DNA of 64,000 nt from Chitinophagales bacterium (lineage in GTDB: Bacteria > Bacteroidota > Bacteroidia > Chitinophagales > JADIYW01): NCBI GenBank assembly GCA_019694955.1, contig JAIBAX010000013.1:1-64000 (forward strand). Direction: 5' to 3'. Position numbers and translations under genes: made by a program. Below are positions 1-64,000 of this stretch, one piece after another. Under the pieces are notes generated by a model. The model was not told the origin of the DNA. It saw only the letters and a program-made list of their open reading frames with translations, and made no database searches. How positions within the stretch are numbered: the stretch's first letter is position 1; the number at the start of each line of letters is the position of its first letter.

Positions 1-19
1 AGGTGCTGTTATGCATACG

Positions 20-820
20 TTATTTTATTTCGTTTGTCATTCTATTAAATAATTGTTCTACTTCTGTCCAGTTAGTTTTGTCAGTTGGCTCTTGGTATAG
101 TAGTCGAAGAGTAGAGAAAAACTCATCTTTTCTTTCTTTGTGTTCTTCAACTAATCTTTGCTTGTCTATTTTGATATTAACCCATTCTTTTGCAACCGCT
201 AACTCAACTTGTTTGTCCATTGCTGCAAAGAATGATTGGCCAAAAACTTCTATTTTTTTTACAAAGTTGGAATAGTCCATTTCAAAACTACCGTCCTTCG
301 CTGTCCACAAACTTATACCATTCTCCAAAATGTGTTCTGTGTCCCAAACAATTCTCACTTTGTTGTTTCTTCTAAAAAATGATAAATGTGGCCCACCAAT
401 TAAGTGTCCAGAATCAAAGGTTCTTTGGTATGTCCACGAAATTAATTTGTCATACTCTTCAAAATAAAAATCGCTGTATTCGTCTTCGTCTGTGTCGTAA
501 ATGTCAAGCCATTTTTTTGAATCAGATTGAAATTTTTTCAGCTCGTTTGTCAAGTGATAAAATTCTTCAGGAACTGTCTCTCTAATCTTGTCAAAAAGTT
601 CTGTGAAATCTTCAATAAATCTAATTAAGGGGTAGTTATTATATGGTGTAGGTTTATTCCCCCAATGATTAATTGCTTCTGTTGAATATTCATAAATCGT
701 TTGGTCTCCAAAATTTAACCATAAGTCACCATCTGTCAGCCAAAACCAACTTGTAGACAAATTGGGCTCTTGCCCAATAGGTAATAAGTCGTCTATTTCT
801 CGTAGCTTAAAATTTATCAC
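20..820 (-). CDS. DUF5984-like protein
   Basis: This is a 266-residue acidic soluble protein with no signal peptide or membrane segment. The N-terminal pattern (a Trp/Leu-rich stretch ending LTDGDLWLNFG, then YEYS) resembles the DUF5984 family, whose function is not known. The start is GTG; no ATG lies upstream in frame near it. It sits on the same strand as a Fic protein and a small unknown protein, with loose spacing, in what looks like an accessory patch rather than an operon. The family assignment is from memory of its pattern and is moderately sure; no biochemical role can be given. Confidence 0.7.
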   Translation of the reverse strand: MINFKLREIDDLLPIGQEPNLSTSWFWLTDGDLWLNFGDQTIYEYSTEAINHWGNKPTPYNNYPLIRFIEDFTELFDKIRETVPEEFYHLTNELKKFQSDSKKWLDIYDTDEDEYSDFYFEEYDKLISWTYQRTFDSGHLIGGPHLSFFRRNNKVRIVWDTEHILENGISLWTAKDGSFEMDYSNFVKKIEVFGQSFFAAMDKQVELAVAKEWVNIKIDKQRLVEEHKERKDEFFSTLRLLYQEPTDKTNWTEVEQLFNRMTNEIK

Positions 821-912
821 TGTCGTAATTTTTACAATGACGCCTGACGTTTTGAGCCATACGCTGTGGCGGAGTTAAAAGTATGCAATTGTCAACTTAG
901 AAAAAAGAAAAT

Positions 913-993
913 GTGGAAAAGCAAGCCTCAACTGTGAACAAAATTGCCATAGCGGCTGGGTCAGGGTTAGTGGCTGGGGCTATTAAAATTCAT
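913..993 (+). pseudogene. Possible truncated 5' end of a membrane protein gene
   Basis: A GTG codon at 913 opens a frame whose first 26 or so residues look like a real N-terminus: a short polar start (EKQAST), then a Gly/Ala-rich hydrophobic stretch. After about position 990 the frame runs antisense into the 3' end of the fic gene and its composition changes. I read this as the 5' stub of a gene, perhaps a small membrane protein, cut off when the accessory genes were joined here. The parent family is not identified and chance coding cannot be excluded. Confidence 0.3.
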
Positions 994-2089
994 TTCTTTT
1001 CATTTCATAATTTGTACTTCTACCTCCTTGTTCACTCTTTATCAAAATTCCTTTTTCAATTAAATCTTGTATGTCCCGCAAAGCAGTGTCTTGGGAGCAT
1101 TTTCCAATCTTTGCCCATTTTTTAGTATTTAGAACTCCTTCAAAATCGTCCATCAGCATATTTAGGATTTTTCTTTGTCTGTCATTTATGTTAACTCTAG
1201 TGTATTTTAACCAGAAAGAGTGTTTGTAAATTATTTTCTCAAGAAGCGTTTCAGAATTCTCAAGAGAACGTAATAAACAATTCAAAAACCATTCGAGCCA
1301 ACTAGTAATATCTAAACCACCTTTTTGAGTTTTTTCCAATATGTCATAATAGGTGTTTCGTTCTTTTCTGATTTGTGTCGACATACTATAAAATCTGTAC
1401 GATTGTTCATCAGAACGAGCTAGTAACATATCACTTAAGGCTCTTGAAATTCTACCGTTTCCATCTTCAAAAGGGTGAAGTGTAACAAACCATAAATGTG
1501 TAATTGCTGATTTAAGCACTAAATCAGTGTTTTGTTCCAAATTAAACCAATCGAAGAATATCCGCATTTCATTTTTAAGTTGAGCCGCTGGTGGCGCTTG
1601 ATAGTGAACTTTTTCCTTACCTATAGCTCCAGACACAACCTGCATTGGTCCGGTTGAATCGTCACGCCAGTTTCCAACAATAATTTTGTACATTCCACTT
1701 AGCCCAGTTGGAAACAGAGCAATATGCCATGAAAATAACCGTTCCTTATTTAGTTCTTGTTCATAGTTCTTGGTTGCATCAATCATTAAGTCAACTATTC
1801 CGTCAACATTACGTTCAGAATATACTAATCCTGATATATTTAATCCTAATCGTCTGGCAATTGAAGACCTTACTTGTTCTCTATCGAGAAATTCACCTTC
1901 TATTTCAGTAGATTTAATAATTTCCTGAGTTAAAATTTCAAGATTTGCTTCATTGCGTAGTTCAAATCCCAATGCTCCCATTTTCCCAATAAGCTTGCCT
2001 TGTCTGTTTCTTACATACGCAAGCAATGGTAAAAGTTTTTCGCTGTTCCACTCAAAAATTGGCCAATTTTGATTGTTATATAAATACAT
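983..2089 (-). CDS. Fic family protein (DUF4172 N-terminus), self-inhibited class
   Basis: This 368-residue protein carries the Fic core motif HPFEDGNGR at residues 205-213, the signature of enzymes that usually transfer AMP from ATP to a protein hydroxyl. The N-terminal part resembles DUF4172. Residues 60-65 (STEIEG) fit the inhibitory-helix motif [S/T]xxxE[G/N], whose Glu blocks the ATP gamma-phosphate site. Because this motif precedes the Fic core in the same chain, this would be a class II, intramolecularly inhibited Fic protein. The C-terminal ~80 residues look like a winged helix (TALRDIQDLIEKGIL), a common arrangement in chromosomal Fic proteins that may bind DNA. The target is unknown. 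There is no separate antitoxin gene next to it, consistent with built-in inhibition. Confidence 0.93.
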   Translation of the reverse strand: MYLYNNQNWPIFEWNSEKLLPLLAYVRNRQGKLIGKMGALGFELRNEANLEILTQEIIKSTEIEGEFLDREQVRSSIARRLGLNISGLVYSERNVDGIVDLMIDATKNYEQELNKERLFSWHIALFPTGLSGMYKIIVGNWRDDSTGPMQVVSGAIGKEKVHYQAPPAAQLKNEMRIFFDWFNLEQNTDLVLKSAITHLWFVTLHPFEDGNGRISRALSDMLLARSDEQSYRFYSMSTQIRKERNTYYDILEKTQKGGLDITSWLEWFLNCLLRSLENSETLLEKIIYKHSFWLKYTRVNINDRQRKILNMLMDDFEGVLNTKKWAKIGKCSQDTALRDIQDLIEKGILIKSEQGGRSTNYEMKRNEF

Positions 2090-2231
2090 GATTCTTTTTC
2101 TCCGCTAATTATGCGTCTAAAATAACATTTAATCTCCGCACAATCAAATAAAAACCGCAAATTTTGCGTACATAATTCATCCATTAGCTTAAATTGCGCC
2201 AAATGTGTGTTAACACTCGTTTTTCTCCTCT

Positions 2232-2657
2232 CTACACGAAATTCAAATAGTTAATTTCTTCTGTCACTATTTTCTTTTCTGTTTCGTTCAATGTCGAAGC
2301 TAATTTGCTTTTCATTATCTGTCCACTCTGCAAAATGTCCAGCCACTTGGGATCTGTTAAAATTGCTTCATGGTCATAGTCGTCATTTTTCGGTGCGTTG
2401 TATTTATCCAATGCTTTGTGCCAGTCTTTAATTATTTCTAACTCCTTGTCTGTCAACCAACCATTGTCAATTTGATATTTATAGTTGTCGTCAATACTTA
2501 AGTCATCAAAATAACTGCACATAAATTCGACAAATGACCAATGAGGATTTGTATGTGTCTTGTCGAGCCAAGATTTCTTTTGAAGGTCAAGCGAAGTCAA
2601 TTCGTTAATACAACCAAGCCACCTTTCTCGCCATAATTTTTTGTTGTCACTTGTCAT
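2232..2657 (-). CDS. Hypothetical protein, possibly SCO4402-like
   Basis: This is a small acidic soluble protein of 141 residues rich in Trp, Asp and Lys, with no signal peptide. The order of conserved-looking features (a Trp near residue 30, a YFDD box, a short DKELEII helix, then a DPKW box) is reminiscent of the SCO4402 family, but I would not rely on that. It lies upstream of fic on the same strand, separated by about 140 bp of AT-rich DNA with the perfect dyad GTGTTAACAC at 2207-2216. Function unknown. Confidence 0.6.
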   Translation of the reverse strand: MTSDNKKLWRERWLGCINELTSLDLQKKSWLDKTHTNPHWSFVEFMCSYFDDLSIDDNYKYQIDNGWLTDKELEIIKDWHKALDKYNAPKNDDYDHEAILTDPKWLDILQSGQIMKSKLASTLNETEKKIVTEEINYLNFV

Positions 2658-2843
2658 TACACTTGTCTCTGTTGTCTGCTTTTAAAATGAGTGCTAACTT
2701 GTGTATACCAAGCCAAAGAAGCACATATACATCTAACAGTAGGTTGGATATGCGCTACTCGGTAGCGATTTCTTTTTCCTCAAAAATAAGAATATTTCAT
2801 CATAGAGCATAGCATTTTTAATAAAATACCTTGTACAAATGAT

Positions 2844-3587
2844 CTACAGCGCCTCTATCATTTTCAATACCTCCGTACGTTTCCTTGATGATACCGGGAC
2901 TTGTGTTTCATCTTGTAATACCAATACATCTTCTGTTTTTATGAAGGCTTTTATGCAGGCAGTATTCACCAAATGGGACTGATGTACCCTAAAAAAACCG
3001 TGATCCTTGAGGATGTCTTCATACTCTTTGAGTGTTTTTGTAACGATAAGCTTGGGTTTATCTTTGAAGTGAAATATGGTATAGTTGACTTCACTCTCGC
3101 AACGGATGATATCGGCAATATTGACGATAAAAATGCGGTCCATGGTGTTGAGTGCCAGTTTATTGTGTACTGCCTTGGGCTGCAACTGCTTTTTAAACAG
3201 GTCATACTTTGCCTGCTCATTTTCGGGCGTAATTTTGAGTTTATTGATGGCTGACACCAATTCATCGGGGTCAACGGGTTTTAGCAAATAATCGATGGCA
3301 GCATACTTAAAAGCCTTGATGGCATAGGCATCTGAGGCGGTGATGAAGATGATTTTGAAATTTATTTCTTCCAAAACATCCAAGAGGTCAAACCCATTGC
3401 CATCCTGCATTTGTATATCCAGAAAAAGAACATCCGGTCGTTTTTTTTTCAATAGTTTGGCAGCCTCGATAACTCCTCCGGCCTCACCAATGACTTCTAC
3501 CTGCGGGGCATACACTTGTAAATCCTTTTTTAAGGTGAGGCGCGCATGCTCAAAATCATCTACTAATATTGCCTTTAGCTTGTTCAT
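2844..3587 (-). CDS. LytTR-family response regulator
   Basis: A 247-residue two-domain regulator. Residues 1-120 form a CheY-like receiver with the acidic pair at D10-D11, the phosphorylatable Asp in VLFLDIQM and the conserved Lys in YLLKPVDPDEL. Residues 145-247 form a LytTR DNA-binding domain (RIFIVNIADIIRCESEVNYT, then FFRVHQSHLVN). It starts 3 nt after the stop of the sensor kinase gene, so the two are translated from one message and form a LytS/LytR-type pair. LytTR regulators usually bind paired direct repeats upstream of their targets. The target is not evident here. Confidence 0.95.
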   Translation of the reverse strand: MNKLKAILVDDFEHARLTLKKDLQVYAPQVEVIGEAGGVIEAAKLLKKKRPDVLFLDIQMQDGNGFDLLDVLEEINFKIIFITASDAYAIKAFKYAAIDYLLKPVDPDELVSAINKLKITPENEQAKYDLFKKQLQPKAVHNKLALNTMDRIFIVNIADIIRCESEVNYTIFHFKDKPKLIVTKTLKEYEDILKDHGFFRVHQSHLVNTACIKAFIKTEDVLVLQDETQVPVSSRKRTEVLKMIEAL

Positions 3588-3590
3588 GTA

Positions 3591-6500
3591 TCAATTTAGT
3601 TTTAATCTGACTGTAACGATTGTTCCCTTTGGCTGTCCATGTTCATCTTGCATGTCTTCAATAGCGATGCTATTCTCCGGTTCATTCAATAATGCTAAAC
3701 GCTCTCGGGTTACCTTAAGTGCGGTAGATGCATGGTGAACATCTTTGCTATTTTCCTGAAGGGCGGAAGAGGCTTCCCTGCCAATTCCGTTATCTTCAAT
3801 GGTACAGACCAATACATTGTCTACTTCTTTGAAGGAGATTTGTATTATGCCCCGTTTGTTTTTTAGGTGTAAGATGCCGTGTTTAATGCTGTTTTCTACA
3901 AATGGCTGCAATAGCATGGGCGGCAGTTGGATGAAATCCTTTTCGATTTGCTCATCTACCTCGATGGAGTAATCAAATTGCTTGCTATGACAGAAATATT
4001 CTATGAGCAAATAATTGTCCAATAATTGTATTTCTTCCTGCAAAGAAATCATGCTGGTTTTTGAATTATTTAATATCTGCCGCATCAATCGGGAGAACTT
4101 CGCTAAATAATACCGCGCTTCTTGTTCGTTATCCGTACCAATTAACGATTGGATGGAGTTGAGCGCATTAAAGATAAAATGTGGGTTCATTTGGAGGCGC
4201 AGGGCTTTTTGTTCGAGTTCGGCGATAGATTTTTCGAGTGCCAATTGTCGTTCTTTTTCATGTGCTTTCTTGCGAATGCTGTTCACCCTCCATTTAAACA
4301 ATATAAAGACCATCGCAAGGAATGTTGCGACTAGGAGTAGTAAAAACCACCAAGTCTTCCAGAATGGTGTGCTGATGGTAAAGTAAAATTGGACAGGTTG
4401 CTTATTCCAGACATGATCTTCATTGCTGGCTTTTAACTCAAAAACGTAGTGCCCGGGAGGAATCTGGGCGTATGTAACACTCAAGTTGCCGGAGGGTGGC
4501 GACCATTTATTCTCATAACCCACCAGTCGCCATGCAAATTGAACGCCTTCCGGATTACTGAAGTTAATGGCATCGAAATCAAAGGTAAGGTGGTTGTCAT
4601 TAGGCTTAAAAACATGTTTTGATGTATTATCCATCAGATAGGTTTTGTAATTCCCATTGAGGATAGAAGTATAAAACAACCTTATGTCTATAATTTTGGT
4701 GATGGGTGGAATGTTATTGCTGATATCATCGCGGGGATTAAATTTCTCTAAACCATTGATCGTACCGAACCATATTGTGCCATCAACATCTCGGAAGACG
4801 GCATTTTGCACCGTCTCAATACCCAAGAATCCTTCTCCTTTGCCATAGTGCTTTACTTTCTTCATCTTATTATCGGGAGAAAAACTAAGGAAATCCACTC
4901 CTTTTTCACTTCCTGCAAACAAGTTTCCATGACCGTCACTGATGAGTTGGTAACAATTTTCGGAACTTAGCGACTCCTTATAGGCAGTCAACTGATAGGT
5001 TTTTGTTTGTATCCTCACGATGCCGTTATCGGCTGTACCGACGAAAATTGCATTTTTCCCATCGTAGCAAAGTGCCTTAATATTATCGGAAGGCAAACCA
5101 TTTACTGTTTGGATTTTAGCCAGTCGGTTTCCTTTCACATCTAAAACACCGACGCCATTACTTTCTGTTCCATACCAAATATTTCCGTCGCCATCTGTAA
5201 TTATTGTGCTGATTCTATCTTGTATGAGTCCGTTTGCTGTTGAATATTTTTGTACAATCCAGTTATTCCTTCCTTTTTGGGCGTTGCTGATCTTATAAAT
5301 ACCATTTCCTGCGGTGGCCACCCATATACTTCCGGCAAGGTCCTTGGCAAAACCTCTAACGTATAGTTCGGAAAAAATGGGAATGTCTTCAACCAGTGTA
5401 TCCTGCGTACGCAAGACAAAAATGCCATTTCCATCTGTACCGAAAAGTATATTGCCTTCACTATCCTCAGTTATAGCACGAATTTTCTGTTGTGAAATGG
5501 GTTTCCCTTCAAATGGATTGATTACTTTATTGCCTAGTATTATGGAAACGCCTTTATCGCCATTTCCAACCCATAATCTATTGCGGCTATCTCTAAAAAT
5601 ACTATAAATATAATTGCCTTTTAGTCCAGAATTCCTATCGAAGTGGACAAATTCTTTTCCCATGTAATAGCAAAGCCCAGACCCTGACGTTGCTAACCAG
5701 TAATTACCGCTATTGTCCTGACAAACGCTGCGCACGTGGTTATTGGGTAATCCTGATTGGTCGTTCAGCGAACTGACATTTCTGGAGGCTACATTATATA
5801 TACAGATTCCACTATTGAGTGTCGAGAGCCAGACATTATTTTTGTCGTCTTTAAAAATAGATAAAACGATGTCGTCACTCATGTTCAATTCTGCTACTGG
5901 CTTAACCTGATTATTATGGAAGGCATATAAGCCGTGTTCATAAGTACCCACCCACAGTTTATGTTCTACTACAGACAGGGTTGTTATAGGCACTGTAGTA
6001 AAACCTCGATTTTCTATCTTATGTATGGTTGCCTTTTTTTGCTGTAAAGAAAGTTGGTATAAACCGAACTGTGTGCCAAAGTAGTAACTTCCCTTATAGG
6101 AACAGATGGCATTTACTACCATAGATGTTAAATGGCATTGCTTAAAAAGATCAACTATACTGTCTCCATCTTTTAACAGTACACCTTTTGACGTTGCCAA
6201 AAGTGTTTGTTGTTCGTCAATAAAAATAAAATCCTGTACCCAAACCGGGCGATCCATATATTTTTGGAGATAATTTTTAAATACCCGCTCATTTTTGTCA
6301 TAAATGGAAAAGCCGTCATTGGTACCCATCCATAATTGATTATTATGTTCTTTTATGCTTAGTATATAATTATTGCAGAGTCCATCCTGTGTAGTGTAGG
6401 TAGTAAATTTTTTACCATTAAACTTGCACACCCCTCCACCACGCGTGCCTGCCCATAAATAGCCTTCGCTATCCTGTAGCAAAGCATATACCTGCGATTG

Positions 6501-6674
6501 CGCCAATCCTTCTTGTACGGAATAACTACGAAAGATATATTGCTGTGCCGATAGCATTGGAACAACCATCATCATGGCTAACATGCCTATCCATTCACGA
6601 AATCTGGAAGTGGAAGAAAATATATCTTTTACAAGGGCTATTCTTTCCAAACATATAATTTGGGTGAGAGTCAT
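3591..6674 (-). CDS. Beta-propeller sensor histidine kinase (reg_prop, Y_Y_Y, LytS-type kinase)
   Basis: From the ATG at 6674 the protein has 1,027 residues. It opens with a signal-peptide-like segment ending MLSAQQ and continues with many two-component regulator propeller repeats (patterns such as LWVGTYEHGLYAF and IWYGTESNGVGVL). A Y_Y_Y domain, one membrane helix near residues 775-795, a short coiled coil and a LytS-type kinase follow. The phospho-acceptor His lies in MNPHFIFN (about H832), the N-box in FVENSIKHG and the G-box in DNGIGRE. It should sense a periplasmic signal, often a glycan in this kinase class, and phosphorylate the adjacent LytTR regulator. The frame stays open to an ATG at 6848, but those extra 58 codons run through palindromic repeats typical of intergenic DNA, so I prefer 6674. 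A -7-like TATGTTTG at 6648-6655 leaves even a start at 6584 possible. Confidence 0.9.
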   Translation of the reverse strand: MTLTQIICLERIALVKDIFSSTSRFREWIGMLAMMMVVPMLSAQQYIFRSYSVQEGLAQSQVYALLQDSEGYLWAGTRGGGVCKFNGKKFTTYTTQDGLCNNYILSIKEHNNQLWMGTNDGFSIYDKNERVFKNYLQKYMDRPVWVQDFIFIDEQQTLLATSKGVLLKDGDSIVDLFKQCHLTSMVVNAICSYKGSYYFGTQFGLYQLSLQQKKATIHKIENRGFTTVPITTLSVVEHKLWVGTYEHGLYAFHNNQVKPVAELNMSDDIVLSIFKDDKNNVWLSTLNSGICIYNVASRNVSSLNDQSGLPNNHVRSVCQDNSGNYWLATSGSGLCYYMGKEFVHFDRNSGLKGNYIYSIFRDSRNRLWVGNGDKGVSIILGNKVINPFEGKPISQQKIRAITEDSEGNILFGTDGNGIFVLRTQDTLVEDIPIFSELYVRGFAKDLAGSIWVATAGNGIYKISNAQKGRNNWIVQKYSTANGLIQDRISTIITDGDGNIWYGTESNGVGVLDVKGNRLAKIQTVNGLPSDNIKALCYDGKNAIFVGTADNGIVRIQTKTYQLTAYKESLSSENCYQLISDGHGNLFAGSEKGVDFLSFSPDNKMKKVKHYGKGEGFLGIETVQNAVFRDVDGTIWFGTINGLEKFNPRDDISNNIPPITKIIDIRLFYTSILNGNYKTYLMDNTSKHVFKPNDNHLTFDFDAINFSNPEGVQFAWRLVGYENKWSPPSGNLSVTYAQIPPGHYVFELKASNEDHVWNKQPVQFYFTISTPFWKTWWFLLLLVATFLAMVFILFKWRVNSIRKKAHEKERQLALEKSIAELEQKALRLQMNPHFIFNALNSIQSLIGTDNEQEARYYLAKFSRLMRQILNNSKTSMISLQEEIQLLDNYLLIEYFCHSKQFDYSIEVDEQIEKDFIQLPPMLLQPFVENSIKHGILHLKNKRGIIQISFKEVDNVLVCTIEDNGIGREASSALQENSKDVHHASTALKVTRERLALLNEPENSIAIEDMQDEHGQPKGTIVTVRLKLN

Positions 6675-6688
6675 GGAAGTACTTGTTG

Positions 6689-6710
6689 AGGTTCGTGGAG
6701 ACACGAACCT
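6689..6710. repeat. Perfect palindrome, GTTCGTG/CACGAAC family
   Basis: A 9-bp perfect stem (AGGTTCGTG and its complement CACGAACCT) is closed by a GAGA loop. It lies upstream of the kinase gene. A related imperfect palindrome is found at 61970-61991. Confidence 0.8.
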
Positions 6711-6726
6711 GCCAAAAGATTTCAAG

Positions 6727-6753
6727 TTTCGGAGGGACACGAACCCACCGAAA
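6727..6753. repeat. Second dyad of the same intergenic repeat cluster
   Basis: Arms TTTCGG and CCGAAA flank a core containing GACACGAACCC. The segments 6704-6722 and 6740-6758 are near-identical direct copies offset by 36 nt (the CGAACC...AAAGATTT unit), so the two dyads look like a partial duplication. Confidence 0.6.
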
Positions 6754-6963
6754 GATTTTAGCAAACTACTTTCAAAGATTTTTCCTGCACACTTCAATAG
6801 AAGGTTTTCAACACAGTTTACGTCAATTTTAAAATCTTTGAAGCTCATCGATTAATCAGGATATTCCTACTAATATTTGCTTTTTTGGTACACTTAATCA
6901 AACTGTAATATTACTCCAAAAATCAGATATAATTTTATAAAAATATTCATTAGATAAGGTTTT

Positions 6964-7818
6964 ATGGAAAAGTCATTACAGTTAGAAATGCCGAAAAAAA
7001 GAGGGCATTGGAGAAAAAAAATAGGCAGGGAGTATTTTATCATTAAAAGAAAAATGCACTTATTAAGGAATCGTAGTTCTTATGCAAAAGCAAAAATGGC
7101 TATACCGTTTTGGCATGAATTATTCGAGCATAAGTCATTCTTATTAAGACCACTTCGGTCTGTAGATATGGAATTGCAGTACAATAAGGTTACCAACCTA
7201 AGCATTGCCATCTCACATATTAATGATATTGTTATCAAACCGGGCGAGGTTTTTTCCATCTGGAACTTAGTTGGCAAACCCACTAAATCTAAAGGATACT
7301 TGGAAGGATTGGTATTGGAAAATGGAAAAATATCCAGGGGCATCGGTGGTGGATTATGCCAATTGGGCAATCTATTATACTGGATGGCACTACACACTCC
7401 TTTGACTATCACTGAAAGATGGAGACATGGCTATGATGTTTTCCCGGATATCAACAGAACAATTCCCTTCGGTTGCGGAGCCACATTAGCCTACAACTAT
7501 TTGGATTTACAGCTAAAGAATGAAACAACACAATATTTTAAAATATCACTATGGCTGAGTGACACGCATCTACATGGTCAATTCTTTTCCAATCAACCAA
7601 AAAGTGTTCATTATGAAATAATCGAACGTGGACACATCATCCAACAACAATTTTGGGGCGGCTATAGCAGGCACAATCAAATTTGGAGGAAAACGTTCGA
7701 CATACATGACCATCTCTTTTCAGAAGAGCTCATCGCAGAAAATCATGCTATCATGATGTACCAACCTTTTTTGCCAGAAACAACAACATCAGATGAAAAG
7801 AAGATGTGCTACCGTTAA
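6964..7818 (+). CDS. VanW family protein
   Basis: A 284-residue protein with the VanW-family core at about residues 60-190, including KPGEVFSIWNLVG, GGGLCQLGNLLYW and NRTIPFGCGAT. VanW was named from vanB-type vancomycin resistance clusters, but its biochemical role is unknown and most family members occur without resistance genes, as here. There is no signal peptide and the N-terminus is strongly basic. Its 3' end overlaps the PBP1C start by 26 bp, which implies translational coupling and suggests a role in peptidoglycan or envelope work. The ATG at 6964 follows AT-rich DNA without a clear Shine-Dalgarno, normal for this phylum. Confidence 0.88.
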   Translation: MEKSLQLEMPKKRGHWRKKIGREYFIIKRKMHLLRNRSSYAKAKMAIPFWHELFEHKSFLLRPLRSVDMELQYNKVTNLSIAISHINDIVIKPGEVFSIWNLVGKPTKSKGYLEGLVLENGKISRGIGGGLCQLGNLLYWMALHTPLTITERWRHGYDVFPDINRTIPFGCGATLAYNYLDLQLKNETTQYFKISLWLSDTHLHGQFFSNQPKSVHYEIIERGHIIQQQFWGGYSRHNQIWRKTFDIHDHLFSEELIAENHAIMMYQPFLPETTTSDEKKMCYR

Positions 7819-10087
7819 ATGGTTCCAACAATATCGAAAAATCATTGTATCTGTGCTGATAATTGTGGTTGGGTTTCTATTCTTATTTCCTTTTTCACTC
7901 AAACCCAAACCCTCCAGCACGGCGCTCTTCGACAAGAACCATAACCTCTTGTCGGCACATGTCAGCAAAGATGAGCAATGGCATTTTTTGAGCACATCAG
8001 ACCTTCCGAAAAAATACGAGGTCTGTCTATTGCAATTTGAAGACAGAAACTTTTATCACCATTTCGGCGTTCGACCGAAGTCCATACTTCGTGCCATTAT
8101 TCAGAACATCCGCCATGGTAAAACCATCAGCGGCGGCAGCACCATTACCATGCAATCGGTGAGAATCAGCTTAAACAATCCGAGGCGGACTTATATAGAA
8201 AAAGTGCGTGAGATGTTACTCGCTTTACGTGTAGAGGTGAAATACAGCAAAAGGGAAATCTTACAGTACTATGCCGGAAACGCTCCTTTCGGCAATAATA
8301 TCATCGGGTTGGAAGCAGCAACATGGCGCTACTTCGGGAAGCCTCCAAAAGAATTATCATGGGCAGAAAGTGCTACACTGGCTGTACTTCCAAATGCACC
8401 CGGACTAATATATCCCGGAAGAAATCACCAAGAATTATACACAAAAAGGAATCGCTTATTGTATCTGCTAAAAGAGAAAGGCATCCTCACTGAGGACGAG
8501 TTTTTGCTGTCCATAGCGGAGCCTCTGCCTGAAAAGCCTAAAAAACTCCCCTCCCAAGCACCCCATTTACTGCAGTATCTCGCGCCTACTTCGCAAGGAA
8601 GTATCTCCACCACCATCGACGGTGTATTGCAGGAAGAATTAATCAACATGATAGAGAATAAACAAACCATACTACAGGATTTTAATATCGCTATTTTGGT
8701 TACAGACTTACAAAATGGACACATCGTTTCTTATATCGGCAATAATCCTTTTTTGAATAGTGAAATGGGGAAGGATGTAGATTGTGTTCACGCTAGTAGG
8801 AGTTCCGGAAGTATCCTAAAGCCCATTCTTTATGGATTGAGCATAGATGAAGGCATCATTTCTCCCGAATCATTATTACCGGACATTCCCACCTATTTTG
8901 GCAATTTCTCTCCAAAAAATTACGACCAGAATTATGCCGGTGCCATTTCTGCGAAGACCGCCCTTAGCAAAAGTTTGAATATACCTATGGTTTACTTGCT
9001 AAAAGATTATGGTGTCGGAAAGTTTCAGCACGAACTTACTGAAATGGGCATCAGCAGCCTACACAGAAATAGCAAGGCGTATGGACTTTCATTGATTCTT
9101 GGTGGTGCAGAGGTTACACTTTGGGATATCAACAAACTTTATACAAGCATGGCTTATACCGTATTAGGAAAAACCGGAAGCATACAGGTTCTTGCAGATA
9201 CACGCACCGCCCTATTACCAACAACAATGAGCAAAATTTCTATCTACCACACTTTTGAAGCGATGAAAGAGGTAAGTAGACCTGATAAGGAAGGAAACTG
9301 GCAGTTTTTTAATTCTTCTGAACCTATCGCCTGGAAAACGGGTACCAGCTTTGGCAACAGAGACGCATGGGCGGTTGGCGTAACGCCAGATTATGTTGTA
9401 AGCATATGGGTAGGCAAGGCTTCTGGGGAAGGAGATCCGCTTCTAACAGGATATAAGATGGCGGCACCCCTCCTATTCGAGATATATTCTAAGCTTCCCG
9501 TTCATAACAAGTGGTTCTCGAAACCCAATACTTCCACAAATGCAGTAAGATTATGTTCTACCAGTGGATACATTGCTACCTCATTTTGCTCATCTACCCA
9601 TTTTGAAGACCTTCCTGCATTTACGCCTCAAAAGCGTATTTGTCCATATCATAAACCCATCTACACAACAATGGATGAGCAATTTACCATTAGCAGAAAT
9701 GTAGAAAATATGGTGGAAGGAAAATTAATGAACTACTTTCAACTGCCTCCGATGATGGAAAAATTCTATGCTAAAAACCATCCTGAATATGTACAAATAC
9801 CTCCCAAAAAAGGAACGCAGGAAAACGACGCCCAAATAGAAATTTCTTATCCTAAGTCAGAGCAGCATATTTTCACGCCAGCAAGAAAAGATGAAGAACC
9901 GGATTTTATTGCTGAAGCAACCCATAAAGAAAATACAACATTATACTGGCATTTAGACGAAATGTACTTAGGTGAAACGGGCGATTTTCATAAAATGGGT
10001 ATTCAATGTTCTTTGGGAAAGCATCAATTGATGGTACAAGACCAAAATGGCAATGAAGCAAAACTAGTTTTTTATATGGAGAAGTAG
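7793..10087 (+). CDS. pbpC: Penicillin-binding protein 1C (bifunctional class A PBP)
   Basis: A 764-residue inner-membrane peptidoglycan synthase. One membrane anchor (about residues 17-36) is followed by a GT51 transglycosylase domain with catalytic Glu in EDRNFYHH (E83) and GGSTITMQ at 114-121. The transpeptidase domain has SILK at 340-343, SLN at 394-396 and KTGT at 515-518. The last ~100 residues fit the PBP1C C-terminal domain. The box before the nucleophile reads SSGSILKP, close to the SPGSTLKP usual in PBP1C. It polymerises glycan strands and, in principle, cross-links peptides. It overlaps the VanW-family gene by 26 bp, so the pair is one transcription unit. Confidence 0.95.
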   Translation: MKRRCATVKWFQQYRKIIVSVLIIVVGFLFLFPFSLKPKPSSTALFDKNHNLLSAHVSKDEQWHFLSTSDLPKKYEVCLLQFEDRNFYHHFGVRPKSILRAIIQNIRHGKTISGGSTITMQSVRISLNNPRRTYIEKVREMLLALRVEVKYSKREILQYYAGNAPFGNNIIGLEAATWRYFGKPPKELSWAESATLAVLPNAPGLIYPGRNHQELYTKRNRLLYLLKEKGILTEDEFLLSIAEPLPEKPKKLPSQAPHLLQYLAPTSQGSISTTIDGVLQEELINMIENKQTILQDFNIAILVTDLQNGHIVSYIGNNPFLNSEMGKDVDCVHASRSSGSILKPILYGLSIDEGIISPESLLPDIPTYFGNFSPKNYDQNYAGAISAKTALSKSLNIPMVYLLKDYGVGKFQHELTEMGISSLHRNSKAYGLSLILGGAEVTLWDINKLYTSMAYTVLGKTGSIQVLADTRTALLPTTMSKISIYHTFEAMKEVSRPDKEGNWQFFNSSEPIAWKTGTSFGNRDAWAVGVTPDYVVSIWVGKASGEGDPLLTGYKMAAPLLFEIYSKLPVHNKWFSKPNTSTNAVRLCSTSGYIATSFCSSTHFEDLPAFTPQKRICPYHKPIYTTMDEQFTISRNVENMVEGKLMNYFQLPPMMEKFYAKNHPEYVQIPPKKGTQENDAQIEISYPKSEQHIFTPARKDEEPDFIAEATHKENTTLYWHLDEMYLGETGDFHKMGIQCSLGKHQLMVQDQNGNEAKLVFYMEK

Positions 10088-10206
10088 CCGAATGCATATT
10101 TTTGCGAATAATTGAGTCTAGATAATCGTGTTCATTTTATTTAACCCAGCATAAGCGTTGGACTTTGTGACGAAAGGAAATTATACAAAATAGCTATGAG
10201 GCACGG

Positions 10207-10250
10207 AATTTTTCTCCGCAGACGTAGTATAACTACGTTGAGGACAGAAA
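10207..10250. repeat. Extended imperfect inverted repeat
   Basis: The centre is perfect (ACGTAGT, loop ATA, ACTACGT at 10222-10238). The outer flanks ATTTTTCTCC and GAGGACAGAAAAT pair imperfectly, giving a long stem. It lies between the convergent PBP1C and glycosidase-like genes. It could be a terminator-like structure or the remnant of a small non-autonomous element. Confidence 0.55.
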
Positions 10251-10398
10251 ATGAGTACAGAAATAGATATGAGCATTCGTATTAATATTTGCAACGAATA
10301 TACTATTTATTCGTCGCAATTCAAATTTATCGTTGCATCATTTGCAACAAATAACTTAATTAATCGTTGCAAGAACCATCATTTGCTTTTTTAACGTT

Positions 10399-10415
10399 TC
10401 AACCTCGGAGGTTGA
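10399..10415. repeat. Palindrome of the AACCTCGGAGGTT family
   Basis: TCAACCTC-G-GAGGTTGA is a perfect 17-nt palindrome directly against the stop codon of the gene read on the minus strand (stop at 10416-10418). The same 13-nt core occurs at 36436-36448. Confidence 0.75.
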
Positions 10416-12512
10416 TTAATTAATCAAACCTATCGTTCTGGGAATATTCCAGATACTTCTGTACCAGAATTTATACTTGTTCTTTGTTGCCTGTAGTTCT
10501 TCTCTCTCCCAAAAATGCAATTGATGTACGGGATATAAATAACCAAAATGATAGCAAGTATGGTCTGCCCTTTTTTCCGCCACCCACGAAAGCGGATACC
10601 GATAAAATTTCCTTTCCATGGTATCTACAATCGCTAATCCTTCTTCTCTGATGAGCGATGCTTTCAGCAAATAATCTTCTTTACTAAAAGGCAAACCTAA
10701 TTCTTTGGATCTGTGTTGCAAAAGATAACTTAAGGTGCTATACTTATGTTGCGCCCTTAAACCGGTTATCTTAAGTGCCCAATACAATTCCTCCTCCATT
10801 GGATTGAGTGTAAAATTATCCTCAATAGGTTTACATTTTTGCATAAACTCCCTGAGTGGAATAAGGTATTTATCATTCATTGCCGCCAATTCGCTGGAAT
10901 CGGCATCATTCCTGATATAAGGATATGAATATTCAGGGCGTGGGTGAAACTCGATATTAAATTTTCCGGGCATTTCATCTGTTACCGTTTGCGCCACCAA
11001 CACTTTAATCAGGTCTTTGTCTTTGATATATGTTTGCTGCGCATCTGCAACATTAACAAAATACTGCTCAAATGCTTCATTTTCAATGACTTGCCTTGCA
11101 TATTGCAAAGGCTCTTTTTTCAATTTCGCACCATATTCAAAATAATTCCACGACCATCTTGCCACACTCCAGTCAAAAAGCCAGTTGCCCCACTCCCACC
11201 CGGACGTAAAAGTAAGATGACCATCGATCTTTTGAAGGCTGTCGCAATATTCGATATCTGCTAATCTGGCTTGGAGATAGGGAAGTAAAAGCATCGGCAC
11301 AGAGAGATCAAAAGTCACCCAATAGGCCGTTTCCGGGAAGTACCAGGTTTCCCGCTGTTCCATTTCCTTCAGCAGCAAATCCCTCATATGCAACAGATTA
11401 TCGTTTTCATATACGGGTGCATGTTCGTCTAACAAGGAATAAAACATGACGGTATGTATCATGAGGCCATGCTCTTTGGTGAGCAGTTCATTTTCTGCAT
11501 TTCCTGAAACCATCTTATCGGCTTTGACAACATGCTTCCTACTCATTAGTTTCACACCATGCTTACTGAGGATTTTTTGCAGCACTTCTAGTAATGCCGA
11601 TTTTTCCGCCATATCCCCAGCAGAAAATTCGGTAGCAGAAAGTTCGACATTCCAAACATCGAAACCCGCCTGTATCAACCACTCTGCATTTTGTTCCAAC
11701 TGCTTTTCTTTGGTTTTCAATGAAGCCGGAGGACTTTTATACAACTGAAATGCTTTCTGTTGTAGCATGTGCAACGACAAGTCGGCGCCACAAAATATCC
11801 CTCTTTGGTGTGCATAATCTGTAATGGCTTTCGCATGTGGCAGCCAAGTTGCTCTGTCGATGCTTTCCAGAAGATTAAACTCAAAATAATTTTGTCCATT
11901 TCTTGCCAACCAATCGATGTATTCTTTTACGCAAGCAAGTCCACCCGAAAAGTTTGCGTCTAAAAGGCATTCTGTAATTTCAAGTGGGTGCATGGCATGT
12001 ACATGGAAGCCGATTTTATCAAATACTTTTTTGCCTTCAAAAGAAACAAATGTCGGTTTACATCCCTTTGGGATGGATGTATTTCTTGTGTGATAAGAAT
12101 AAAAACCCATTTTTTCCTGCAACATAGCATACAAGCCATTGACCAATCCTTTGGGCGTTTCTGCCTTACATATGGCACCGTTAGTGGCTGTTTGCAACCA
12201 CGAAAAATCCTCGTAAAGTACTGCGGTGTCAAGAATTGACGAACTGACAAGGTTTTTTGTTTGCAATTCCCAATAAGAGCCAGTATTGTTTTCTGCGTTG
12301 AGGGTCGCTTGAATGCCCGCTTTTTCCAATAAAGAAACGACATCTCTTATTCCATTTTGAAAGATGGAATCATTGCTGAGCGTCCGACTATAAATGATAT
12401 TTATGGAATGACTATAGTTGTTTCCATAAATTTTTCCTACGGAAAAAAACACCATCAGTATGAATATTATCTTGTTGGTGTTAGGTATTTTGCCTGATTC
12501 CCTAGTGAACAT
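10416..12512 (-). CDS. Secreted glycoside-hydrolase-like protein
   Basis: From the ATG at 12512 the protein has 698 residues. It begins with a signal-peptide-like segment (hydrophobic IIFILMVFFSVG), then a small alpha/beta domain with a GLVNGLYAMLQEKMGF pattern like the N-terminal domains of GH20 and GH67 enzymes. A TIM-barrel-like region follows (LARNGQNYFEFNL, ITDYAHQRGIFCGADLS, WNVELSATEFS). Many Trp and acidic residues are present. I infer a periplasmic or surface enzyme acting on a glycan, but I cannot name a family or catalytic pair with confidence. An in-frame TTG start at 12536 is possible. It overlaps the upstream small gene by 11 nt, which suggests coupling. Confidence 0.7.
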   Translation of the reverse strand: MFTRESGKIPNTNKIIFILMVFFSVGKIYGNNYSHSINIIYSRTLSNDSIFQNGIRDVVSLLEKAGIQATLNAENNTGSYWELQTKNLVSSSILDTAVLYEDFSWLQTATNGAICKAETPKGLVNGLYAMLQEKMGFYSYHTRNTSIPKGCKPTFVSFEGKKVFDKIGFHVHAMHPLEITECLLDANFSGGLACVKEYIDWLARNGQNYFEFNLLESIDRATWLPHAKAITDYAHQRGIFCGADLSLHMLQQKAFQLYKSPPASLKTKEKQLEQNAEWLIQAGFDVWNVELSATEFSAGDMAEKSALLEVLQKILSKHGVKLMSRKHVVKADKMVSGNAENELLTKEHGLMIHTVMFYSLLDEHAPVYENDNLLHMRDLLLKEMEQRETWYFPETAYWVTFDLSVPMLLLPYLQARLADIEYCDSLQKIDGHLTFTSGWEWGNWLFDWSVARWSWNYFEYGAKLKKEPLQYARQVIENEAFEQYFVNVADAQQTYIKDKDLIKVLVAQTVTDEMPGKFNIEFHPRPEYSYPYIRNDADSSELAAMNDKYLIPLREFMQKCKPIEDNFTLNPMEEELYWALKITGLRAQHKYSTLSYLLQHRSKELGLPFSKEDYLLKASLIREEGLAIVDTMERKFYRYPLSWVAEKRADHTCYHFGYLYPVHQLHFWEREELQATKNKYKFWYRSIWNIPRTIGLIN

Positions 12513-12945
12513 CGCCACCAAAGAATTTCTCCTCAATATAGTCGGCGGCTACTGCTACATCATAAATGGCATTGCTGACTTCTGCAGCTGTGGTCGTTTC
12601 CAATACCAATGCCGATTGGGCAATGATAGATTCCACTGGCGTACCATCGCCAAGCTTATCACTGGTAATAGTAATACTGCAATAACAGCAAGGTCCCGCT
12701 TCTTTTAAGATGCCGTACAGGTTCAAATCTGGGCGATATATACCTGCTCTACTGTTCATATAAACAGTATCTTTACCAAAATATCTACCGGGAACGATCC
12801 AAATATAAACATATTGATAGCGCCAATTACCCTCTTTCAATGGGATGGCGACATCCATTTTGTACGTTCCTGTTGGTTGAATTTCTTCCAATTTGTAGTT
12901 AAACTTTGCAGAAATCTCTTTTAGTGTTTGATGTAATTGTATCAT
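12502..12945 (-). CDS. Hypothetical protein, 147 residues
   Basis: A small soluble acidic protein without a signal peptide. A Tyr/Trp-rich central stretch (NWRYQYVYIWIVPGRYFG) and a Cys-Cys-Tyr-Cys cluster near residues 86-89 stand out. The C-terminal half is Ala-rich and probably helical. I do not recognise the family. Its stop codon overlaps the start of the secreted glycosidase-like gene by 11 nt, and a DinB-like gene ends 18 nt upstream, so all three are probably cotranscribed. Confidence 0.6.
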   Translation of the reverse strand: MIQLHQTLKEISAKFNYKLEEIQPTGTYKMDVAIPLKEGNWRYQYVYIWIVPGRYFGKDTVYMNSRAGIYRPDLNLYGILKEAGPCCYCSITITSDKLGDGTPVESIIAQSALVLETTTAAEVSNAIYDVAVAADYIEEKFFGGDVH

Positions 12946-12963
12946 ATAGTTAGTTTTTACAAA

Positions 12964-13458
12964 TTATATAGTTTTTATTCCGGCTATCTTGCAGTGCCAC
13001 CCCAACTGTCCGGCATGACCGGATTCGTGTCGACAAGCATGAAGAACAAGGAATTTCTTTGAACTATCACCGCTAAAACTCATGTTATTGAGATTAGGTT
13101 CTAAAAGTTGCTCATCCGTAAGGTTTCGTAAATGCGCCATCGCCGCTTCATGCACTTGTTTCATTCCTTCAAGTATCTCTTCAATAGGTGGCAATTCTTC
13201 CGGCTTTGCTAAAGGCGTTCCGAAAGCTACTTTGCTAAACCATGGAAAGGTGACCTGCTCTCCTCCCAGACCTTGTAATAACAAGAAATTTTCTGTCCAT
13301 ACCAAATGTGCCATAATCCATCTGGCAGAATTGAGCTCCACTCCATCTGCAACAGGAACCCTGTCATAACCTACATCCTTCAGCTTATTAAAATAGTACA
13401 GGGTAATTTTTCGGGCACTTTCAAAGAAATCCACTAATCTGCTTGCTTCTACATTCAT
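12964..13458 (-). CDS. DinB-like superfamily protein
   Basis: A 164-residue predicted four-helix-bundle protein. The likely metal ligands are H51 in WIMAHLVW and H144/H148 in HACRHESGH, matching the three-His arrangement of DinB/YfiT-like proteins. Members are metal-dependent, and several act as thiol-dependent transferases, for example with bacillithiol or mycothiol. The specific reaction cannot be read from the sequence. It is divergent from the acyltransferase gene and is the first gene of the minus-strand group running to 10416. Confidence 0.82.
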   Translation of the reverse strand: MNVEASRLVDFFESARKITLYYFNKLKDVGYDRVPVADGVELNSARWIMAHLVWTENFLLLQGLGGEQVTFPWFSKVAFGTPLAKPEELPPIEEILEGMKQVHEAAMAHLRNLTDEQLLEPNLNNMSFSGDSSKKFLVLHACRHESGHAGQLGWHCKIAGIKTI

Positions 13459-13559
13459 ATATTAATATTTTACACAATATGATAAATAATTATTGGCTTA
13501 TGCCAATTTAGTATAAAAATAAGCAACATGTTCTTACTTTTAGCTATTAATCCATTTTT

Positions 13560-14561
13560 TTGACAAATTCTATTGCTAAAAATAATCATCAGCTACACTC
13601 AGTAGAATGGCTTCGAGGATTTGCCATGCTATCTGTATGTTTTACACATTACAAAATACACTTTGTCACTTCCGGTATTGGGTGGAAACTATTGTTATGG
13701 AATGATTTTGGTGTATCGCTATTTTTTGTCATTTCGGGGTTTGTCATTCCGTACGCTATGTTTAAGAGTGGATATACATGGCGTCAAATTGGTAGGTTTT
13801 TCAAGAAAAGATTCATGCGTGTATATCCTACCTTTTTATGTGGATTTATCCTATCTGTTTTATTAATGTATATTGCCTTTTGGTTTTCTCCATTCCATGC
13901 TGGAGGAGCACCACATCTTACTGCAAAATACATCATCGGTAACCTTTTATTGATTCCCCATTTCTTGCATGAGCAGTGGTACAGTCCTGTGTTGTGGACG
14001 CTCGCCATTGAGGTGCAGTTTTATTTATTCATCGCCCTAGCGTTTCCCTTAATTTTTCATGCAAACAAAAAGATAGGCTTGTTAGCCGTAATTGGATTTT
14101 CCCTCCTACAATTTTCATGTAAAAACGAGTTGATATTTTTTTTCCACGTCATGGTTTTCATGTTAGGTGTAGTTTCCAGTTTATACTTTTTAAAACGGCT
14201 AAATGCTATAGAATGGGGATGCATTTCTATTTTACTTTTAATAGGCATCTATTTTAAAATGGAGATGACATTCAGCAAATTCATTGCGTTACCTGTTGGT
14301 TGTATCATTATTTTATTTGTTCCGTTAAAAAGTAAATTCCTAGCTTTCTGTGGCAAGATTTCTTATTCTTACTATTTGCTACACATCTTGGTAGGCGGTT
14401 CAGTAATAATAGAATTAGGCAAAGAACTCCTAGTATATTTCAAAATTAGTGACCCCATTAACCAAAATATGCTAACGCTTTCCACCATATTTTTATTGAT
14501 TCCGATATCATGGGTGTGGTACAAGCTTTTTGAAGAACCTTTTCAGAAGTTGAAGATTTGA
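13560..14561 (+). CDS. Acyltransferase 3 family membrane protein
   Basis: A 333-residue integral membrane protein of the OafA/acyltransferase-3 type. The N-terminal signature is HSVEWLRGFAMLSVCFTHY, where the catalytic-type His ends the first helix. About ten hydrophobic segments follow, plus the LWTLAIEVQFYL box typical of the family. Such enzymes O-acylate surface sugars or other envelope molecules; the acceptor is unknown. No ATG is available before the conserved WLRG motif, so the start is probably TTG at 13560, with an in-frame stop at 13548-13550 bounding it upstream. The 3' end runs directly into a low-complexity repeat. Confidence 0.92.
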   Translation: MTNSIAKNNHQLHSVEWLRGFAMLSVCFTHYKIHFVTSGIGWKLLLWNDFGVSLFFVISGFVIPYAMFKSGYTWRQIGRFFKKRFMRVYPTFLCGFILSVLLMYIAFWFSPFHAGGAPHLTAKYIIGNLLLIPHFLHEQWYSPVLWTLAIEVQFYLFIALAFPLIFHANKKIGLLAVIGFSLLQFSCKNELIFFFHVMVFMLGVVSSLYFLKRLNAIEWGCISILLLIGIYFKMEMTFSKFIALPVGCIIILFVPLKSKFLAFCGKISYSYYLLHILVGGSVIIELGKELLVYFKISDPINQNMLTLSTIFLLIPISWVWYKLFEEPFQKLKI

Positions 14562-14925
14562 AGATGTGGGAATTTGGGGAATGTGGGAATTTGAAGATGT
14601 GAGAATTTGAGAATGTGGGAATTTGAAGATGTGAGAATTTGGAGAGGTGAGAATTTGGAGATTTGGAGATTTTCGCTAGACGAATTTTGTTCACGGTTCG
14701 CAGATGATGGTTCACAGTGGGAATTTGGGAATGTGGGAATGTGGGAATGTGAGAATTTGGGAATCTGCGTGAACTTTGTGAAAACCTTAGCGTACTTTGT
14801 GGTTAGAGAATATCACAAGACGAATTTTGTTCACGTTCACAGTGAGAATTTAAGGATTTGAAGATGTGAGAATTTGGTAATGTGTCCATTCACCTTTGAC
14901 TATTGACCATTGACAAGCAGTAGCA
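14562..14925. repeat. Low-complexity intergenic repeat tract
   Basis: About 360 bp built from variants of the words GAATTTGAAGATGTG and GGGAATTTGGGAATGTG, interrupted by GTTCACGGTTC-type words and by CATTCACCTTTGACTATTG. Open frames across it are artefacts of the repeat. Related tracts occur at 16776-17030, 53135-53176 and, inverted, at 59997-60085. No gene is seen here. Confidence 0.75.
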
Positions 14926-14941
14926 ATACGAATATCGCTGT
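14924..14941 (+). repeat. 18-nt interspersed repeat, copy 1
   Basis: The word GCAATACGAATATCGCTG is repeated exactly at 17073-17090, near the other end of this repeat-rich region. Both copies sit in intergenic low-complexity DNA. Confidence 0.7.
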
Positions 14942-14975
14942 ACTTATAAAAAAAATCCTTAATTTCCCATCGCAA

Positions 14976-16220
14976 ATGGAAAGTACAAATAAGAATCAAC
15001 AAGTATGTATTTTGGGTGCAGGTCCCGGCGGTGCTTCAGCAGCCTTGGTATTGGCACAGATGGGCATTCCGACTTTGCTGATAGACAAAGCCGTCTTTCC
15101 TCGGGATAAAATTTGTGGAGATGCATTGAGTGGTAAGGTAGCAGCCGTAATGCGTCAGATTACACCTGATATGCCAAAGTCATTTTCTGCGGAAACTATG
15201 CAGATTCCAAGCTACGGCATACGCTTTTTTGCGCCCAATGGCAAGGAACTTCGTGTTCCCTTTAGTCTAAAAAATCCTGCGGAAATGGAGGTTCCACCGG
15301 GTTTTATCGCAAAACGCTATGATTTCGACCATTACCTCATTCAGCAAATAAAGCAAAATGAGCTAATTGAACTGAGAGAAAATACTGAAGTAGTTGATTA
15401 TCAAAAGACAACACAAGGCTACACACTTACATGCAAGGATGGTAGTTCGGTAACCGCTACCTTGCTGTTGGTGGCAGATGGTGCGCACTCCAAATTTGCC
15501 CGCCACCATGCCGGCATTGAAATGGAAAACGACCATTATAGTGCAGGCTTGCGTGCCTATTATGAGGGCGTTTCCGGCATGGACAATCAGAACTTTATAG
15601 AATTACATTTTATCAAGGAAGCACTTCCCGGATATTTTTGGATTTTTCCGCTCCCCAATAATCAGGCGAATGTTGGACTGGGCATTCTTTCAAAAACCGT
15701 TAGTGAAAAGCGATTGAATATCAAAAAGATGATGCAGGACATCATCGACCACCACCCCATCATTTCTGAGCGGTTTAAACATGCGAAGGTGGTTGATTCT
15801 ATTAAAGGTTATGGTCTTCCCCTGGGATCTAAAAAGCGCAAAATTTCCGGCGACCACTATATGCTTTTGGGTGATGCGGCATCTCTCATCGACCCATTTA
15901 CTGGCGAAGGCATCGGCAATGCCATGCTCTGTGGACTCGCCGCAGCACGTGTGGCTAAGTCTGCACTTGAGCAAAATGATTTTAGTGCCGATTTTCTCCA
16001 ACAGTATGATAATGAAGTAAATAGAAAACTTGGTGCCGAACTGGCACTTAGCACCAAAATGCAGCGATTGGTCAATTATCCTTGGCTCTTCAATTTTGTT
16101 GTAAACAAAGCCAATAGAAATAAAACACTCGCTGAGACCATTTCGTGCATGTTTGACGATGTTGATCTCAGAAAAAAACTTAAAAGTCCCGGTTTTTACT
16201 GGAAGCTATTTTGGGATTAA
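14976..16220 (+). CDS. Geranylgeranyl-reductase-family FAD-dependent oxidoreductase
   Basis: From the ATG at 14976 the protein has 414 residues. The N-terminal Rossmann fingerprint is VCILGAGPGGASAAL. The FAD-contacting motif LGDAASLIDPFTGEGIGNAM has its Asp near residue 300, and KICGDAL near residue 45 is also typical of the geranylgeranyl reductase/digeranylglycerophospholipid reductase-like family. Members reduce isoprenoid chains or act as flavin hydroxylases. In Bacteroidota the substrate of this type is usually unassigned. An in-frame TTG at 14910 would add 22 residues, but these come from the intergenic repeat and lie ahead of the FAD motif, so the ATG is preferred. Confidence 0.88.
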   Translation: MESTNKNQQVCILGAGPGGASAALVLAQMGIPTLLIDKAVFPRDKICGDALSGKVAAVMRQITPDMPKSFSAETMQIPSYGIRFFAPNGKELRVPFSLKNPAEMEVPPGFIAKRYDFDHYLIQQIKQNELIELRENTEVVDYQKTTQGYTLTCKDGSSVTATLLLVADGAHSKFARHHAGIEMENDHYSAGLRAYYEGVSGMDNQNFIELHFIKEALPGYFWIFPLPNNQANVGLGILSKTVSEKRLNIKKMMQDIIDHHPIISERFKHAKVVDSIKGYGLPLGSKKRKISGDHYMLLGDAASLIDPFTGEGIGNAMLCGLAAARVAKSALEQNDFSADFLQQYDNEVNRKLGAELALSTKMQRLVNYPWLFNFVVNKANRNKTLAETISCMFDDVDLRKKLKSPGFYWKLFWD

Positions 16221-16396
16221 CATCTGTAGTCAAGAAATCAGGGCATGCCCTTCCCTACCGGTCAGGTCGTGTGTTACGCTTATACACGGTATCGCTTCAC
16301 CCACTCATGCAGATCAATTTTAAATTTTGAATTTTGAATTGACTTCTGCAACAAATGTTACAATTCACTACAATTAAAAAATATTACCTTTGCCGC
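16221..16396. other. Intergenic region ahead of the DUF983 gene
   Basis: It holds a short dyad-rich segment (GGGCATGCCC at 16242-16251), an AT-rich stretch of TTTTGAATT repeats and the promoter -7 element described separately. No gene is seen. Confidence 0.5.
16385..16392 (+). promoter_or_regulatory. Promoter -7 element (TAnnTTTG) of the DUF983 gene
   Basis: TACCTTTG matches the Bacteroidota -7 consensus and ends 4 nt before the ATG at 16397, so the transcript would be nearly leaderless or start at that ATG. It argues against the upstream in-frame ATG at 16355. Confidence 0.6.
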
Positions 16397-16783
16397 ATGA
16401 ATCTTTTGGTGAAGTTTTTAAGGCTCAGATGTCCACGGTGTGGTGGTGCGCCCATTTTTTTAGACACAAATCCCTACCACCTGAAAAATCTCACAAAAAT
16501 GCCGGACAAATGCCCTAAATGTCAGTTAAGTTATAAGGTAGAAATGGGCTTTTACTGGGGTGCTATGTATGTAAGTTATATGCTAAACGCACTCTTTTTT
16601 CTGATGATGGCAGCAGTATATGTCGTCACTTGTTGGGGGCATCTCATCGATTGGGCGCATTATTTTATAATGATTGCCAGCCCCATATTTATCATTATAT
16701 CTCCCTATACTTTAAGACTAAGTCGTTGGCTTTGGCTATGGTTTGACTATGAGTTTTTTATTAAACGGAAGAAAGGTCTTTGA
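16397..16783 (+). CDS. DUF983 family membrane protein with zinc ribbon
   Basis: A 128-residue protein. The N-terminal half has two CxxC pairs (C12/C15 in CPRCGG and C39/C42 in CPKC), typical of a zinc ribbon. Two hydrophobic segments follow, as in DUF983 proteins, which are inner-membrane proteins of unknown function common in Bacteroidota and alphaproteobacteria. I place the start at 16397 because a TAnnTTTG promoter element lies immediately upstream and the conserved part begins there; an ATG at 16355 is in frame. The final codons and stop lie in a 60-nt direct repeat that continues into intergenic DNA. Confidence 0.85.
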   Translation: MNLLVKFLRLRCPRCGGAPIFLDTNPYHLKNLTKMPDKCPKCQLSYKVEMGFYWGAMYVSYMLNALFFLMMAAVYVVTCWGHLIDWAHYFIMIASPIFIIISPYTLRLSRWLWLWFDYEFFIKRKKGL

Positions 16784-16835
16784 AATTTGTTCGCCGTTCA
16801 CAGAAAATAATTTGGAAATGTGGGAATTTGGAAAT
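16776..16835 (+). repeat. 60-nt direct repeat, copy 1
   Basis: This segment matches 16883-16942 at 58 of 60 positions, offset 107 nt. Copy 1 includes the last codons and stop of the DUF983 gene, so the duplication copied a gene end into the spacer. It contains the same GTGGGAATTTGG words as the 14.6-kb tract. Confidence 0.8.
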
Positions 16836-16882
16836 GTGGAAATGAGAGAATTTCTGAATTAGCATAAGAATTACTGTCAAAA

Positions 16883-16942
16883 GTCTTTGAAATTTGTTCA
16901 CCGTTCTCAGAAAATAATTTGGAAATGTGGGAATTTGGAAAT
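16883..16942 (+). repeat. 60-nt direct repeat, copy 2
   Basis: Second copy of the repeat that begins in the 3' end of the DUF983 gene. It differs at two positions (CGCC to CACC and TTCAC to TTCTC). The rest of the spacer to 17100 is further GGAAATGTG-type low-complexity sequence with no gene. Confidence 0.8.
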
Positions 16943-17072
16943 ATCGCTCTTCGCGATACGTTTAATGTAGAATAATTTTTGTTAACGGTTCACGGAGATT
17001 TGGAAATGTGAGAATTTAAAGATAGTTTACTTTGGTCAGTTCACACACTGTATAGATAAAATGTCGCTATAC

Positions 17073-17090
17073 GCAATACGAATATCGCTG
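17073..17090 (+). repeat. 18-nt interspersed repeat, copy 2
   Basis: Exact second copy of GCAATACGAATATCGCTG (first at 14924-14941). Confidence 0.7.
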
Positions 17091-17121
17091 GACGTATTGT
17101 GTCACAAAATAAAATACAAAC

Positions 17122-17152
17122 AAAAAAGGTGCGGCAAAACCGCACCTTTTTT
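17122..17152 (-). terminator. Intrinsic terminator of the adhesin/PorP operon
   Basis: A perfect 13-bp stem (AAAAAAGGTGCGG against CCGCACCTTTTTT) with a 5-nt loop lies 20 nt beyond the stop of the PorP/SprF-OmpA gene. A/T tracts on both sides make it usable from either direction. Confidence 0.9.
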
Positions 17153-17171
17153 ATTGTTTGCATTCGAGCAA

Positions 17172-18734
17172 TTATTCTCCTGAAATAAGGATATCTGCTC
17201 TTCTATTTTTGGCGCGTTCTTCTTCCGTTGCTTGAGCATTAATAGGGCTCTCTTCTCCTGCTGACAGGATGATGACTTCCTTATTAACACCGATACTTTC
17301 TAAATACTTTTTAACGGAAGCCGCCCTTTGTGTAGCCAGTAATAAATTGTACATATTACCGGATTCCTGAGATGCGTTCCCTACAACATAAACAAATGAA
17401 TTTTTAGAAAACTTGTTTAATGGATCTTTCAGCGCATCTAAGTTTGCTTTTGCTTCTTTCGTCAACTCATAAGAATCTAAATTGAAGTACACTGAACCTA
17501 GTTTTTTATAAGAAACAGCTGTTCCGGCCTTATACTCTTTGGTAATTTGTTCCATTTTTTGCAGCTGAGCCGTATTATCCTTCACTTGATTGTTTAGATT
17601 ATTGACATCTTTCTCAACCTTATCTGCCTTTTCTTGTGCTGATTGAGCATCTTGCGCAGCTTTTTCTGCATCTTCTTTTGCTTTGTCTACATCGGCATTC
17701 AAATCCTCTATTTTCTTACGTGCTTCATCCAAATCTTGGAATTCTTTCTCGTATCGCTTGCCAATTTTATAACTGATGCTCACCTCATGAGAATATCCAA
17801 AGGCATTCCTATTTTCTTTTTTCGTTAAGAACTCCATTGAATAGTTTATGGCAAGTCTGCTTTTTATGCCGGCACCTGCTGTTACATTCATACCAGCGGC
17901 TTCGGGTTTTGCAAAGGAGCTACCTGAGCGATATCCACCTCCAAACCATGCCATGTCTTTAAAGTTCACCAAGGCCTCAAGGTCAAATTGAACAGGAATT
18001 GCTTTCACCCAGCGAATAGCCGCTAATGGCTCTAAAGACCAGTTTTTCTTACTACCCAACATGGCTTTGTATGAAGCATAAGCAAACAAATGTCTATTGT
18101 AGTTGAACCTAATTTGATCACTTTCACTGTCTCTGAATTTGAGTTTATTGTTAAACAACTGTGGTGCAACAATACCTACATGAAGTCCTTTCCAGAAATA
18201 ATCAGCACCTGCACTCAAATCGAAAGCGATTGCTCTTTCATTATCCTCAGAAATAGTAGGATCATTAGGGTTCTCAACAATAGCCTCGGTGAAATCAAAT
18301 CTTTGGTGAATCAACCCAGTGGAAATACCAATAGATAATCCATGTGTCTTATCTTGACTGAAAGGTACATGGTAAGCATAACTGAACGAACCACCCAACT
18401 CATGAACAATATGGGTATTATCCGTAAATAAATACCCTCCCAAGCCCACATTGGAAGACTTGATACGTGAGTCGAAAGTTGCAATACCAGTTATGGGTGC
18501 ATCCGGCATGGCAGTCCATTGCTTTTTAAAGTTTATGAACACATTGCCATACTTAGGATCCTGCCCGGCACGGGCAGGGTTATATAGATATCCATTATAG
18601 ATATATTGTGTTGCTACCGGAATCTGTTGTGCGGCCACCTTTAAAAGCGGGCTAAAAGCCACCAAAAGAACCAGGAATATTTTATTGAGTCTCATAACTT
18701 TTGATTTAATATTATTCAAAAAATTCCTTTTCAT
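17172..18734 (-). CDS. PorP/SprF-type T9SS outer-membrane protein fused to an OmpA domain
   Basis: A 520-residue protein. After a signal peptide (hydrophobic FLVLLVAFSPLL, cleavage near AAQQ) comes a PorP/SprF-like beta-barrel of about 300 residues (VATQYIYNGYLYNPARAG, then FKKQWTAMPDAPITG). A charged coiled coil follows (about 330-400). The end is an OmpA-like peptidoglycan-binding domain (SVYFNLDSYELTKEA, NRRADILISGE). PorP/SprF proteins are outer-membrane partners of T9SS substrates; SprF is needed for secretion of the adhesin SprB in Flavobacterium. The OmpA tail would tie this barrel to the cell wall. It starts 5 nt after the adhesin gene stop, so the two are cotranscribed. An internal ATG at 18695 (MRLNKIFLVLL) is an equally good start. 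Confidence 0.93.
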   Translation of the reverse strand: MKRNFLNNIKSKVMRLNKIFLVLLVAFSPLLKVAAQQIPVATQYIYNGYLYNPARAGQDPKYGNVFINFKKQWTAMPDAPITGIATFDSRIKSSNVGLGGYLFTDNTHIVHELGGSFSYAYHVPFSQDKTHGLSIGISTGLIHQRFDFTEAIVENPNDPTISEDNERAIAFDLSAGADYFWKGLHVGIVAPQLFNNKLKFRDSESDQIRFNYNRHLFAYASYKAMLGSKKNWSLEPLAAIRWVKAIPVQFDLEALVNFKDMAWFGGGYRSGSSFAKPEAAGMNVTAGAGIKSRLAINYSMEFLTKKENRNAFGYSHEVSISYKIGKRYEKEFQDLDEARKKIEDLNADVDKAKEDAEKAAQDAQSAQEKADKVEKDVNNLNNQVKDNTAQLQKMEQITKEYKAGTAVSYKKLGSVYFNLDSYELTKEAKANLDALKDPLNKFSKNSFVYVVGNASQESGNMYNLLLATQRAASVKKYLESIGVNKEVIILSAGEESPINAQATEEERAKNRRADILISGE

Positions 18735-18739
18735 CTTAC

Positions 18740-21700
18740 TTATCTTTTAATGGTGATTGCTCCTTTAAACACTTGATCTCCGGAAGTTATCACGTACCAG
18801 TAAGTACCATCAGGTAAGTCTTTACCATTATGTGTTCCATTCCAATCATTCTGATAATTATTGGTTTCTAATAATTTAGCACCTCCGCGTGCATAAATAG
18901 CAAGCGTATAATTATCTAAGTTTTCTAAGTACTTAATGGTAAAGAAGTCATTGATGCCATCACCATTTGGTGTTATCAGGTTAACCGTCTCTGGTTTCGG
19001 ATTAGCTAACACCGTAATGGTAACCTGATCGGTTCCTTTACAGCCAAATTCGTTTGTAACTGTAAGCGTATACACATGAACGCCAATTGGTGGAGTAGCT
19101 ACAGGGTTAGGTAAGTTTGGATGATCCAAATAATCTGACGGCGACCATTCGTATGTTATACCACCAGAGCCAAACAATTGTACACTACTGCCTTCGATAA
19201 TGGTAGTATCTACACCAGCATTCGCAATAGGCGTTGGATGAACTATAACTTCTGTAGTTTGCGGTTCTGAAGAGCAATCTCCAATGGATACCACTACGGA
19301 ATATACTCCTTCATCTGCTACAGTAACGTTTTCTAAGACAGGATTCCTATCTGATGATGTAAACCCATCTGGTCCCGACCACTCATAAGTAGCTCCAAAT
19401 ACATAACTTGCTGTTAGTTGCACATCTTCGCCTTCACAAGCAGGACCATTGTTTGTAGCGGTAATTCCTGTCGGCACACGATTGATATTTACCAATACTG
19501 AAGCTGGGTCGGAAGAACAACCTGTTGTGGTATCTTCCACATAGACGGTATAGAAGCCTTGATTTTCTACTTCCGTAACGTTAGCGATAGTTGGGTTTTG
19601 CTCCATAGAAGAGAATCCATTTGGTCCAGACCAGTGGAATACTATATTTGTCGGATTGTCAACACTTGCAAATAATTTCAACGTATCACCCTCGCATATT
19701 GGACTATTGCTGCTTGGTGCGGCTGATAGCGCCGGTGTAGGATAAACAACAACCGTTGTAGATGCTCTTTCAGATGTACAATTTCCAACAGTTACCGTAA
19801 CGAAATATTCTCCGGCATCAGCAGTTGTAACATTTTGTATAACAAAGTTTTGTTCTGTTGTCGTAAATCCATTAGGACCTGTCCATAAATAAGCACCTCC
19901 CGGAACGGTAGAAGCTGTAACCATAACGTCTTCACCTTCACAAGCCGGCCCGTCATTAGAAGCAATTGGTGCATCTGGTCCATCAACAACGGTAACTACT
20001 AATGATAATTGTTGGCTTGGACAGAATAAGAATCCATCGCTTTCTTGTACATAGAAAATGTAATCACCCGGTTCATCAAATGGACCTACTTCAAAGTCGG
20101 CTACCCAAGCACCATTTCCAGTTGTATCTCCATCCGGTAAGCAAATCTCGTCTACAACATCAAAGTTCCAGTCTAATAATTGTACGCATGAGAAAATATC
20201 TGTGGTAGCTACTTTTATGATGGCATTTCCACCAGTACATACAGGATTGTTTTCAACTGTTGCTCCTGAAACATATGTAAAGTTATCTACAGTCACCCAT
20301 GTTGCCACCACATCAGAACGACAACCTGTTACTTCATCCTCTCTTATCACATAGTATGGTGTATATTGGAACAACGTTGGTGTAGTAAACTCATCACCTA
20401 TGTTCCATAAATCTACTCCTAACGGATCGGAATACCAGTAAACATCACCGCCGTTATCTGTGTCGGTAACTTCTAAGGTAGCACTTTCTCCAGCACATGT
20501 AAATACTGGTGGTACTACAGGAGGTTCAGGTTTTGGATTTACCACAACGGTAGCCATAGAAGCCTCACTCACACAATCGCCTGTTCGTCTTACTGCCCAT
20601 ACAGAACGTGTAATATTGGCAGGGAAAGAGAATACGTTGCCTATATGAACTTCCTGTGTTAAGGCAGCATCCCAATACCATACTATTTCTCCCGGTCCAT
20701 TATCATCTGCCCTAACGGTACCTAACTGGCCAGCACATATCGTATCATTTGTCGTAATCGGTTTAGCTGGCGCCTCCAATACTGTGACTACTAAGGAGAA
20801 CTGCTGACTTGGACAGAATAAGAAGCCATCACTTTCTTGAACATAATAAATATAATCGCCCGGTTCATCAAATGGTCCTACCTCAAAATCTGCTACCCAT
20901 GCACCATTTCCTGTGGTGTCTCCATCTGGTAAACATATCTCTTCTACAACATCAAAATTCCAGTCTAATAATTGTACACATGAGAAAATATCTGTCGTAG
21001 CTACTTTTATGGTCGTTGTTTCTCCCTCACATATCGGGTTCTTGGTTACTGTTGCTGATGAAACATAGCTAAAGTTATCTACGTTCACCCAAGTAACGCC
21101 AACATCTGAACGACATCCTGTTGTTGGATCTTCTTCAATGATATAATATGGCGTGTATTGTGATAATGGTGGTGTCGTAAATTCATCACCAATATTCCAT
21201 AAGTCTACACCTAGTGGATCTGAATACCAATAGATATCTCCGCCGCTGCCTTCCGCTGTTAATGTAGCACGCTCTCCAAAACATATTGTTTCCGGATCAG
21301 CAGTTGGGGTTTCGGGTTTTGGATTCACCGTTACAGTAGCCATAGTTGCTTCACTCACGCAATCGCCATTTCTTCTTACTGCCCATACTGATCGAGTAAT
21401 ATTGGCAGGGAAAGAGAATACGTTGCCGACATGCACTTCCTGTGTTAAGGCAGCATCCCAATACCATACTATTTCACCTGGTCCATTATCATCTGCCCTA
21501 ACGGTACCTAACTGGCCGGCACATATCGTATCATTTGTCGTAATCGGTTTAGCTGGTGCTTCCAAAACGGTAACAACTAAAGAGAACTGCTGGCTTGGAC
21601 AGAATAAGAAGCCATCACTTTCTTGAACATAATAGATGTAATCGCCCGGTTCATCGAATGGTCCTACCTCAAAATCTGCTACCCATGCACCATTTCCTGT

Positions 21701-23026
21701 GGTGTCTCCATCTGGCAAGCATATCTCTTCTACAACATCAAAATTCCAGTCTAATAATTGTACACATGAGAAAATATCTGTCGTAGCTACTTTTATGGTC
21801 GTTGTTTCTCCCTCACATATTGGGTTCTTGGTTACTGTTGCTGATGAAACATAGCTAAAGTTATCTACGTTCACCCAAGTAACACCAACATCTGAACGAC
21901 ATCCTGTTGCTGGATCTTCTTCAATGATATAATATGGCGTGTATTGTGATAATGGTGGTGTAGTAAATTCATCACCAACATTCCATAAGTCAACACCTAG
22001 TGGGTCTGAATACCAATAGATATCTCCACCACTGCCTTCAGCTGTTAATGTAGCACGCTCTCCAAAACATATCGTTTCTGGGTCGGCTGTCGGGGTTGCT
22101 GGTTTTGGATTTACAGTAACAGTAACAGCATCTGATGCACTTGCACAACTACCATTTCTTCTTGTTACCCAAACCGTTAAATCTGTTGTAGGGCTTACTG
22201 TATATTCGTTTCCAATAAACAATTCTGTGGACAAACCTGCATCGGCATACCAAACAATTTCTCCATCGCCGTTATCGTCTGCAACTAGTGTCACTGATGA
22301 CCCTTCACATATTTCTTCATCTGAAACAACTGGTGTGGCTGGTGACTCTACAACTGAGACTACTAAGGAGAACTGCTGACTTGGACAGAACAAGAAGCCA
22401 TCACTTTCTTGAACATAATAAATATAATCGCCCGGTTCATCAAATGGTCCTACCTCAAAATCTGCTACCCATGCACCATTTCCTGTGGTGTCTCCATCTG
22501 GTAAGCATATCTCTTCTACAACATCAAAATTCCAGTCTAATAATTGTACACATGAGAAAATATCTGTCGTAGCTACTTTTATGGTCGTTGTTTCTCCCTC
22601 ACATATCGGATTTTTGGTTACTGTTGCTGATGAAACATAGCTAAAATTATCTACGTTCACCCAGGTAACACCAACATCTGAACGACATCCTGTTGCTGGA
22701 TCTTCTTCAATGATATAATATGGCATGTATTGTGATAATGGTGGTGTAGTAAATTCATCACCAACATTCCATAAGTCAACACCTAGTGGGTCTGAATACC
22801 AATAGATATCTCCACCACTGCCTTCAGCTGTTAATGTAGCACGCTCTCCAAAACATATCGTTTTTGGGTCGGCTGTCGGGGTTGCTGGTTTTCGGTAACG
22901 GCATCTGATGCACTTGTACAACTGCCATTTCTTCTCGTTACCCAAACCGTTAAATCTGTTGTAGGGCTTACTGTATATTCGTTTCCAATAAACAATTCTG
23001 TGGACAAACCTGCATCGGCATACCAA
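18740..23026 (-). CDS. Giant Ig-like adhesin, 3' part after frameshift (gliding-motility-associated C-terminus)
   Basis: This frame encodes the C-terminal ~1,400 residues of a surface adhesin. It consists of near-identical 262-residue modules, each with a CHU_C-associated Ig-like domain (ETICFGERATLTAEG, YWYSDPLG) and a second beta-domain (NPICEGETTTIKVAT). Three more Ig/PKD-like domains with the pattern GPACEGEDVxLTA follow, and then a C-terminal domain beginning NLITPNGDGINDFF. That end is the gliding-motility-associated type B signal used for T9SS secretion of SprB-like adhesins. There is no credible start: the frame opens at a TTG (23026) and its first ~45 residues are out-of-frame translation of a repeat. 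True coding in this frame begins near 22893, where a 13-nt deletion shifts the reading frame from the upstream ORF. Confidence 0.85.
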   Translation of the reverse strand: MVCRCRFVHRIVYWKRIYSKPYNRFNGLGNEKKWQLYKCIRCRYRKPATPTADPKTICFGERATLTAEGSGGDIYWYSDPLGVDLWNVGDEFTTPPLSQYMPYYIIEEDPATGCRSDVGVTWVNVDNFSYVSSATVTKNPICEGETTTIKVATTDIFSCVQLLDWNFDVVEEICLPDGDTTGNGAWVADFEVGPFDEPGDYIYYVQESDGFLFCPSQQFSLVVSVVESPATPVVSDEEICEGSSVTLVADDNGDGEIVWYADAGLSTELFIGNEYTVSPTTDLTVWVTRRNGSCASASDAVTVTVNPKPATPTADPETICFGERATLTAEGSGGDIYWYSDPLGVDLWNVGDEFTTPPLSQYTPYYIIEEDPATGCRSDVGVTWVNVDNFSYVSSATVTKNPICEGETTTIKVATTDIFSCVQLLDWNFDVVEEICLPDGDTTGNGAWVADFEVGPFDEPGDYIYYVQESDGFLFCPSQQFSLVVTVLEAPAKPITTNDTICAGQLGTVRADDNGPGEIVWYWDAALTQEVHVGNVFSFPANITRSVWAVRRNGDCVSEATMATVTVNPKPETPTADPETICFGERATLTAEGSGGDIYWYSDPLGVDLWNIGDEFTTPPLSQYTPYYIIEEDPTTGCRSDVGVTWVNVDNFSYVSSATVTKNPICEGETTTIKVATTDIFSCVQLLDWNFDVVEEICLPDGDTTGNGAWVADFEVGPFDEPGDYIYYVQESDGFLFCPSQQFSLVVTVLEAPAKPITTNDTICAGQLGTVRADDNGPGEIVWYWDAALTQEVHIGNVFSFPANITRSVWAVRRTGDCVSEASMATVVVNPKPEPPVVPPVFTCAGESATLEVTDTDNGGDVYWYSDPLGVDLWNIGDEFTTPTLFQYTPYYVIREDEVTGCRSDVVATWVTVDNFTYVSGATVENNPVCTGGNAIIKVATTDIFSCVQLLDWNFDVVDEICLPDGDTTGNGAWVADFEVGPFDEPGDYIFYVQESDGFLFCPSQQLSLVVTVVDGPDAPIASNDGPACEGEDVMVTASTVPGGAYLWTGPNGFTTTEQNFVIQNVTTADAGEYFVTVTVGNCTSERASTTVVVYPTPALSAAPSSNSPICEGDTLKLFASVDNPTNIVFHWSGPNGFSSMEQNPTIANVTEVENQGFYTVYVEDTTTGCSSDPASVLVNINRVPTGITATNNGPACEGEDVQLTASYVFGATYEWSGPDGFTSSDRNPVLENVTVADEGVYSVVVSIGDCSSEPQTTEVIVHPTPIANAGVDTTIIEGSSVQLFGSGGITYEWSPSDYLDHPNLPNPVATPPIGVHVYTLTVTNEFGCKGTDQVTITVLANPKPETVNLITPNGDGINDFFTIKYLENLDNYTLAIYARGGAKLLETNNYQNDWNGTHNGKDLPDGTYWYVITSGDQVFKGAITIKR

Positions 23027-23660
23027 ACAATTTCGCCATCTCCATTATCGTCTGCAACCAAAGTAACTGACGCTCCTTCGCATATTTCTTCATCTGAAAC
23101 AACTGGCGTGGCTGGTGACTCTACAACTGAGACTACTAAGGCGAACTGCTGACTTGGACAGAATAAGAAGCCATCGCTTTCTTGAATATAATAGATGTAA
23201 TCGCCAGACTCATCAAATGGTCCTACTTCAAAATCTGCCACCCATGCACCATTACCAGTTATATCACCGTCTGGTAGACAAATCTCATCTACTACGTCGA
23301 AATTCCAGTCTAATAATTGTACACATGAGAAAATATCTGTCGTAGCTACTTTTATGGTCGTTGTTTCTCCCTCACATATCGGATTTTTGGTTACTGTTGC
23401 TGATGAAACGTATGTAAAGTTATCTACATTAACCCAGGTAACGCCAACATCTGAACGACATCCTGTTGCGGGGTCTTCTTCAATTATATAATACGGCGTG
23501 TATTGTGCTAAAGGTGGTGTGGTGAATTCATCACCAATATTCCATAAGTCAACACCTAGTGGATCTGAATACCAATAGATATCTCCACCACTGCCTTCTG
23601 CTGTCAAAACTGCTCTTTCTCCTGCACATATTGTTTGTGGATCAGCTGTTGGTGTTGCAG
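19985..23660 (-). repeat. Tandem 786-bp adhesin modules, one shortened to 773 bp
   Basis: A common marker word (ACAGAA within GGACAGAAyAAGAA) falls at 20021, 20813, 21599, 22385 and 23158. The spacings are 792, 786, 786 and 773. The last is exactly 13 short, and this matches the deletion near 22893. Copies differ mostly at scattered, largely synonymous sites, so the array is recent or is homogenised by recombination. Confidence 0.9.
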
Positions 23661-26565
23661 GCTTTGGATTTACTGTAACTTCTACCTCTGTTGGTGTACT
23701 CACTCCACAATCACCTGCCGATTCTGCAACCCAGAATGATGTATTTGCTGTAAGGCTTTGTGTAATATATGGCGATCCGATGAACAATAGATCTGTTAAG
23801 GTATTGTCTGCATACCAATACATGGCACCACCAACGGTTCCTGTTGCAACCAATGTTGCAGTTTCACCGGCGCAGATTTCGTCACCCATAGCCATAGGCG
23901 GATCAACCGGACTTCCAGATGTGACAAATACAGTAACAGGGACTAATCCACTCTCACAATTCGCATCACGTGCTTGAACATAATAAGTATATACACCAGA
24001 ACTGGCAAACGGCCCAACATTTAATTGCCCTATATTTCCAGCATCGGTTTCCAATTCTGTGATACCATCTTGGTCATACCAAATGATATCCCCACTAACG
24101 GCGGATGCATTTAGTACGCCTGATTGGTTAACACATAAGTCTACATTATCGGCATTGGGTTCTTCAACCTCAGGATAAACATAAACATCCCAAGTGGCGA
24201 AATCGCTTTTGCATCCTGTTACATCATCAACAAATCTATAGTAGAGTGTTCTTCTAGAATATACAGAAAATATATCAAAACTGTTTCCTGAATTTAAATA
24301 AGAAGATTCATCTGGGGAGGAGAACCACTGGGTAGTTTGACCCGCAGGTGCTGAAGGAGATGCATTTAAAGTTACCATCTCTGAAGGGCAGAAATAGTCT
24401 GAAGTATTGTCAGGTGCTTGTGGTTTTGTATTTACTGTTACAACCACTTCAGTAGCAGTACTTACACCACAACCTCCGGCAGACTCTGCTACCCAGATGG
24501 ATGTTGTATTGGAAAGGCTTTGCGTTACATATGGCGACCCAATAAATAAAAGATCTGTTAATGCATTGTCTGCATACCAATACATAGCACCGCCAACAGT
24601 TCCTGTTGCAGTAAGCGTAGCAGTCTCTCCAGCACAGATTTCATCATCTGTGGCAACAGGAGGGCTCGTAGGACTTCCGGAAGCGACGAATACTGAAACT
24701 GGAATTAACCCACTTTCACAATTTGCATCGCGGGCCTGAACATAATAAGTATATGTACCTGTGGTGGCAAATGGCCCTACATTTAACTGACCAATATTCC
24801 CAGCGTCTGTTTCTAATTCTGTGATACCATCTTGATCATACCAAACAATATCACCACTAACTGCAGATGCATTTAAAACACCCGATTGATTGATACATAA
24901 ATCGAGATTGTCAGCATTGGGTTCTTCCACTTCTGGATAAACATATACATCCCATGTAGCAAAATCGCTTGCACAGCCTGTAACATCATCCACAAAGCGA
25001 TAATAAACTGTTCTTCTTGAGTAAACTGAAAGTATCTCAAAGCTATTTCCCGAATTAAGGTATGCCGCTTCATTGGGTGAAGAAAACCATTGGGCAGTTT
25101 GTCCAGCAGGTGCAGAAGGTAATGCATTCAATGTTACTGACTCAGATGGGCAGAAATACTCAAATGTATTTGAAGGTGCTTCTGGTTTTGGATTAACATT
25201 TACGTCTACTGAACCTGTTGATGATAGACAACCATTAAAATCTTCTACTATATAATATGTTTGATTAGTAGTTAGAGTAGGAGTAGTATATGGGTTACCC
25301 ACAAATAGTAAGTTTGTAAGTGCAGCATCACTATACCAATTCATTGCACCTCCATTTCCTGTGGCTGTCAAAGTACCACTTGTTCCTTCACAAACATCGA
25401 TATCATTTGCAGTAGGCGCTGAAATTGTCAAATCAGGATTTACTATGATTTGTGTTCTACTACCCTCACATCCTGTGGAAGGATCTGTTACTGAAACATA
25501 AAATGCTTGTGTTGCGCCAATATTAGGTGTAGTAAATGAAGTACCATTCCAAATAGCCACCCCACCAACAGGAACAGAATACCAATTAAATTGTGCGTTT
25601 GAAACGGTAGATGTTGCTGTTAATATGGCTTGTCCATTTATACATGTGCTAACCGGACTTGTGGCGGTTGGTGCCGCAGGTGGTGTTGTCATGTTTATTG
25701 TAATGGCTCTAGATGGGCCAACACATGATCCTTGTTGCTCAGCAACATAATATGTGGTGGTACCAGCGAGTGGTGGAGTTGTAAAGGTTGATCCTGTTTC
25801 AACGGCTGTCGTCAAGTCATTGGCAGAAGTCATCCAAACAAAATTATTTCCCGGTTGAGAAAGTCCTGAAGTAACCGTAAGTGTGGTAGAATTCCCCGGG
25901 CATCCGAGTGGGGCAGGATTAGCTACAGTTGGTGTAGGTAATGGAGAATAAGAAAGTGTAACATTAAAACTCACTGTCGCATCCCCTAAGTTATAAGTAA
26001 CGGGAAATGTTCCTACAGAAAACCCTGTTATGTTAAAACTTCTGTTTACAATTCCGGAATAGTTATCGTCTCCCGTTCCTAAACAACCTGCTGCGTTATC
26101 ATAATATGCATCGTCAGCATCGGAGGGACAGAAGCCTGCACCGGGGCAACAGCCCTGATCTTCTTCCCATGATTGCATTTCGAAAGAAATACTTCCCTGA
26201 CAAACTTCAGTATTGGAATAAACTAAGCCACTCAATGATGTTGAACCGGCGTCTGTTGTTTCATCAATTTTATGAATAACTGGCCCGGTGTAACCTGCAC
26301 CGTTATAACCTATGCGATACCGCATCCTCGGGTCTGGAGCACTGGTTGCTACACAACTTCCAAGAATTACAGTACCATCCCCACAAGGGTAGTTCCAAGA
26401 CATTCCAGTTACATTGACTGAAACATCCATTAACCTTTGTGCTTGGATGTTAAGGGTGGATAGACATAAAAGTAAAATTACACCTATACATATGTGTAAT
26501 CGTTCAGGTAATTTAGGCTTCCAATTCCACTGGAGATACCTTGGCTTTTGACAGTTCAATTCCAT
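22831..26565 (-). CDS. Giant Ig-like adhesin, 5' part with signal peptide
   Basis: This frame of 1,244 residues starts with a long basic leader and a hydrophobic signal segment (ICIGVILLLCLSTLNIQAQ). A unique N-terminal beta-domain with several Cys follows (to about residue 210), then Ig-like CHU_C-associated domains. These include a 254-residue module present twice, from about 23.66 to 25.19 kb, and the first copy of the 262-residue module. It ends in about 20 nonsense residues right after SDAVT, where every other copy reads SDAVTVTVNPKPATPTADP. The missing 13 nt explains the shift. Together with the downstream frame it would be one protein of about 2,600 residues, a cell-surface adhesin exported by T9SS with the adjacent PorP/SprF protein. 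As read, the product would be truncated and lack its secretion signal. Confidence 0.88.
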   Translation of the reverse strand: MELNCQKPRYLQWNWKPKLPERLHICIGVILLLCLSTLNIQAQRLMDVSVNVTGMSWNYPCGDGTVILGSCVATSAPDPRMRYRIGYNGAGYTGPVIHKIDETTDAGSTSLSGLVYSNTEVCQGSISFEMQSWEEDQGCCPGAGFCPSDADDAYYDNAAGCLGTGDDNYSGIVNRSFNITGFSVGTFPVTYNLGDATVSFNVTLSYSPLPTPTVANPAPLGCPGNSTTLTVTSGLSQPGNNFVWMTSANDLTTAVETGSTFTTPPLAGTTTYYVAEQQGSCVGPSRAITINMTTPPAAPTATSPVSTCINGQAILTATSTVSNAQFNWYSVPVGGVAIWNGTSFTTPNIGATQAFYVSVTDPSTGCEGSRTQIIVNPDLTISAPTANDIDVCEGTSGTLTATGNGGAMNWYSDAALTNLLFVGNPYTTPTLTTNQTYYIVEDFNGCLSSTGSVDVNVNPKPEAPSNTFEYFCPSESVTLNALPSAPAGQTAQWFSSPNEAAYLNSGNSFEILSVYSRRTVYYRFVDDVTGCASDFATWDVYVYPEVEEPNADNLDLCINQSGVLNASAVSGDIVWYDQDGITELETDAGNIGQLNVGPFATTGTYTYYVQARDANCESGLIPVSVFVASGSPTSPPVATDDEICAGETATLTATGTVGGAMYWYADNALTDLLFIGSPYVTQSLSNTTSIWVAESAGGCGVSTATEVVVTVNTKPQAPDNTSDYFCPSEMVTLNASPSAPAGQTTQWFSSPDESSYLNSGNSFDIFSVYSRRTLYYRFVDDVTGCKSDFATWDVYVYPEVEEPNADNVDLCVNQSGVLNASAVSGDIIWYDQDGITELETDAGNIGQLNVGPFASSGVYTYYVQARDANCESGLVPVTVFVTSGSPVDPPMAMGDEICAGETATLVATGTVGGAMYWYADNTLTDLLFIGSPYITQSLTANTSFWVAESAGDCGVSTPTEVEVTVNPKPATPTADPQTICAGERAVLTAEGSGGDIYWYSDPLGVDLWNIGDEFTTPPLAQYTPYYIIEEDPATGCRSDVGVTWVNVDNFTYVSSATVTKNPICEGETTTIKVATTDIFSCVQLLDWNFDVVDEICLPDGDITGNGAWVADFEVGPFDESGDYIYYIQESDGFLFCPSQQFALVVSVVESPATPVVSDEEICEGASVTLVADDNGDGEIVWYADAGLSTELFIGNEYTVSPTTDLTVWVTRRNGSCTSASDAVTENQQPRQPTQKRYVLESVLH
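23660..25190 (-). repeat. Two-copy 762-bp adhesin module
   Basis: The word ATTGTCTGCATACC occurs at 23803 and 24565, a spacing of 762 bp (254 codons). The flanking protein sequence is nearly the same in both copies (MYWYADNALTDLLFIGSPYV, then FCPSE and a long Ig-like stretch). It lies immediately N-terminal to the 786-bp array. Confidence 0.8.
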
Positions 26566-26840
26566 ACTATTTATTTTAGTGGTTAAGAGTAGATATTGTT
26601 ATGTAAATATTAAGGCTATACTTTGGCATAGACATATGTCGTTTCATTTTGGTTGTATCTGTTGATAACTTTATTTAACTAAATTAGATAAAAAAAACAA
26701 AAATATATCAATATTGCTGTTTTTTTCTTTCAGGAATTTTTGACTTTTCAACACTGGAATTTTATTGTTAACTTAATATGCAATTAACATTGTCAATACC
26801 TCAAATATTCGATTTAAATAAATACTTTAGTGGCTAAAAT
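26566..26840. other. AT-rich divergent intergenic region, adhesin/EVE
   Basis: No gene is seen. It must hold the adhesin operon promoter on the minus strand and the EVE gene promoter on the plus strand. TACTTTAG at 26823-26830 is a weak -7 candidate for the latter. No clear operator dyad was found. Confidence 0.5.
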
Positions 26841-27248
26841 ATGAAGAACATGAACTTTTGGTTATTAAAAACAGAACCGCATACTTTCAGTTGGGAGGAT
26901 CTCAAATCTAGGCAATCAGAACCTTGGGATGGAGTTAGAAACTATCAAGCACGCAACTTTATGAAAGAAATAAAGAAAGGTGACTTATGTTTCATCTATC
27001 ACAGTGGCGATGACAAAGCGATTCAGGGTGTTGCTAAGTGTGTAAAAGAATACTACCCCGACCCCACGACAGATGATCCTGCATGGGTTTGTATGGATAT
27101 TGCCTTTCACATGGAAATCAATAAAAAAGTCACACTCAAAGAATTAAAAGAAAATCCAGAGATGAAGGGACTTCTATTGCTTACCCACTCCCGACTTTCT
27201 GTGATGCCCGTAAGTGAGGATATCTGGAATAAAATTTTAGCGCTTTAG
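26841..27248 (+). CDS. EVE domain-containing protein
   Basis: A 135-residue single-domain protein that begins with the family hallmark NFWLLKTEPHTFSWEDL and carries WDGVRNYQARNFM and the GDLCFIYHSG box. EVE domains belong to the PUA-like fold and are thought to bind modified bases in DNA or RNA. The cellular role of stand-alone members is not settled. The family usually starts at MNFWLLKTEP, so the second ATG (26850) may be the true start. Its 3' end overlaps the convergent MFS gene by 12 nt. Confidence 0.93.
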   Translation: MKNMNFWLLKTEPHTFSWEDLKSRQSEPWDGVRNYQARNFMKEIKKGDLCFIYHSGDDKAIQGVAKCVKEYYPDPTTDDPAWVCMDIAFHMEINKKVTLKELKENPEMKGLLLLTHSRLSVMPVSEDIWNKILAL

Positions 27249-28592
27249 ATAGCTGATATCTTTGTAATTTCTCATAACAATAAATGCTAGCAGGGCAGCA
27301 AAGCAACAAAATATTGCCACCATTCTTACTCCTAATGGGTTACTGGGTGATTTACCTAATAATAATAAGGATGGAAAAATAAGACTGGTGAATGCCACGC
27401 CCAATTTCATCATAAATGTTTTTAAGCCATAGTAGCTGGCATTTTTAGCAATGCCAGTTTCTTTAAAATCCTTCTCCGCATTATCTCCTGCCATCGCCAT
27501 TGGTAGAATACCTAAAACTGCCAAAGGATAAATATTTAATAGAACATAGCAAGATATTAAAACAAGTGAAGGCATTGAAATCATGCCCATCGTTGCCGTA
27601 AAGGCATTGCTAAAAATTAAGAATACAAAGGCCGATTGCATCACGTATTTCTTGCCATACTTCACGACCATTTTATCAATAAGTGGATAAAGGATAAAGG
27701 AACCAATACCGCAGCAATACAATACAACCGAGGTAAATAAATTATCCAAACCCATCAGTGCCGTAACAAAATAAGGAACAGCTACCGTAAAAATCTTATT
27801 GGGAAACCAATAAATAAACTCCACCCACACCAATATTCTATAATTTTTGTTCTTCCAAACCTCTTTCAATGTACCAAAAAATCCTACGCTAACAGTAGCG
27901 GAAGGTTGGGAAGTGGATCCATCCTTAACAAATAAAATCGGTAATGACATTAAGGCAAACGCGATGATAGAATACACCAATATGCACCATTGGAAGGCAT
28001 GTTCATTGGTCATCGTTTTTTGAAATACTTTAATACAAATATTAATCGTTTGTCCAATACCAATTCCAAGTGCATAAGCGACCGACAACATCATGATTAG
28101 GTGAAACCTATCTTTTTCGTCTTTTGCCACTTCATTGATGAGCGCATTATAAGGAGTGGTATAGAAACATTTCAGTAAAAATGCCGTTAAAACAGTAACA
28201 GAAAGCCAAATGGTGTTCATCTCTGATAGTCCATCATGTAATGGAAAAAACACCAATGCAGAAACTGTGGCAAATGGCAACACGGATACCGCCATAAAAA
28301 ACTTGCGCTTTCCTATCTTGAAATTCGAACGATCGCTCAGAGATGCAACAATAGGTTCCATAAACGCACTGACGATATAACCCAATGCCGACAATAAACC
28401 AACAATGGTAAATACTTTTCCAACAGCGCCTTGAAAAACAAACTCTTTAAAAAGTGGCTTCCCATCATCCGGAGGAAGATAGAAAAAATATATCAACTCT
28501 GTAAATCCAAAAACAGCTAAACTCCAACCCGTTTGCCCCAAACTGAAAAGCACTTTACTTCCAAAACCTATTTTCTCCGTTGATTTCAACAT
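27237..28592 (-). CDS. MFS transporter, sugar:cation symporter (GPH/MFS_2) type
   Basis: A 451-residue inner-membrane protein with about twelve hydrophobic segments. The opening GFGSKVLFSLGQTGWSLAVFG and the loop SDRSNFKIGKRKFFM are typical of the glycoside-pentoside-hexuronide and MFS_2-like branch. In Bacteroidota such carriers often import sugars or other small solutes with a cation; the substrate cannot be read here. It is transcribed alone, convergent with the EVE gene (12-nt overlap) and divergent from gcvP. Confidence 0.9.
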   Translation of the reverse strand: MLKSTEKIGFGSKVLFSLGQTGWSLAVFGFTELIYFFYLPPDDGKPLFKEFVFQGAVGKVFTIVGLLSALGYIVSAFMEPIVASLSDRSNFKIGKRKFFMAVSVLPFATVSALVFFPLHDGLSEMNTIWLSVTVLTAFLLKCFYTTPYNALINEVAKDEKDRFHLIMMLSVAYALGIGIGQTINICIKVFQKTMTNEHAFQWCILVYSIIAFALMSLPILFVKDGSTSQPSATVSVGFFGTLKEVWKNKNYRILVWVEFIYWFPNKIFTVAVPYFVTALMGLDNLFTSVVLYCCGIGSFILYPLIDKMVVKYGKKYVMQSAFVFLIFSNAFTATMGMISMPSLVLISCYVLLNIYPLAVLGILPMAMAGDNAEKDFKETGIAKNASYYGLKTFMMKLGVAFTSLIFPSLLLLGKSPSNPLGVRMVAIFCCFAALLAFIVMRNYKDISYLKR

Positions 28593-28742
28593 CTTGTATG
28601 CACTATAATTTTCAAATATAATACATTCAATCAGGAATCAACACACCAGCACCAACAATTGGTAGATTAAGTTAATTTTCCCCAGTCGATGGGTAGTTTT
28701 CAACATTCATATAAGGGTAATAATATATTTTTTCTGAAACCT

Positions 28743-28750
28743 TATCTTTG
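28743..28750 (+). promoter_or_regulatory. Promoter -7 element of gcvP
   Basis: TATCTTTG fits TAnnTTTG and lies 16 nt before the gcvP ATG, giving a short leader. No glycine-riboswitch-like leader fits in this space. Confidence 0.6.
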
Positions 28751-28766
28751 AGGAAAATATTCAGGG

Positions 28767-31637
28767 ATGTTTGCAAGTTCAAGTTTTCAAAGTCGTCATA
28801 TTGGTCCAAATGAAAGAGAATTAGAAACCATGTTACAATCAATAGGTGTTGATTCATTAGATGCACTTATCACGGAAACTGTCCCCTCATCTATTCGCTT
28901 ACGTCAACCACTTTCTGTTGGTGCCGGTCTTTCTGAGCATGATTATCTTATGCAGTTGAAGGAAATCAGCATGAAGAATAAAGTTGCTACCAATTTTATA
29001 GGGATGGGTTACTATGGCACAATAGTACCTGGAGTTATACAACGGAATATTTTTGAAAACCCGGGTTGGTATACGCAATATACTCCGTATCAGGCGGAGA
29101 TTTCTCAAGGGAGATTAGAAGCACTTTTGAACTTCCAAACCATGATTTCAGATTTGACTGGGTTACCGGTATCAAATGCATCCTTATTAGATGAAGCTAC
29201 AGCGGCGTCTGAAGCTATGCTCATGCTTTTTCAACAAAAGAATAAGAAATCGAAGACAAATGAATTCAACAAAATATTTGTTGCGAAAGATGTTTTTCCT
29301 CAAACCGTAGAAGTACTCAGAAACAAAGCCAATACCTACCACATTGATATCGTTATTGACGATATAGAGAATTTTGTTCCCGACAATACTTATTTTGCTA
29401 TTCTTGTTCAGTATCCGGGCATGTTGGGTAAAATCCACGACCTTTCCGGAATCATTGAACAAGCTAAAGCAGCAGATATTTATGTGGTCATGGCAGCAGA
29501 TATTCTAAGCCTTGCCCTTTTAACACCACCCGGAGAATTAGGTGCCGATGTTGCAATTGGAAACACACAACGTTTCGGCGTACCAATGGGCTTTGGTGGC
29601 CCTCATGCGGCATACTTTGCTTGCAAAGAGGAATTTATTCGCCAAATTCCCGGTAGGTTAATTGGTGTGTCTGTAGATAAAAATGGCAACAAGGCATTGA
29701 GGATGGCACTTCAAACCAGAGAACAACACATCAAAAGGGACAAAGCAACATCCAATATATGTACGGCACAAGCACTGTTAGCCATCATGGCGAGTATGTA
29801 TGCCGTATACCATGGTCCAAAAGGTATTAGAGATATTGCCACAAACGTTCATTTTAAAACGGTACAACTTGCCAGCGAATTAAAGAAACTTGGCTATCAA
29901 CAGCTCAACCAATATTTCTTTGACACCTTACATGTGCAAACCACACCAGAAGAAGCTCATCAGATTCAATTTCTTTGCGAGGTAGCAGAAATAAACCTGC
30001 ATTATCTTACCGATGGCACTATCTCTATTAGCATCGATGAAACTACCGGAAAAGAAGACTTGGACAAACTGGTAAAAGTTTTAGCACAAGCAAAAGGTAT
30101 TGTAGACTACACCACCACACTTTTAGAAGACCCTGCCTATCAGTTGCCAGACACCTTAAAAAGAAATGCACCTTTTTTAGCGCATCCGGTTTTTAATACT
30201 TACCATTCTGAAACAGAGATGTTGAGGTATCTTAAGAGACTAGAAAATAAAGATTTGTCTCTAACGCTTTCTATGATTCCATTAGGGAGTTGTACCATGA
30301 AGCTAAATGCTTCCACAGAAATGATACCTTTGAGTTGGTCGCATTTTTCGAGTATACATCCATTTGCACCGGAAGAGCAAACATTGGGATATAGACAAAT
30401 CATTGAGGAATTAGAAAACGATCTCTGTCAGATAACCGGGTTTGATGCATGTTCCTTACAACCCAACTCTGGAGCGCAGGGAGAGTATGCCGGATTAATG
30501 GTTATTAGGGCATATCACCATGATAGGGGTGATAAACATCGCAATATTGCTTTAATACCTGCTTCTGCACACGGTACCAACCCCGCTAGTGCTGCAATTG
30601 CTGGCATGAATATCGTGGTAGTTGCCTGTGATGAAATGGGCAATATCAATGTTGAGGATTTAAAAGAAAAGGCTGCTCAATATAAAGAAAATCTCTCTTG
30701 CCTAATGGTCACCTACCCTTCTACCCATGGTGTTTTCGAGGAATCAATTATAGAAATTTGTGAGATTATACATCAATATGGTGGAAAAGTATATATGGAT
30801 GGTGCCAATATGAATGCGCAGGTTGGACTCACCTCGCCTGCTAATATTGGTGCAGATGTGTGCCATTTAAACTTACATAAGACGTTTGCCATTCCACATG
30901 GCGGCGGCGGACCGGGCATGGGTCCTATTTGTGTAAAAGAAGATCTAGCGCCTTATTTACCGGGAAATCCGATCGTAAAAACAGGAGGTGCAAAAGCTAT
31001 TCCTGCCATTTCTGCAGCACCTTGGGGAAGTGCCAGTATTTTACTGATTTCTTATGCATATATAAAATTATTAGGGTCGGAAGGCCTTACAAATGCCACC
31101 CGTTATGCCATATTAAATGCTAACTATCTAAAGTCAAAATTAGAAAAAGACTATTCCATACTTTATACTGGACATAACGACAGGGTTGCACACGAATTTA
31201 TTGTAGATATCAGACCATTAAAAGCATTGTCCGGTATTGACGCGGTGGATATTGCCAAGCGATTGATGGACTATGGGTTTCATGCGCCAACGGTATCCTT
31301 CCCGGTAGCAGGCACCCTCATGATCGAACCAACGGAAAGCGAGGGTATCAAAGAACTTGACCGTTTGGCGGAAGCCATGCTGTCCATCCGTAGAGAAATC
31401 CAAGAAGTAATGGATGGCAAGTACCCACCAGATAATAATCCGGTTATGCAGGCGCCACATACTGCCAATGAGTTATGTATTGGCGAATGGAATCATCCTT
31501 ACTCAAGAGAAGAAGCGGCATTTCCGGTAAATTACCTCCAGCAATGGAAATTCTGGCCTTCCGTAGCAAAAATCGACAACACTTACGGAGACAGGAATCT
31601 GGTATGCACTTGCCCTCCTATTGAGGACTATATGTAA
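28767..31637 (+). CDS. gcvP: Glycine dehydrogenase (aminomethyl-transferring), P protein
   Basis: A full-length 956-residue P protein of the glycine cleavage system. It decarboxylates glycine with pyridoxal phosphate and passes the aminomethyl group to the lipoyl arm of the H protein. It is a single-chain enzyme with two homologous halves. The N-terminus has FQSRHIGPNE, and the catalytic-half PLP Lys lies in LHKTFAIPHGGGGPG (about K705). GcvT and GcvH are not next to it, as is usual in this phylum. The short leader leaves no room for a riboswitch. Confidence 0.98.
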   Translation: MFASSSFQSRHIGPNERELETMLQSIGVDSLDALITETVPSSIRLRQPLSVGAGLSEHDYLMQLKEISMKNKVATNFIGMGYYGTIVPGVIQRNIFENPGWYTQYTPYQAEISQGRLEALLNFQTMISDLTGLPVSNASLLDEATAASEAMLMLFQQKNKKSKTNEFNKIFVAKDVFPQTVEVLRNKANTYHIDIVIDDIENFVPDNTYFAILVQYPGMLGKIHDLSGIIEQAKAADIYVVMAADILSLALLTPPGELGADVAIGNTQRFGVPMGFGGPHAAYFACKEEFIRQIPGRLIGVSVDKNGNKALRMALQTREQHIKRDKATSNICTAQALLAIMASMYAVYHGPKGIRDIATNVHFKTVQLASELKKLGYQQLNQYFFDTLHVQTTPEEAHQIQFLCEVAEINLHYLTDGTISISIDETTGKEDLDKLVKVLAQAKGIVDYTTTLLEDPAYQLPDTLKRNAPFLAHPVFNTYHSETEMLRYLKRLENKDLSLTLSMIPLGSCTMKLNASTEMIPLSWSHFSSIHPFAPEEQTLGYRQIIEELENDLCQITGFDACSLQPNSGAQGEYAGLMVIRAYHHDRGDKHRNIALIPASAHGTNPASAAIAGMNIVVVACDEMGNINVEDLKEKAAQYKENLSCLMVTYPSTHGVFEESIIEICEIIHQYGGKVYMDGANMNAQVGLTSPANIGADVCHLNLHKTFAIPHGGGGPGMGPICVKEDLAPYLPGNPIVKTGGAKAIPAISAAPWGSASILLISYAYIKLLGSEGLTNATRYAILNANYLKSKLEKDYSILYTGHNDRVAHEFIVDIRPLKALSGIDAVDIAKRLMDYGFHAPTVSFPVAGTLMIEPTESEGIKELDRLAEAMLSIRREIQEVMDGKYPPDNNPVMQAPHTANELCIGEWNHPYSREEAAFPVNYLQQWKFWPSVAKIDNTYGDRNLVCTCPPIEDYM

Positions 31638-31833
31638 TATTATATTACTTTTGTGATTAGTTGCTATCATTCATTTTACTCAATGGCAAAAACCTCTTAC
31701 GTGTTGGTTTATGTTTAACCCAGTGACGTGGAAAAGAAATTCGAGCCTTGGCAATATTTTTTAACAAATTAACATTAACTTTACTATTAATACCTAAAAA
31801 GGTATCAGATTTGATTAATATCAAATAAAAAGT

Positions 31834-32421
31834 ATGGAACACTTATTGAGTATTTGTATGGGAATTGCTCTAGCCGCCTGTTGTGGATTTAGGGTTTTTG
31901 TTCCCTTATTGGTAGCGAGTATTGGAACAAAATTTGGCATCATCCCTGCACATAGTGGATTTGAGTGGTTGGGTACTTGGACAGCGATGAGTATATTCGG
32001 AACCGCCTCTATTTTAGAAATTGGCGCATATTATGTTCCTGTTGTGGATCACTTTTTAGATACACTCACAACGCCCTTATCGATGATTGCTGGAACGGCG
32101 TTGGCATCTTCATTTTTTACAGATTTTTTTGAAGGCATTCCTGCATTAAAATGGGTATTAGGCGTTATAGTAGGTGGCGGCAGTGCCGGGATGGTACAGG
32201 CTGGAACGGCTATGGCTAGGGTTGGCTCAACGACTACCACTGCAGGGCTGGGAAACCCCATTTTGTCTACCATCGAAAATGTAATGTCTATATTTTTTTC
32301 TGCACTTTCGTTATTGATACCTATTATTGTAGGGATTGTTTTTGTATTTGCCTTCTTATTAATAGGGTGGCTTTTAATAAGAAAATTCTCTAAAAAACAA
32401 ACACTTAAAACAGCTTTGTAA
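31834..32421 (+). CDS. DUF4126 family membrane protein
   Basis: A 195-residue protein with four or five hydrophobic segments and a Gly/Ala/Thr-rich middle (GGGSAGMVQAGTAMARVGSTTT), the pattern of DUF4126. The function is unknown. The N-terminal stretch LLSICMGIALAACCGFRVFVPLL is a membrane segment rather than a cleaved signal. It is followed 33 nt later by mscL, and the two may share a transcript ending at the strong hairpin at 32892. Confidence 0.85.
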   Translation: MEHLLSICMGIALAACCGFRVFVPLLVASIGTKFGIIPAHSGFEWLGTWTAMSIFGTASILEIGAYYVPVVDHFLDTLTTPLSMIAGTALASSFFTDFFEGIPALKWVLGVIVGGGSAGMVQAGTAMARVGSTTTTAGLGNPILSTIENVMSIFFSALSLLIPIIVGIVFVFAFLLIGWLLIRKFSKKQTLKTAL

Positions 32422-32454
32422 TCAACTTATTCAATCACTATAAACACTTTAAAA

Positions 32455-32874
32455 ATGGGAATGTTAAAAGAATTTAAGGAATTTGCAATGAAAGGCAATC
32501 TGGTTGACATGGCCGTTGCATTCGTCATGGGAGGCGCTTTTGGCGCAGTTTCGAAGAACTTTATTGATGGAATTGTTATGCCGCCTATCAGCCTAATTAC
32601 AGGTGGAGACATGAGTTCCATGAAGATGGTCTTAAGAAAAAGCGTTGATGCAATTGTAGATGCTAATGGAACTGAAACTGCAGCTGCGGTATCCGAAGTA
32701 GCTATTAAATATGGAGATTTCATCTCCGCATTGATCAATTTTATTATTGTTGCCTTTGTAATGTTTTTAGTTGTTAAAGCGCAAAACGCTTCTAAAAAAC
32801 CTGTAGTAGAAGCTCCGGCAGGACCTACACAAGAGCAGTTATTAGCAGAAATCCGTGATTTATTGAAAAAGTAA
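32455..32874 (+). CDS. mscL: Large-conductance mechanosensitive channel MscL
   Basis: A 139-residue channel subunit with the family N-terminus (LKEFKEFAMKGNLVDMAVAFVMGGAFG), a TM1 rich in Gly/Ala, a periplasmic loop, a second membrane helix (FISALINFIIVAFVMFLVV) and a basic/acidic C-terminal helix. It opens under membrane tension to release solutes during hypo-osmotic shock. The length is typical. A strong terminator follows 18 nt after the stop. Confidence 0.97.
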   Translation: MGMLKEFKEFAMKGNLVDMAVAFVMGGAFGAVSKNFIDGIVMPPISLITGGDMSSMKMVLRKSVDAIVDANGTETAAAVSEVAIKYGDFISALINFIIVAFVMFLVVKAQNASKKPVVEAPAGPTQEQLLAEIRDLLKK

Positions 32875-32891
32875 TTAATCATTTTAGATTG

Positions 32892-32927
32892 AAAAATGGC
32901 TGCCTCATGAATGAGGCAGCCATTTTT
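32892..32927 (+). terminator. Intrinsic terminator after mscL
   Basis: A perfect 16-bp stem (AAAAATGGCTGCCTCA and complement) with a TGAA loop is followed by a T-tract. Confidence 0.93.
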
Positions 32928-32993
32928 TATTACTGGCCATAAATGCTGTACAATTTGGAATAAAAGTTGCTAACTTTAAACAAAATATTCAAT

Positions 32994-33692
32994 ATGAGAA
33001 TTTTTACATGGTCTTTTTTATTTCTATTTCACTTCAAAACATTTGCTACAGAGCCCAAGCTGCTGAAAAATGTGGTATTAACTTATAAAACCGAATTAGG
33101 CACTTCAATACCTGAAATGCAACAACTTGTGAAAAATTTTGCCCAAAATCAAATCACACTTATAATAAAGGATGACTGGTACATGAAAACAGAGACATCC
33201 GGACAAAATCAAGGTACCGTTTTGGTGGATAACAAAAATAAAAATGCTTATATCATTTATGATAAAACACAAGAGGTAGAAAAAGCTACCTACTGGACAG
33301 TAGATGGAGTAGAAGGCAATGTCGATGCCTTTATTCCGGATTCCAGAAAAACATTATTAAACAGTTCAAATGAACGTGATACTATATTAGGATACCCCTG
33401 TATTAAATATGAAGTCGTTAAATCATCCTATAAAAGTCCAACAGTAAGCAGTATGTATATATGGGTGACAGATTCCATAGAGATTCCGCAAACGAGATAT
33501 GAAATTAGCTCTAAAACAAAAGTAGTCTCACCTATTATTCCAGAGGCCATCCCTGTTAGTGGGGTTGTGTTGAAATTAGCTGCAACAGAAAACAATATAA
33601 CGCTAACCTATACGGCAACATCCCTCTCAACGAAGCCCATTGTGGAAGAAACATTTAACATACCAGAAGCTTACACAAAAATTGGCTTCTGA
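32994..33692 (+). CDS. Hypothetical secreted protein, DUF4412-like
   Basis: From the ATG at 32994 the protein has 232 residues, with a signal peptide (FTWSFLFLFHFKTFA) and a mostly beta mature part. The order of motifs (a beta-strand ending TETSGQ, then TVLVDNKNKNAYIIYD, then DTILGYPCIKYEV and MYIWVTDSIEIP) resembles DUF4412 and related periplasmic proteins of unknown function. A TTG at 32967 is in frame but the ATG follows a TAnnTTTA -7-like element (TAACTTTA), favouring 32994. It is convergent with the next gene. Confidence 0.72.
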   Translation: MRIFTWSFLFLFHFKTFATEPKLLKNVVLTYKTELGTSIPEMQQLVKNFAQNQITLIIKDDWYMKTETSGQNQGTVLVDNKNKNAYIIYDKTQEVEKATYWTVDGVEGNVDAFIPDSRKTLLNSSNERDTILGYPCIKYEVVKSSYKSPTVSSMYIWVTDSIEIPQTRYEISSKTKVVSPIIPEAIPVSGVVLKLAATENNITLTYTATSLSTKPIVEETFNIPEAYTKIGF

Positions 33693-33701
33693 TGCCCAAC
33701 A

Positions 33702-34403
33702 TTAGTTGAGTATCCATTTGTACAAATTAGGCGGAAATTTATTGCCTGCATCTTTATTTAATTGCTCCGCCACAGCGTGCAGACAAATCATTACCTTCTT
33801 AAAATTGTCTTTCGACTCCATAGAAAATAAGAAATATAATCCTCCAATTTTATCTCTAAGTAATGCATATTCATCTGAAGGAGAAGAAAATCTTGCATAG
33901 TATTTTAAATATTCATAAAAAGCTGCCTGCGCATTTTTATAGGCGGCTGCACCACCATTGACATACTTTACAAAAATTGGCGAAGCAGCATATCCTTTGT
34001 CAAAAAATAAAAGGTTGGCAAGTGTATCTGCCGGACTCGTTAAAATAGCCCTCGACTTAAACCAAGAAAATACCTTCTTCGCAGCAGGATAAATGGCATT
34101 TTCAAAGATTAACTGTGGATATTTCGGGTTTTGTACTGCCGGTTCAACAATAAATTTCTTATCATATCCAATGAACATATTCAACAGGCGATTTTCAGCA
34201 GAATCAATTATTCTGTCTTTATAAATGGCCACGCAAATATCTTCCGCATTCAATTCTCCAAACTGCGTCTTGCCCATTTCGAATTTATTGGAAACCAATG
34301 CATTGTAAACAGTCTGATTGACCGACTTTACTTTCGGTTCATTCTGAGCAAAAATAGCCATCTGTGATACCAGACTAAAAAACAACAAACAAAATAACCT
34401 CAT
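33702..34403 (-). CDS. Hypothetical secreted protein, 233 residues
   Basis: Signal peptide (LFCLLFFSLVSQMAIFA) followed by a soluble mature domain that looks mainly helical, with several Tyr/Phe-rich patches such as AAFYEYLKYYARFSS. I do not recognise a family. It is a single gene, divergent from the DUF4919-like gene and convergent with the DUF4412-like one. Its likely place is the periplasm. Confidence 0.65.
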   Translation of the reverse strand: MRLFCLLFFSLVSQMAIFAQNEPKVKSVNQTVYNALVSNKFEMGKTQFGELNAEDICVAIYKDRIIDSAENRLLNMFIGYDKKFIVEPAVQNPKYPQLIFENAIYPAAKKVFSWFKSRAILTSPADTLANLLFFDKGYAASPIFVKYVNGGAAAYKNAQAAFYEYLKYYARFSSPSDEYALLRDKIGGLYFLFSMESKDNFKKVMICLHAVAEQLNKDAGNKFPPNLYKWILN

Positions 34404-34501
34404 ATAGTTTTTACAGCTAAAACGGCAAAAAAGATGCCATGATTATATATGCAAAGTTAAAAAAGTATAGCACCTTTTGTTTACAAGTCTTGTAATTTGG
34501 T

Positions 34502-34509
34502 TATATTTG
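34502..34509 (+). promoter_or_regulatory. Promoter -7 element of the DUF4919-like gene
   Basis: TATATTTG lies 12 nt before the ATG at 34522. A TTTG word at 34476-34479 could serve as a -33 element. This element falls inside the longer frame opened by a TTG at 34477, so it supports the later start. Confidence 0.6.
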
Positions 34510-34521
34510 ATAAAAAAAAGA

Positions 34522-35190
34522 ATGAGATATATTATACTACTTCTTATATTTTTGATGGGTATTTTTAAAATAAATGCGCAACACATTTCTAATATAGACA
34601 TGGATTCCATTGCATATGCCATCAAAGATTCTTCATCCCCCAATTATTATCCACTGTTGCTCGCCACTTTCCTAAAGAATCAAGATACAATAGATATTGA
34701 GTTTGACAGCCTCTCGGCAGAAGGCTATACACATTTGTATTATGGTTGGTATTTTCAGGATGGATACAAACCAAATGCCGAGGAAACAGAAAATGAGTCA
34801 AAATTCTTAGATTTATATCACAATAATCAATATGCTGAGGCAATTCCTTTTGGTGAATTAGCCGTTCTGGAAAGTCCGGTGAACATCGTTTTATTACATA
34901 AATTAGCCCTTGCAGGAAATTATACCGGCAATGCTACTGTATTTTGGAATTATTATAGGAAATATATACGATTGTTGCAAGCCATTAAATCTAGTGGAGA
35001 TGGTAAAACTGCCAATACTGCTTTTGTTGTCATCAATGTTTATGACGAGTATGAAGTACTTTCAGATTTCGAACTTAAGAAAGACAAACAAAGTGAGGAA
35101 AACGGCTGTGACAAATTCACCATCAGACAACCTAATGAATTAAATACCAGTGTATTGTTTTTCAACAAAACGCTTACAATAAAAGAATAA
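34522..35190 (+). CDS. DUF4919 family secreted protein
   Basis: A 222-residue protein with a signal peptide (YIILLLIFLMGIFKINAQ). The mature part matches DUF4919 by pattern: YYPLLLATFL near the start, YTHLYYGWYFQDGY in the middle, then a helical NNQYAEAIPFGELA segment and a C-terminal domain with VINVYDEYEVL. Function unknown; the TPR-like middle suggests protein contacts in the periplasm. The ATG start is chosen from the signal peptide and the promoter element just upstream. Confidence 0.8.
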   Translation: MRYIILLLIFLMGIFKINAQHISNIDMDSIAYAIKDSSSPNYYPLLLATFLKNQDTIDIEFDSLSAEGYTHLYYGWYFQDGYKPNAEETENESKFLDLYHNNQYAEAIPFGELAVLESPVNIVLLHKLALAGNYTGNATVFWNYYRKYIRLLQAIKSSGDGKTANTAFVVINVYDEYEVLSDFELKKDKQSEENGCDKFTIRQPNELNTSVLFFNKTLTIKE

Positions 35191-35243
35191 ATGCTTTATA
35201 AGTGATATATCTATAATGATTCCACTCTCCTATTTTGGCTTTT

Positions 35244-35273
35244 AGCAAATATTTTTTTGAAAAAATATTTGCT
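35244..35273 (+). terminator. Intrinsic terminator after the DUF4919-like gene
   Basis: A 13-bp stem (AGCAAATATTTTT with its complement AAAAATATTTGCT) and TTGA loop are followed by TTTT. It lies 54 nt past the stop. Confidence 0.7.
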
Positions 35274-35344
35274 TTTGAACTTTTTCCTGCACATATTTGT
35301 ATATAATTATGATATCATTTTAGTATCATTTAAAAACAAACATT

Positions 35345-36205
35345 ATGGAAAATGAAAAAGTAATTAAAGCACCATCGGGATATTTGATGTTGTTGCTTTC
35401 ATTTGGGTTAATGACCATTGGTGGTCTGAATTTCTTAGGTGGATGGTTTCCTATTGCCATTGGAATTGTAGTTCTGGTTATTGGTTTCTTTATTTTATTG
35501 GGATTTATGGCCATTGAGCCAAATTCTAGCCGTGTATTGACGCTTTTTGGCAAGTATGTAGGAACTGTTAAAGACAATGGATTTAGGTGGGTAAATCCAT
35601 TTAATTCGGTGAAGAAAATTTCCCTTCGAGCCAGAAATCTTGAAACTGCGCAACTTAAGGTAAATGATAAGCAAGGTAATCCTATTATCATTGGTGCTGT
35701 GGTTGTTTGGAAAGTGGAAAATACATTTAAAGCAGCGTTTGATGTAGAAAACTACGAGCATTTTGTAGCCATCCAAAGTGAATCTGCCTTGCGAAAATTA
35801 ACGATGGCATATAGTTATGATCATTTCGAAGATGAGCAAGCAGAAATTACTTTGCGTTCAAATTCTGTTGAAATCAATCATATGTTGGAGCATGAAATCA
35901 GTGAAAGGCTCACTATTGCCGGCATTAAAGTTGTGGAAGCACGTATCAGCCATTTGGCTTATTCTCCTGAAATAGCTAGCTCCATGTTACAACGCCAACA
36001 AGCTACCGCAGTTGTGGCAGCACGTGCTAAAATCGTAGAAGGGGCCGTAGGAATGGTTGAAATGGCTTTGGATGCACTCAGCAAGAAAGAAATTGTTCAT
36101 TTGGATGAAGATAAAAAAGCAACCATGGTCAGCAATCTATTAGTTGTTTTATGCTCTGACAAATCTGCAAGTCCCGTAGTAAATACAGGAACATTGAATC
36201 AATAA
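35345..36205 (+). CDS. SPFH domain (band 7/prohibitin-like) protein
   Basis: A 286-residue membrane-associated protein with two N-terminal hydrophobic segments ([14 protein letters not shown] and [17 protein letters not shown]), then an SPFH domain ([29 protein letters not shown]) and a C-terminal helical region ([22 protein letters not shown]). SPFH proteins oligomerise on membranes and organise microdomains or control membrane proteases. A small ribbon-helix-helix gene follows 11 nt downstream and ends at a terminator, so the two form an operon. Confidence 0.93.
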
Positions 36206-36216
36206 GGTTGATTTAC

Positions 36217-36402
36217 ATGGAAAAGAAGAACTTAATACTCCGCATCAATGCCGAAACACATAAAGCACTTGAAAAATGGGCATCGGACGAATTCCGAAGC
36301 CTAAACGGTCAGCTTGAATGGATCATTCATAAGGCATTAACAGATGCGCGAAGGTTAAAGAAAAATGAAGATGACGCAACAAAGAAGAAGGAAGGTCAAT
36401 GA
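36217..36402 (+). CDS. Arc-like ribbon-helix-helix protein
   Basis: A 61-residue basic protein whose pattern (LILRINAETHKALEKWASDEFRS, then NGQLEWIIHKAL) is that of an Arc/MetJ ribbon-helix-helix DNA-binding dimer. The first strand would carry the DNA-contacting residues. The ATG at 36217 fits better than a TTG at 36208. It lies 11 nt after the SPFH gene, so it may regulate that operon or couple it to DNA; no operator is obvious. It is not paired with a toxin-like gene. Its stop codon sits inside the terminator hairpin. Confidence 0.83.
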   Translation: MEKKNLILRINAETHKALEKWASDEFRSLNGQLEWIIHKALTDARRLKKNEDDATKKKEGQ

Positions 36403-36413
36403 CCTTCCTTCTT
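36385..36413 (+). terminator. Terminator overlapping the stop codon
   Basis: A 13-bp stem (AAGAAGGAAGGTC and complement) with a 3-nt loop that includes the first base of the stop codon, followed by TGTTTATTG. The hairpin begins within the coding sequence of the ribbon-helix-helix gene. Confidence 0.75.
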
Positions 36414-36435
36414 TGTTTATTGTTTTATCTGCATT

Positions 36436-36448
36436 AACCTCGGAGGTT
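36436..36448. repeat. Palindrome AACCTCGGAGGTT
   Basis: Perfect 13-nt palindrome, the same core as at 10401-10413. A related imperfect palindrome, CAACCTCGAGGGTTG, follows at 36458-36472. Confidence 0.75.
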
Positions 36449-36535
36449 GCTTCCATCCAACCTCGAGGGTTGAATCAAAAATGCAAACGACATCACCAAA
36501 CATATACTCATAATCAGCAACTTATAAGAAAAAAC

Positions 36536-36571
36536 AACCTCGAGGGTTGAAATTATTCAACCCTCGAGGTT
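36536..36571 (-). terminator. 36-nt perfect hairpin terminating the TonB-dependent receptor gene
   Basis: Two 16-nt arms (AACCTCGAGGGTTGAA and its complement) are separated by a 4-nt loop. On the minus strand the hairpin starts 3 nt after the receptor stop and is followed by GTTTTTTC, as in an intrinsic terminator. The arms are copies of the intergenic palindrome family found at 36458-36472. Confidence 0.8.
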
Positions 36572-36574
36572 ACA

Positions 36575-39076
36575 CTAAAACATATTCATATCCGGTTGTT
36601 GCTCTATATTTTGACGTTTCTGGAACTTTTGGGTCGATTTATCTTCCTTGCCAAAACGATAGGTAACACCGAAGTAACCTACTAAACTCTCTCTTTTGAA
36701 AGTAAATCTTTGGATAAAATCTACATCGTTTAGGTTGATAGAAAATTGTCTGGTATTAAAAACGTCTGAAACCCGTAAATTAACAGTAAGGTTCTTTTCT
36801 TTTAGAAAATCCTTCTTGATGGCAAAGTCCATGCCATGCATCACTTTTATATCACCCTGAGGGATAACGATAGGGCCTTGTACATTATAGGAAAGTTGGA
36901 TATTCATATTCTCCCACACGGTAAAAGTTGTATTCATCTTGATCGTCCATGACACATTATTATTTTCATATACCCGCTCTGCAGTGGTATAGTTAACACG
37001 TGATTGAAATACTGTACCACCCAAATTCATATTCCACCATTTCACAGGACTTAGTTTAGTATTAATATCAAGTCCATAGTTGATACTTTTTGCCAGATTC
37101 ACAAATGTGACATAGGAAGAAGCGCTGGCTGAATCTACGGTTCTAACACGCATGAAGCCATTTTGTCTTTGCATCACAAATGCTGACAAGGTAATACCTG
37201 CTTTTTCCCAGTCCTTTTTATAGCCGGAATTTACTGCATTGATATATTCCGGATCGAGATAGGGATTCCCAATTCTTATATTTAAAGGATCTCCAAAATC
37301 TCCACCGGGATTCAACTGCCCAACACCGGGGCGATTAATCCTACGCGAATAACCTATCGATAACTCTTGATTTTTTTCCATTTTATAGGAAATATTCACA
37401 CTTGGAAAAGGGCTGAAATAGTTGTTCTTATATGTTTTAGCAGAATCCACAAATGTACCTTTTGTCAATGCTTGCTCTAAACGCAATCCTACTTGAAAAC
37501 CAAATTTCTTAACACTCATTGCATACTGACCATAGACTGCGTGTACTTGTTCCAAATAAGTAAAGTGGTTGCTATTCAAGTTATTTTTAACAAAAGTCTG
37601 CGAAAGACTATCATAATCATTGATGACTTGCTCGGTATTGATATAACGGATAGAAGATTTGTAGCCCGTCTCAACTTTTCCTTTTTTGAGTGGATGTGTA
37701 TAATCTAGCTGAGCAATCCCAATTTGCATCTTTTGATTGCGGAATTGCTGTTCATAATCATAGGGAGGTAAAGAAACATCAAAGCTTTTATTCATGTACT
37801 CCTTATCAGTATAGAAAGCATCTCGCGCATATGGGGCATGAGAAAAACTTAAAGATGCTGTAAGGAGTCGCCCCATTTCCTTGTAGGTTTTACGGTAATC
37901 GATTGCGGCATCTCCATTCCATTGGTGTTCATTTTCTTGAAATTCCCTAGTTGAAAATGAAGTACCAACATCATCCTTGTCTGTAAAAGTATAATAATTA
38001 ATCCCCGGTTGTTTCGTTGTAGTTTGCCCGATGGTTCCTGAGATACTGAGTGTATTCAAATCATTCACATAAATATCTATTCCACTCTTTATTAAGTGGT
38101 TACTGCTTTTTGTCTCGCTATTATTTTTCTGGTCAAATCCGAAGGCAGTATCAGAGAAAATATTCTTTCTGAAACTTGTAAATTCATTGTGAAAAATATT
38201 GTATCGATAATTGTAGTTGGTATAGATATTCACTTTCTTATTGCGATAGTTTAGTGCCAACGTTCCATTATATTTATTTCTTGTACCTATTGTCACACCG
38301 ATGTTGCCATTAAATCCATTTTTGCGGTTCTTTTTTAAGACAATATTGATAATTCCACCCATGCCGTCGGGGTCGTACTTTGCGGATGGGTTAGTAATTA
38401 CTTCAATGGATTCGATAGAATTAGCAGGAATCTGGCTCAATACAGTACTTCTATCTCCAGATAATCCGGAAGGTCTACCATCAATCAAAACAGTCACATT
38501 ACCTGAACCGCGTAAACTAACATTTCCATCCATATCCACGGTTACGGAAGGCACTTGCTGAAGCACATCCGTAGCAGAACCACCTTGCGTTACAATATTT
38601 TTTTCAACATTAAAGACTTGCTTATCGATTGAATTAATCATTTGTTCCCTTTCTGTTGTTACAACCACTTCTGTCAACATTGATGAGGCAGGTTTGAGAT
38701 TTACCTTTCCTAAATCTTTTATGATTAGATTGGGTTGGACAAGCACCGGGGCAATATAAACAGATTGATATCCAATAAAATCAGCCTTTACAATATAGGC
38801 GCCAAAAGGTACTTCTGTAATTTCAAACTTTCCTTTCTCATCAGTAATCGTACCACTAACAATAGTTGAATCGCCCGTTTTTAGCAAAGTAACAGTAGCA
38901 TAATCAAGTGGCAATCCTGTTGCCTCGTCAAACACGAAACCGTTTATTTTACCAATCTTAGGTGCGTTTGCCTGATTCATACCAGCCGGCATATTTGGCA
39001 TTTGCGCATAAGAATTTGTTGCGAAGGCAACAATTGATATAGCAAATAATATATATGTAAAGCGCATAAGTTTCAT
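36575..39076 (-). CDS. TonB-dependent receptor, outer-membrane beta-barrel family
   Basis: An 833-residue protein with a signal peptide (FTYILFAISIVAFATNSYA), a CarboxypepD_reg-like beta-sandwich (about 38-125, GFVFDEATGLPLDYATVTLL), a plug domain (about 140-235, QVPSVTVDMDGNVSLRGSG and NPSAKYDPDGMGGIINIVLKK) and a 22-strand-type barrel of the Bacteroidota 'outer membrane beta-barrel' class. It should import or export a ligand across the outer membrane using TonB energy; no SusD partner is adjacent, so a glycan-specific SusCD pair is unlikely. The ligand is unknown. A -7 element (TAGCTTTG) lies just upstream of the ATG. Confidence 0.93.
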   Translation of the reverse strand: MKLMRFTYILFAISIVAFATNSYAQMPNMPAGMNQANAPKIGKINGFVFDEATGLPLDYATVTLLKTGDSTIVSGTITDEKGKFEITEVPFGAYIVKADFIGYQSVYIAPVLVQPNLIIKDLGKVNLKPASSMLTEVVVTTEREQMINSIDKQVFNVEKNIVTQGGSATDVLQQVPSVTVDMDGNVSLRGSGNVTVLIDGRPSGLSGDRSTVLSQIPANSIESIEVITNPSAKYDPDGMGGIINIVLKKNRKNGFNGNIGVTIGTRNKYNGTLALNYRNKKVNIYTNYNYRYNIFHNEFTSFRKNIFSDTAFGFDQKNNSETKSSNHLIKSGIDIYVNDLNTLSISGTIGQTTTKQPGINYYTFTDKDDVGTSFSTREFQENEHQWNGDAAIDYRKTYKEMGRLLTASLSFSHAPYARDAFYTDKEYMNKSFDVSLPPYDYEQQFRNQKMQIGIAQLDYTHPLKKGKVETGYKSSIRYINTEQVINDYDSLSQTFVKNNLNSNHFTYLEQVHAVYGQYAMSVKKFGFQVGLRLEQALTKGTFVDSAKTYKNNYFSPFPSVNISYKMEKNQELSIGYSRRINRPGVGQLNPGGDFGDPLNIRIGNPYLDPEYINAVNSGYKKDWEKAGITLSAFVMQRQNGFMRVRTVDSASASSYVTFVNLAKSINYGLDINTKLSPVKWWNMNLGGTVFQSRVNYTTAERVYENNNVSWTIKMNTTFTVWENMNIQLSYNVQGPIVIPQGDIKVMHGMDFAIKKDFLKEKNLTVNLRVSDVFNTRQFSINLNDVDFIQRFTFKRESLVGYFGVTYRFGKEDKSTQKFQKRQNIEQQPDMNMF

Positions 39077-39083
39077 TTTAGCG

Positions 39084-39091
39084 CAAAGCTA
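39084..39091 (-). promoter_or_regulatory. Promoter -7 element of the TonB-dependent receptor
   Basis: Minus-strand TAGCTTTG, 7 nt ahead of the ATG at 39076, matches TAnnTTTG and implies a very short leader. Confidence 0.6.
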
Positions 39092-39171
39092 CGTCATTGC
39101 AAAAGACCATGGAAATAATTTCAAAATCTTAACTATTATTTACAAAGTCTGGTAAAAACTTCTGATCTACA

Positions 39172-39711
39172 TCAACATATGCTGTTTCTTTGTAGTATGC
39201 CTTTTATCTGTTCGTAATGATGGTCGCCATGCCAGGCATACATAGATGTCACTTCAGCTATAGTAGTTTTCTTTTGGTTACCAGGATGAAAAAAAGTTCT
39301 AGTAAAATCATTTTCTCCTAATGCAGTAAGGAATGCCACCCAACGGAAGTGCAATCCGGATATCAATTTCAGGGAGCTGTCGATAGGTAATTGAGCACCA
39401 TCAAAAAAATCTGCCCATACATTTTCATCATACGGCATTATTGTGGGATTTTCCTGCTCCATAGCAAACTTACATCGCAGATAACAATTAATATGGCTAT
39501 CAGCAATATGGTGGACAATTTGTCGGATATTCCAACCATCGGGACGATATGTCAAGGACAATGCATCGTCTGATAGTGTTTGGGTAAGGCTACTTAATTT
39601 CTCCGGAAGTTGTGCTATACGAAGGATATTCAATCTAACATCTTCCTGCGAAAAATTAAGCGGTTGTCGCATCTTGCCGATAGGATAAATGTATTCAAAA
39701 GGAATGCCCAT
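39172..39711 (-). CDS. YfiT/BstA-like bacillithiol-transferase-type DinB protein
   Basis: A 179-residue DinB-fold protein. It carries the metal-site signature of the YfiT/BstA branch: HHIADSH at residues 67-73 and WHGDHH near 160-165, with a RPDGWNIRQIVHH lead-in. It starts PIGKMRQP, close to the usual PIG(K/R) opening. BstA-type enzymes conjugate bacillithiol to electrophiles with a divalent metal. The thiol cofactor used by this organism is not shown by the window. It is the second DinB-fold gene here (see 12964). Confidence 0.87.
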   Translation of the reverse strand: MGIPFEYIYPIGKMRQPLNFSQEDVRLNILRIAQLPEKLSSLTQTLSDDALSLTYRPDGWNIRQIVHHIADSHINCYLRCKFAMEQENPTIMPYDENVWADFFDGAQLPIDSSLKLISGLHFRWVAFLTALGENDFTRTFFHPGNQKKTTIAEVTSMYAWHGDHHYEQIKGILQRNSIC

Positions 39712-39757
39712 ACGTATAATTTTTGCAATAATATATATTGTGTTCCATAAAACAATG

Positions 39758-39765
39758 TATTTTTG
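39758..39765 (+). promoter_or_regulatory. Promoter -7 element of the DUF3667 gene
   Basis: TATTTTTG fits TAnnTTTG, 16 nt before the ATG at 39782. Confidence 0.55.
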
Positions 39766-39781
39766 TAAGAATTAACATTAT

Positions 39782-40714
39782 ATGTCCGGAGGAAAACTGC
39801 GTAAGGAGAAGGATTGTCTGAATTGCGGACAACATGTTGAAGAACGTTTTTGCCCATTTTGTGGTCAAGAAAATCTTGAACCTAAGGAAAATTTCTTCCA
39901 ACTGTTCTTCCATACGTTTGCAGATATTACACATTTCGACTCCAAGTTTTTCACTACCTTAAAATACTTGTTTTTTCATCCCGGTAGACTTACCATCGAG
40001 TACAATATGGGTAGACGGATGCGTTATGTTCATCCTATTAAACTTTTTGTATTTACTTCCTTTTTATTCTTTCTTGGATTGGGTATATTTCAAAATCCCC
40101 ATCTAATTGTTGACAAAATCAACGAACAAATTAACACCGCAGATACAACAAAAATGGATACGGTTATCCAAATTTCACCAAAGGGTATTGACACTATTCT
40201 TAAAGACAGTTCGAATCAGGGTATCATTAATTTTAGTTTAGACACCACTTCATCTTTTGAAAATTCTGCTTTGGCTAAACGATTTGAACACATCAATGAA
40301 GCATACAAAAAAGATAAAGTAGGATTTTGGAAGAATGCACTCAGTTCTTTTATTCATAATGCACACTATTTCATACTAATTTTCATCCCCATTTTGGCAA
40401 GTTTGTATTTCATGGTGTATTGGAGGCGAAAATTTTTCTATAGTGAACATATCATTTTTGCTATCCATTTCCATGTCATAATATTAATTATACTATTGAT
40501 TAATATGATTCTTGGAAAAATACTGCATCAGTCAGTGTTTGGCTATCTGTTTATTGGAATTATCCTATATCAGTTTTTATCCATGAAAAAAGTATATCAA
40601 CAAGGTTATGGAAAAACACTGCTCAAGCTCTTGTTGATTGATTTCATTTATTTTATTCTACTTATACTCATGTTAACGGCACTCTTTATTTATTCAGCGC
40701 TCATGCAACATTAA
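39782..40714 (+). CDS. DUF3667 family membrane protein
   Basis: A 310-residue protein that opens with a zinc ribbon (C12, C15, C24, C27 in CLNCGQ and CPFCGQE), followed by the DUF3667 signature (FFHTFADITHFDSKFFTTLKYLFFHPG, then YNMGRRMRYVHPIKLFVFTSF). Four or more C-terminal membrane helices follow. The family is widespread in Bacteroidota and its function is unknown. It is a single gene between the divergent YfiT-like gene and a convergent lipoprotein gene. Confidence 0.93.
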   Translation: MSGGKLRKEKDCLNCGQHVEERFCPFCGQENLEPKENFFQLFFHTFADITHFDSKFFTTLKYLFFHPGRLTIEYNMGRRMRYVHPIKLFVFTSFLFFLGLGIFQNPHLIVDKINEQINTADTTKMDTVIQISPKGIDTILKDSSNQGIINFSLDTTSSFENSALAKRFEHINEAYKKDKVGFWKNALSSFIHNAHYFILIFIPILASLYFMVYWRRKFFYSEHIIFAIHFHVIILIILLINMILGKILHQSVFGYLFIGIILYQFLSMKKVYQQGYGKTLLKLLLIDFIYFILLILMLTALFIYSALMQH

Positions 40715-40735
40715 TTGAATTACCTTTAATGGCAA

Positions 40736-41362
40736 CTAAAGTGCTTCTTTCTGAAAATGGAAAGTTGTAGGAATATCTATAAGTGCTGTTTGATCATCGT
40801 TCCACTCCTGTCCAATAAGGATAAAAGAATTCCTATCTATTTTTCTTATTCGCTTCAAGTAATCTTGTTCATCACAATAGTAGATACCAACACTGCCGGG
40901 ATTGGACCACTTTTGTCCGTCATAAGTATAGAGAAACAAACCGCCCCAACAACTGGTTATCCAATCCGGAACATATAACAGCTCTGACTTACCATCTTCA
41001 TTTAAATCTCCGGCATCCATTAGAAAGCCCCCGATACTTGTTTCATGCTTAATGACGGGAATATCGGTACTAAAACTTATCTCTACGTTACATCCCCCCG
41101 GACACTCGGCATTACCTTCATCCGGATCGACAAACCCTTCTGTGATAGGTCTTTTTAGAAAAGCTTTATCCATTTTCCCATCGCCATCTACATCGCCTAT
41201 TTGGAATGTATCTACCGTCGGTGTACTAAAAATTTTATCCATCAAATCACTGGAGGCTGCCGCTCCTTGCTTCTTATCAGGAAGTTTACATGCTTGAAAA
41301 GCTACAACAACAAACATTATTGCTACCAATGTGTAATTCCGATAATGTGAACGCTTTCTCAT
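40736..41362 (-). CDS. Putative lipoprotein with calcium-loop-like repeats
   Basis: From the ATG at 41362 the protein has 208 residues. The N-terminus is a lipoprotein signal with lipobox AFQAC and acylated C25. The mature domain contains IGDVDGDGKMDKAFL and AGDLNEDGKSELLYV, Asp-rich loops like those of FG-GAP/VCBS repeats that bind calcium. I infer a membrane-anchored periplasmic or surface protein, function unknown. A TTG at 41383 is in frame and less likely. Confidence 0.72.
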   Translation of the reverse strand: MRKRSHYRNYTLVAIMFVVVAFQACKLPDKKQGAAASSDLMDKIFSTPTVDTFQIGDVDGDGKMDKAFLKRPITEGFVDPDEGNAECPGGCNVEISFSTDIPVIKHETSIGGFLMDAGDLNEDGKSELLYVPDWITSCWGGLFLYTYDGQKWSNPGSVGIYYCDEQDYLKRIRKIDRNSFILIGQEWNDDQTALIDIPTTFHFQKEAL

Positions 41363-41394
41363 ACAACGTGCATTTAAGAGCAAAATTAAACAAA

Positions 41395-41419
41395 AACGGA
41401 GGACTTAAAGCCCTCCGTT
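41395..41419 (-). terminator. Terminator after the first M43 protease gene
   Basis: An 8-bp stem (AACGGAGG and CCTCCGTT) with a short loop; on the minus strand it is followed by a TTTT run. It lies 23 nt past the protease stop. Confidence 0.8.
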
Positions 41420-41441
41420 CTAATATTATTCGTTAATAGTT

Positions 41442-43571
41442 TTAAAATACCAATAATTTACGTGTGCCAAAACCAACGCCGTCATTGATGTTAATTAAGA
41501 GATTTCCTTTATATCCCTTTGGTGTTTCTAATTGAAAATCATTATATCCTTTATTGTAATCTAATTGCATCACATTCAGTACCTTTCCGGTAATATCCAT
41601 TAATTGTACTGTTAGAATACCTGATTTTTCTCCATCATAAGTGAGGTGAAATTGATTGCTGGTAGGATTTGGGAAAATATTAAGTCTATCTTCTCCCAAT
41701 AAATTATAGTTAATACCTGTAACCACAGAATTTCTAATATTTATATTTTCGAGATAAAGGTTATTGGCATAATTGCTCACTCCCCTAAAAGTGATATACA
41801 ATTCATTGCTTCCAATATAAGGAATTAAGCTAATGGAATCTGTCTTCCATTGGTTAGCTGCTGTTGGGATAAAATCCTGATCTGTATTGGCTGAGGATGC
41901 CAAGTCTGTGCCGAATTTCCTCCACACTCTTTGTGGCGTTCCAGAGCAGCCCGCTTGTACCCATATCTCCAAAGTATCAGATAATATTCCATTGGTAGCA
42001 TCTTCATATTGCGCATATGCTCTATCAAAAATAAGTCTTGGGTTTGTTGAGCCTACCAAATTTATTGCCGGAAGGGTAAACTCATCTACTGCACCAATAT
42101 ATGGATAATTGAAATAATCCATAAAAAGGGAATAAGTGCCAGTCTTTTTAGCCCTATTTGTTCTCACCCATGAAGTATCGGGATCTGATTTCGTTAACTC
42201 GAAAGTTGTTCCTGGAAAGGCACTTTCAAAACCATCAGAGAATGGATATACCCCAACGCCAGTTGCAACATTGATTGCTCTTGTAAGTGTTTCGCCAGGG
42301 TTGATAACATCTGCTACTCCATTAACGGTAAGTATTTTAGCGTAGAAAGTAGCATTGCCGACAGGATAAGTAATTGATGGCAGGGTGACGTTGCTAAACT
42401 TCCCAGATGACAATGTTCCTGAGATATTGACTGTCTGTGAAGTACCGCCTTGGAAACCATACTCTACGGACAAACTTGTTACCGTTATTGTACCTGTATT
42501 TTTTATTCTAATCATAGGCTTTTGCAAACCACCACAATAGACCTTCTCTGAAGGATTCCCGATATTTATAATTCTTGCATCTAAAACATCGCCGGGAGAG
42601 TTACAACCGTTCGACGTTTGTAGGGAAGAACGTGATGAATTTAAGACTGCTAACATTTTGGTACATTGACCTACCGTAAACATATCCATACATCTATCGT
42701 CTGAATAGTCCATGTAGTCGTTGAACATATCACCGCCGGCTGCTGTATTGCTACATGAGTTTTGAGGATATGAAGGGCAGCCATAGTTTTCATCCGCTTG
42801 GTTATTGGTGTCATTAATTCCGTCAGAGCCAGAACAGGCACCACCGTCATCACCCCAAATATGATACAAACCCAACCAGTGCCCCACTTCATGGGTAGTG
42901 GTTCTACCTAAATTATATGGTCCTGAGGTTATGCCAAATGAGGAGAAAAGTATTACAACACCATCTGTTGCGGCAGCTTGTCCCGGGAATTGAGCATATC
43001 CTAGCAGTCCTCCTCCTAAATTACATACCCAAAGATTTAGATAACTATCTCTTGGCCATGCGTCTGAACCACCTTGTGCCGTTTTCTTAACAGCGTCATT
43101 ATCGGAGAATGATGACTTTGTTGTCAACACCCTCAATATTCCATTGGTTGGAAGATTATTCGGATCTCTTTGTGCCAGACAGAATTTTATCTTCATCCCA
43201 CCAGCTTTACTCTTAAATGGTCCTGGTGTATCGGTTGTATCGGCATTTAAACGGGCATAGTCTTCATTTAGGATTCGTATCTGCTCAAGGATACGCTCTT
43301 CGGGAATATTTTGCGCAGCCGTCTTATACACCACATGAACAACGACCGGAATAACGATGGTATCAGATCCACCTAATCTATAGACAGAATTGCCGTGCTT
43401 CTCCATCCAAATATTTGCAATACGCTCTGCTTGCTCTGTTTCTTGTATTAATTCGGGATGTTCTTGTAACATTCTAGCCCGCACTTCCATGGTTCCACAA
43501 CGGCTAACCTGTGATTTTACAGTAAGAAACAATCCTGCAAAAAGCACACAAAAGGCAAATATTTTCTTCAT
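41442..43571 (-). CDS. Secreted M43-type (pappalysin-like) zinc metalloprotease, paralogue A
   Basis: A 709-residue protein. A signal peptide (FAFCVLFAGLFLTVKS) is followed by a propeptide-like stretch. The metalloprotease domain has zinc motif HEVGHWLGLYH at 227-237 and a Met-turn region around YMDYSDDRCMDMF. A CARDB-like/beta-sandwich region (SLSVEYGFQGG) comes next, then a MAM- or jelly-roll-like domain. The type A T9SS C-terminal sorting domain opens IFPNPTSNQFHLTYDGEK and ends GFGTRKLLVF. The protein should be exported through T9SS and act on extracellular protein. It is the last of four tandem paralogues read right to left, each separated by 57-99 nt. Confidence 0.95.
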   Translation of the reverse strand: MKKIFAFCVLFAGLFLTVKSQVSRCGTMEVRARMLQEHPELIQETEQAERIANIWMEKHGNSVYRLGGSDTIVIPVVVHVVYKTAAQNIPEERILEQIRILNEDYARLNADTTDTPGPFKSKAGGMKIKFCLAQRDPNNLPTNGILRVLTTKSSFSDNDAVKKTAQGGSDAWPRDSYLNLWVCNLGGGLLGYAQFPGQAAATDGVVILFSSFGITSGPYNLGRTTTHEVGHWLGLYHIWGDDGGACSGSDGINDTNNQADENYGCPSYPQNSCSNTAAGGDMFNDYMDYSDDRCMDMFTVGQCTKMLAVLNSSRSSLQTSNGCNSPGDVLDARIINIGNPSEKVYCGGLQKPMIRIKNTGTITVTSLSVEYGFQGGTSQTVNISGTLSSGKFSNVTLPSITYPVGNATFYAKILTVNGVADVINPGETLTRAINVATGVGVYPFSDGFESAFPGTTFELTKSDPDTSWVRTNRAKKTGTYSLFMDYFNYPYIGAVDEFTLPAINLVGSTNPRLIFDRAYAQYEDATNGILSDTLEIWVQAGCSGTPQRVWRKFGTDLASSANTDQDFIPTAANQWKTDSISLIPYIGSNELYITFRGVSNYANNLYLENINIRNSVVTGINYNLLGEDRLNIFPNPTSNQFHLTYDGEKSGILTVQLMDITGKVLNVMQLDYNKGYNDFQLETPKGYKGNLLININDGVGFGTRKLLVF

Positions 43572-43628
43572 ACTAATTAATTAAAGAGTAAAAATAACAA
43601 AATAATTTCACCCTACAAAATGTAAGTT

Positions 43629-45806
43629 TTAGTCCATAAGGATAATACTCCTTGAAAACCTGCCATTTTTGTTGATAACTGTAACGAATAAATTGCCTGT
43701 AGCGTGCGTTAAGTCTTTTACTTCGAAGGTATTTATCCCCTTATTTACTTCTCTCTCTAAAAGTGTCAGTAATCTTCCGGTAATATCCCTTACTTCAAAA
43801 GTCACCAATTCTGTTCCTTCACTAAAGTATTTGATATAAAATTGCCCATTTGCCGGATTGGGATATAGCGAAAACGCTTGTTCACTTAATTGTGATGATT
43901 GTATGCCTGTGGGAACGCTATATTTCAAGTTTAAGTTATCTAAATAAAGATTATTAGCAAATAGGTTGATGCCTCTAAAAGTTATGTACACTTGACTTCC
44001 AGTAAACGAACTTAAATTAATAGAATCTGCTTTCCATTGGTTGGTGGTTGGTACAAAGAATTGATCGGTGTTGGGTGCTGTCTTTAAAAAAGCACCCCAC
44101 TTTTTAAAGATACGAACAGGACTTCCGCCACAGCCATCCTTCACCCATATTTCTAATGTATCCGTTAGGACTCCATTTTGTGCATCTTCATACTGTGCAT
44201 AGGCTCTATCAAAGGTGAGTTTCGGACTAATTTTTCCAGTCAAATCCAAAGGAGGAAGGGTAAATTCGTCGATGGCGCCTTCAGTTGGGTAATCATAGAA
44301 ATCAAAAAACAGGGAATAAGTTCCCGTTTTGGCGGCATAATTGGTACGTTTCCAAATAAACTGCTCATTTGAACTATTAAGCTCATATATATTACTGGGA
44401 AAAGCCTCTCCTTCAAAGCCATCAAAAAACACAGGTGTGCCCACAAAATCATTTGATTTTACATTTAGCGTTTTTGACACTTTAAGACCACTATCTATTG
44501 TATCTGCTTCGCCATTGATAGCTGATATATAGCAATAGATATCGGCAAATCCTGTATCAGAAATTAGGGTTGGCAACTCAATTTGTGCAATGCCATTCAC
44601 TGCAATACCATCTTCATATAGATATGTTTGAGGCGTTTCGCCTTCCCGCCCATAAGTCAGCTCTACTGAAGATATGTCTACATTACCGGAATTGCTCAAT
44701 ACCACTACAGGGTTGGGAGATTGCTCACAATAGAAAAGTCCACTTGGTTTTATCAAACGCCAAATCTTGGCATCTTGTTCTGCATAAGTAGGATTTCCAT
44801 TACAAGCGTTGGAATAGCGCAACGATGCTCTGGTCGAGTATAATGTGCCCAGCATTCTATTCACTTGTCCTTGAGAAAACATATTCATGCCATCATCGGA
44901 GGAATAATCCATATAGTTCATATACATGATACCGGGTGCATTGGGTGTACATTTATCCGTTCTTAATCCGGATTGCACACCTCTGGATGCACTACATTGG
45001 TTAGGCGTATCATCTACACCATCTGAACCACCACAACCGGAAAAACCTGCTCCACAAGTTTCTACTGGGCTGGTGTCGTCGCCCCAAATATGCCTTAATC
45101 CCAACCAGTGACCTACTTCATGGGTAGTTGTTCTTCCTTTATTATATGGTGCTGCGGTTCCATATCCGAAGGAGGAATAAGAAATTACAACACCATCTGT
45201 GCTAGCATCGCCTCCCGGGAATTGCGCATATCCAAGTAGTCCAGTTGCTCCAAAGTTAACCGTCCAAAGATTCAAGTATTGATCAGCCGGCCAAGCATCA
45301 TCTCCACCGGATGATGCAAATTTCATCTTATTATCTCCCGTAAAGGAATTGACAGTGGTTTGCTTACGGATAATTCCCGTGGTAGGATTGCCGTCAGGAT
45401 CGAACGTTGCCAAGCAAAACTTCACTTTTATTCCGGCAGCGAAAGGACGAAGTCCTGAATAGGTATTATTTGTATCGGCATTCAATCTAGCATAATCCTT
45501 ATTTAGGATATCTATTTGTTCATACACTCTTGCATCAGCAACATTTTGTGCTGCGGTTTTATATATTACATGCACTACTACGGGAATGATGATGGTATCA
45601 TTCTCAAATCCCCTGAGTTTACCTTGTTTTATTTGTTCCTCTGCCAGTTCGGCAAGTTTGGCAGCTTTTTGATATTGAAATTGCAGTTGCGAGTTTGAAG
45701 CAATTTGCTCATGAAATAATTTCATGGTACCACATTGGTCGTCCTGAGCAGAAATATCTGAAAACGACCAAACCAAAATACTAATGAGAAAGAGAAAATG
45801 TTTCAT
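43629..45806 (-). CDS. Secreted M43-type zinc metalloprotease, paralogue B
   Basis: A 725-residue protein with the same architecture: signal peptide (FLFLISILVWSFSDISA), protease domain with HEVGHWLGLRH at 229-239 and Met-turn MYMNYMDYSSDDGMNMF, beta-sandwich region and a T9SS C-terminal sorting domain (LYPNPANGQFYIKYF). The opening domain shares motifs VVHVIYKTAAQNV and LNKDYARLNADT with the other copies, so the four arose by duplication. A Cys-rich insert near 245-290 (DTSPVETCGAGFSGCGG) is longer than in A. The -7-like element TACTTTTG lies upstream, so it may have its own promoter. Confidence 0.95.
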   Translation of the reverse strand: MKHFLFLISILVWSFSDISAQDDQCGTMKLFHEQIASNSQLQFQYQKAAKLAELAEEQIKQGKLRGFENDTIIIPVVVHVIYKTAAQNVADARVYEQIDILNKDYARLNADTNNTYSGLRPFAAGIKVKFCLATFDPDGNPTTGIIRKQTTVNSFTGDNKMKFASSGGDDAWPADQYLNLWTVNFGATGLLGYAQFPGGDASTDGVVISYSSFGYGTAAPYNKGRTTTHEVGHWLGLRHIWGDDTSPVETCGAGFSGCGGSDGVDDTPNQCSASRGVQSGLRTDKCTPNAPGIMYMNYMDYSSDDGMNMFSQGQVNRMLGTLYSTRASLRYSNACNGNPTYAEQDAKIWRLIKPSGLFYCEQSPNPVVVLSNSGNVDISSVELTYGREGETPQTYLYEDGIAVNGIAQIELPTLISDTGFADIYCYISAINGEADTIDSGLKVSKTLNVKSNDFVGTPVFFDGFEGEAFPSNIYELNSSNEQFIWKRTNYAAKTGTYSLFFDFYDYPTEGAIDEFTLPPLDLTGKISPKLTFDRAYAQYEDAQNGVLTDTLEIWVKDGCGGSPVRIFKKWGAFLKTAPNTDQFFVPTTNQWKADSINLSSFTGSQVYITFRGINLFANNLYLDNLNLKYSVPTGIQSSQLSEQAFSLYPNPANGQFYIKYFSEGTELVTFEVRDITGRLLTLLEREVNKGINTFEVKDLTHATGNLFVTVINKNGRFSRSIILMD

Positions 45807-45823
45807 AACTAATAGATTAAATA

Positions 45824-45831
45824 CAAAAGTA
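45824..45831 (-). promoter_or_regulatory. Promoter -7 element of protease paralogue B
   Basis: Minus-strand TACTTTTG, 17 nt ahead of the ATG at 45806, fits TAnnTTTG. Confidence 0.5.
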
Positions 45832-45867
45832 GTAAATTATTTTACTACTGCATTTCCATTAGCTATT

Positions 45868-48024
45868 TTATTCTACAACAAATCTTCTCGTTCCAAAACT
45901 ATTGCTATCTCTCCAAGTGAGTACATAGACGCCTTTTGCCCAACCATTTAAATCTAACTTAACGATATTATCACCTTTTTCAACGTTCATTGTTCCCACC
46001 TGTATGATTTTACCAGTGGCATCTAAAACCTCATAATATGCCTTTGAGGTATAATTGCTTTGATAAAATACTTTCAATTGATTGTGCGCTGGGTTGGGAT
46101 AAACATTAAAATTATCTTCATCTAAGTAATTCAGGTTCAATCCTGTAACTGTATTGCTCTTAATATTAATGTTATCGATATATAAATTGTTCTCATAGTC
46201 ACATTTCCCAACATACTTAATAGTCACACGTTCTTTTTGGAAGGCAGACAAATCTATAGAATCCCTTCTCCATTGTGCCTGTGTAGGTCTGAATTCTGCC
46301 GTTGTTAAGGGCGCTGTTGTGAGATTGTTATCGAATTTCTTATATAGTAGATTCCAAGTGCCTTCACACTCATCTTGAACATATACTTCTAAAGTATCTG
46401 AAAACCCGGTAGCACTTTGCAGGGCGTAAGCTACATCAAAATACAGGAATGGATGTCCCGAATTTCTTAAATCCACTGCCGGCAGTAAGAATTCATCTTG
46501 CTGTTCATTATTAGGATAATTAAAATAATTCATGTACATGCTATAAGTCCCCGGTAGTTTTCTCGCCTTGTTCGTTCTCTCCCATGTTTTATCTAAATCC
46601 GGATTTATAATTTTAATTATGCCCTCAATAGGTGCTTCAAAAGATTCAGCATAAGGAATTGCCTCAGAAGAATTATCCAAATCTATGTTAATGGTATAGA
46701 GGTTATTTTCAGTATTAGCATCGTCAGCTTCATTCACATTTATTACCTCTACCTGATAAGTGTGTACACCATCGGATAGGGAACTAATGTCTGTAACGGG
46801 TAATGCTATGGTTTTCTTTGATAAAGATGGAATACTGCCACTCCAATCTTCATTGCGAACTATTGTTCCGCCAATAGTTATTTGAAGCGTGAGTGATGTA
46901 ATTTCATCTAAACCAAGATTTTGTATAACAATACTTGCTGAAGCATTAGAACAAGAACGCTCTGTTGGTTCTATGATTTCTAAAAGGACGGCATCTCTCG
47001 TGGGTAAATTGGTGGTAAGGCATCCCAAGGATGATTTTAAGGGTTTCCTTGTTGTATTCAGAACACTTGTCATTCTGGCACACTGCCCTACTGAAAACAT
47101 ATTCATACAAGCATCTGTCGAATAATCCATGTAGTTCATAAACATGACAGCAGATGAACAACCATCATTATAGGGATGTACACGGCATGCGCCGCTATTG
47201 TTTCCTGCTTGATTGGGTGTATCATCTATCTGGTCGCTACCGGAACAAGCTGTTCCATCGTCGCCCCAGATATGAAACAAACCTAACCAATGTCCTACCT
47301 CATGCGTCGTGGTTCTTCCTGAAGAAGATGTTGGGAAGGGCGCTGGGTTTGGTTTTCCAAAAACTTTATAATCTATTGCAACGCCATCTGTTGCGGCTAT
47401 ACCGCCTGGAAACTGCGCAAAACCTAAGAGTATATTGCCGGAGCCTGTATTACCTATATCATCATCTAAATTACATACCCAAATATTAAAGTAATCGTCT
47501 CTTGGCCATGCATCTGAACCACCCTGTGCCGTATACTTCATAGACTCTCCAAATCCGTTATCTCTATCGAATTCTGTTCTGGTAGTAGCAATCCTAAGCA
47601 CACCCGTAGTTGCATTTCCGTCAGGATCTCGAACGGCAAGACAAAACTTAATAGGCAAACCTGAAGCCTTGGATTTAAAAGAACTGGGTGTTTTGTTGGT
47701 ATCTGCATTAAGTCTAGCAAAATCTCGGTTTAAGACTTCTAACTGTTCAGTTACGCGATCTATGCTTACATTTTGCTCTGGTGTTTTATAAACAATATGC
47801 ACCACAACTGGTATAATTATGGTATCACCATTACCTCTTTCGAAGTTGCCGGATAACAGATTTCTTTGCTCATATTTTTTTGCGATTTCTATTGCAGTTT
47901 CCACCCCTTTTTTATAACCAGGTGATTCCCTGTCTTTCATCTCAATATCCTGTAAGGTTGAACCGCATTGACCAAAGGATGAAAATTGCACCAAAAAACA
48001 AAGTAATACAACAAAATAACGCAT
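45868..48024 (-). CDS. Secreted M43-type zinc metalloprotease, paralogue C
   Basis: A 718-residue member of the array. Signal peptide (YFVVLLCFLVQFSSFG), zinc motif HEVGHWLGLFH near residues 240-250, Met-turn FMNYMDYSTDACMNMF, then a CARDB-like domain (IEPTERSCSNASASIVIQNLG) and a further beta domain. The T9SS C-terminal sorting domain starts VYPNPAHNQLKVFYQ. The middle differs most from A and B, so substrate recognition may have diverged. The -7 element TATCTTTG lies upstream. Confidence 0.95.
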   Translation of the reverse strand: MRYFVVLLCFLVQFSSFGQCGSTLQDIEMKDRESPGYKKGVETAIEIAKKYEQRNLLSGNFERGNGDTIIIPVVVHIVYKTPEQNVSIDRVTEQLEVLNRDFARLNADTNKTPSSFKSKASGLPIKFCLAVRDPDGNATTGVLRIATTRTEFDRDNGFGESMKYTAQGGSDAWPRDDYFNIWVCNLDDDIGNTGSGNILLGFAQFPGGIAATDGVAIDYKVFGKPNPAPFPTSSSGRTTTHEVGHWLGLFHIWGDDGTACSGSDQIDDTPNQAGNNSGACRVHPYNDGCSSAVMFMNYMDYSTDACMNMFSVGQCARMTSVLNTTRKPLKSSLGCLTTNLPTRDAVLLEIIEPTERSCSNASASIVIQNLGLDEITSLTLQITIGGTIVRNEDWSGSIPSLSKKTIALPVTDISSLSDGVHTYQVEVINVNEADDANTENNLYTINIDLDNSSEAIPYAESFEAPIEGIIKIINPDLDKTWERTNKARKLPGTYSMYMNYFNYPNNEQQDEFLLPAVDLRNSGHPFLYFDVAYALQSATGFSDTLEVYVQDECEGTWNLLYKKFDNNLTTAPLTTAEFRPTQAQWRRDSIDLSAFQKERVTIKYVGKCDYENNLYIDNINIKSNTVTGLNLNYLDEDNFNVYPNPAHNQLKVFYQSNYTSKAYYEVLDATGKIIQVGTMNVEKGDNIVKLDLNGWAKGVYVLTWRDSNSFGTRRFVVE

Positions 48025-48038
48025 ATATATCTTTTTTA

Positions 48039-48046
48039 CAAAGATA
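48039..48046 (-). promoter_or_regulatory. Promoter -7 element of protease paralogue C
   Basis: Minus-strand TATCTTTG, 14 nt ahead of the ATG at 48024. Confidence 0.55.
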
Positions 48047-48071
48047 ATCGTTTTGGTAGAAACATATACTC

Positions 48072-48101
48072 AAAAGGGTCAGAAAATACTCCGACCCTTT
48101 T
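48072..48101 (-). terminator. Terminator after protease paralogue D
   Basis: Arms AAAAGGGTC and GACCCTTTT with a 12-nt loop, 22 nt past the stop of the upstream protease gene and before paralogue C, so D and C are probably separate transcripts. Confidence 0.75.
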
Positions 48102-48123
48102 TAAAATAATATGAGATTAAAAA

Positions 48124-50244
48124 TTAGTACACTAATAGCTTCTTGGTAATTTTATAATTACCTTCAGAAATAGTGACGAAATAAGAACCGGATGCATAAC
48201 CTTTGAGGTCTAGTGCAATGTCTTGGTTGCCTTTAGCCACGTCTATTGAATTGCTTTTAAGTATTCTGCCAGTAACATCTTGCAACTGAATAGTAACATT
48301 TCCATTTTGTTTGGCGTTTATTCTCAGTGTAGCCTTTTGGGATGCGGGATTTGGAAAGACGGCAATCATACTTTCGTCGATAACATTGGAAAATACACCT
48401 GTAATTTTTATGCCTTCTATGTTAATATTATCAACATAAACATTGTTTCCATAGTCATTAAATCCATAAAATCTAGTCAATACCAAATCATATCCTTTAA
48501 AGATGGAGATATCAATTTTATTATTTTTCCATTCATCGGTGGTCTCCGGTACGAACTCTGATGTTGTTTCTCCTGGAACAGTTGCTAAGTTATCACCATC
48601 TTCATAGAATACTTCTGTCCAATTTTCACCACAGTCTATTGATACTTCTACACCCAATCCATCGGCTCTTCTACCTAAAGATGAACTTTCATAAACATAA
48701 TATGCATGGTCAAAATATAAAAATGCACTATCAACATCAGAAAGGTCAACGGGTGGTAGGGTAATATAATCAAATTCTCCTTCTCCCTGATAGGAATAAT
48801 TGTCCATAAAAATGGAGAAATCACTGTCATAACCTGCTTCATCAAATTTCTCCCATGTATAATCGCCGTCTGGATTTTCAATAGCATATCCTTTTTCATC
48901 CAAGGTTTCTTCGTATTCAAATCCATCTGAAAACGGCAGAAGGTTTCCCGTTGTATAAACAAGGAATGAAACTTCGCCACTATTATTTCCGGTAAAGCGA
49001 TCCGGTGCTCCATTCACATTACCGATGGATAATTTTAAAGTATATGTTCCAGAGTTTGTGAGGCTAAAACCAGTTAGTGCCACCGTCTCAGTATTTCCGG
49101 GTTCAATATCCAAGGTTATCGTTTCGGTATTTGAAAAAACGCCATCAATTTCGCTGGTGATATCAAATGAAGTAATGGTTTTGAATCCGGAATTTGAAAC
49201 ACTTATCTGGGGATTAAAGTCTCCTGAACAAGCATCGCCAGAGGAAACACTCAAAACCTCATCGAAGGTAATATCTGTATAATCTAACTCTGAAGGATCT
49301 AAGAATGTGTTTCTATCCGTTAGCAGAAAATACTCCATACGTTCTACCTGTCCTTTTGAGAACATATTATAACAAGAATCATCCGTATAATCCATATAAT
49401 TCATAAATTGTATACCCGGTTCATTAGGTGAACAAGATTGAAGTGTTGGATAATCAGGACATCCGAAATTAGCACCTTCTTGTGGAGGTGTATCATCAAC
49501 GAAATCATCGCCACAGAAACTATCGCCCCAAATATGTCGTAAACCCAGCCAATGACCTACTTCATGTGTTGCAGTACGACCTAGATGAAAAGGTGTATTT
49601 GCATAGTTTATCCCTACCGCTTTAAATAGTAGGGCAACGCCATCAGTAGCAGGATCTCCACCTGGAAACTGTGCATAACCCAACAAGCCTCCACCAAAAT
49701 TAACGGACCAAACATTGAGGTATTTGTCTGCCGGCCAAGCATCACTACCACCTTCTGATGTAAACTTAAAAGCATCATCCGTACCCCATGTGGAAACAGT
49801 AGTTTCTACTCTGATAATACCATCTGTTGGATTGCCGTCCGGATCGGTTGTAGCCAAAACAAACTTGATGGGCATTCCACCTGCAACTGGTTTGAATCCA
49901 TCAGGCGTATTAACGGTATCTCTATTTAATCTAGCATAGTCTAAGTTAAGAATGGCTATTTGTTGCTTAATGCGGTTAACGTTTAGATTCTGTGCGGTGG
50001 TTTTGTAGATAACATGAAACACTACTGGTATCACAACTGTATCATTGAAACCTCTTTCATTTAGTGCCGATTTTACCAGTCCAATTTTCTCGGCATGAAG
50101 AAAATTTTGATAGTAATCCTTCCCTTTGGGTTGGTTTTTAAGTTTTTGTTCCAAAACCTCCATAGTATGACACCTATGGGATTGAGCCTGTAACCCGCTC
50201 ATGACAATGCAGCTTACCAACACTGCAAGAAATATCCTTTTCAT
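48124..50244 (-). CDS. Secreted M43-type zinc metalloprotease, paralogue D
   Basis: A 706-residue first member of the array. Signal peptide (IFLAVLVSCIVMSGLQAQ), zinc motif HEVGHWLGLRH near residues 230-240 in the context GRTATHEVGH, Met-turn FMNYMDYTDDSCYNMF, a CARDB-like domain (FNPQISVSNSGFKTITSF), and a T9SS type A end (VFPNPASQKATLRINAK, finishing ITKKLLVY). It is acidic, more so than A-C. A promoter should lie in the 136-bp spacer to the TPR gene, where I see only a weak TAnnTTTG-like word. Confidence 0.95.
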   Translation of the reverse strand: MKRIFLAVLVSCIVMSGLQAQSHRCHTMEVLEQKLKNQPKGKDYYQNFLHAEKIGLVKSALNERGFNDTVVIPVVFHVIYKTTAQNLNVNRIKQQIAILNLDYARLNRDTVNTPDGFKPVAGGMPIKFVLATTDPDGNPTDGIIRVETTVSTWGTDDAFKFTSEGGSDAWPADKYLNVWSVNFGGGLLGYAQFPGGDPATDGVALLFKAVGINYANTPFHLGRTATHEVGHWLGLRHIWGDSFCGDDFVDDTPPQEGANFGCPDYPTLQSCSPNEPGIQFMNYMDYTDDSCYNMFSKGQVERMEYFLLTDRNTFLDPSELDYTDITFDEVLSVSSGDACSGDFNPQISVSNSGFKTITSFDITSEIDGVFSNTETITLDIEPGNTETVALTGFSLTNSGTYTLKLSIGNVNGAPDRFTGNNSGEVSFLVYTTGNLLPFSDGFEYEETLDEKGYAIENPDGDYTWEKFDEAGYDSDFSIFMDNYSYQGEGEFDYITLPPVDLSDVDSAFLYFDHAYYVYESSSLGRRADGLGVEVSIDCGENWTEVFYEDGDNLATVPGETTSEFVPETTDEWKNNKIDISIFKGYDLVLTRFYGFNDYGNNVYVDNINIEGIKITGVFSNVIDESMIAVFPNPASQKATLRINAKQNGNVTIQLQDVTGRILKSNSIDVAKGNQDIALDLKGYASGSYFVTISEGNYKITKKLLVY

Positions 50245-50327
50245 AGAATTAGTTTAGAATTTTTACAAATTTTAACACAATGTAACAAGGTTTTTTCAAA
50301 AAGTATCAAACACATAAAAAATAAACA

Positions 50328-50359
50328 AAAAAGCTATCCACAAAAGTGAATAGCTTTTT
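50328..50359 (-). terminator. Terminator after the TPR gene
   Basis: A 10-bp stem (AAAAAGCTAT and ATAGCTTTTT) with a 12-nt loop, followed on the minus strand by TTGTTTATT. It lies 21 nt past the TPR gene stop. Confidence 0.8.
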
Positions 50360-50380
50360 AAACATTTAGTTATTGCAAAA

Positions 50381-52096
50381 CTATTTTATATAATCCAGCA
50401 CTTGTTGTAAGTCTTTATCATCAGGAGCTAAATCCTTTACTTTCAACCAATAAGATTTATAATTCGCTAAGTCATTCATTACACCGTAATAGCTACCCAA
50501 ATACTTATATGCTTCAACGAGCTCATTTTTGTATTTCACAGGATCTGAGGATGCTAATTCGGCAACTTTTGTATAAAAGGGAACGCCATTACCTTGAGCG
50601 AAGCCTGTTTCGCCGTCTTTAATAGCGTTAAATTTGCCTAAGTATTTATTACTTTCTATTAATTCATTCTTATACTTTGCTGTATCAGTGGCTAATTCTA
50701 ACACCTTTTGATAATGTGGAACAGCAAGACCTTTAGAGAAATCTACATCAATTCTGGCATTTGATTTTGCACGCCATTGATAGGCCGTTACAGATGTCGG
50801 TGCCATTTCAGCTGCCTTAGCAAAAGCTTGATCCGCATTTTGATATTCTTTATTATAGTAATACGAGGATCCTAAGCCTAGGTAATCGTTCACAGACACT
50901 TTTTTCTTCTTATCAATGGCATTCTGATACATTTTTGCGGCCATATCGTATTTCTTCAATTTAAAATAGTTGGACGCCATATCTGAATACATATCTGCTT
51001 TTGCAGGATCTAATTCAATCATCTTCACTTTATATAATAATGCGATCGAATCTTTACCTTGTTTCTCTAATAATTTCACATAAAACTCATAATCTGTTGG
51101 CATAATTTTATCTGCCGGAGCGATTTTAAAGAGTTTATTGAAATAGGTTTCCGCATCGGCATCTTTATTTAATTCTAAACTCGAATACGCTATTAAACGA
51201 TGCATGACGATATTATCAGGATATGATTTTAAGAACTCCGTTGCTTCTGTAATAGCGGCATTAAAATCCTTCGCTATATACAAAATCCGTGCATATCTTT
51301 CTTTTACATCGATTTTATTCTCTGCGAGAGAAGCATATTTACCAAAATAGTCTTTAGCCTTTTGGTAGTCCTTCTTATCACTATATAAGTCGCTCAAGTC
51401 TCTATTTACTGGAGGAAAATTGGGTTCGATAGCTGCTGACTTCAAGTAATACTCCAGTGCTTTTTCAGGATTTATTTTAAAATAAATCTTACCCATTTTA
51501 TAAAAAGCGTAGAAATTTTTTGCGTCGTAGTCGGTAGCATACTCATAACTTCTGGAAGCGCTGCTGATGTCCTTTTTTTCCATAAACATATCACCTAAGT
51601 GAATATACGTGTCTGGATTTTGGGCATTTAAGGTTTTGGATTGCTCCAATAATGCCTCTGCCTTGGCGAAATCCTTATTTTTTGCTTCATAAAAAGCTTC
51701 TGCCGTTCTATTCCATACTAAAGGATCTTTTTTTCCTAAGGAAGTTGCCTTGTCTGCTTGTGCTTTTGCATCTGCTACCTTGTTCTCTTCCATAGCAATT
51801 TTTGCTAATCCAGCGAAATTTGAACCTTCTTTTGGGGCTACTTCGCTACCTTTTGTGAATGCTGCTTTTGCCCCGGAAACATCCCCTGTTGTAAACTTAA
51901 CCTCTCCAAGATAGTAGAAGTTAATGCCATTAGTAGGCTCCTTTTGCGTTAGGGTTTCAAAGGTATTTTTCGCTCCATCATAGTTTTCCATTTGGAACAT
52001 CCTAATGCCTTCCTGTAAAGTTTGTCCGAACAAACTTCCTGAAAAAATCACCGCCATTGCGGAGACAACCATTTTTTTAGTGAACATATTTTTCAT
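50381..52096 (-). CDS. Periplasmic tetratricopeptide repeat protein
   Basis: A 571-residue protein with a signal peptide (MVVSAMAVIFSGSLFGQ) and about twelve TPR-like repeats (for example YHLGDMFMEKKDISSASRSYEYA-type units; DYLGLGSSYYYNKEYQNADQAFAKAA) up to the end. TPR arrays bind other proteins. It starts 5 nt after the PstS-like lipoprotein gene and lies near tonB/exbB/exbD, so it may act in the energised uptake or envelope system encoded there. The partner is unknown. Confidence 0.88.
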   Translation of the reverse strand: MKNMFTKKMVVSAMAVIFSGSLFGQTLQEGIRMFQMENYDGAKNTFETLTQKEPTNGINFYYLGEVKFTTGDVSGAKAAFTKGSEVAPKEGSNFAGLAKIAMEENKVADAKAQADKATSLGKKDPLVWNRTAEAFYEAKNKDFAKAEALLEQSKTLNAQNPDTYIHLGDMFMEKKDISSASRSYEYATDYDAKNFYAFYKMGKIYFKINPEKALEYYLKSAAIEPNFPPVNRDLSDLYSDKKDYQKAKDYFGKYASLAENKIDVKERYARILYIAKDFNAAITEATEFLKSYPDNIVMHRLIAYSSLELNKDADAETYFNKLFKIAPADKIMPTDYEFYVKLLEKQGKDSIALLYKVKMIELDPAKADMYSDMASNYFKLKKYDMAAKMYQNAIDKKKKVSVNDYLGLGSSYYYNKEYQNADQAFAKAAEMAPTSVTAYQWRAKSNARIDVDFSKGLAVPHYQKVLELATDTAKYKNELIESNKYLGKFNAIKDGETGFAQGNGVPFYTKVAELASSDPVKYKNELVEAYKYLGSYYGVMNDLANYKSYWLKVKDLAPDDKDLQQVLDYIK

Positions 52097-52101
52097 AATT
52101 A

Positions 52102-53031
52102 TTATTCATTATTTATAGAAACTGTTCGGATAGGTGCCGTTACCGGCAACAGTCCGAGTTTATTTACAATTGTTTGTCCAACATCACTTGAGGTATAATT
52201 AATAAATCCTGTAGCTAAACCGGAAAAGGTCTCTGTTGAGAGCATCATCACATCTCTGTAATAAGGATACTCACCTGTGGCCAAGTAGTATTGGTAAGGA
52301 CCAAATTTCTTTTCACCATACACATCTTCTATCTCCAATACATGTATCCCTTCGGTAAATTTCTGTGTAGTTGGGTCTGTATTATTACTGATCCATCCTG
52401 CTCCAATTACGCCAATAGCGCCAGCGTTTTGCTTCACATAGTCGATTACTTCAGGGTTGGTGTTCGCTGCTGATACATTAGTCCCTATTTTCGCACCTTT
52501 AAGAATGCTGTCCTGACAATACCTTACGGTACCAGAATTCTTATTGTCAAACACAACCGTAATGGCACCGTTCCCACCTAAGGCGTTCCAAGATGTCAGT
52601 TTTCCAGACAATATCTCCTGAAGCTTTGCTTGTGCAAGCTTTGTAACCGGATTAGATTGGTGCGTAATAAACGCCAACCCGTCTCTTGCTACTTTCACTT
52701 CGTCCGGTGATATTTTCTTTCCTTTATACATTTCTTTTTCTTGTTCATTAAATTTTCTGGTTACAACAATCATTCTTGCAGAGTCGGTTGCTAAAAGGTT
52801 GAAGGCTTCGGCTTCTGTTACATATAAGACATTAAATTTTGCCTTTGGATAAGCATTTTCAAACGCCTTAGTTTCCGCTTCTACCAACATGCGTAGACTT
52901 TCATCTGCTGCTATTGTTATAGTTCCTGTAGTAGGGGTATCTAAATGTGTGCCAACCTGTTTTTTGGGCGTGCACGACATCCATATTAACAAGATTATAA
53001 CGAAATATAACCATTTTTTGGTACGTATCAT
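52102..53031 (-). CDS. PstS-like substrate-binding lipoprotein
   Basis: A 309-residue lipoprotein with lipobox ending MSC (C20). The mature part is a PstS/PBP-like-2 domain (TITIAADESLRMLVEAETKAFE at the start, KVARDGLAFITHQSNPVTKL, LQEILSGKLTSWNALGG). PstS proteins bind phosphate for an ABC importer, but no pstCAB genes are nearby. The position beside TonB/ExbBD and a TPR protein suggests a different, TonB-linked role. It has its own -7 element (TATTTTTG, 53048-53055), so it and the TPR gene can be transcribed separately from the tonB operon. Confidence 0.87.
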   Translation of the reverse strand: MIRTKKWLYFVIILLIWMSCTPKKQVGTHLDTPTTGTITIAADESLRMLVEAETKAFENAYPKAKFNVLYVTEAEAFNLLATDSARMIVVTRKFNEQEKEMYKGKKISPDEVKVARDGLAFITHQSNPVTKLAQAKLQEILSGKLTSWNALGGNGAITVVFDNKNSGTVRYCQDSILKGAKIGTNVSAANTNPEVIDYVKQNAGAIGVIGAGWISNNTDPTTQKFTEGIHVLEIEDVYGEKKFGPYQYYLATGEYPYYRDVMMLSTETFSGLATGFINYTSSDVGQTIVNKLGLLPVTAPIRTVSINNE

Positions 53032-53047
53032 AAGATAAGTTTAGTGG

Positions 53048-53055
53048 CAAAAATA
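53048..53055 (-). promoter_or_regulatory. Promoter -7 element of the PstS-like gene
   Basis: Minus-strand TATTTTTG, 16 nt ahead of the ATG at 53031. Confidence 0.55.
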
Positions 53056-53134
53056 ACGCTAATTTTTTGTTTTTAGTACTTACTTATAACCTAAAATCAG
53101 CATTCAAATAAAAATGAGGGCATTGCAAGTTCTT

Positions 53135-53176
53135 GGTTCACGGTTCACAGTTTACGGTTCACGGTTCACCGTTCAG
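53135..53176. repeat. GGTTCACGGTTCAC low-complexity repeat
   Basis: About 42 bp of imperfect 7-nt units (GGTTCAC, GTTTACG, CGTTCAG). It overlaps the 3' end of the small gene at 53166, so that gene's last codons and stop come from the repeat. The same words occur at 14690-14725 and 16785-16995. Confidence 0.7.
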
Positions 53177-53390
53177 ATGTGTCGTTATATGGGTTTACGT
53201 TTTCTTTCAGTTGAAGATAGAGATTATAGGCGCGCATGCACCCATAAAGAATAACGATAACGCCAAAGATTTTCTGTATGGAATAACCGCTCGTTGGATA
53301 GAAGAAAAGAAAATAAATACCAACACCAAAATAAAGAAGCACCATCAAGACTGTGAGGTATACTCGCGGCAGATGGTGCTTCATTGACAT
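53166..53390 (-). CDS. Small two-helix membrane protein
   Basis: A 74-residue protein with two hydrophobic segments (YLTVLMVLLYFGVGIYFLFFY and IFGVIVILYGCMRAYNLYL) joined by a short loop. The N-terminus is basic and the C-terminal tail polar. It lies 11 nt after tonB and shares its strand, so it is probably the last gene of the exbB-exbD-exbD-tonB operon. Small proteins of this layout often sit in this spot in Bacteroidota; function unknown. Its last four or so codons lie in the GTTCACGG repeat. Confidence 0.72.
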   Translation of the reverse strand: MSMKHHLPRVYLTVLMVLLYFGVGIYFLFFYPTSGYSIQKIFGVIVILYGCMRAYNLYLQLKENVNPYNDTSER

Positions 53391-53401
53391 TATAGTTTAT
53401 T

Positions 53402-54256
53402 TTACTCTAATTTGAAGAATACGGGAAGTTGGAATTTACTATTAACTGTATTACCATTTTGATTGGCAGGTTTCCAAGAAGGCATTTTCTTGACTGCTTC
53501 CACAGCAGCCTTATCGCACAACTCATTAAAACCTTTTAGTACTTTTACATCTTTAATAGAACCATCTTTCAAAACAACGAACTCAACAATTGTTCTTCCA
53601 GTGATTCCATTCTCTTTTGCAATTCTAGGGTACTCGCAGTTAGCAGACAACCATTTGTACATTGCCTGCGTTCCACCAGGGAATTCTGCTTTTACCTGCA
53701 CGAAATCATATACTTTGTTGTCCTCTTTGGGAGGTTCAGGCTCAACAACCTTAGGAGGTTCGGGATCTGGTTGCTTCACTTCCATTGGTCCTGGGTCTAC
53801 AGGTTGAGAAACTTCTGTTGGGCCAGGATTGTTATTTATCACTGGCTCAGGTTTCTCTAAAGCTTGCTCAACTTCCTCTATACGATCCGGTGCTTTGGTA
53901 ATTACCGGAGGAATAAACTTAATTTGTTTAATAGGTGGTGGCGGTGGTGTCTTCACCTTAGGTGGTGGTGGTGGTTTTTCTACAGACGGAGGTGGTGGTA
54001 ATTCTGTATAATCCAGAACTGTAACCTCTTCTTTAGGTCCAGCCTTCTTAATTATACTAGCAATATAAGGACCTGCAACGCCTAAACCAATCAAACCTAT
54101 TCCTGCCAACAAAGCTAATAGGATATAGTTATTATACCTTTGACGCAACTCATAGGCGCCATAGGCTTTGTTCCTATTTTCAAAAACGATATCGTTCCTA
54201 TTTTGAGATAAAGGATTATCCCAACCACTCCCAAAAATTGTTTTTAATCCGCTCAT
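53402..54256 (-). CDS. TonB family energy-transducing protein
   Basis: A 284-residue protein with a cytoplasmic N-terminus of about 43 residues, one membrane helix (about 44-68, ILLALLAGIGLIGLGVAG), a Pro-rich periplasmic linker (PPPPSVEKPPPPPKVK, then PEPPKVVEPEPPK) and a C-terminal TonB domain (GGTQAMYKWLSANCEYPRIAKE, TGRTIVEFVVLKDGSIKDV). It couples the ExbB/ExbD motor to outer-membrane receptors. The N-terminal extension before the membrane helix is typical of Bacteroidota TonB proteins. It starts 3 nt after the second exbD. Confidence 0.95.
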   Translation of the reverse strand: MSGLKTIFGSGWDNPLSQNRNDIVFENRNKAYGAYELRQRYNNYILLALLAGIGLIGLGVAGPYIASIIKKAGPKEEVTVLDYTELPPPPSVEKPPPPPKVKTPPPPPIKQIKFIPPVITKAPDRIEEVEQALEKPEPVINNNPGPTEVSQPVDPGPMEVKQPDPEPPKVVEPEPPKEDNKVYDFVQVKAEFPGGTQAMYKWLSANCEYPRIAKENGITGRTIVEFVVLKDGSIKDVKVLKGFNELCDKAAVEAVKKMPSWKPANQNGNTVNSKFQLPVFFKLE

Positions 54257-54259
54257 ATA

Positions 54260-54826
54260 TTATTCTGTTGGAGTAGTAGCTCCCATAGAGGAAGCATATT
54301 GGTTAATAATATTTTTGTCTTGTCCAGTAGGTTCCATTAAAGCATATTTTTTAATATCTACTACTTTCATCTCATCAAGAATATCAACCATATTCTTGTA
54401 ATTTGAATCATCCATTGGTTTAATAAAAACGAACATAGATTGTTCTTTACCACCGAACTTAGCATTTATTTTGGCTTCATTTTCTTCAAGAATTTTGCGA
54501 ATTCCATCTACGCCATAATCAGTCTCTTGTAATGTTTCGGGATTAATTTTTGGGTACCAATATAATTTATTTTCGCCGCTTAATAACAAGGTTATAGCAC
54601 GCTCTTCATTAATTTCAATAGGTTTTTGTTGATTTTTAGGATCATCCTTATCAGGAATCCTGATTTCCATGGTTTGCGGCTTGTTCAATGATGTTGTAAG
54701 TACGAAGAAGGTTAGCAAGAGGAATGCCAAATCCACCATAGGAGTCATATCGATTCTTGTGGATTGCTTTTTACTCCTTACCTTACCGCCTTTATCGCCA
54801 CCACCGCCTTGTGAAATTTCAGCCAT
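54260..54826 (-). CDS. ExbD/TolR family biopolymer transport protein (second)
   Basis: A 188-residue protein with a cytoplasmic basic N-terminus, one membrane helix (MTPMVDLAFLLLTFFVLTTSL, with the Asp that takes part in proton flow) and a periplasmic domain. It is the second of two adjacent exbD genes; 23 nt separate them. The periplasmic part is longer and more divergent than in E. coli ExbD, as usual in this phylum. It partners ExbB to use the proton gradient for TonB. Confidence 0.94.
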   Translation of the reverse strand: MAEISQGGGGDKGGKVRSKKQSTRIDMTPMVDLAFLLLTFFVLTTSLNKPQTMEIRIPDKDDPKNQQKPIEINEERAITLLLSGENKLYWYPKINPETLQETDYGVDGIRKILEENEAKINAKFGGKEQSMFVFIKPMDDSNYKNMVDILDEMKVVDIKKYALMEPTGQDKNIINQYASSMGATTPTE

Positions 54827-54849
54827 GTTGTGTTATTTTTATTATTGAA

Positions 54850-55470
54850 TTAATTTTCCTTCGCAACAGGCTTTTCTGCATCAGCCTCTGCATTGGTAAT
54901 TAAATTAAATATGGTTACATTTAAATCTTGTAATGTCTTCATCACACTATTCACCTTAGGATATTTCGCCTCATTGTCTCCTTTTATAGCAACACGCAAA
55001 GTTGGATTTGCAATTCTGGATTGAATAATCCAGTCTTTTAGTTCATTATTTGCTGTATCGGAAGGTATCCCCGGTTGCTTAATTCCTTTTTGTGCCTTTA
55101 CTCCTTGAGCTAAAAAAGATTTCATTTGACTCATTGGAACAGCTACACTAGGACTTAAAACAAATACAGTTTTCTCTTGTTCAGAAAGTTGCACATTATA
55201 CTTTTCTGCCATTGCTGTAATCACCCTATATCGGGCATCTTTACCGTCCATATCGTAAAATACACGTCCATCATTGGCAATAGTGAGTACTAAAACACCA
55301 CTTTCCGGTAATTTGAACTGGGAATGAGATGCAGGTGTAACAATTTGAACAGGTTCATCCGGTCTGAATTTTGCAGTTAACATGAAGAAGGTCACCAACA
55401 AGAATGCTAAGTCCACCATCGGAGTCATATCGATGGAAGGTGCTGAGCGATGTGGTTTAACTTTTGCCAT
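54850..55470 (-). CDS. ExbD/TolR family biopolymer transport protein (first)
   Basis: A 206-residue protein with the same membrane helix (IDMTPMVDLAFLLVTFFMLT) near the N-terminus and a larger periplasmic domain. It lies 24 nt after exbB and 23 nt before the second exbD. Two exbD genes in one operon are common in Bacteroidota and may form mixed dimers in the motor. Confidence 0.94.
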   Translation of the reverse strand: MAKVKPHRSAPSIDMTPMVDLAFLLVTFFMLTAKFRPDEPVQIVTPASHSQFKLPESGVLVLTIANDGRVFYDMDGKDARYRVITAMAEKYNVQLSEQEKTVFVLSPSVAVPMSQMKSFLAQGVKAQKGIKQPGIPSDTANNELKDWIIQSRIANPTLRVAIKGDNEAKYPKVNSVMKTLQDLNVTIFNLITNAEADAEKPVAKEN

Positions 55471-55494
55471 AACTTTATTTTCTACTTGATGATA

Positions 55495-56319
55495 TTAATG
55501 ATTTTTAGAAGCAAATGTTTGAATAATGGAAAAACCTGCTTCATCAATACCATAAGTAAGTGAATCTATTTTAGAGGTGAAGTAGTTATAGAAAATAATG
55601 GCCAACATAGAAGTACCAATACCGAAAGCTGTATTGATAAGTGCTTCAGAGATACCTGTTGCTAAAGCTGAAGTATCTGGTGCTCCTGTATTTGCCAATG
55701 CCGCAAATGCACGAATCATACCAAGTACTGTACCCAACAATCCTAATAAAGTGGAAATAGAAGCCAAAGTAGCTAAAATAGTTAGGTTTTTCTCTAACAT
55801 AGGCATCTCCAAAGAAGTAGCTTCTTCAATATCTTTAGCTATGCCTAACTCTTTCTTTTCATTGTCGAGGACATTATTCGCTTCCATCTCTTTAAATTTC
55901 AACAAACCTGCTTTCACAACATTTGCTACAACACCTTGCTGAGCATCACATTCTTTTAAAGCTTTATCAATATCATTTCCACGAATCATGTTGCGTACCT
56001 TTACAACGAAATCTGCAACACTACCTTTACCTCCTGCTTTGCCAATGGTAATGAAACGCTCAATCGTCATGACAATAGTCGTCAATAAACATGTAATCAA
56101 AATTGGTACAATGAAACCTCCTTTATAAATAATCCCTAAAAAATTACCTGGTAGAGGATGTCCTTTAGGATCACCGCCTTCAAAATTACTCGGATTTCCC
56201 ATGACAAATTTGTAAATCAAGATTGAAACAATCAATAAAATGGGAATTGTAATCATTGCAAACGTTGATTTCATTGCATCTGAAGCGCCTCCTGATGAAG
56301 CTGTTTTTTGTTGACTCAT
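55495..56319 (-). CDS. exbB: ExbB/MotA/TolQ family proton channel
   Basis: From the ATG at 56319 the protein has 274 residues, with a cytoplasmic N-terminus, a first membrane helix (MITIPILLIVSILIYKFVM), and the conserved two C-terminal helices (NLTILATLASISTLLGLLGTVLGMI, then ALINTAFGIGTSMLAIIFYNYF). It is the stator-like part of the ExbBD motor. It is the first gene of the exbB-exbD-exbD-tonB operon. An in-frame TTG at 56325 adds two residues and is unlikely. The -7 element TATTTTTG is at 56366-56373, leaving a leader of about 40 nt. Confidence 0.96.
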   Translation of the reverse strand: MSQQKTASSGGASDAMKSTFAMITIPILLIVSILIYKFVMGNPSNFEGGDPKGHPLPGNFLGIIYKGGFIVPILITCLLTTIVMTIERFITIGKAGGKGSVADFVVKVRNMIRGNDIDKALKECDAQQGVVANVVKAGLLKFKEMEANNVLDNEKKELGIAKDIEEATSLEMPMLEKNLTILATLASISTLLGLLGTVLGMIRAFAALANTGAPDTSALATGISEALINTAFGIGTSMLAIIFYNYFTSKIDSLTYGIDEAGFSIIQTFASKNH

Positions 56320-56365
56320 ATCCAACTTTTTTAGTGTTTTAGTTAATATTAAATTAATGAAGCCC

Positions 56366-56373
56366 CAAAAATA
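56366..56373 (-). promoter_or_regulatory. Promoter -7 element of the exbB-tonB operon
   Basis: Minus-strand TATTTTTG fits TAnnTTTG, about 46 nt ahead of the exbB ATG. No clear -33 word. Confidence 0.5.
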
Positions 56374-56500
56374 GCAATAAACTTAAATTTTACTACCCTG
56401 TTGGCTTTTTTTTTGACGATTTTTTTTAACATTTAATATACGTTATCGAAATACTGTGATAAATAACGATGAAAACGAATGACTTATTGTGTTTGGAAGT

Positions 56501-56944
56501 CTAAATCTTTTTTTCATTTAAAAGTGCATCTTCTCTGCGAATGATGTCTGCCAAAGAGTTTTCTTTTAATAATTTAACCGTTACAGCTCTTACCTCAGAA
56601 AAAAGGTCTCTAATACCACACACTTCTTCATCTTTACACTCCTCACACCGTTCATAATATTTATAAGACACACAAGGTAGATAAGCGATTGCTCCATCAA
56701 ACAAGCGCATCACATCTGCAATATTCACTTGATCTGCAGGTTTTATCAGGTAATACCCTCCTCCTTTGCCTTTTTTGCTGTTTAGAATTCCGGCGTTTTT
56801 TAAATCTAACAAAATTGCTTCCAAGAATTTTTGCGGGATATGCTCACTTTGAGCTATTTCACTAATCAATACGGGTGATTTCTCGGGTTGTTTAGCAAGA
56901 TAAACAAGCGCATTAATGGCATATTTTGTCTTCTTAGATAACAT
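56501..56944 (-). CDS. Rrf2 family transcriptional regulator, IscR-like
   Basis: A 147-residue protein with an N-terminal winged helix (KTKYAINALVYLAKQPEKSPVLISEIAQ) and the GKGGGYYLIKP wing. The Cys cluster C91, C100, C103 and C109 is in the region where IscR-type proteins bind an Fe-S cluster. It should sense iron-sulfur status, oxidative or nitrosative stress, or a metabolite, and repress or activate genes. It is a single gene divergent from the GNAT gene. Its target is not evident. Confidence 0.93.
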   Translation of the reverse strand: MLSKKTKYAINALVYLAKQPEKSPVLISEIAQSEHIPQKFLEAILLDLKNAGILNSKKGKGGGYYLIKPADQVNIADVMRLFDGAIAYLPCVSYKYYERCEECKDEEVCGIRDLFSEVRAVTVKLLKENSLADIIRREDALLNEKKI

Positions 56945-57076
56945 ATTACTAGCGATTACTCAATAAAGTGGGTAAAGTTAATCATTTTGATAGATTAACA
57001 TGAGAACAGAAATAAATTAATACAAATTCGAATTAACTGGTTTAATTCATTTTTTAGTTATCGAAATTGTTTTGTA

Positions 57077-57084
57077 TAAATTTG
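57077..57084 (+). promoter_or_regulatory. Promoter -7 element of the GNAT gene
   Basis: TAAATTTG, 5 nt before the ATG at 57090. It falls inside the longer TTG-started frame (57072), which argues for the ATG. Confidence 0.6.
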
Positions 57085-57089
57085 CAGTC

Positions 57090-57578
57090 ATGACGGATAT
57101 GCCAACTTATAAAATAAAACTGCTCGACGAGGCCTACTATCATAACGTACTCGATTTATACGACTCACTTCTGCTAAATCAAACATATATTTTAGAAGAT
57201 AACTCAACCAGAAGAAACTTCTTAGAACTTATCAGCGGAATTAATTATACGACATGGGTAATTTTGGAAGAACACGCTGAAAATTTTGCCGGAATTATTC
57301 TATTACATCATGTAAATTCTGTGGATAAAAGTGCTGAAATCGGCATCCTTCTTTCTATTGACTTTCAGGGGAAATCTATTTTCAACAAGGTATTTCCTCT
57401 TGTCAAGGCTTATGCCAAATCTATCCATGAAATAACTACGCTTCTTGCAGTCATTCATGAACAAAACGTTTATGCACATAAAACGGCTATATCAAATGGA
57501 TTTATCTTATGCACAAAAAATGCAAAAATGGACGAATTTGACCGTCATAATAGATATATTTACGCACTTAAAATTTAA
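57090..57578 (+). CDS. GNAT-type acetyltransferase-like protein
   Basis: From the ATG at 57090 the protein has 162 residues, with a GNAT-fold layout: WVILEEHAENFAGIILLHHV as the central strands, AEIGILLSIDFQGKSIFNKVF as the acetyl-CoA-binding segment and a C-terminal half with VIHEQNVYAHKTAISNGF, a typical GNAT end. The acceptor is unknown. It lies 11 nt before pdxJ and so is probably cotranscribed with it. Confidence 0.75.
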   Translation: MTDMPTYKIKLLDEAYYHNVLDLYDSLLLNQTYILEDNSTRRNFLELISGINYTTWVILEEHAENFAGIILLHHVNSVDKSAEIGILLSIDFQGKSIFNKVFPLVKAYAKSIHEITTLLAVIHEQNVYAHKTAISNGFILCTKNAKMDEFDRHNRYIYALKI

Positions 57579-57589
57579 TGCTGAGGTGA

Positions 57590-58312
57590 ATGACAAAACT
57601 AAGTGTAAATCTGAACAAAGTAGCCCTTATTAGAAATTCCAGGGGTGCTGATTATCCGAATTTGGTAAATGTTGCGCTAGATTGTGAGCGATTTGGTGCC
57701 GACGGCATCACCATACATCCTCGCCCGGATGAACGGCATGCAAAATATATGGATGTAGCCACCTTAAAAGCCGCCATACACAGCGAATTAAATATTGAAG
57801 GATATCCTGACAAAAAATTTATAGAAACAATCTTAAACAATCGCCCGCATCAGGTTACACTGGTACCTGATGAACCTGGCCAGTTAACTTCTGACCATGG
57901 TTGGAATACGATAAAACAGGAAAGTTTTTTAAAAGATGTCATCCAAACTTTGAAAACTTCGGGGGCGCGTGTCTCTTTATTTTGCGATCCTGATAACAAA
58001 ATGGTTGATGGAGCGAAATCATGTGGTGCAGATAGGATTGAACTTTATACCGGACCATACTCATGGAACTATGGCAAACACAGGGAATCTGCCATCCAAG
58101 ATTATGTAACTGCAGCGAAACATGCGCATGCCATAGGTTTAGGCATTAATGCAGGTCATGACCTAAACTTGGAGAACCTTAAATATTTTAAGGAAAATAT
58201 CCCTTTCTTAGATGAGGTTTCCATTGGACACGCTTTAATTTGTGACGCCATTTACTTAGGTTTGGAAAATACAATTAGAATGTACCAAAAACTTTTAAAT
58301 GATGTACTGTAA
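57590..58312 (+). CDS. pdxJ: Pyridoxine 5'-phosphate synthase
   Basis: A full-length 240-residue TIM-barrel enzyme (TKLSVNLNKVALIRNSRG start, GADGITIHPRPDERH, and VSLFCDPDNKMV). It condenses 1-deoxy-D-xylulose 5-phosphate with 3-amino-2-oxopropyl phosphate to give pyridoxine 5'-phosphate in the DXP-dependent vitamin B6 pathway. PdxA and other steps are not in the window. It follows the GNAT gene by 11 nt. Confidence 0.97.
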   Translation: MTKLSVNLNKVALIRNSRGADYPNLVNVALDCERFGADGITIHPRPDERHAKYMDVATLKAAIHSELNIEGYPDKKFIETILNNRPHQVTLVPDEPGQLTSDHGWNTIKQESFLKDVIQTLKTSGARVSLFCDPDNKMVDGAKSCGADRIELYTGPYSWNYGKHRESAIQDYVTAAKHAHAIGLGINAGHDLNLENLKYFKENIPFLDEVSIGHALICDAIYLGLENTIRMYQKLLNDVL

Positions 58313-58350
58313 GGAAGTGATTGTTTTAAATACTAACCAATAAAATTATA

Positions 58351-59280
58351 ATGAAAGCTTATATCTATTTTTTATTACTTATGTCACTTAGTCAGGTACT
58401 GAATGGGCAAGGTTGTAGTGACGCAGGTGTATGTAGTGCCGGAGACATGGGCATTTCCCCATTAGAGCATGTTAGAGATTCTGCACAACAAAACAAGGTA
58501 CAGAAACTTGGCATTTCTCTTTCTTTTGGTTTAGGAGAAAAAAGTATCGGCTACCTTACTACCCAATTAGAAGGAAATTTTCAAGTAGGTAGAAATTCTT
58601 ACTTACAAACTAAAATACCCTTAACGGGATATTTCAGTGATTATAAGAATGGATTTGGCGTGGGTGATATTTCACTTACATTTACGCAAGCTGTCTTAAA
58701 TAAAAATGGGTTTGGGTTAAGTTTTTTTTCTGGTGTAAAAATTCCTACTTCCCGAGCAAATACGCCTGAAAGATTGCCTTTGGTGTACCAAACAAGCTTG
58801 GGTTCTTTAGATGTTCTATTAGGTACGGAGTTTCATTATAAGGGCACTCAAGTAGGAATTGGGTATCAACACTCTTTACTATCTACAAATAATACTTATA
58901 CCGGATACCTTTTGGAGATGGGCGACAGTTCATCTTCATTTCCTAATACCTATAAATTTAAAAGAAGACCCGATATAGCCTTTAGGATACAGCAACACTT
59001 TGAATTCAATAAGTTTTCACTTAACTTAGGAGTTATACCTATATTACATATCGGTAATGATACTTATGAAACAGCTTTCGGTGAAAGGGCAGAAATTATC
59101 GGTTCCAAAGGGGCAACCATTAACTTGACTGCAGGTATGGGTTATCAACCAACAAGTAATGCGAAGATTAACCTTCAATTAGCAGCACCCGTTTTAGTGA
59201 GGGATATTCGTCCGGATGGACTTACCCGCTCGTTCGTTATTCAGGTGGGCTACCAGCATAGTTTTAGTAAAAATAAATGA
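58351..59280 (+). CDS. Secreted beta-barrel-like outer-membrane protein
   Basis: A 309-residue protein with a signal peptide (YIYFLLLMSLSQVLNGQ) and a Cys-containing start (GCSDAGVCSAGDMG) followed by alternating strands with aromatic ends (FGVGDISLTFTQAVL, TQVGIGYQHSLLS, INLQLAAPVLVRDIRP). The ending IQVGYQHSF is compatible with an outer-membrane barrel C-terminus. It resembles the broad 'transporter'/MetA-like outer-membrane families. Role unknown. It is 38 nt after pdxJ and followed by a terminator. Confidence 0.75.
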   Translation: MKAYIYFLLLMSLSQVLNGQGCSDAGVCSAGDMGISPLEHVRDSAQQNKVQKLGISLSFGLGEKSIGYLTTQLEGNFQVGRNSYLQTKIPLTGYFSDYKNGFGVGDISLTFTQAVLNKNGFGLSFFSGVKIPTSRANTPERLPLVYQTSLGSLDVLLGTEFHYKGTQVGIGYQHSLLSTNNTYTGYLLEMGDSSSSFPNTYKFKRRPDIAFRIQQHFEFNKFSLNLGVIPILHIGNDTYETAFGERAEIIGSKGATINLTAGMGYQPTSNAKINLQLAAPVLVRDIRPDGLTRSFVIQVGYQHSFSKNK

Positions 59281-59356
59281 TGGCGTCCGAAAAGGAAAAA
59301 TGAGGGCCGTGAGCATTGCATATATAAAATTTTCTCCAATTACCTAAATAAAAAGA

Positions 59357-59381
59357 GGCTGTCGTGATTTTTCAGACAGCC
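59357..59381 (+). terminator. Terminator after the barrel-like gene
   Basis: Arms GGCTGTC and GACAGCC with an 11-nt loop, about 77 nt past the stop. It is probably used by the plus-strand transcript. Confidence 0.6.
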
Positions 59382-59395
59382 CCAAAAGTATTCTG

Positions 59396-59437
59396 TTTAA
59401 CCCAGAAAAAGCGTCTAACGCCATTTTCTGGGTTAAA
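59396..59437. repeat. Long perfect hairpin of the TTTAACCCAG family
   Basis: Two 14-nt arms (TTTAACCCAGAAAA and complement) enclose an inner 4-bp stem GCGT/ACGC around a 3-nt loop. It lies 12 nt beyond the ndk stop between convergent genes. Fragments of the same element occur near 10139 and 31707-31730. Confidence 0.8.
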
Positions 59438-59448
59438 ATTGGTTTTGT

Positions 59449-59868
59449 TTAGAAACGCTCTAATCCTGAGAAGAAGAAATTTCCTTCAATAGCAGCATTC
59501 TCGTCGGAATCTGAACCATGAACAGCATTTTCGCCGATGCTTTTAGCATATTTCTTACGGATGGTTCCTTCTTCCGCTTGTGCCGGGTTGGTAGCACCAA
59601 TCAATTTACGAAAATCTTCCACTGCATTATCTTTTTCCAAGATTGCAGCAACAATAGGTCCGCGACTCATAAATTCCACCAATTCACCATAGAAAGGTCT
59701 TTCCTTATGCACTTCATAGAAAGCACCTGCTTTTTCTTCGCTTAACTTTGTGTACTTCATTGCAACGATACGAAATCCCGCGTTATTAATCATCGCCAGT
59801 ATGTTACCGATATTGCCTGCTTCTACTGCATCCGGTTTAATCATCGTAAAAGTTCTGTTACTTGCCAT
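59449..59868 (-). CDS. ndk: Nucleoside diphosphate kinase
   Basis: A full-length 139-residue enzyme. The active-site His is H117 in NAVHGSDS, and [16 protein letters not shown] opens the chain. It transfers the gamma-phosphate of ATP to nucleoside diphosphates and so balances NTP and dNTP pools. The -7 element TATCTTTG is at 59886-59893. It is a single gene, convergent with the barrel-like gene. Confidence 0.98.
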
Positions 59869-59885
59869 TTTTTTAAAATTTTGTG

Positions 59886-59893
59886 CAAAGATA
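59886..59893 (-). promoter_or_regulatory. Promoter -7 element of ndk
   Basis: Minus-strand TATCTTTG, 17 nt ahead of the ndk ATG. Confidence 0.6.
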
Positions 59894-59996
59894 AGAGGCT
59901 TAAATCTAGTATTGGTTTATTAAAAAATTAAATCACCAATTTATGATTCGAATAATATGTACTCACATTAAATACAGCACCAAAAAACTATACATA

Positions 59997-60085
59997 TATC
60001 CTTGAACCATCAACCGACCAACTGTGAACTTTAATGGTACAACAACCATCTTCACATTTCCAAATCTCCTAATCTCCAAATAATG
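59997..60085. repeat. Inverted copy of the GAATTTGG-type low-complexity repeat
   Basis: The segment has CTTCACATTTCCAAATCTCC and CTAATCTCCAAATAATG, the reverse complement of the GGAGATTTGGAAATGTGAAG words of the 14.6- and 16.8-kb tracts, plus CGACCAACTGTGAAC. It fills the spacer between ndk and the NrnA-like gene. Confidence 0.6.
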
Positions 60086-60109
60086 TTTTGAAAATTACCA
60101 TGAAATGTT

Positions 60110-60117
60110 GACCTTTG
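60110..60117 (+). promoter_or_regulatory. Promoter -7-like element of the NrnA-like gene
   Basis: GACCTTTG (one mismatch to TAnnTTTG) lies 5 nt before the ATG at 60123, as in several other genes here. It supports that start over the ATG at 60105. Confidence 0.45.
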
Positions 60118-60122
60118 CAACG

Positions 60123-61136
60123 ATGTTAACAGGAAATATTGAAGTATTAAGGGATGGATTATCCCGACCGAGAAAAATTGTTGTCACCACGCATCAGAAA
60201 CCGGATGGAGATGCCATGGGGTCAAGTTTAGCCATGTACCATTATCTCATTAGCAAAGGACACCAAGTTACAGTAGTTACCCCAACTGATTATCCTGAAT
60301 TTTTGAAATGGATGCCGGGCAATGACAAAGTGGTCATTTATGAGCAAAAAAAAATGCCTGCGGAAAAGGCTGTTCAAGAGGCTGACATTATTTTCTGCTT
60401 AGATTTCAATGCTTTACACCGCATTCAGCCCATTGATGGCTTGGTTGGTGATGCCTTGAGTTATAAAATTCTAATCGATCACCACCTCGAACCGGAAGAT
60501 TTCACAGATTTGCGTTTTTGGGATATTAAGGCATCTTCAACCTGTGAGTTGACATACGATTTTATTCACCTTCTTGAAGAAACACCGGGTCTTTCTATCG
60601 ACTGCTGTTCATGCTTGTATACCGGTCTATTAACAGATACTGGAAACTTTACCAATGGAGCAACCACAGCAAAAGCCATGAAACTAGCAGCACAACTATT
60701 GGAGAATGGAATAGATTTCATGGAAATTCAGGAAAAATTATTCAATAACAACTCTGAGTCCAGAATGCGTTTCATCGGGAACTCTTTATTAAACAGAATG
60801 GTCATTGTACCTGAAATTGAAACTGCATATATTACAGTCAATAAGGAAGATGGCAGACAGTTTAATCTTCAACCGGGAGATACCGAAGGACTGGTTAATT
60901 ACGGATTGGGTATCAAAGGCATTAAGTTGTCCATATTAATCAAAGAAGAACCCGGAATCATTAAATTATCCTTTAGAAGTAAAGGAGATTTAAACGTCAA
61001 CGAATTTGCGAGACAACATTTTAATGGTGGTGGACATAAAAATGCTGCCGGAGGGAAATCGAATGAGAAATTAGATGTTGTCATAAAAAAAATCGTCGAC
61101 TTACTGAAACTGAGTAAAGCCCGAAAGAAAATTTAA
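60123..61136 (+). CDS. nrnA: DHH/DHHA1 phosphoesterase, NrnA-like (oligoribonuclease/pAp phosphatase)
   Basis: From the ATG at 60123 the protein has 337 residues. The DHH domain has VVTTHQKPDGDAMGSS (DxD metal motif) and ILIDHHLEPEDF (DHH). The C-terminal DHHA1 domain has FNGGGHKNAAGGKS. NrnA-type enzymes degrade short RNA (nanoRNA) and dephosphorylate 3'-phosphoadenosine 5'-phosphate. It is followed 11 nt later by the FKBP gene. Confidence 0.93.
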   Translation: MLTGNIEVLRDGLSRPRKIVVTTHQKPDGDAMGSSLAMYHYLISKGHQVTVVTPTDYPEFLKWMPGNDKVVIYEQKKMPAEKAVQEADIIFCLDFNALHRIQPIDGLVGDALSYKILIDHHLEPEDFTDLRFWDIKASSTCELTYDFIHLLEETPGLSIDCCSCLYTGLLTDTGNFTNGATTAKAMKLAAQLLENGIDFMEIQEKLFNNNSESRMRFIGNSLLNRMVIVPEIETAYITVNKEDGRQFNLQPGDTEGLVNYGLGIKGIKLSILIKEEPGIIKLSFRSKGDLNVNEFARQHFNGGGHKNAAGGKSNEKLDVVIKKIVDLLKLSKARKKI

Positions 61137-61147
61137 CGCAAGCTATT

Positions 61148-61858
61148 ATGAACAAAAATTATAAATGGGCATTAATTATTTCCTTGTCCTTCCTCCTTTT
61201 AGGTGGAATTGGTGCAAGCGTCTGGTATTTCTTTTTTAAAGACAAAGAAGCAAAGACGAAGGAAAGTGCCTTTGAGGACTATTTTGAAGACAATGGTGAA
61301 CCCAGTGCACTTGACTTTTCTGATATGGCATATGGTGAGATGGACTCATTGGAGCGACAAATATTAGACAAGGATATCGATAAAATCAAAGACTATGTCG
61401 ATGAAAAAGATTTAGGCAAATTCAAGAAAAATAAGCACGGTGTATTTATAAGGGTTGAAAAAGAAGGTAATGGCAAGTTCGCCGAGCGTGGCGATGAAGT
61501 CATCATGCACAGCAATGGCTATACAATTGATGGGAAAAAATTCTTTTCTACTTACGATTATAAGCAACCTCTCTCTTTTAAAGCCTTTACCGGGCAGATG
61601 ATACCGGGTTTTGACGAAGCCATAGAAAAATTTGATGAAGGCGCTGAGGGAACGATTATTGTACCTTCTCCCCTCGCATATGCCGATCAGGTAATTAAAG
61701 GTGTTCCCAAGTACTCTGTTATGCGCTTTGATATTAAAATAGTGAAGATTAAGAAAGCGCCTGTTCCAAAAACGAAAAAAAGCAATTCCGATTATGGCAT
61801 TAAATCGGTAGAAAAGGAAAAAGCGAAAACGAAAGGAATCAATGCTCCCGAAAAATAA
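61148..61858 (+). CDS. FKBP-type peptidyl-prolyl isomerase
   Basis: A 236-residue protein with an N-terminal hydrophobic segment (ALIISLSFLLLGGIGASVWYFFF) that probably anchors it in the inner membrane, a charged stretch, then an FKBP-like domain (about 88-200; GDEVIMHSNGYTIDGKKFFSTYDY, GFDEAIEKFDEGAEGTIIVPSPLAYAD). The C-terminal tail is Lys-rich. It should help fold periplasmic or membrane proteins. It follows the NrnA-like gene by 11 nt, so the two form an operon. Confidence 0.92.
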   Translation: MNKNYKWALIISLSFLLLGGIGASVWYFFFKDKEAKTKESAFEDYFEDNGEPSALDFSDMAYGEMDSLERQILDKDIDKIKDYVDEKDLGKFKKNKHGVFIRVEKEGNGKFAERGDEVIMHSNGYTIDGKKFFSTYDYKQPLSFKAFTGQMIPGFDEAIEKFDEGAEGTIIVPSPLAYADQVIKGVPKYSVMRFDIKIVKIKKAPVPKTKKSNSDYGIKSVEKEKAKTKGINAPEK

Positions 61859-61969
61859 ACTGGGTTTTAAATTTTAAATGCTACATGCTAAATTATTATA
61901 GAAAACGATGGGTCTTCTTATCACAAAAGGAATTATAAAACAGTCCATTAATAAAATCAGTAATTCTAT

Positions 61970-61991
61970 GTTCTCGTGTAGACACAAGAAC
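61970..61991. repeat. Imperfect palindrome GTTCTCGTGT-AG-ACACAAGAAC
   Basis: Two 10-nt arms with one mismatch and an AG loop; related to the hairpin at 6689-6710. It lies in the spacer (61859-62063) between the FKBP and methyltransferase genes, in which I see no gene. Confidence 0.6.
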
Positions 61992-62063
61992 GCAAGTGGA
62001 CTAATTTATAAATCATTCTATTATTTTTTGGTATGATACCATATCAGTTTCAGTTAAGATAAA

Positions 62064-62897
62064 ATGATGAAAACGGCTCGCTCCATATTAAGAGATTGGT
62101 ACTATGGCATGCCCCTTTTTTGGAGAAAGTTTGCAAGGAAAGTATATTATTTTCCTAAAGACCTATTATCACAAAGAAAATCATTTGTCCCACCCGAAGG
62201 AGAAAATTTTATTGGCCCCGGGGATTTCGAAAAAATTGGTGTTGAATTTTTCAATTATTTACAAAAATACACGTTGCTACATCCCAACGCACATGTTTTG
62301 GAGGTTGGTTGTGGCATGGGGAGGATGGCGGTTCCATTCTTAGATTTTTTTAATAACGGCTCTTATAATGGATTTGATATTGTAGAAGAAGGCATCCTTT
62401 GGTGTACCAAAAAGATTGCACCCCAACATCCTAGATTTCATTTTCAAGTTGCAGACATATATAATAAGCTGTACAGACCAAATGGACGATTTAAGGCGAC
62501 AGAGTATAAATTCCCATACCAAAATGAACAATTTGACCTCGTTTTCCTTACAAGTGTTTTTACACATATGCCCGCCAATGAGGTAGAACATTATCTTGCA
62601 GAAATTCACAGGGTACTAAAAAAAGATGGGCAAGCATTTTTGACCTTATTTATTTTAGATGAGGAAGTGCGGCAACTACATTCTTCCGGAAAATCCTTCT
62701 TGCAGTTTTCCTTTCCACTGGAGAACTGTTTCACCATCAACGAAAAAATTCCCGAATCTAATATTGCTTTTGATTGGCAATACTTAACAGAGACCTTTGA
62801 AAAATACCCTTTTACATTATTAAACAGGCTTCATGGTTCGTGGAGTGGCAGAAAAGATTTTGTTAGTTTTCAGGATATCGTTATACTGAAAAAATAA
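62064..62897 (+). CDS. Class I SAM-dependent methyltransferase
   Basis: A 277-residue protein with the Rossmann-like SAM motif HVLEVGCGMGRMAVPFLDFF (residues 74-93) and the later motifs FDIVEEGILW and NEQFDLVFLTSVFTHMPANEVEHYL. It resembles methyltransferase 11-type enzymes. The first ~70 residues (RSILRDWYYGMPLFWRKFARKVYYF) are basic and aromatic, possibly for membrane or glycolipid association. The acceptor is unknown. No other gene is cotranscribed in sight. Confidence 0.9.
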   Translation: MMKTARSILRDWYYGMPLFWRKFARKVYYFPKDLLSQRKSFVPPEGENFIGPGDFEKIGVEFFNYLQKYTLLHPNAHVLEVGCGMGRMAVPFLDFFNNGSYNGFDIVEEGILWCTKKIAPQHPRFHFQVADIYNKLYRPNGRFKATEYKFPYQNEQFDLVFLTSVFTHMPANEVEHYLAEIHRVLKKDGQAFLTLFILDEEVRQLHSSGKSFLQFSFPLENCFTINEKIPESNIAFDWQYLTETFEKYPFTLLNRLHGSWSGRKDFVSFQDIVILKK

Positions 62898-62975
62898 AAA
62901 GGTCGTTTCGCTAGGTATTATTTTAAACCTTTTACTGATTTTTAAGTCAAATCATCATCACATTAATAAGATTGT

Positions 62976-64000
62976 ATGCAATTGAACGCTCAACAAGTTT
63001 ATTTACTCTTCCAAAGGTTAGGCTTCGGAGCAGATTATCCTACAATAAAAAGCAATATCGGAAAAACGCCGGAAGCTATTTTCTACCAATATGACGCTTT
63101 TGATGCACCACTGCAACTAAGCTTTGAACCTATCGCTCTCAGCGAAATGCAATCGTTAAGTGAAGAAGAAAAGGAGGCGTTAAAGAAAACTGCCCGACAA
63201 GGCGTTATCGACCTGAATCTTCTGTGGCTTGAAAAAATGAGTGCTTCGAAAGCGCCTTTTAGGGAAAAAATGGCGCTCTTTTGGCATGGTCACTTTGCGT
63301 GCGAGGACAAAAATCCTGTTTTTGTACAAAATTATTGCAATGTTTTGCGAAAAAATGCCTTCGGAAACTTCAGAGACCTCGTCTTCTATATAGCAAAAGA
63401 TGCTGCCATGTTGCGGTATCTGAATAATCAACAGAATAGAAAGAAACAACCGAATGAAAATTTCGCACGTGAGTTGATGGAACTTTTCACCCTTGGCAGA
63501 GGAAATTATACCGAAAAGGACGTGCAGGAAGCGGCTCGTGCTTTCACGGGGTGGAGTTTTGAACCGGGAACTGGTGATTTCATAAAGAGGGAAAACCTCC
63601 ACGACAACAATGAAAAAGTGTTCTTTGACAAGCATGGCAATCTGGATGGGGATGACATCATCAATACCATCCTCGATAAAAAAGAATGTGCTTATTTTAT
63701 TGCCAAGAAATTCCTGAAATACTTCCTGTCAGAGCATCCTGACCCAACATTAGTCTCTGAATATGGTGCTGAACTATTTAACAATGGTTATGACATGGAA
63801 AAACTCACTCTAAAACTCATTTCTTCTGAGGTTTTCTACCGAGAAGAGAATCGGTTTCAAAAGATAAAATCTCCCGTTGAATTGATTGCCCAAATAAATA
63901 GATTAATACCGTTAACTTACGATCAGCCTAAAATACAGTTAGCTGTGCAGCGTGGTTTAGGGCAAATCCTGTTTCATCCCCCAAATGTTGCAGGTTGGAA
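62976..64000 (+). CDS. DUF1800 family protein (3' end outside window)
   Basis: The frame opens at ATG 62976 and is still open at the window edge (about 341 codons). The family pattern is clear: LNAQQVYLLFQRLGFGADYPTI at the start, EKMALFWHGHFA, ENFARELMELFTLGRGNYTE and AARAFTGWSF in the middle, and FHPPNVAGW at the edge. DUF1800 proteins are usually secreted or periplasmic and lie beside a DUF1501 gene, as part of an uncharacterised system; that partner may follow downstream. No signal peptide is visible at this start. Confidence 0.93.
   Translation, partial: MQLNAQQVYLLFQRLGFGADYPTIKSNIGKTPEAIFYQYDAFDAPLQLSFEPIALSEMQSLSEEEKEALKKTARQGVIDLNLLWLEKMSASKAPFREKMALFWHGHFACEDKNPVFVQNYCNVLRKNAFGNFRDLVFYIAKDAAMLRYLNNQQNRKKQPNENFARELMELFTLGRGNYTEKDVQEAARAFTGWSFEPGTGDFIKRENLHDNNEKVFFDKHGNLDGDDIINTILDKKECAYFIAKKFLKYFLSEHPDPTLVSEYGAELFNNGYDMEKLTLKLISSEVFYREENRFQKIKSPVELIAQINRLIPLTYDQPKIQLAVQRGLGQILFHPPNVAGW

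Follow-up and report, generated by a model that had tools for sequence, protein, structure and literature searches.

The adhesin locus and its partner gene

The locus occupies the minus strand of the window, by which we mean the whole 64,000-nucleotide stretch of DNA that was analysed. It holds a large repeat-rich gene, read in the assembly as two overlapping open frames, and the gene of an outer-membrane protein. The main features are the following.

22831-26565, minus strand: 5' adhesin fragment, opening with a hydrophobic signal peptide, followed by 11 Ig_7 stretches and, after about 20 out-of-frame residues, a stop
18740-22893, minus strand (open to 23026): 3' adhesin fragment, with 8 Ig_7 stretches, Ig_2 and CHU_C/TIGR04131
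22831-23026, minus strand: overlap of both open frames, exactly 196 nt
22892-22893, minus strand: break point at the end of an Ig_7 domain, with 13 nt fewer than in the sister modules
18743-18982, minus strand: type B T9SS sorting domain (TIGR04131 / PF13585), now apart from the signal peptide
17172-18734, minus strand: intact gene located 5 nt downstream of the adhesin, encoding a PorP/SprF-family outer-membrane protein with a fused OmpA domain
17119-17155, minus strand: terminator-like hairpin past the PorP/SprF-OmpA gene (consensus scan only)

The 5' frame is listed as an ORF of 1244 aa, and the 3' frame comprises 1428 codons when counted from its first possible TTG. Pfam assigns 11 stretches of Ig_7 (Ig-like domain, CHU_C associated) to the former, and 8 such stretches, an Ig_2 domain and the CHU_C type IX secretion domain to the latter. 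Among NCBIfam models, TIGR04131 matches the 3' frame only, with 67.7 bits against a cut-off of 35, the best score among the 22 in the genome; no sorting domain was found in the 5' frame by Pfam or NCBIfam. The Sec signal peptide of the 5' frame was judged from its hydrophobic N-terminal segment by reading the sequence.

T9SS substrates require a C-terminal domain in addition to a Sec signal peptide (PMC12618676). At this locus the two do not occur in one polypeptide. As the signal peptide is present in the 5' frame only and the C-terminal domain in the 3' frame only, the gene as read is a broken member of the type B substrates and not a working one. The preliminary description had held that the secretion signal is lost from the N-terminal product, and the position of the sorting domain agrees with this. 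The adhesin belongs to a known class, of which it is a frameshifted but otherwise ordinary representative.

Type B substrates rely on a cognate PorP/SprF shuttle, whose gene often lies immediately downstream (PMC12618676), and they bind their PorP-like partner at the cell surface (PMC9143113). The neighbouring gene matches the PorP/SprF family with 196.7 bits (cut-off 90.55, NCBIfam), and its product is likely the shuttle or anchor of the adhesin. No terminator was predicted between the two genes by the consensus scan, consistent with one transcript. We interpret the intact locus as a two-gene unit, in which a gene of about 2,600 codons encodes a T9SS type B surface protein and the second gene its PorP/SprF-OmpA partner. 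The assembly also encodes the T9SS translocon protein SprA (2454 bits, 2482-codon frame) and 7 PorP/SprF-family genes.

In architecture and gene order the locus resembles that of SprB of Flavobacterium johnsoniae (TIGR04131 / PF13585), which has a Sec signal peptide, a long repeat array and a type B C-terminal domain, with a PorP/SprF-family gene directly downstream; this likeness makes no claim to a role in gliding. On the other hand, the gene studied here is split by a frameshift, its repeats are Ig_7 (PF19081), and its PorP/SprF partner carries a fused OmpA domain. From this analogy and from the domain make-up, the encoded protein is likely an adhesin.

The combination of a PorP-like barrel with an OmpA-like domain is also found in the PorP-PorE-PG1035 complex of Porphyromonas gingivalis, where the barrel binds a type B substrate and the OmpA-like domain binds peptidoglycan (PMC9143113). 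Unlike that complex, both parts are here one polypeptide (17172-18734), as if the separate functions of PorP and PorE had been joined, and this form is kept in six relatives; the interaction of the protein with the adhesin is putative.

Several other features were observed in the window. Four tandem paralogues of about 710 aa (41442-50244, minus strand) combine an M43 (pappalysin-like) metalloprotease with a type A T9SS tail (Por_Secre_tail). Degenerate intergenic 8/16-bp repeats of the ATTTGGAAATGTGGGA type lie at 14556-14764 and 16809-17015, and a genome search for their 18-letter pattern gave 18 sites on 12 contigs, with none for the reversed control pattern; they are a dispersed minisatellite-like family in this genome. 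The heptamer GGTTCAC is present about 6 times at 53135-53175, upstream of a PBP-like gene, and GTTCAC-like words also occur near 14.7 and 16.8 kb, interspersed with the 8-bp repeats. Finally, a 706-aa ORF at 10416-12536 (minus strand) has no Pfam match.

The break in the repeat array

The two frames had been described as joining where one module is 13 nt short, and both the ORFs and the junction alignment confirm it. When the junction is aligned with three sister modules, a single 13-nt gap appears directly past the codons for SDAVT, so the assembly sequence does contain an inactivating lesion. Start-to-start spacings in the repeat family are 792, 786, 786 and 773 nt, with 762 nt for an older pair. 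Only 773 is indivisible by 3, and the 762 and 792 spacings keep the frame. The earlier figure of 773 was correct; 786 is not the spacing of all the other copies, since 762 and 792 also occur. Modules were found on the adhesin's contig only, and the idea of unresolved copies on other contigs was rejected on this ground.

Compared with the upstream frame, the downstream one is shifted by -1. Past SDAVT, the residues of the upstream frame (ENQQPRQPTQKRYVLESVLH, followed by the stop) are out of frame, as expected from the earlier description of this end as junk. Near the break, the downstream frame offers three TTGs, one ATG (22726) and one GTG (22660) as starts, none with an obvious ribosome-binding site or signal peptide; that this frame has no credible start, as previously proposed, is thus upheld. 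The broken domain matches positions 1-78 of the 84 in the Ig_7 (PF19081) profile, and an intact sister matches 1-84, which places the deletion at the domain end and linker. No second lesion is present across the approximately 2,600 codons of the adhesin.

Selection, relatives and the age of the break

Between module copies, dN/dS is 0.03-0.07 on both sides of the break, with mostly synonymous differences. For the broken module against its neighbours, the values are 0.04-0.06 downstream and 0.07 upstream of the break. Such low values on either side indicate that both evolved as translated protein, and purifying selection among the module copies is strong, as judged from these comparisons. Changes unique to the broken copy (2 synonymous, 1 nonsynonymous) give no amino-acid excess and are too few to show relaxation. 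Together with the lack of a second lesion, the dN/dS values imply that the break is either recent or an artefact; if it is in the organism, it would be recent.

In six genomes of a sister genus, the C-terminal part of the adhesin is 45-47% identical and the adjoining PorP/SprF-OmpA gene 36-39% identical, in the same gene order. Five of the six have the whole gene on a contig, and in each it is a single frame (1429-1883 aa) that begins with a signal-peptide-like segment and ends in a type B tail. From these five uninterrupted orthologues, the unbroken adhesin is most likely the ancestral state. One orthologue (L033, 3456-7748 on G006:C12) contains two exact internal copies of 422 nt, spaced by 822 nt, as left by a module that was recently duplicated.

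Genes of the same class in the same genome provide a further comparison. The assembly (4.1 Mb, 103 contigs) contains 22 type B sorting domains by profile search. Of the 21 genes besides the adhesin, 15 are complete single frames with a signal-peptide-like N-terminus, the longest of 2887 aa, and the other 6 are truncated by the end of a contig; 18 of the 21 were checked as frames, and three short contig-end cases rest on coordinates. A split frame is seen only in the adhesin studied here.

Explanations for the split gene and their meaning

Three options had been raised for the split, namely real inactivation, a phase-variable state and an assembly error, and real inactivation is the best supported of them. 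We give a probability of about 0.64 to the 13-nt deletion being real and having recently inactivated an ordinary T9SS type B adhesin, and we infer that the organism itself, not just its assembly, carries the deletion. A single deletion at the end of one Ig_7 domain would recently have shifted the reading frame. The 5' product could still enter the periplasm through Sec, but without the sorting domain T9SS would not export it; the 3' part would have the sorting domain, but no proper start or signal peptide. Because neither product bears both signals, surface display should fail. The deletion would thus abolish display of the protein, with the adhesin off in the sequenced genome.

Alternatively, the gene may be intact in the organism, with an assembly or consensus error in the repeat array. 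We regard this as unlikely, although several observations point in its direction. The array has exact repeats of up to 138 nt (98-138 nt around the break), which make short-read assembly difficult here. The draft of 103 contigs has no 16S match; genomes derived from metagenomes often lack one, and mixed strains can be merged in them. With 6 of the 22 type B genes cut at contig ends, such genes appear hard for assembly. The adhesin gene has no decay elsewhere, and this intactness of the remaining gene is also expected from an artefact.

Against an error, bases specific to the broken copy are found within about 30 nt of the break on each side of the junction alignment, so that one short read would cover all of them, and they argue against a simple collapse of repeats. 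No word of 10-16 nt that spans the junction recurs elsewhere in the window. Neither the alignment nor a word search in the window found microhomology or a shared word at the break that could have led to a graph or overlap misjoin. In addition, the assembler's response to difficulty in such genes seems to be to stop the contig, and it left 15 others, including long ones, intact; a 13-nt gap is also atypical of base-calling errors. It is on the copy-specific flanking bases and the handling of the other type B genes that an assembly error, as first suggested, becomes the less likely option. A literature search on frameshifted T9SS adhesins and on repeat misassembly in MAGs found nothing on point.

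The phase-variable state is not supported by the sequence. A repeat scan of the window found no tandem or simple repeat at the break, and slippage-type phase variation is rejected accordingly; inverted pairs near the break are short, with 73-86% matches typical of chance, which rejects an inversion switch as well. Junction microhomology is also absent, and the break has none of the repeat, invertible element or other switch of a phase-variable contingency gene. A reversible off state could still arise by gene conversion or unequal crossing over with the near-identical modules, on and off forms then being present in the population. Over long stretches the sister modules, which lie in direct orientation, agree to 95-100%, so recombination could in principle remove the broken one, and the frame-keeping lengths together with the 422-nt duplication of the relative show that such arrays recombine. 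However, recombination is a general property of repeats and does not amount to a dedicated switch, and the data give no sign of two forms or of the same deletion recurring, which leaves this explanation improbable. Its wider version, with type B adhesin arrays as a reversible on/off store in which a module deletion silences display and recombination with a neighbour restores it, would be more doubtful still.

Finally, a programmed -1 frameshift joining the frames in translation, or the production of two separate proteins, is scarcely credible: the frames do overlap in the -1 relation, with A-runs of 4 and 5 nt inside the overlap, but this contains no X XXY YYZ slippery heptamer, the RNA around the break folds no better than shuffles (z -0.41) and so offers no stimulatory structure, relatives and sister copies keep an uninterrupted frame, and the 3' part has no start bearing a signal peptide. 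The lack of simple repeat, microhomology and slippery heptamer thus makes both slippage and programmed frameshifting unlikely.

A real loss-of-function allele, our preferred reading, would resemble the frameshifted pseudogenes of other repeat-rich bacterial adhesins, where one small deletion breaks an otherwise conserved coding sequence, and would differ from them in that the rest of the gene is undamaged. Annotation can easily turn a split gene of this type into two proteins, and long reads are required for the repeat arrays of draft genomes. The importance of the allele would rise only if both forms coexisted in a population. If real, it adds another natural case of lost function in a large surface protein, where the intact partner gene and the undamaged remainder would show how recent the loss is.
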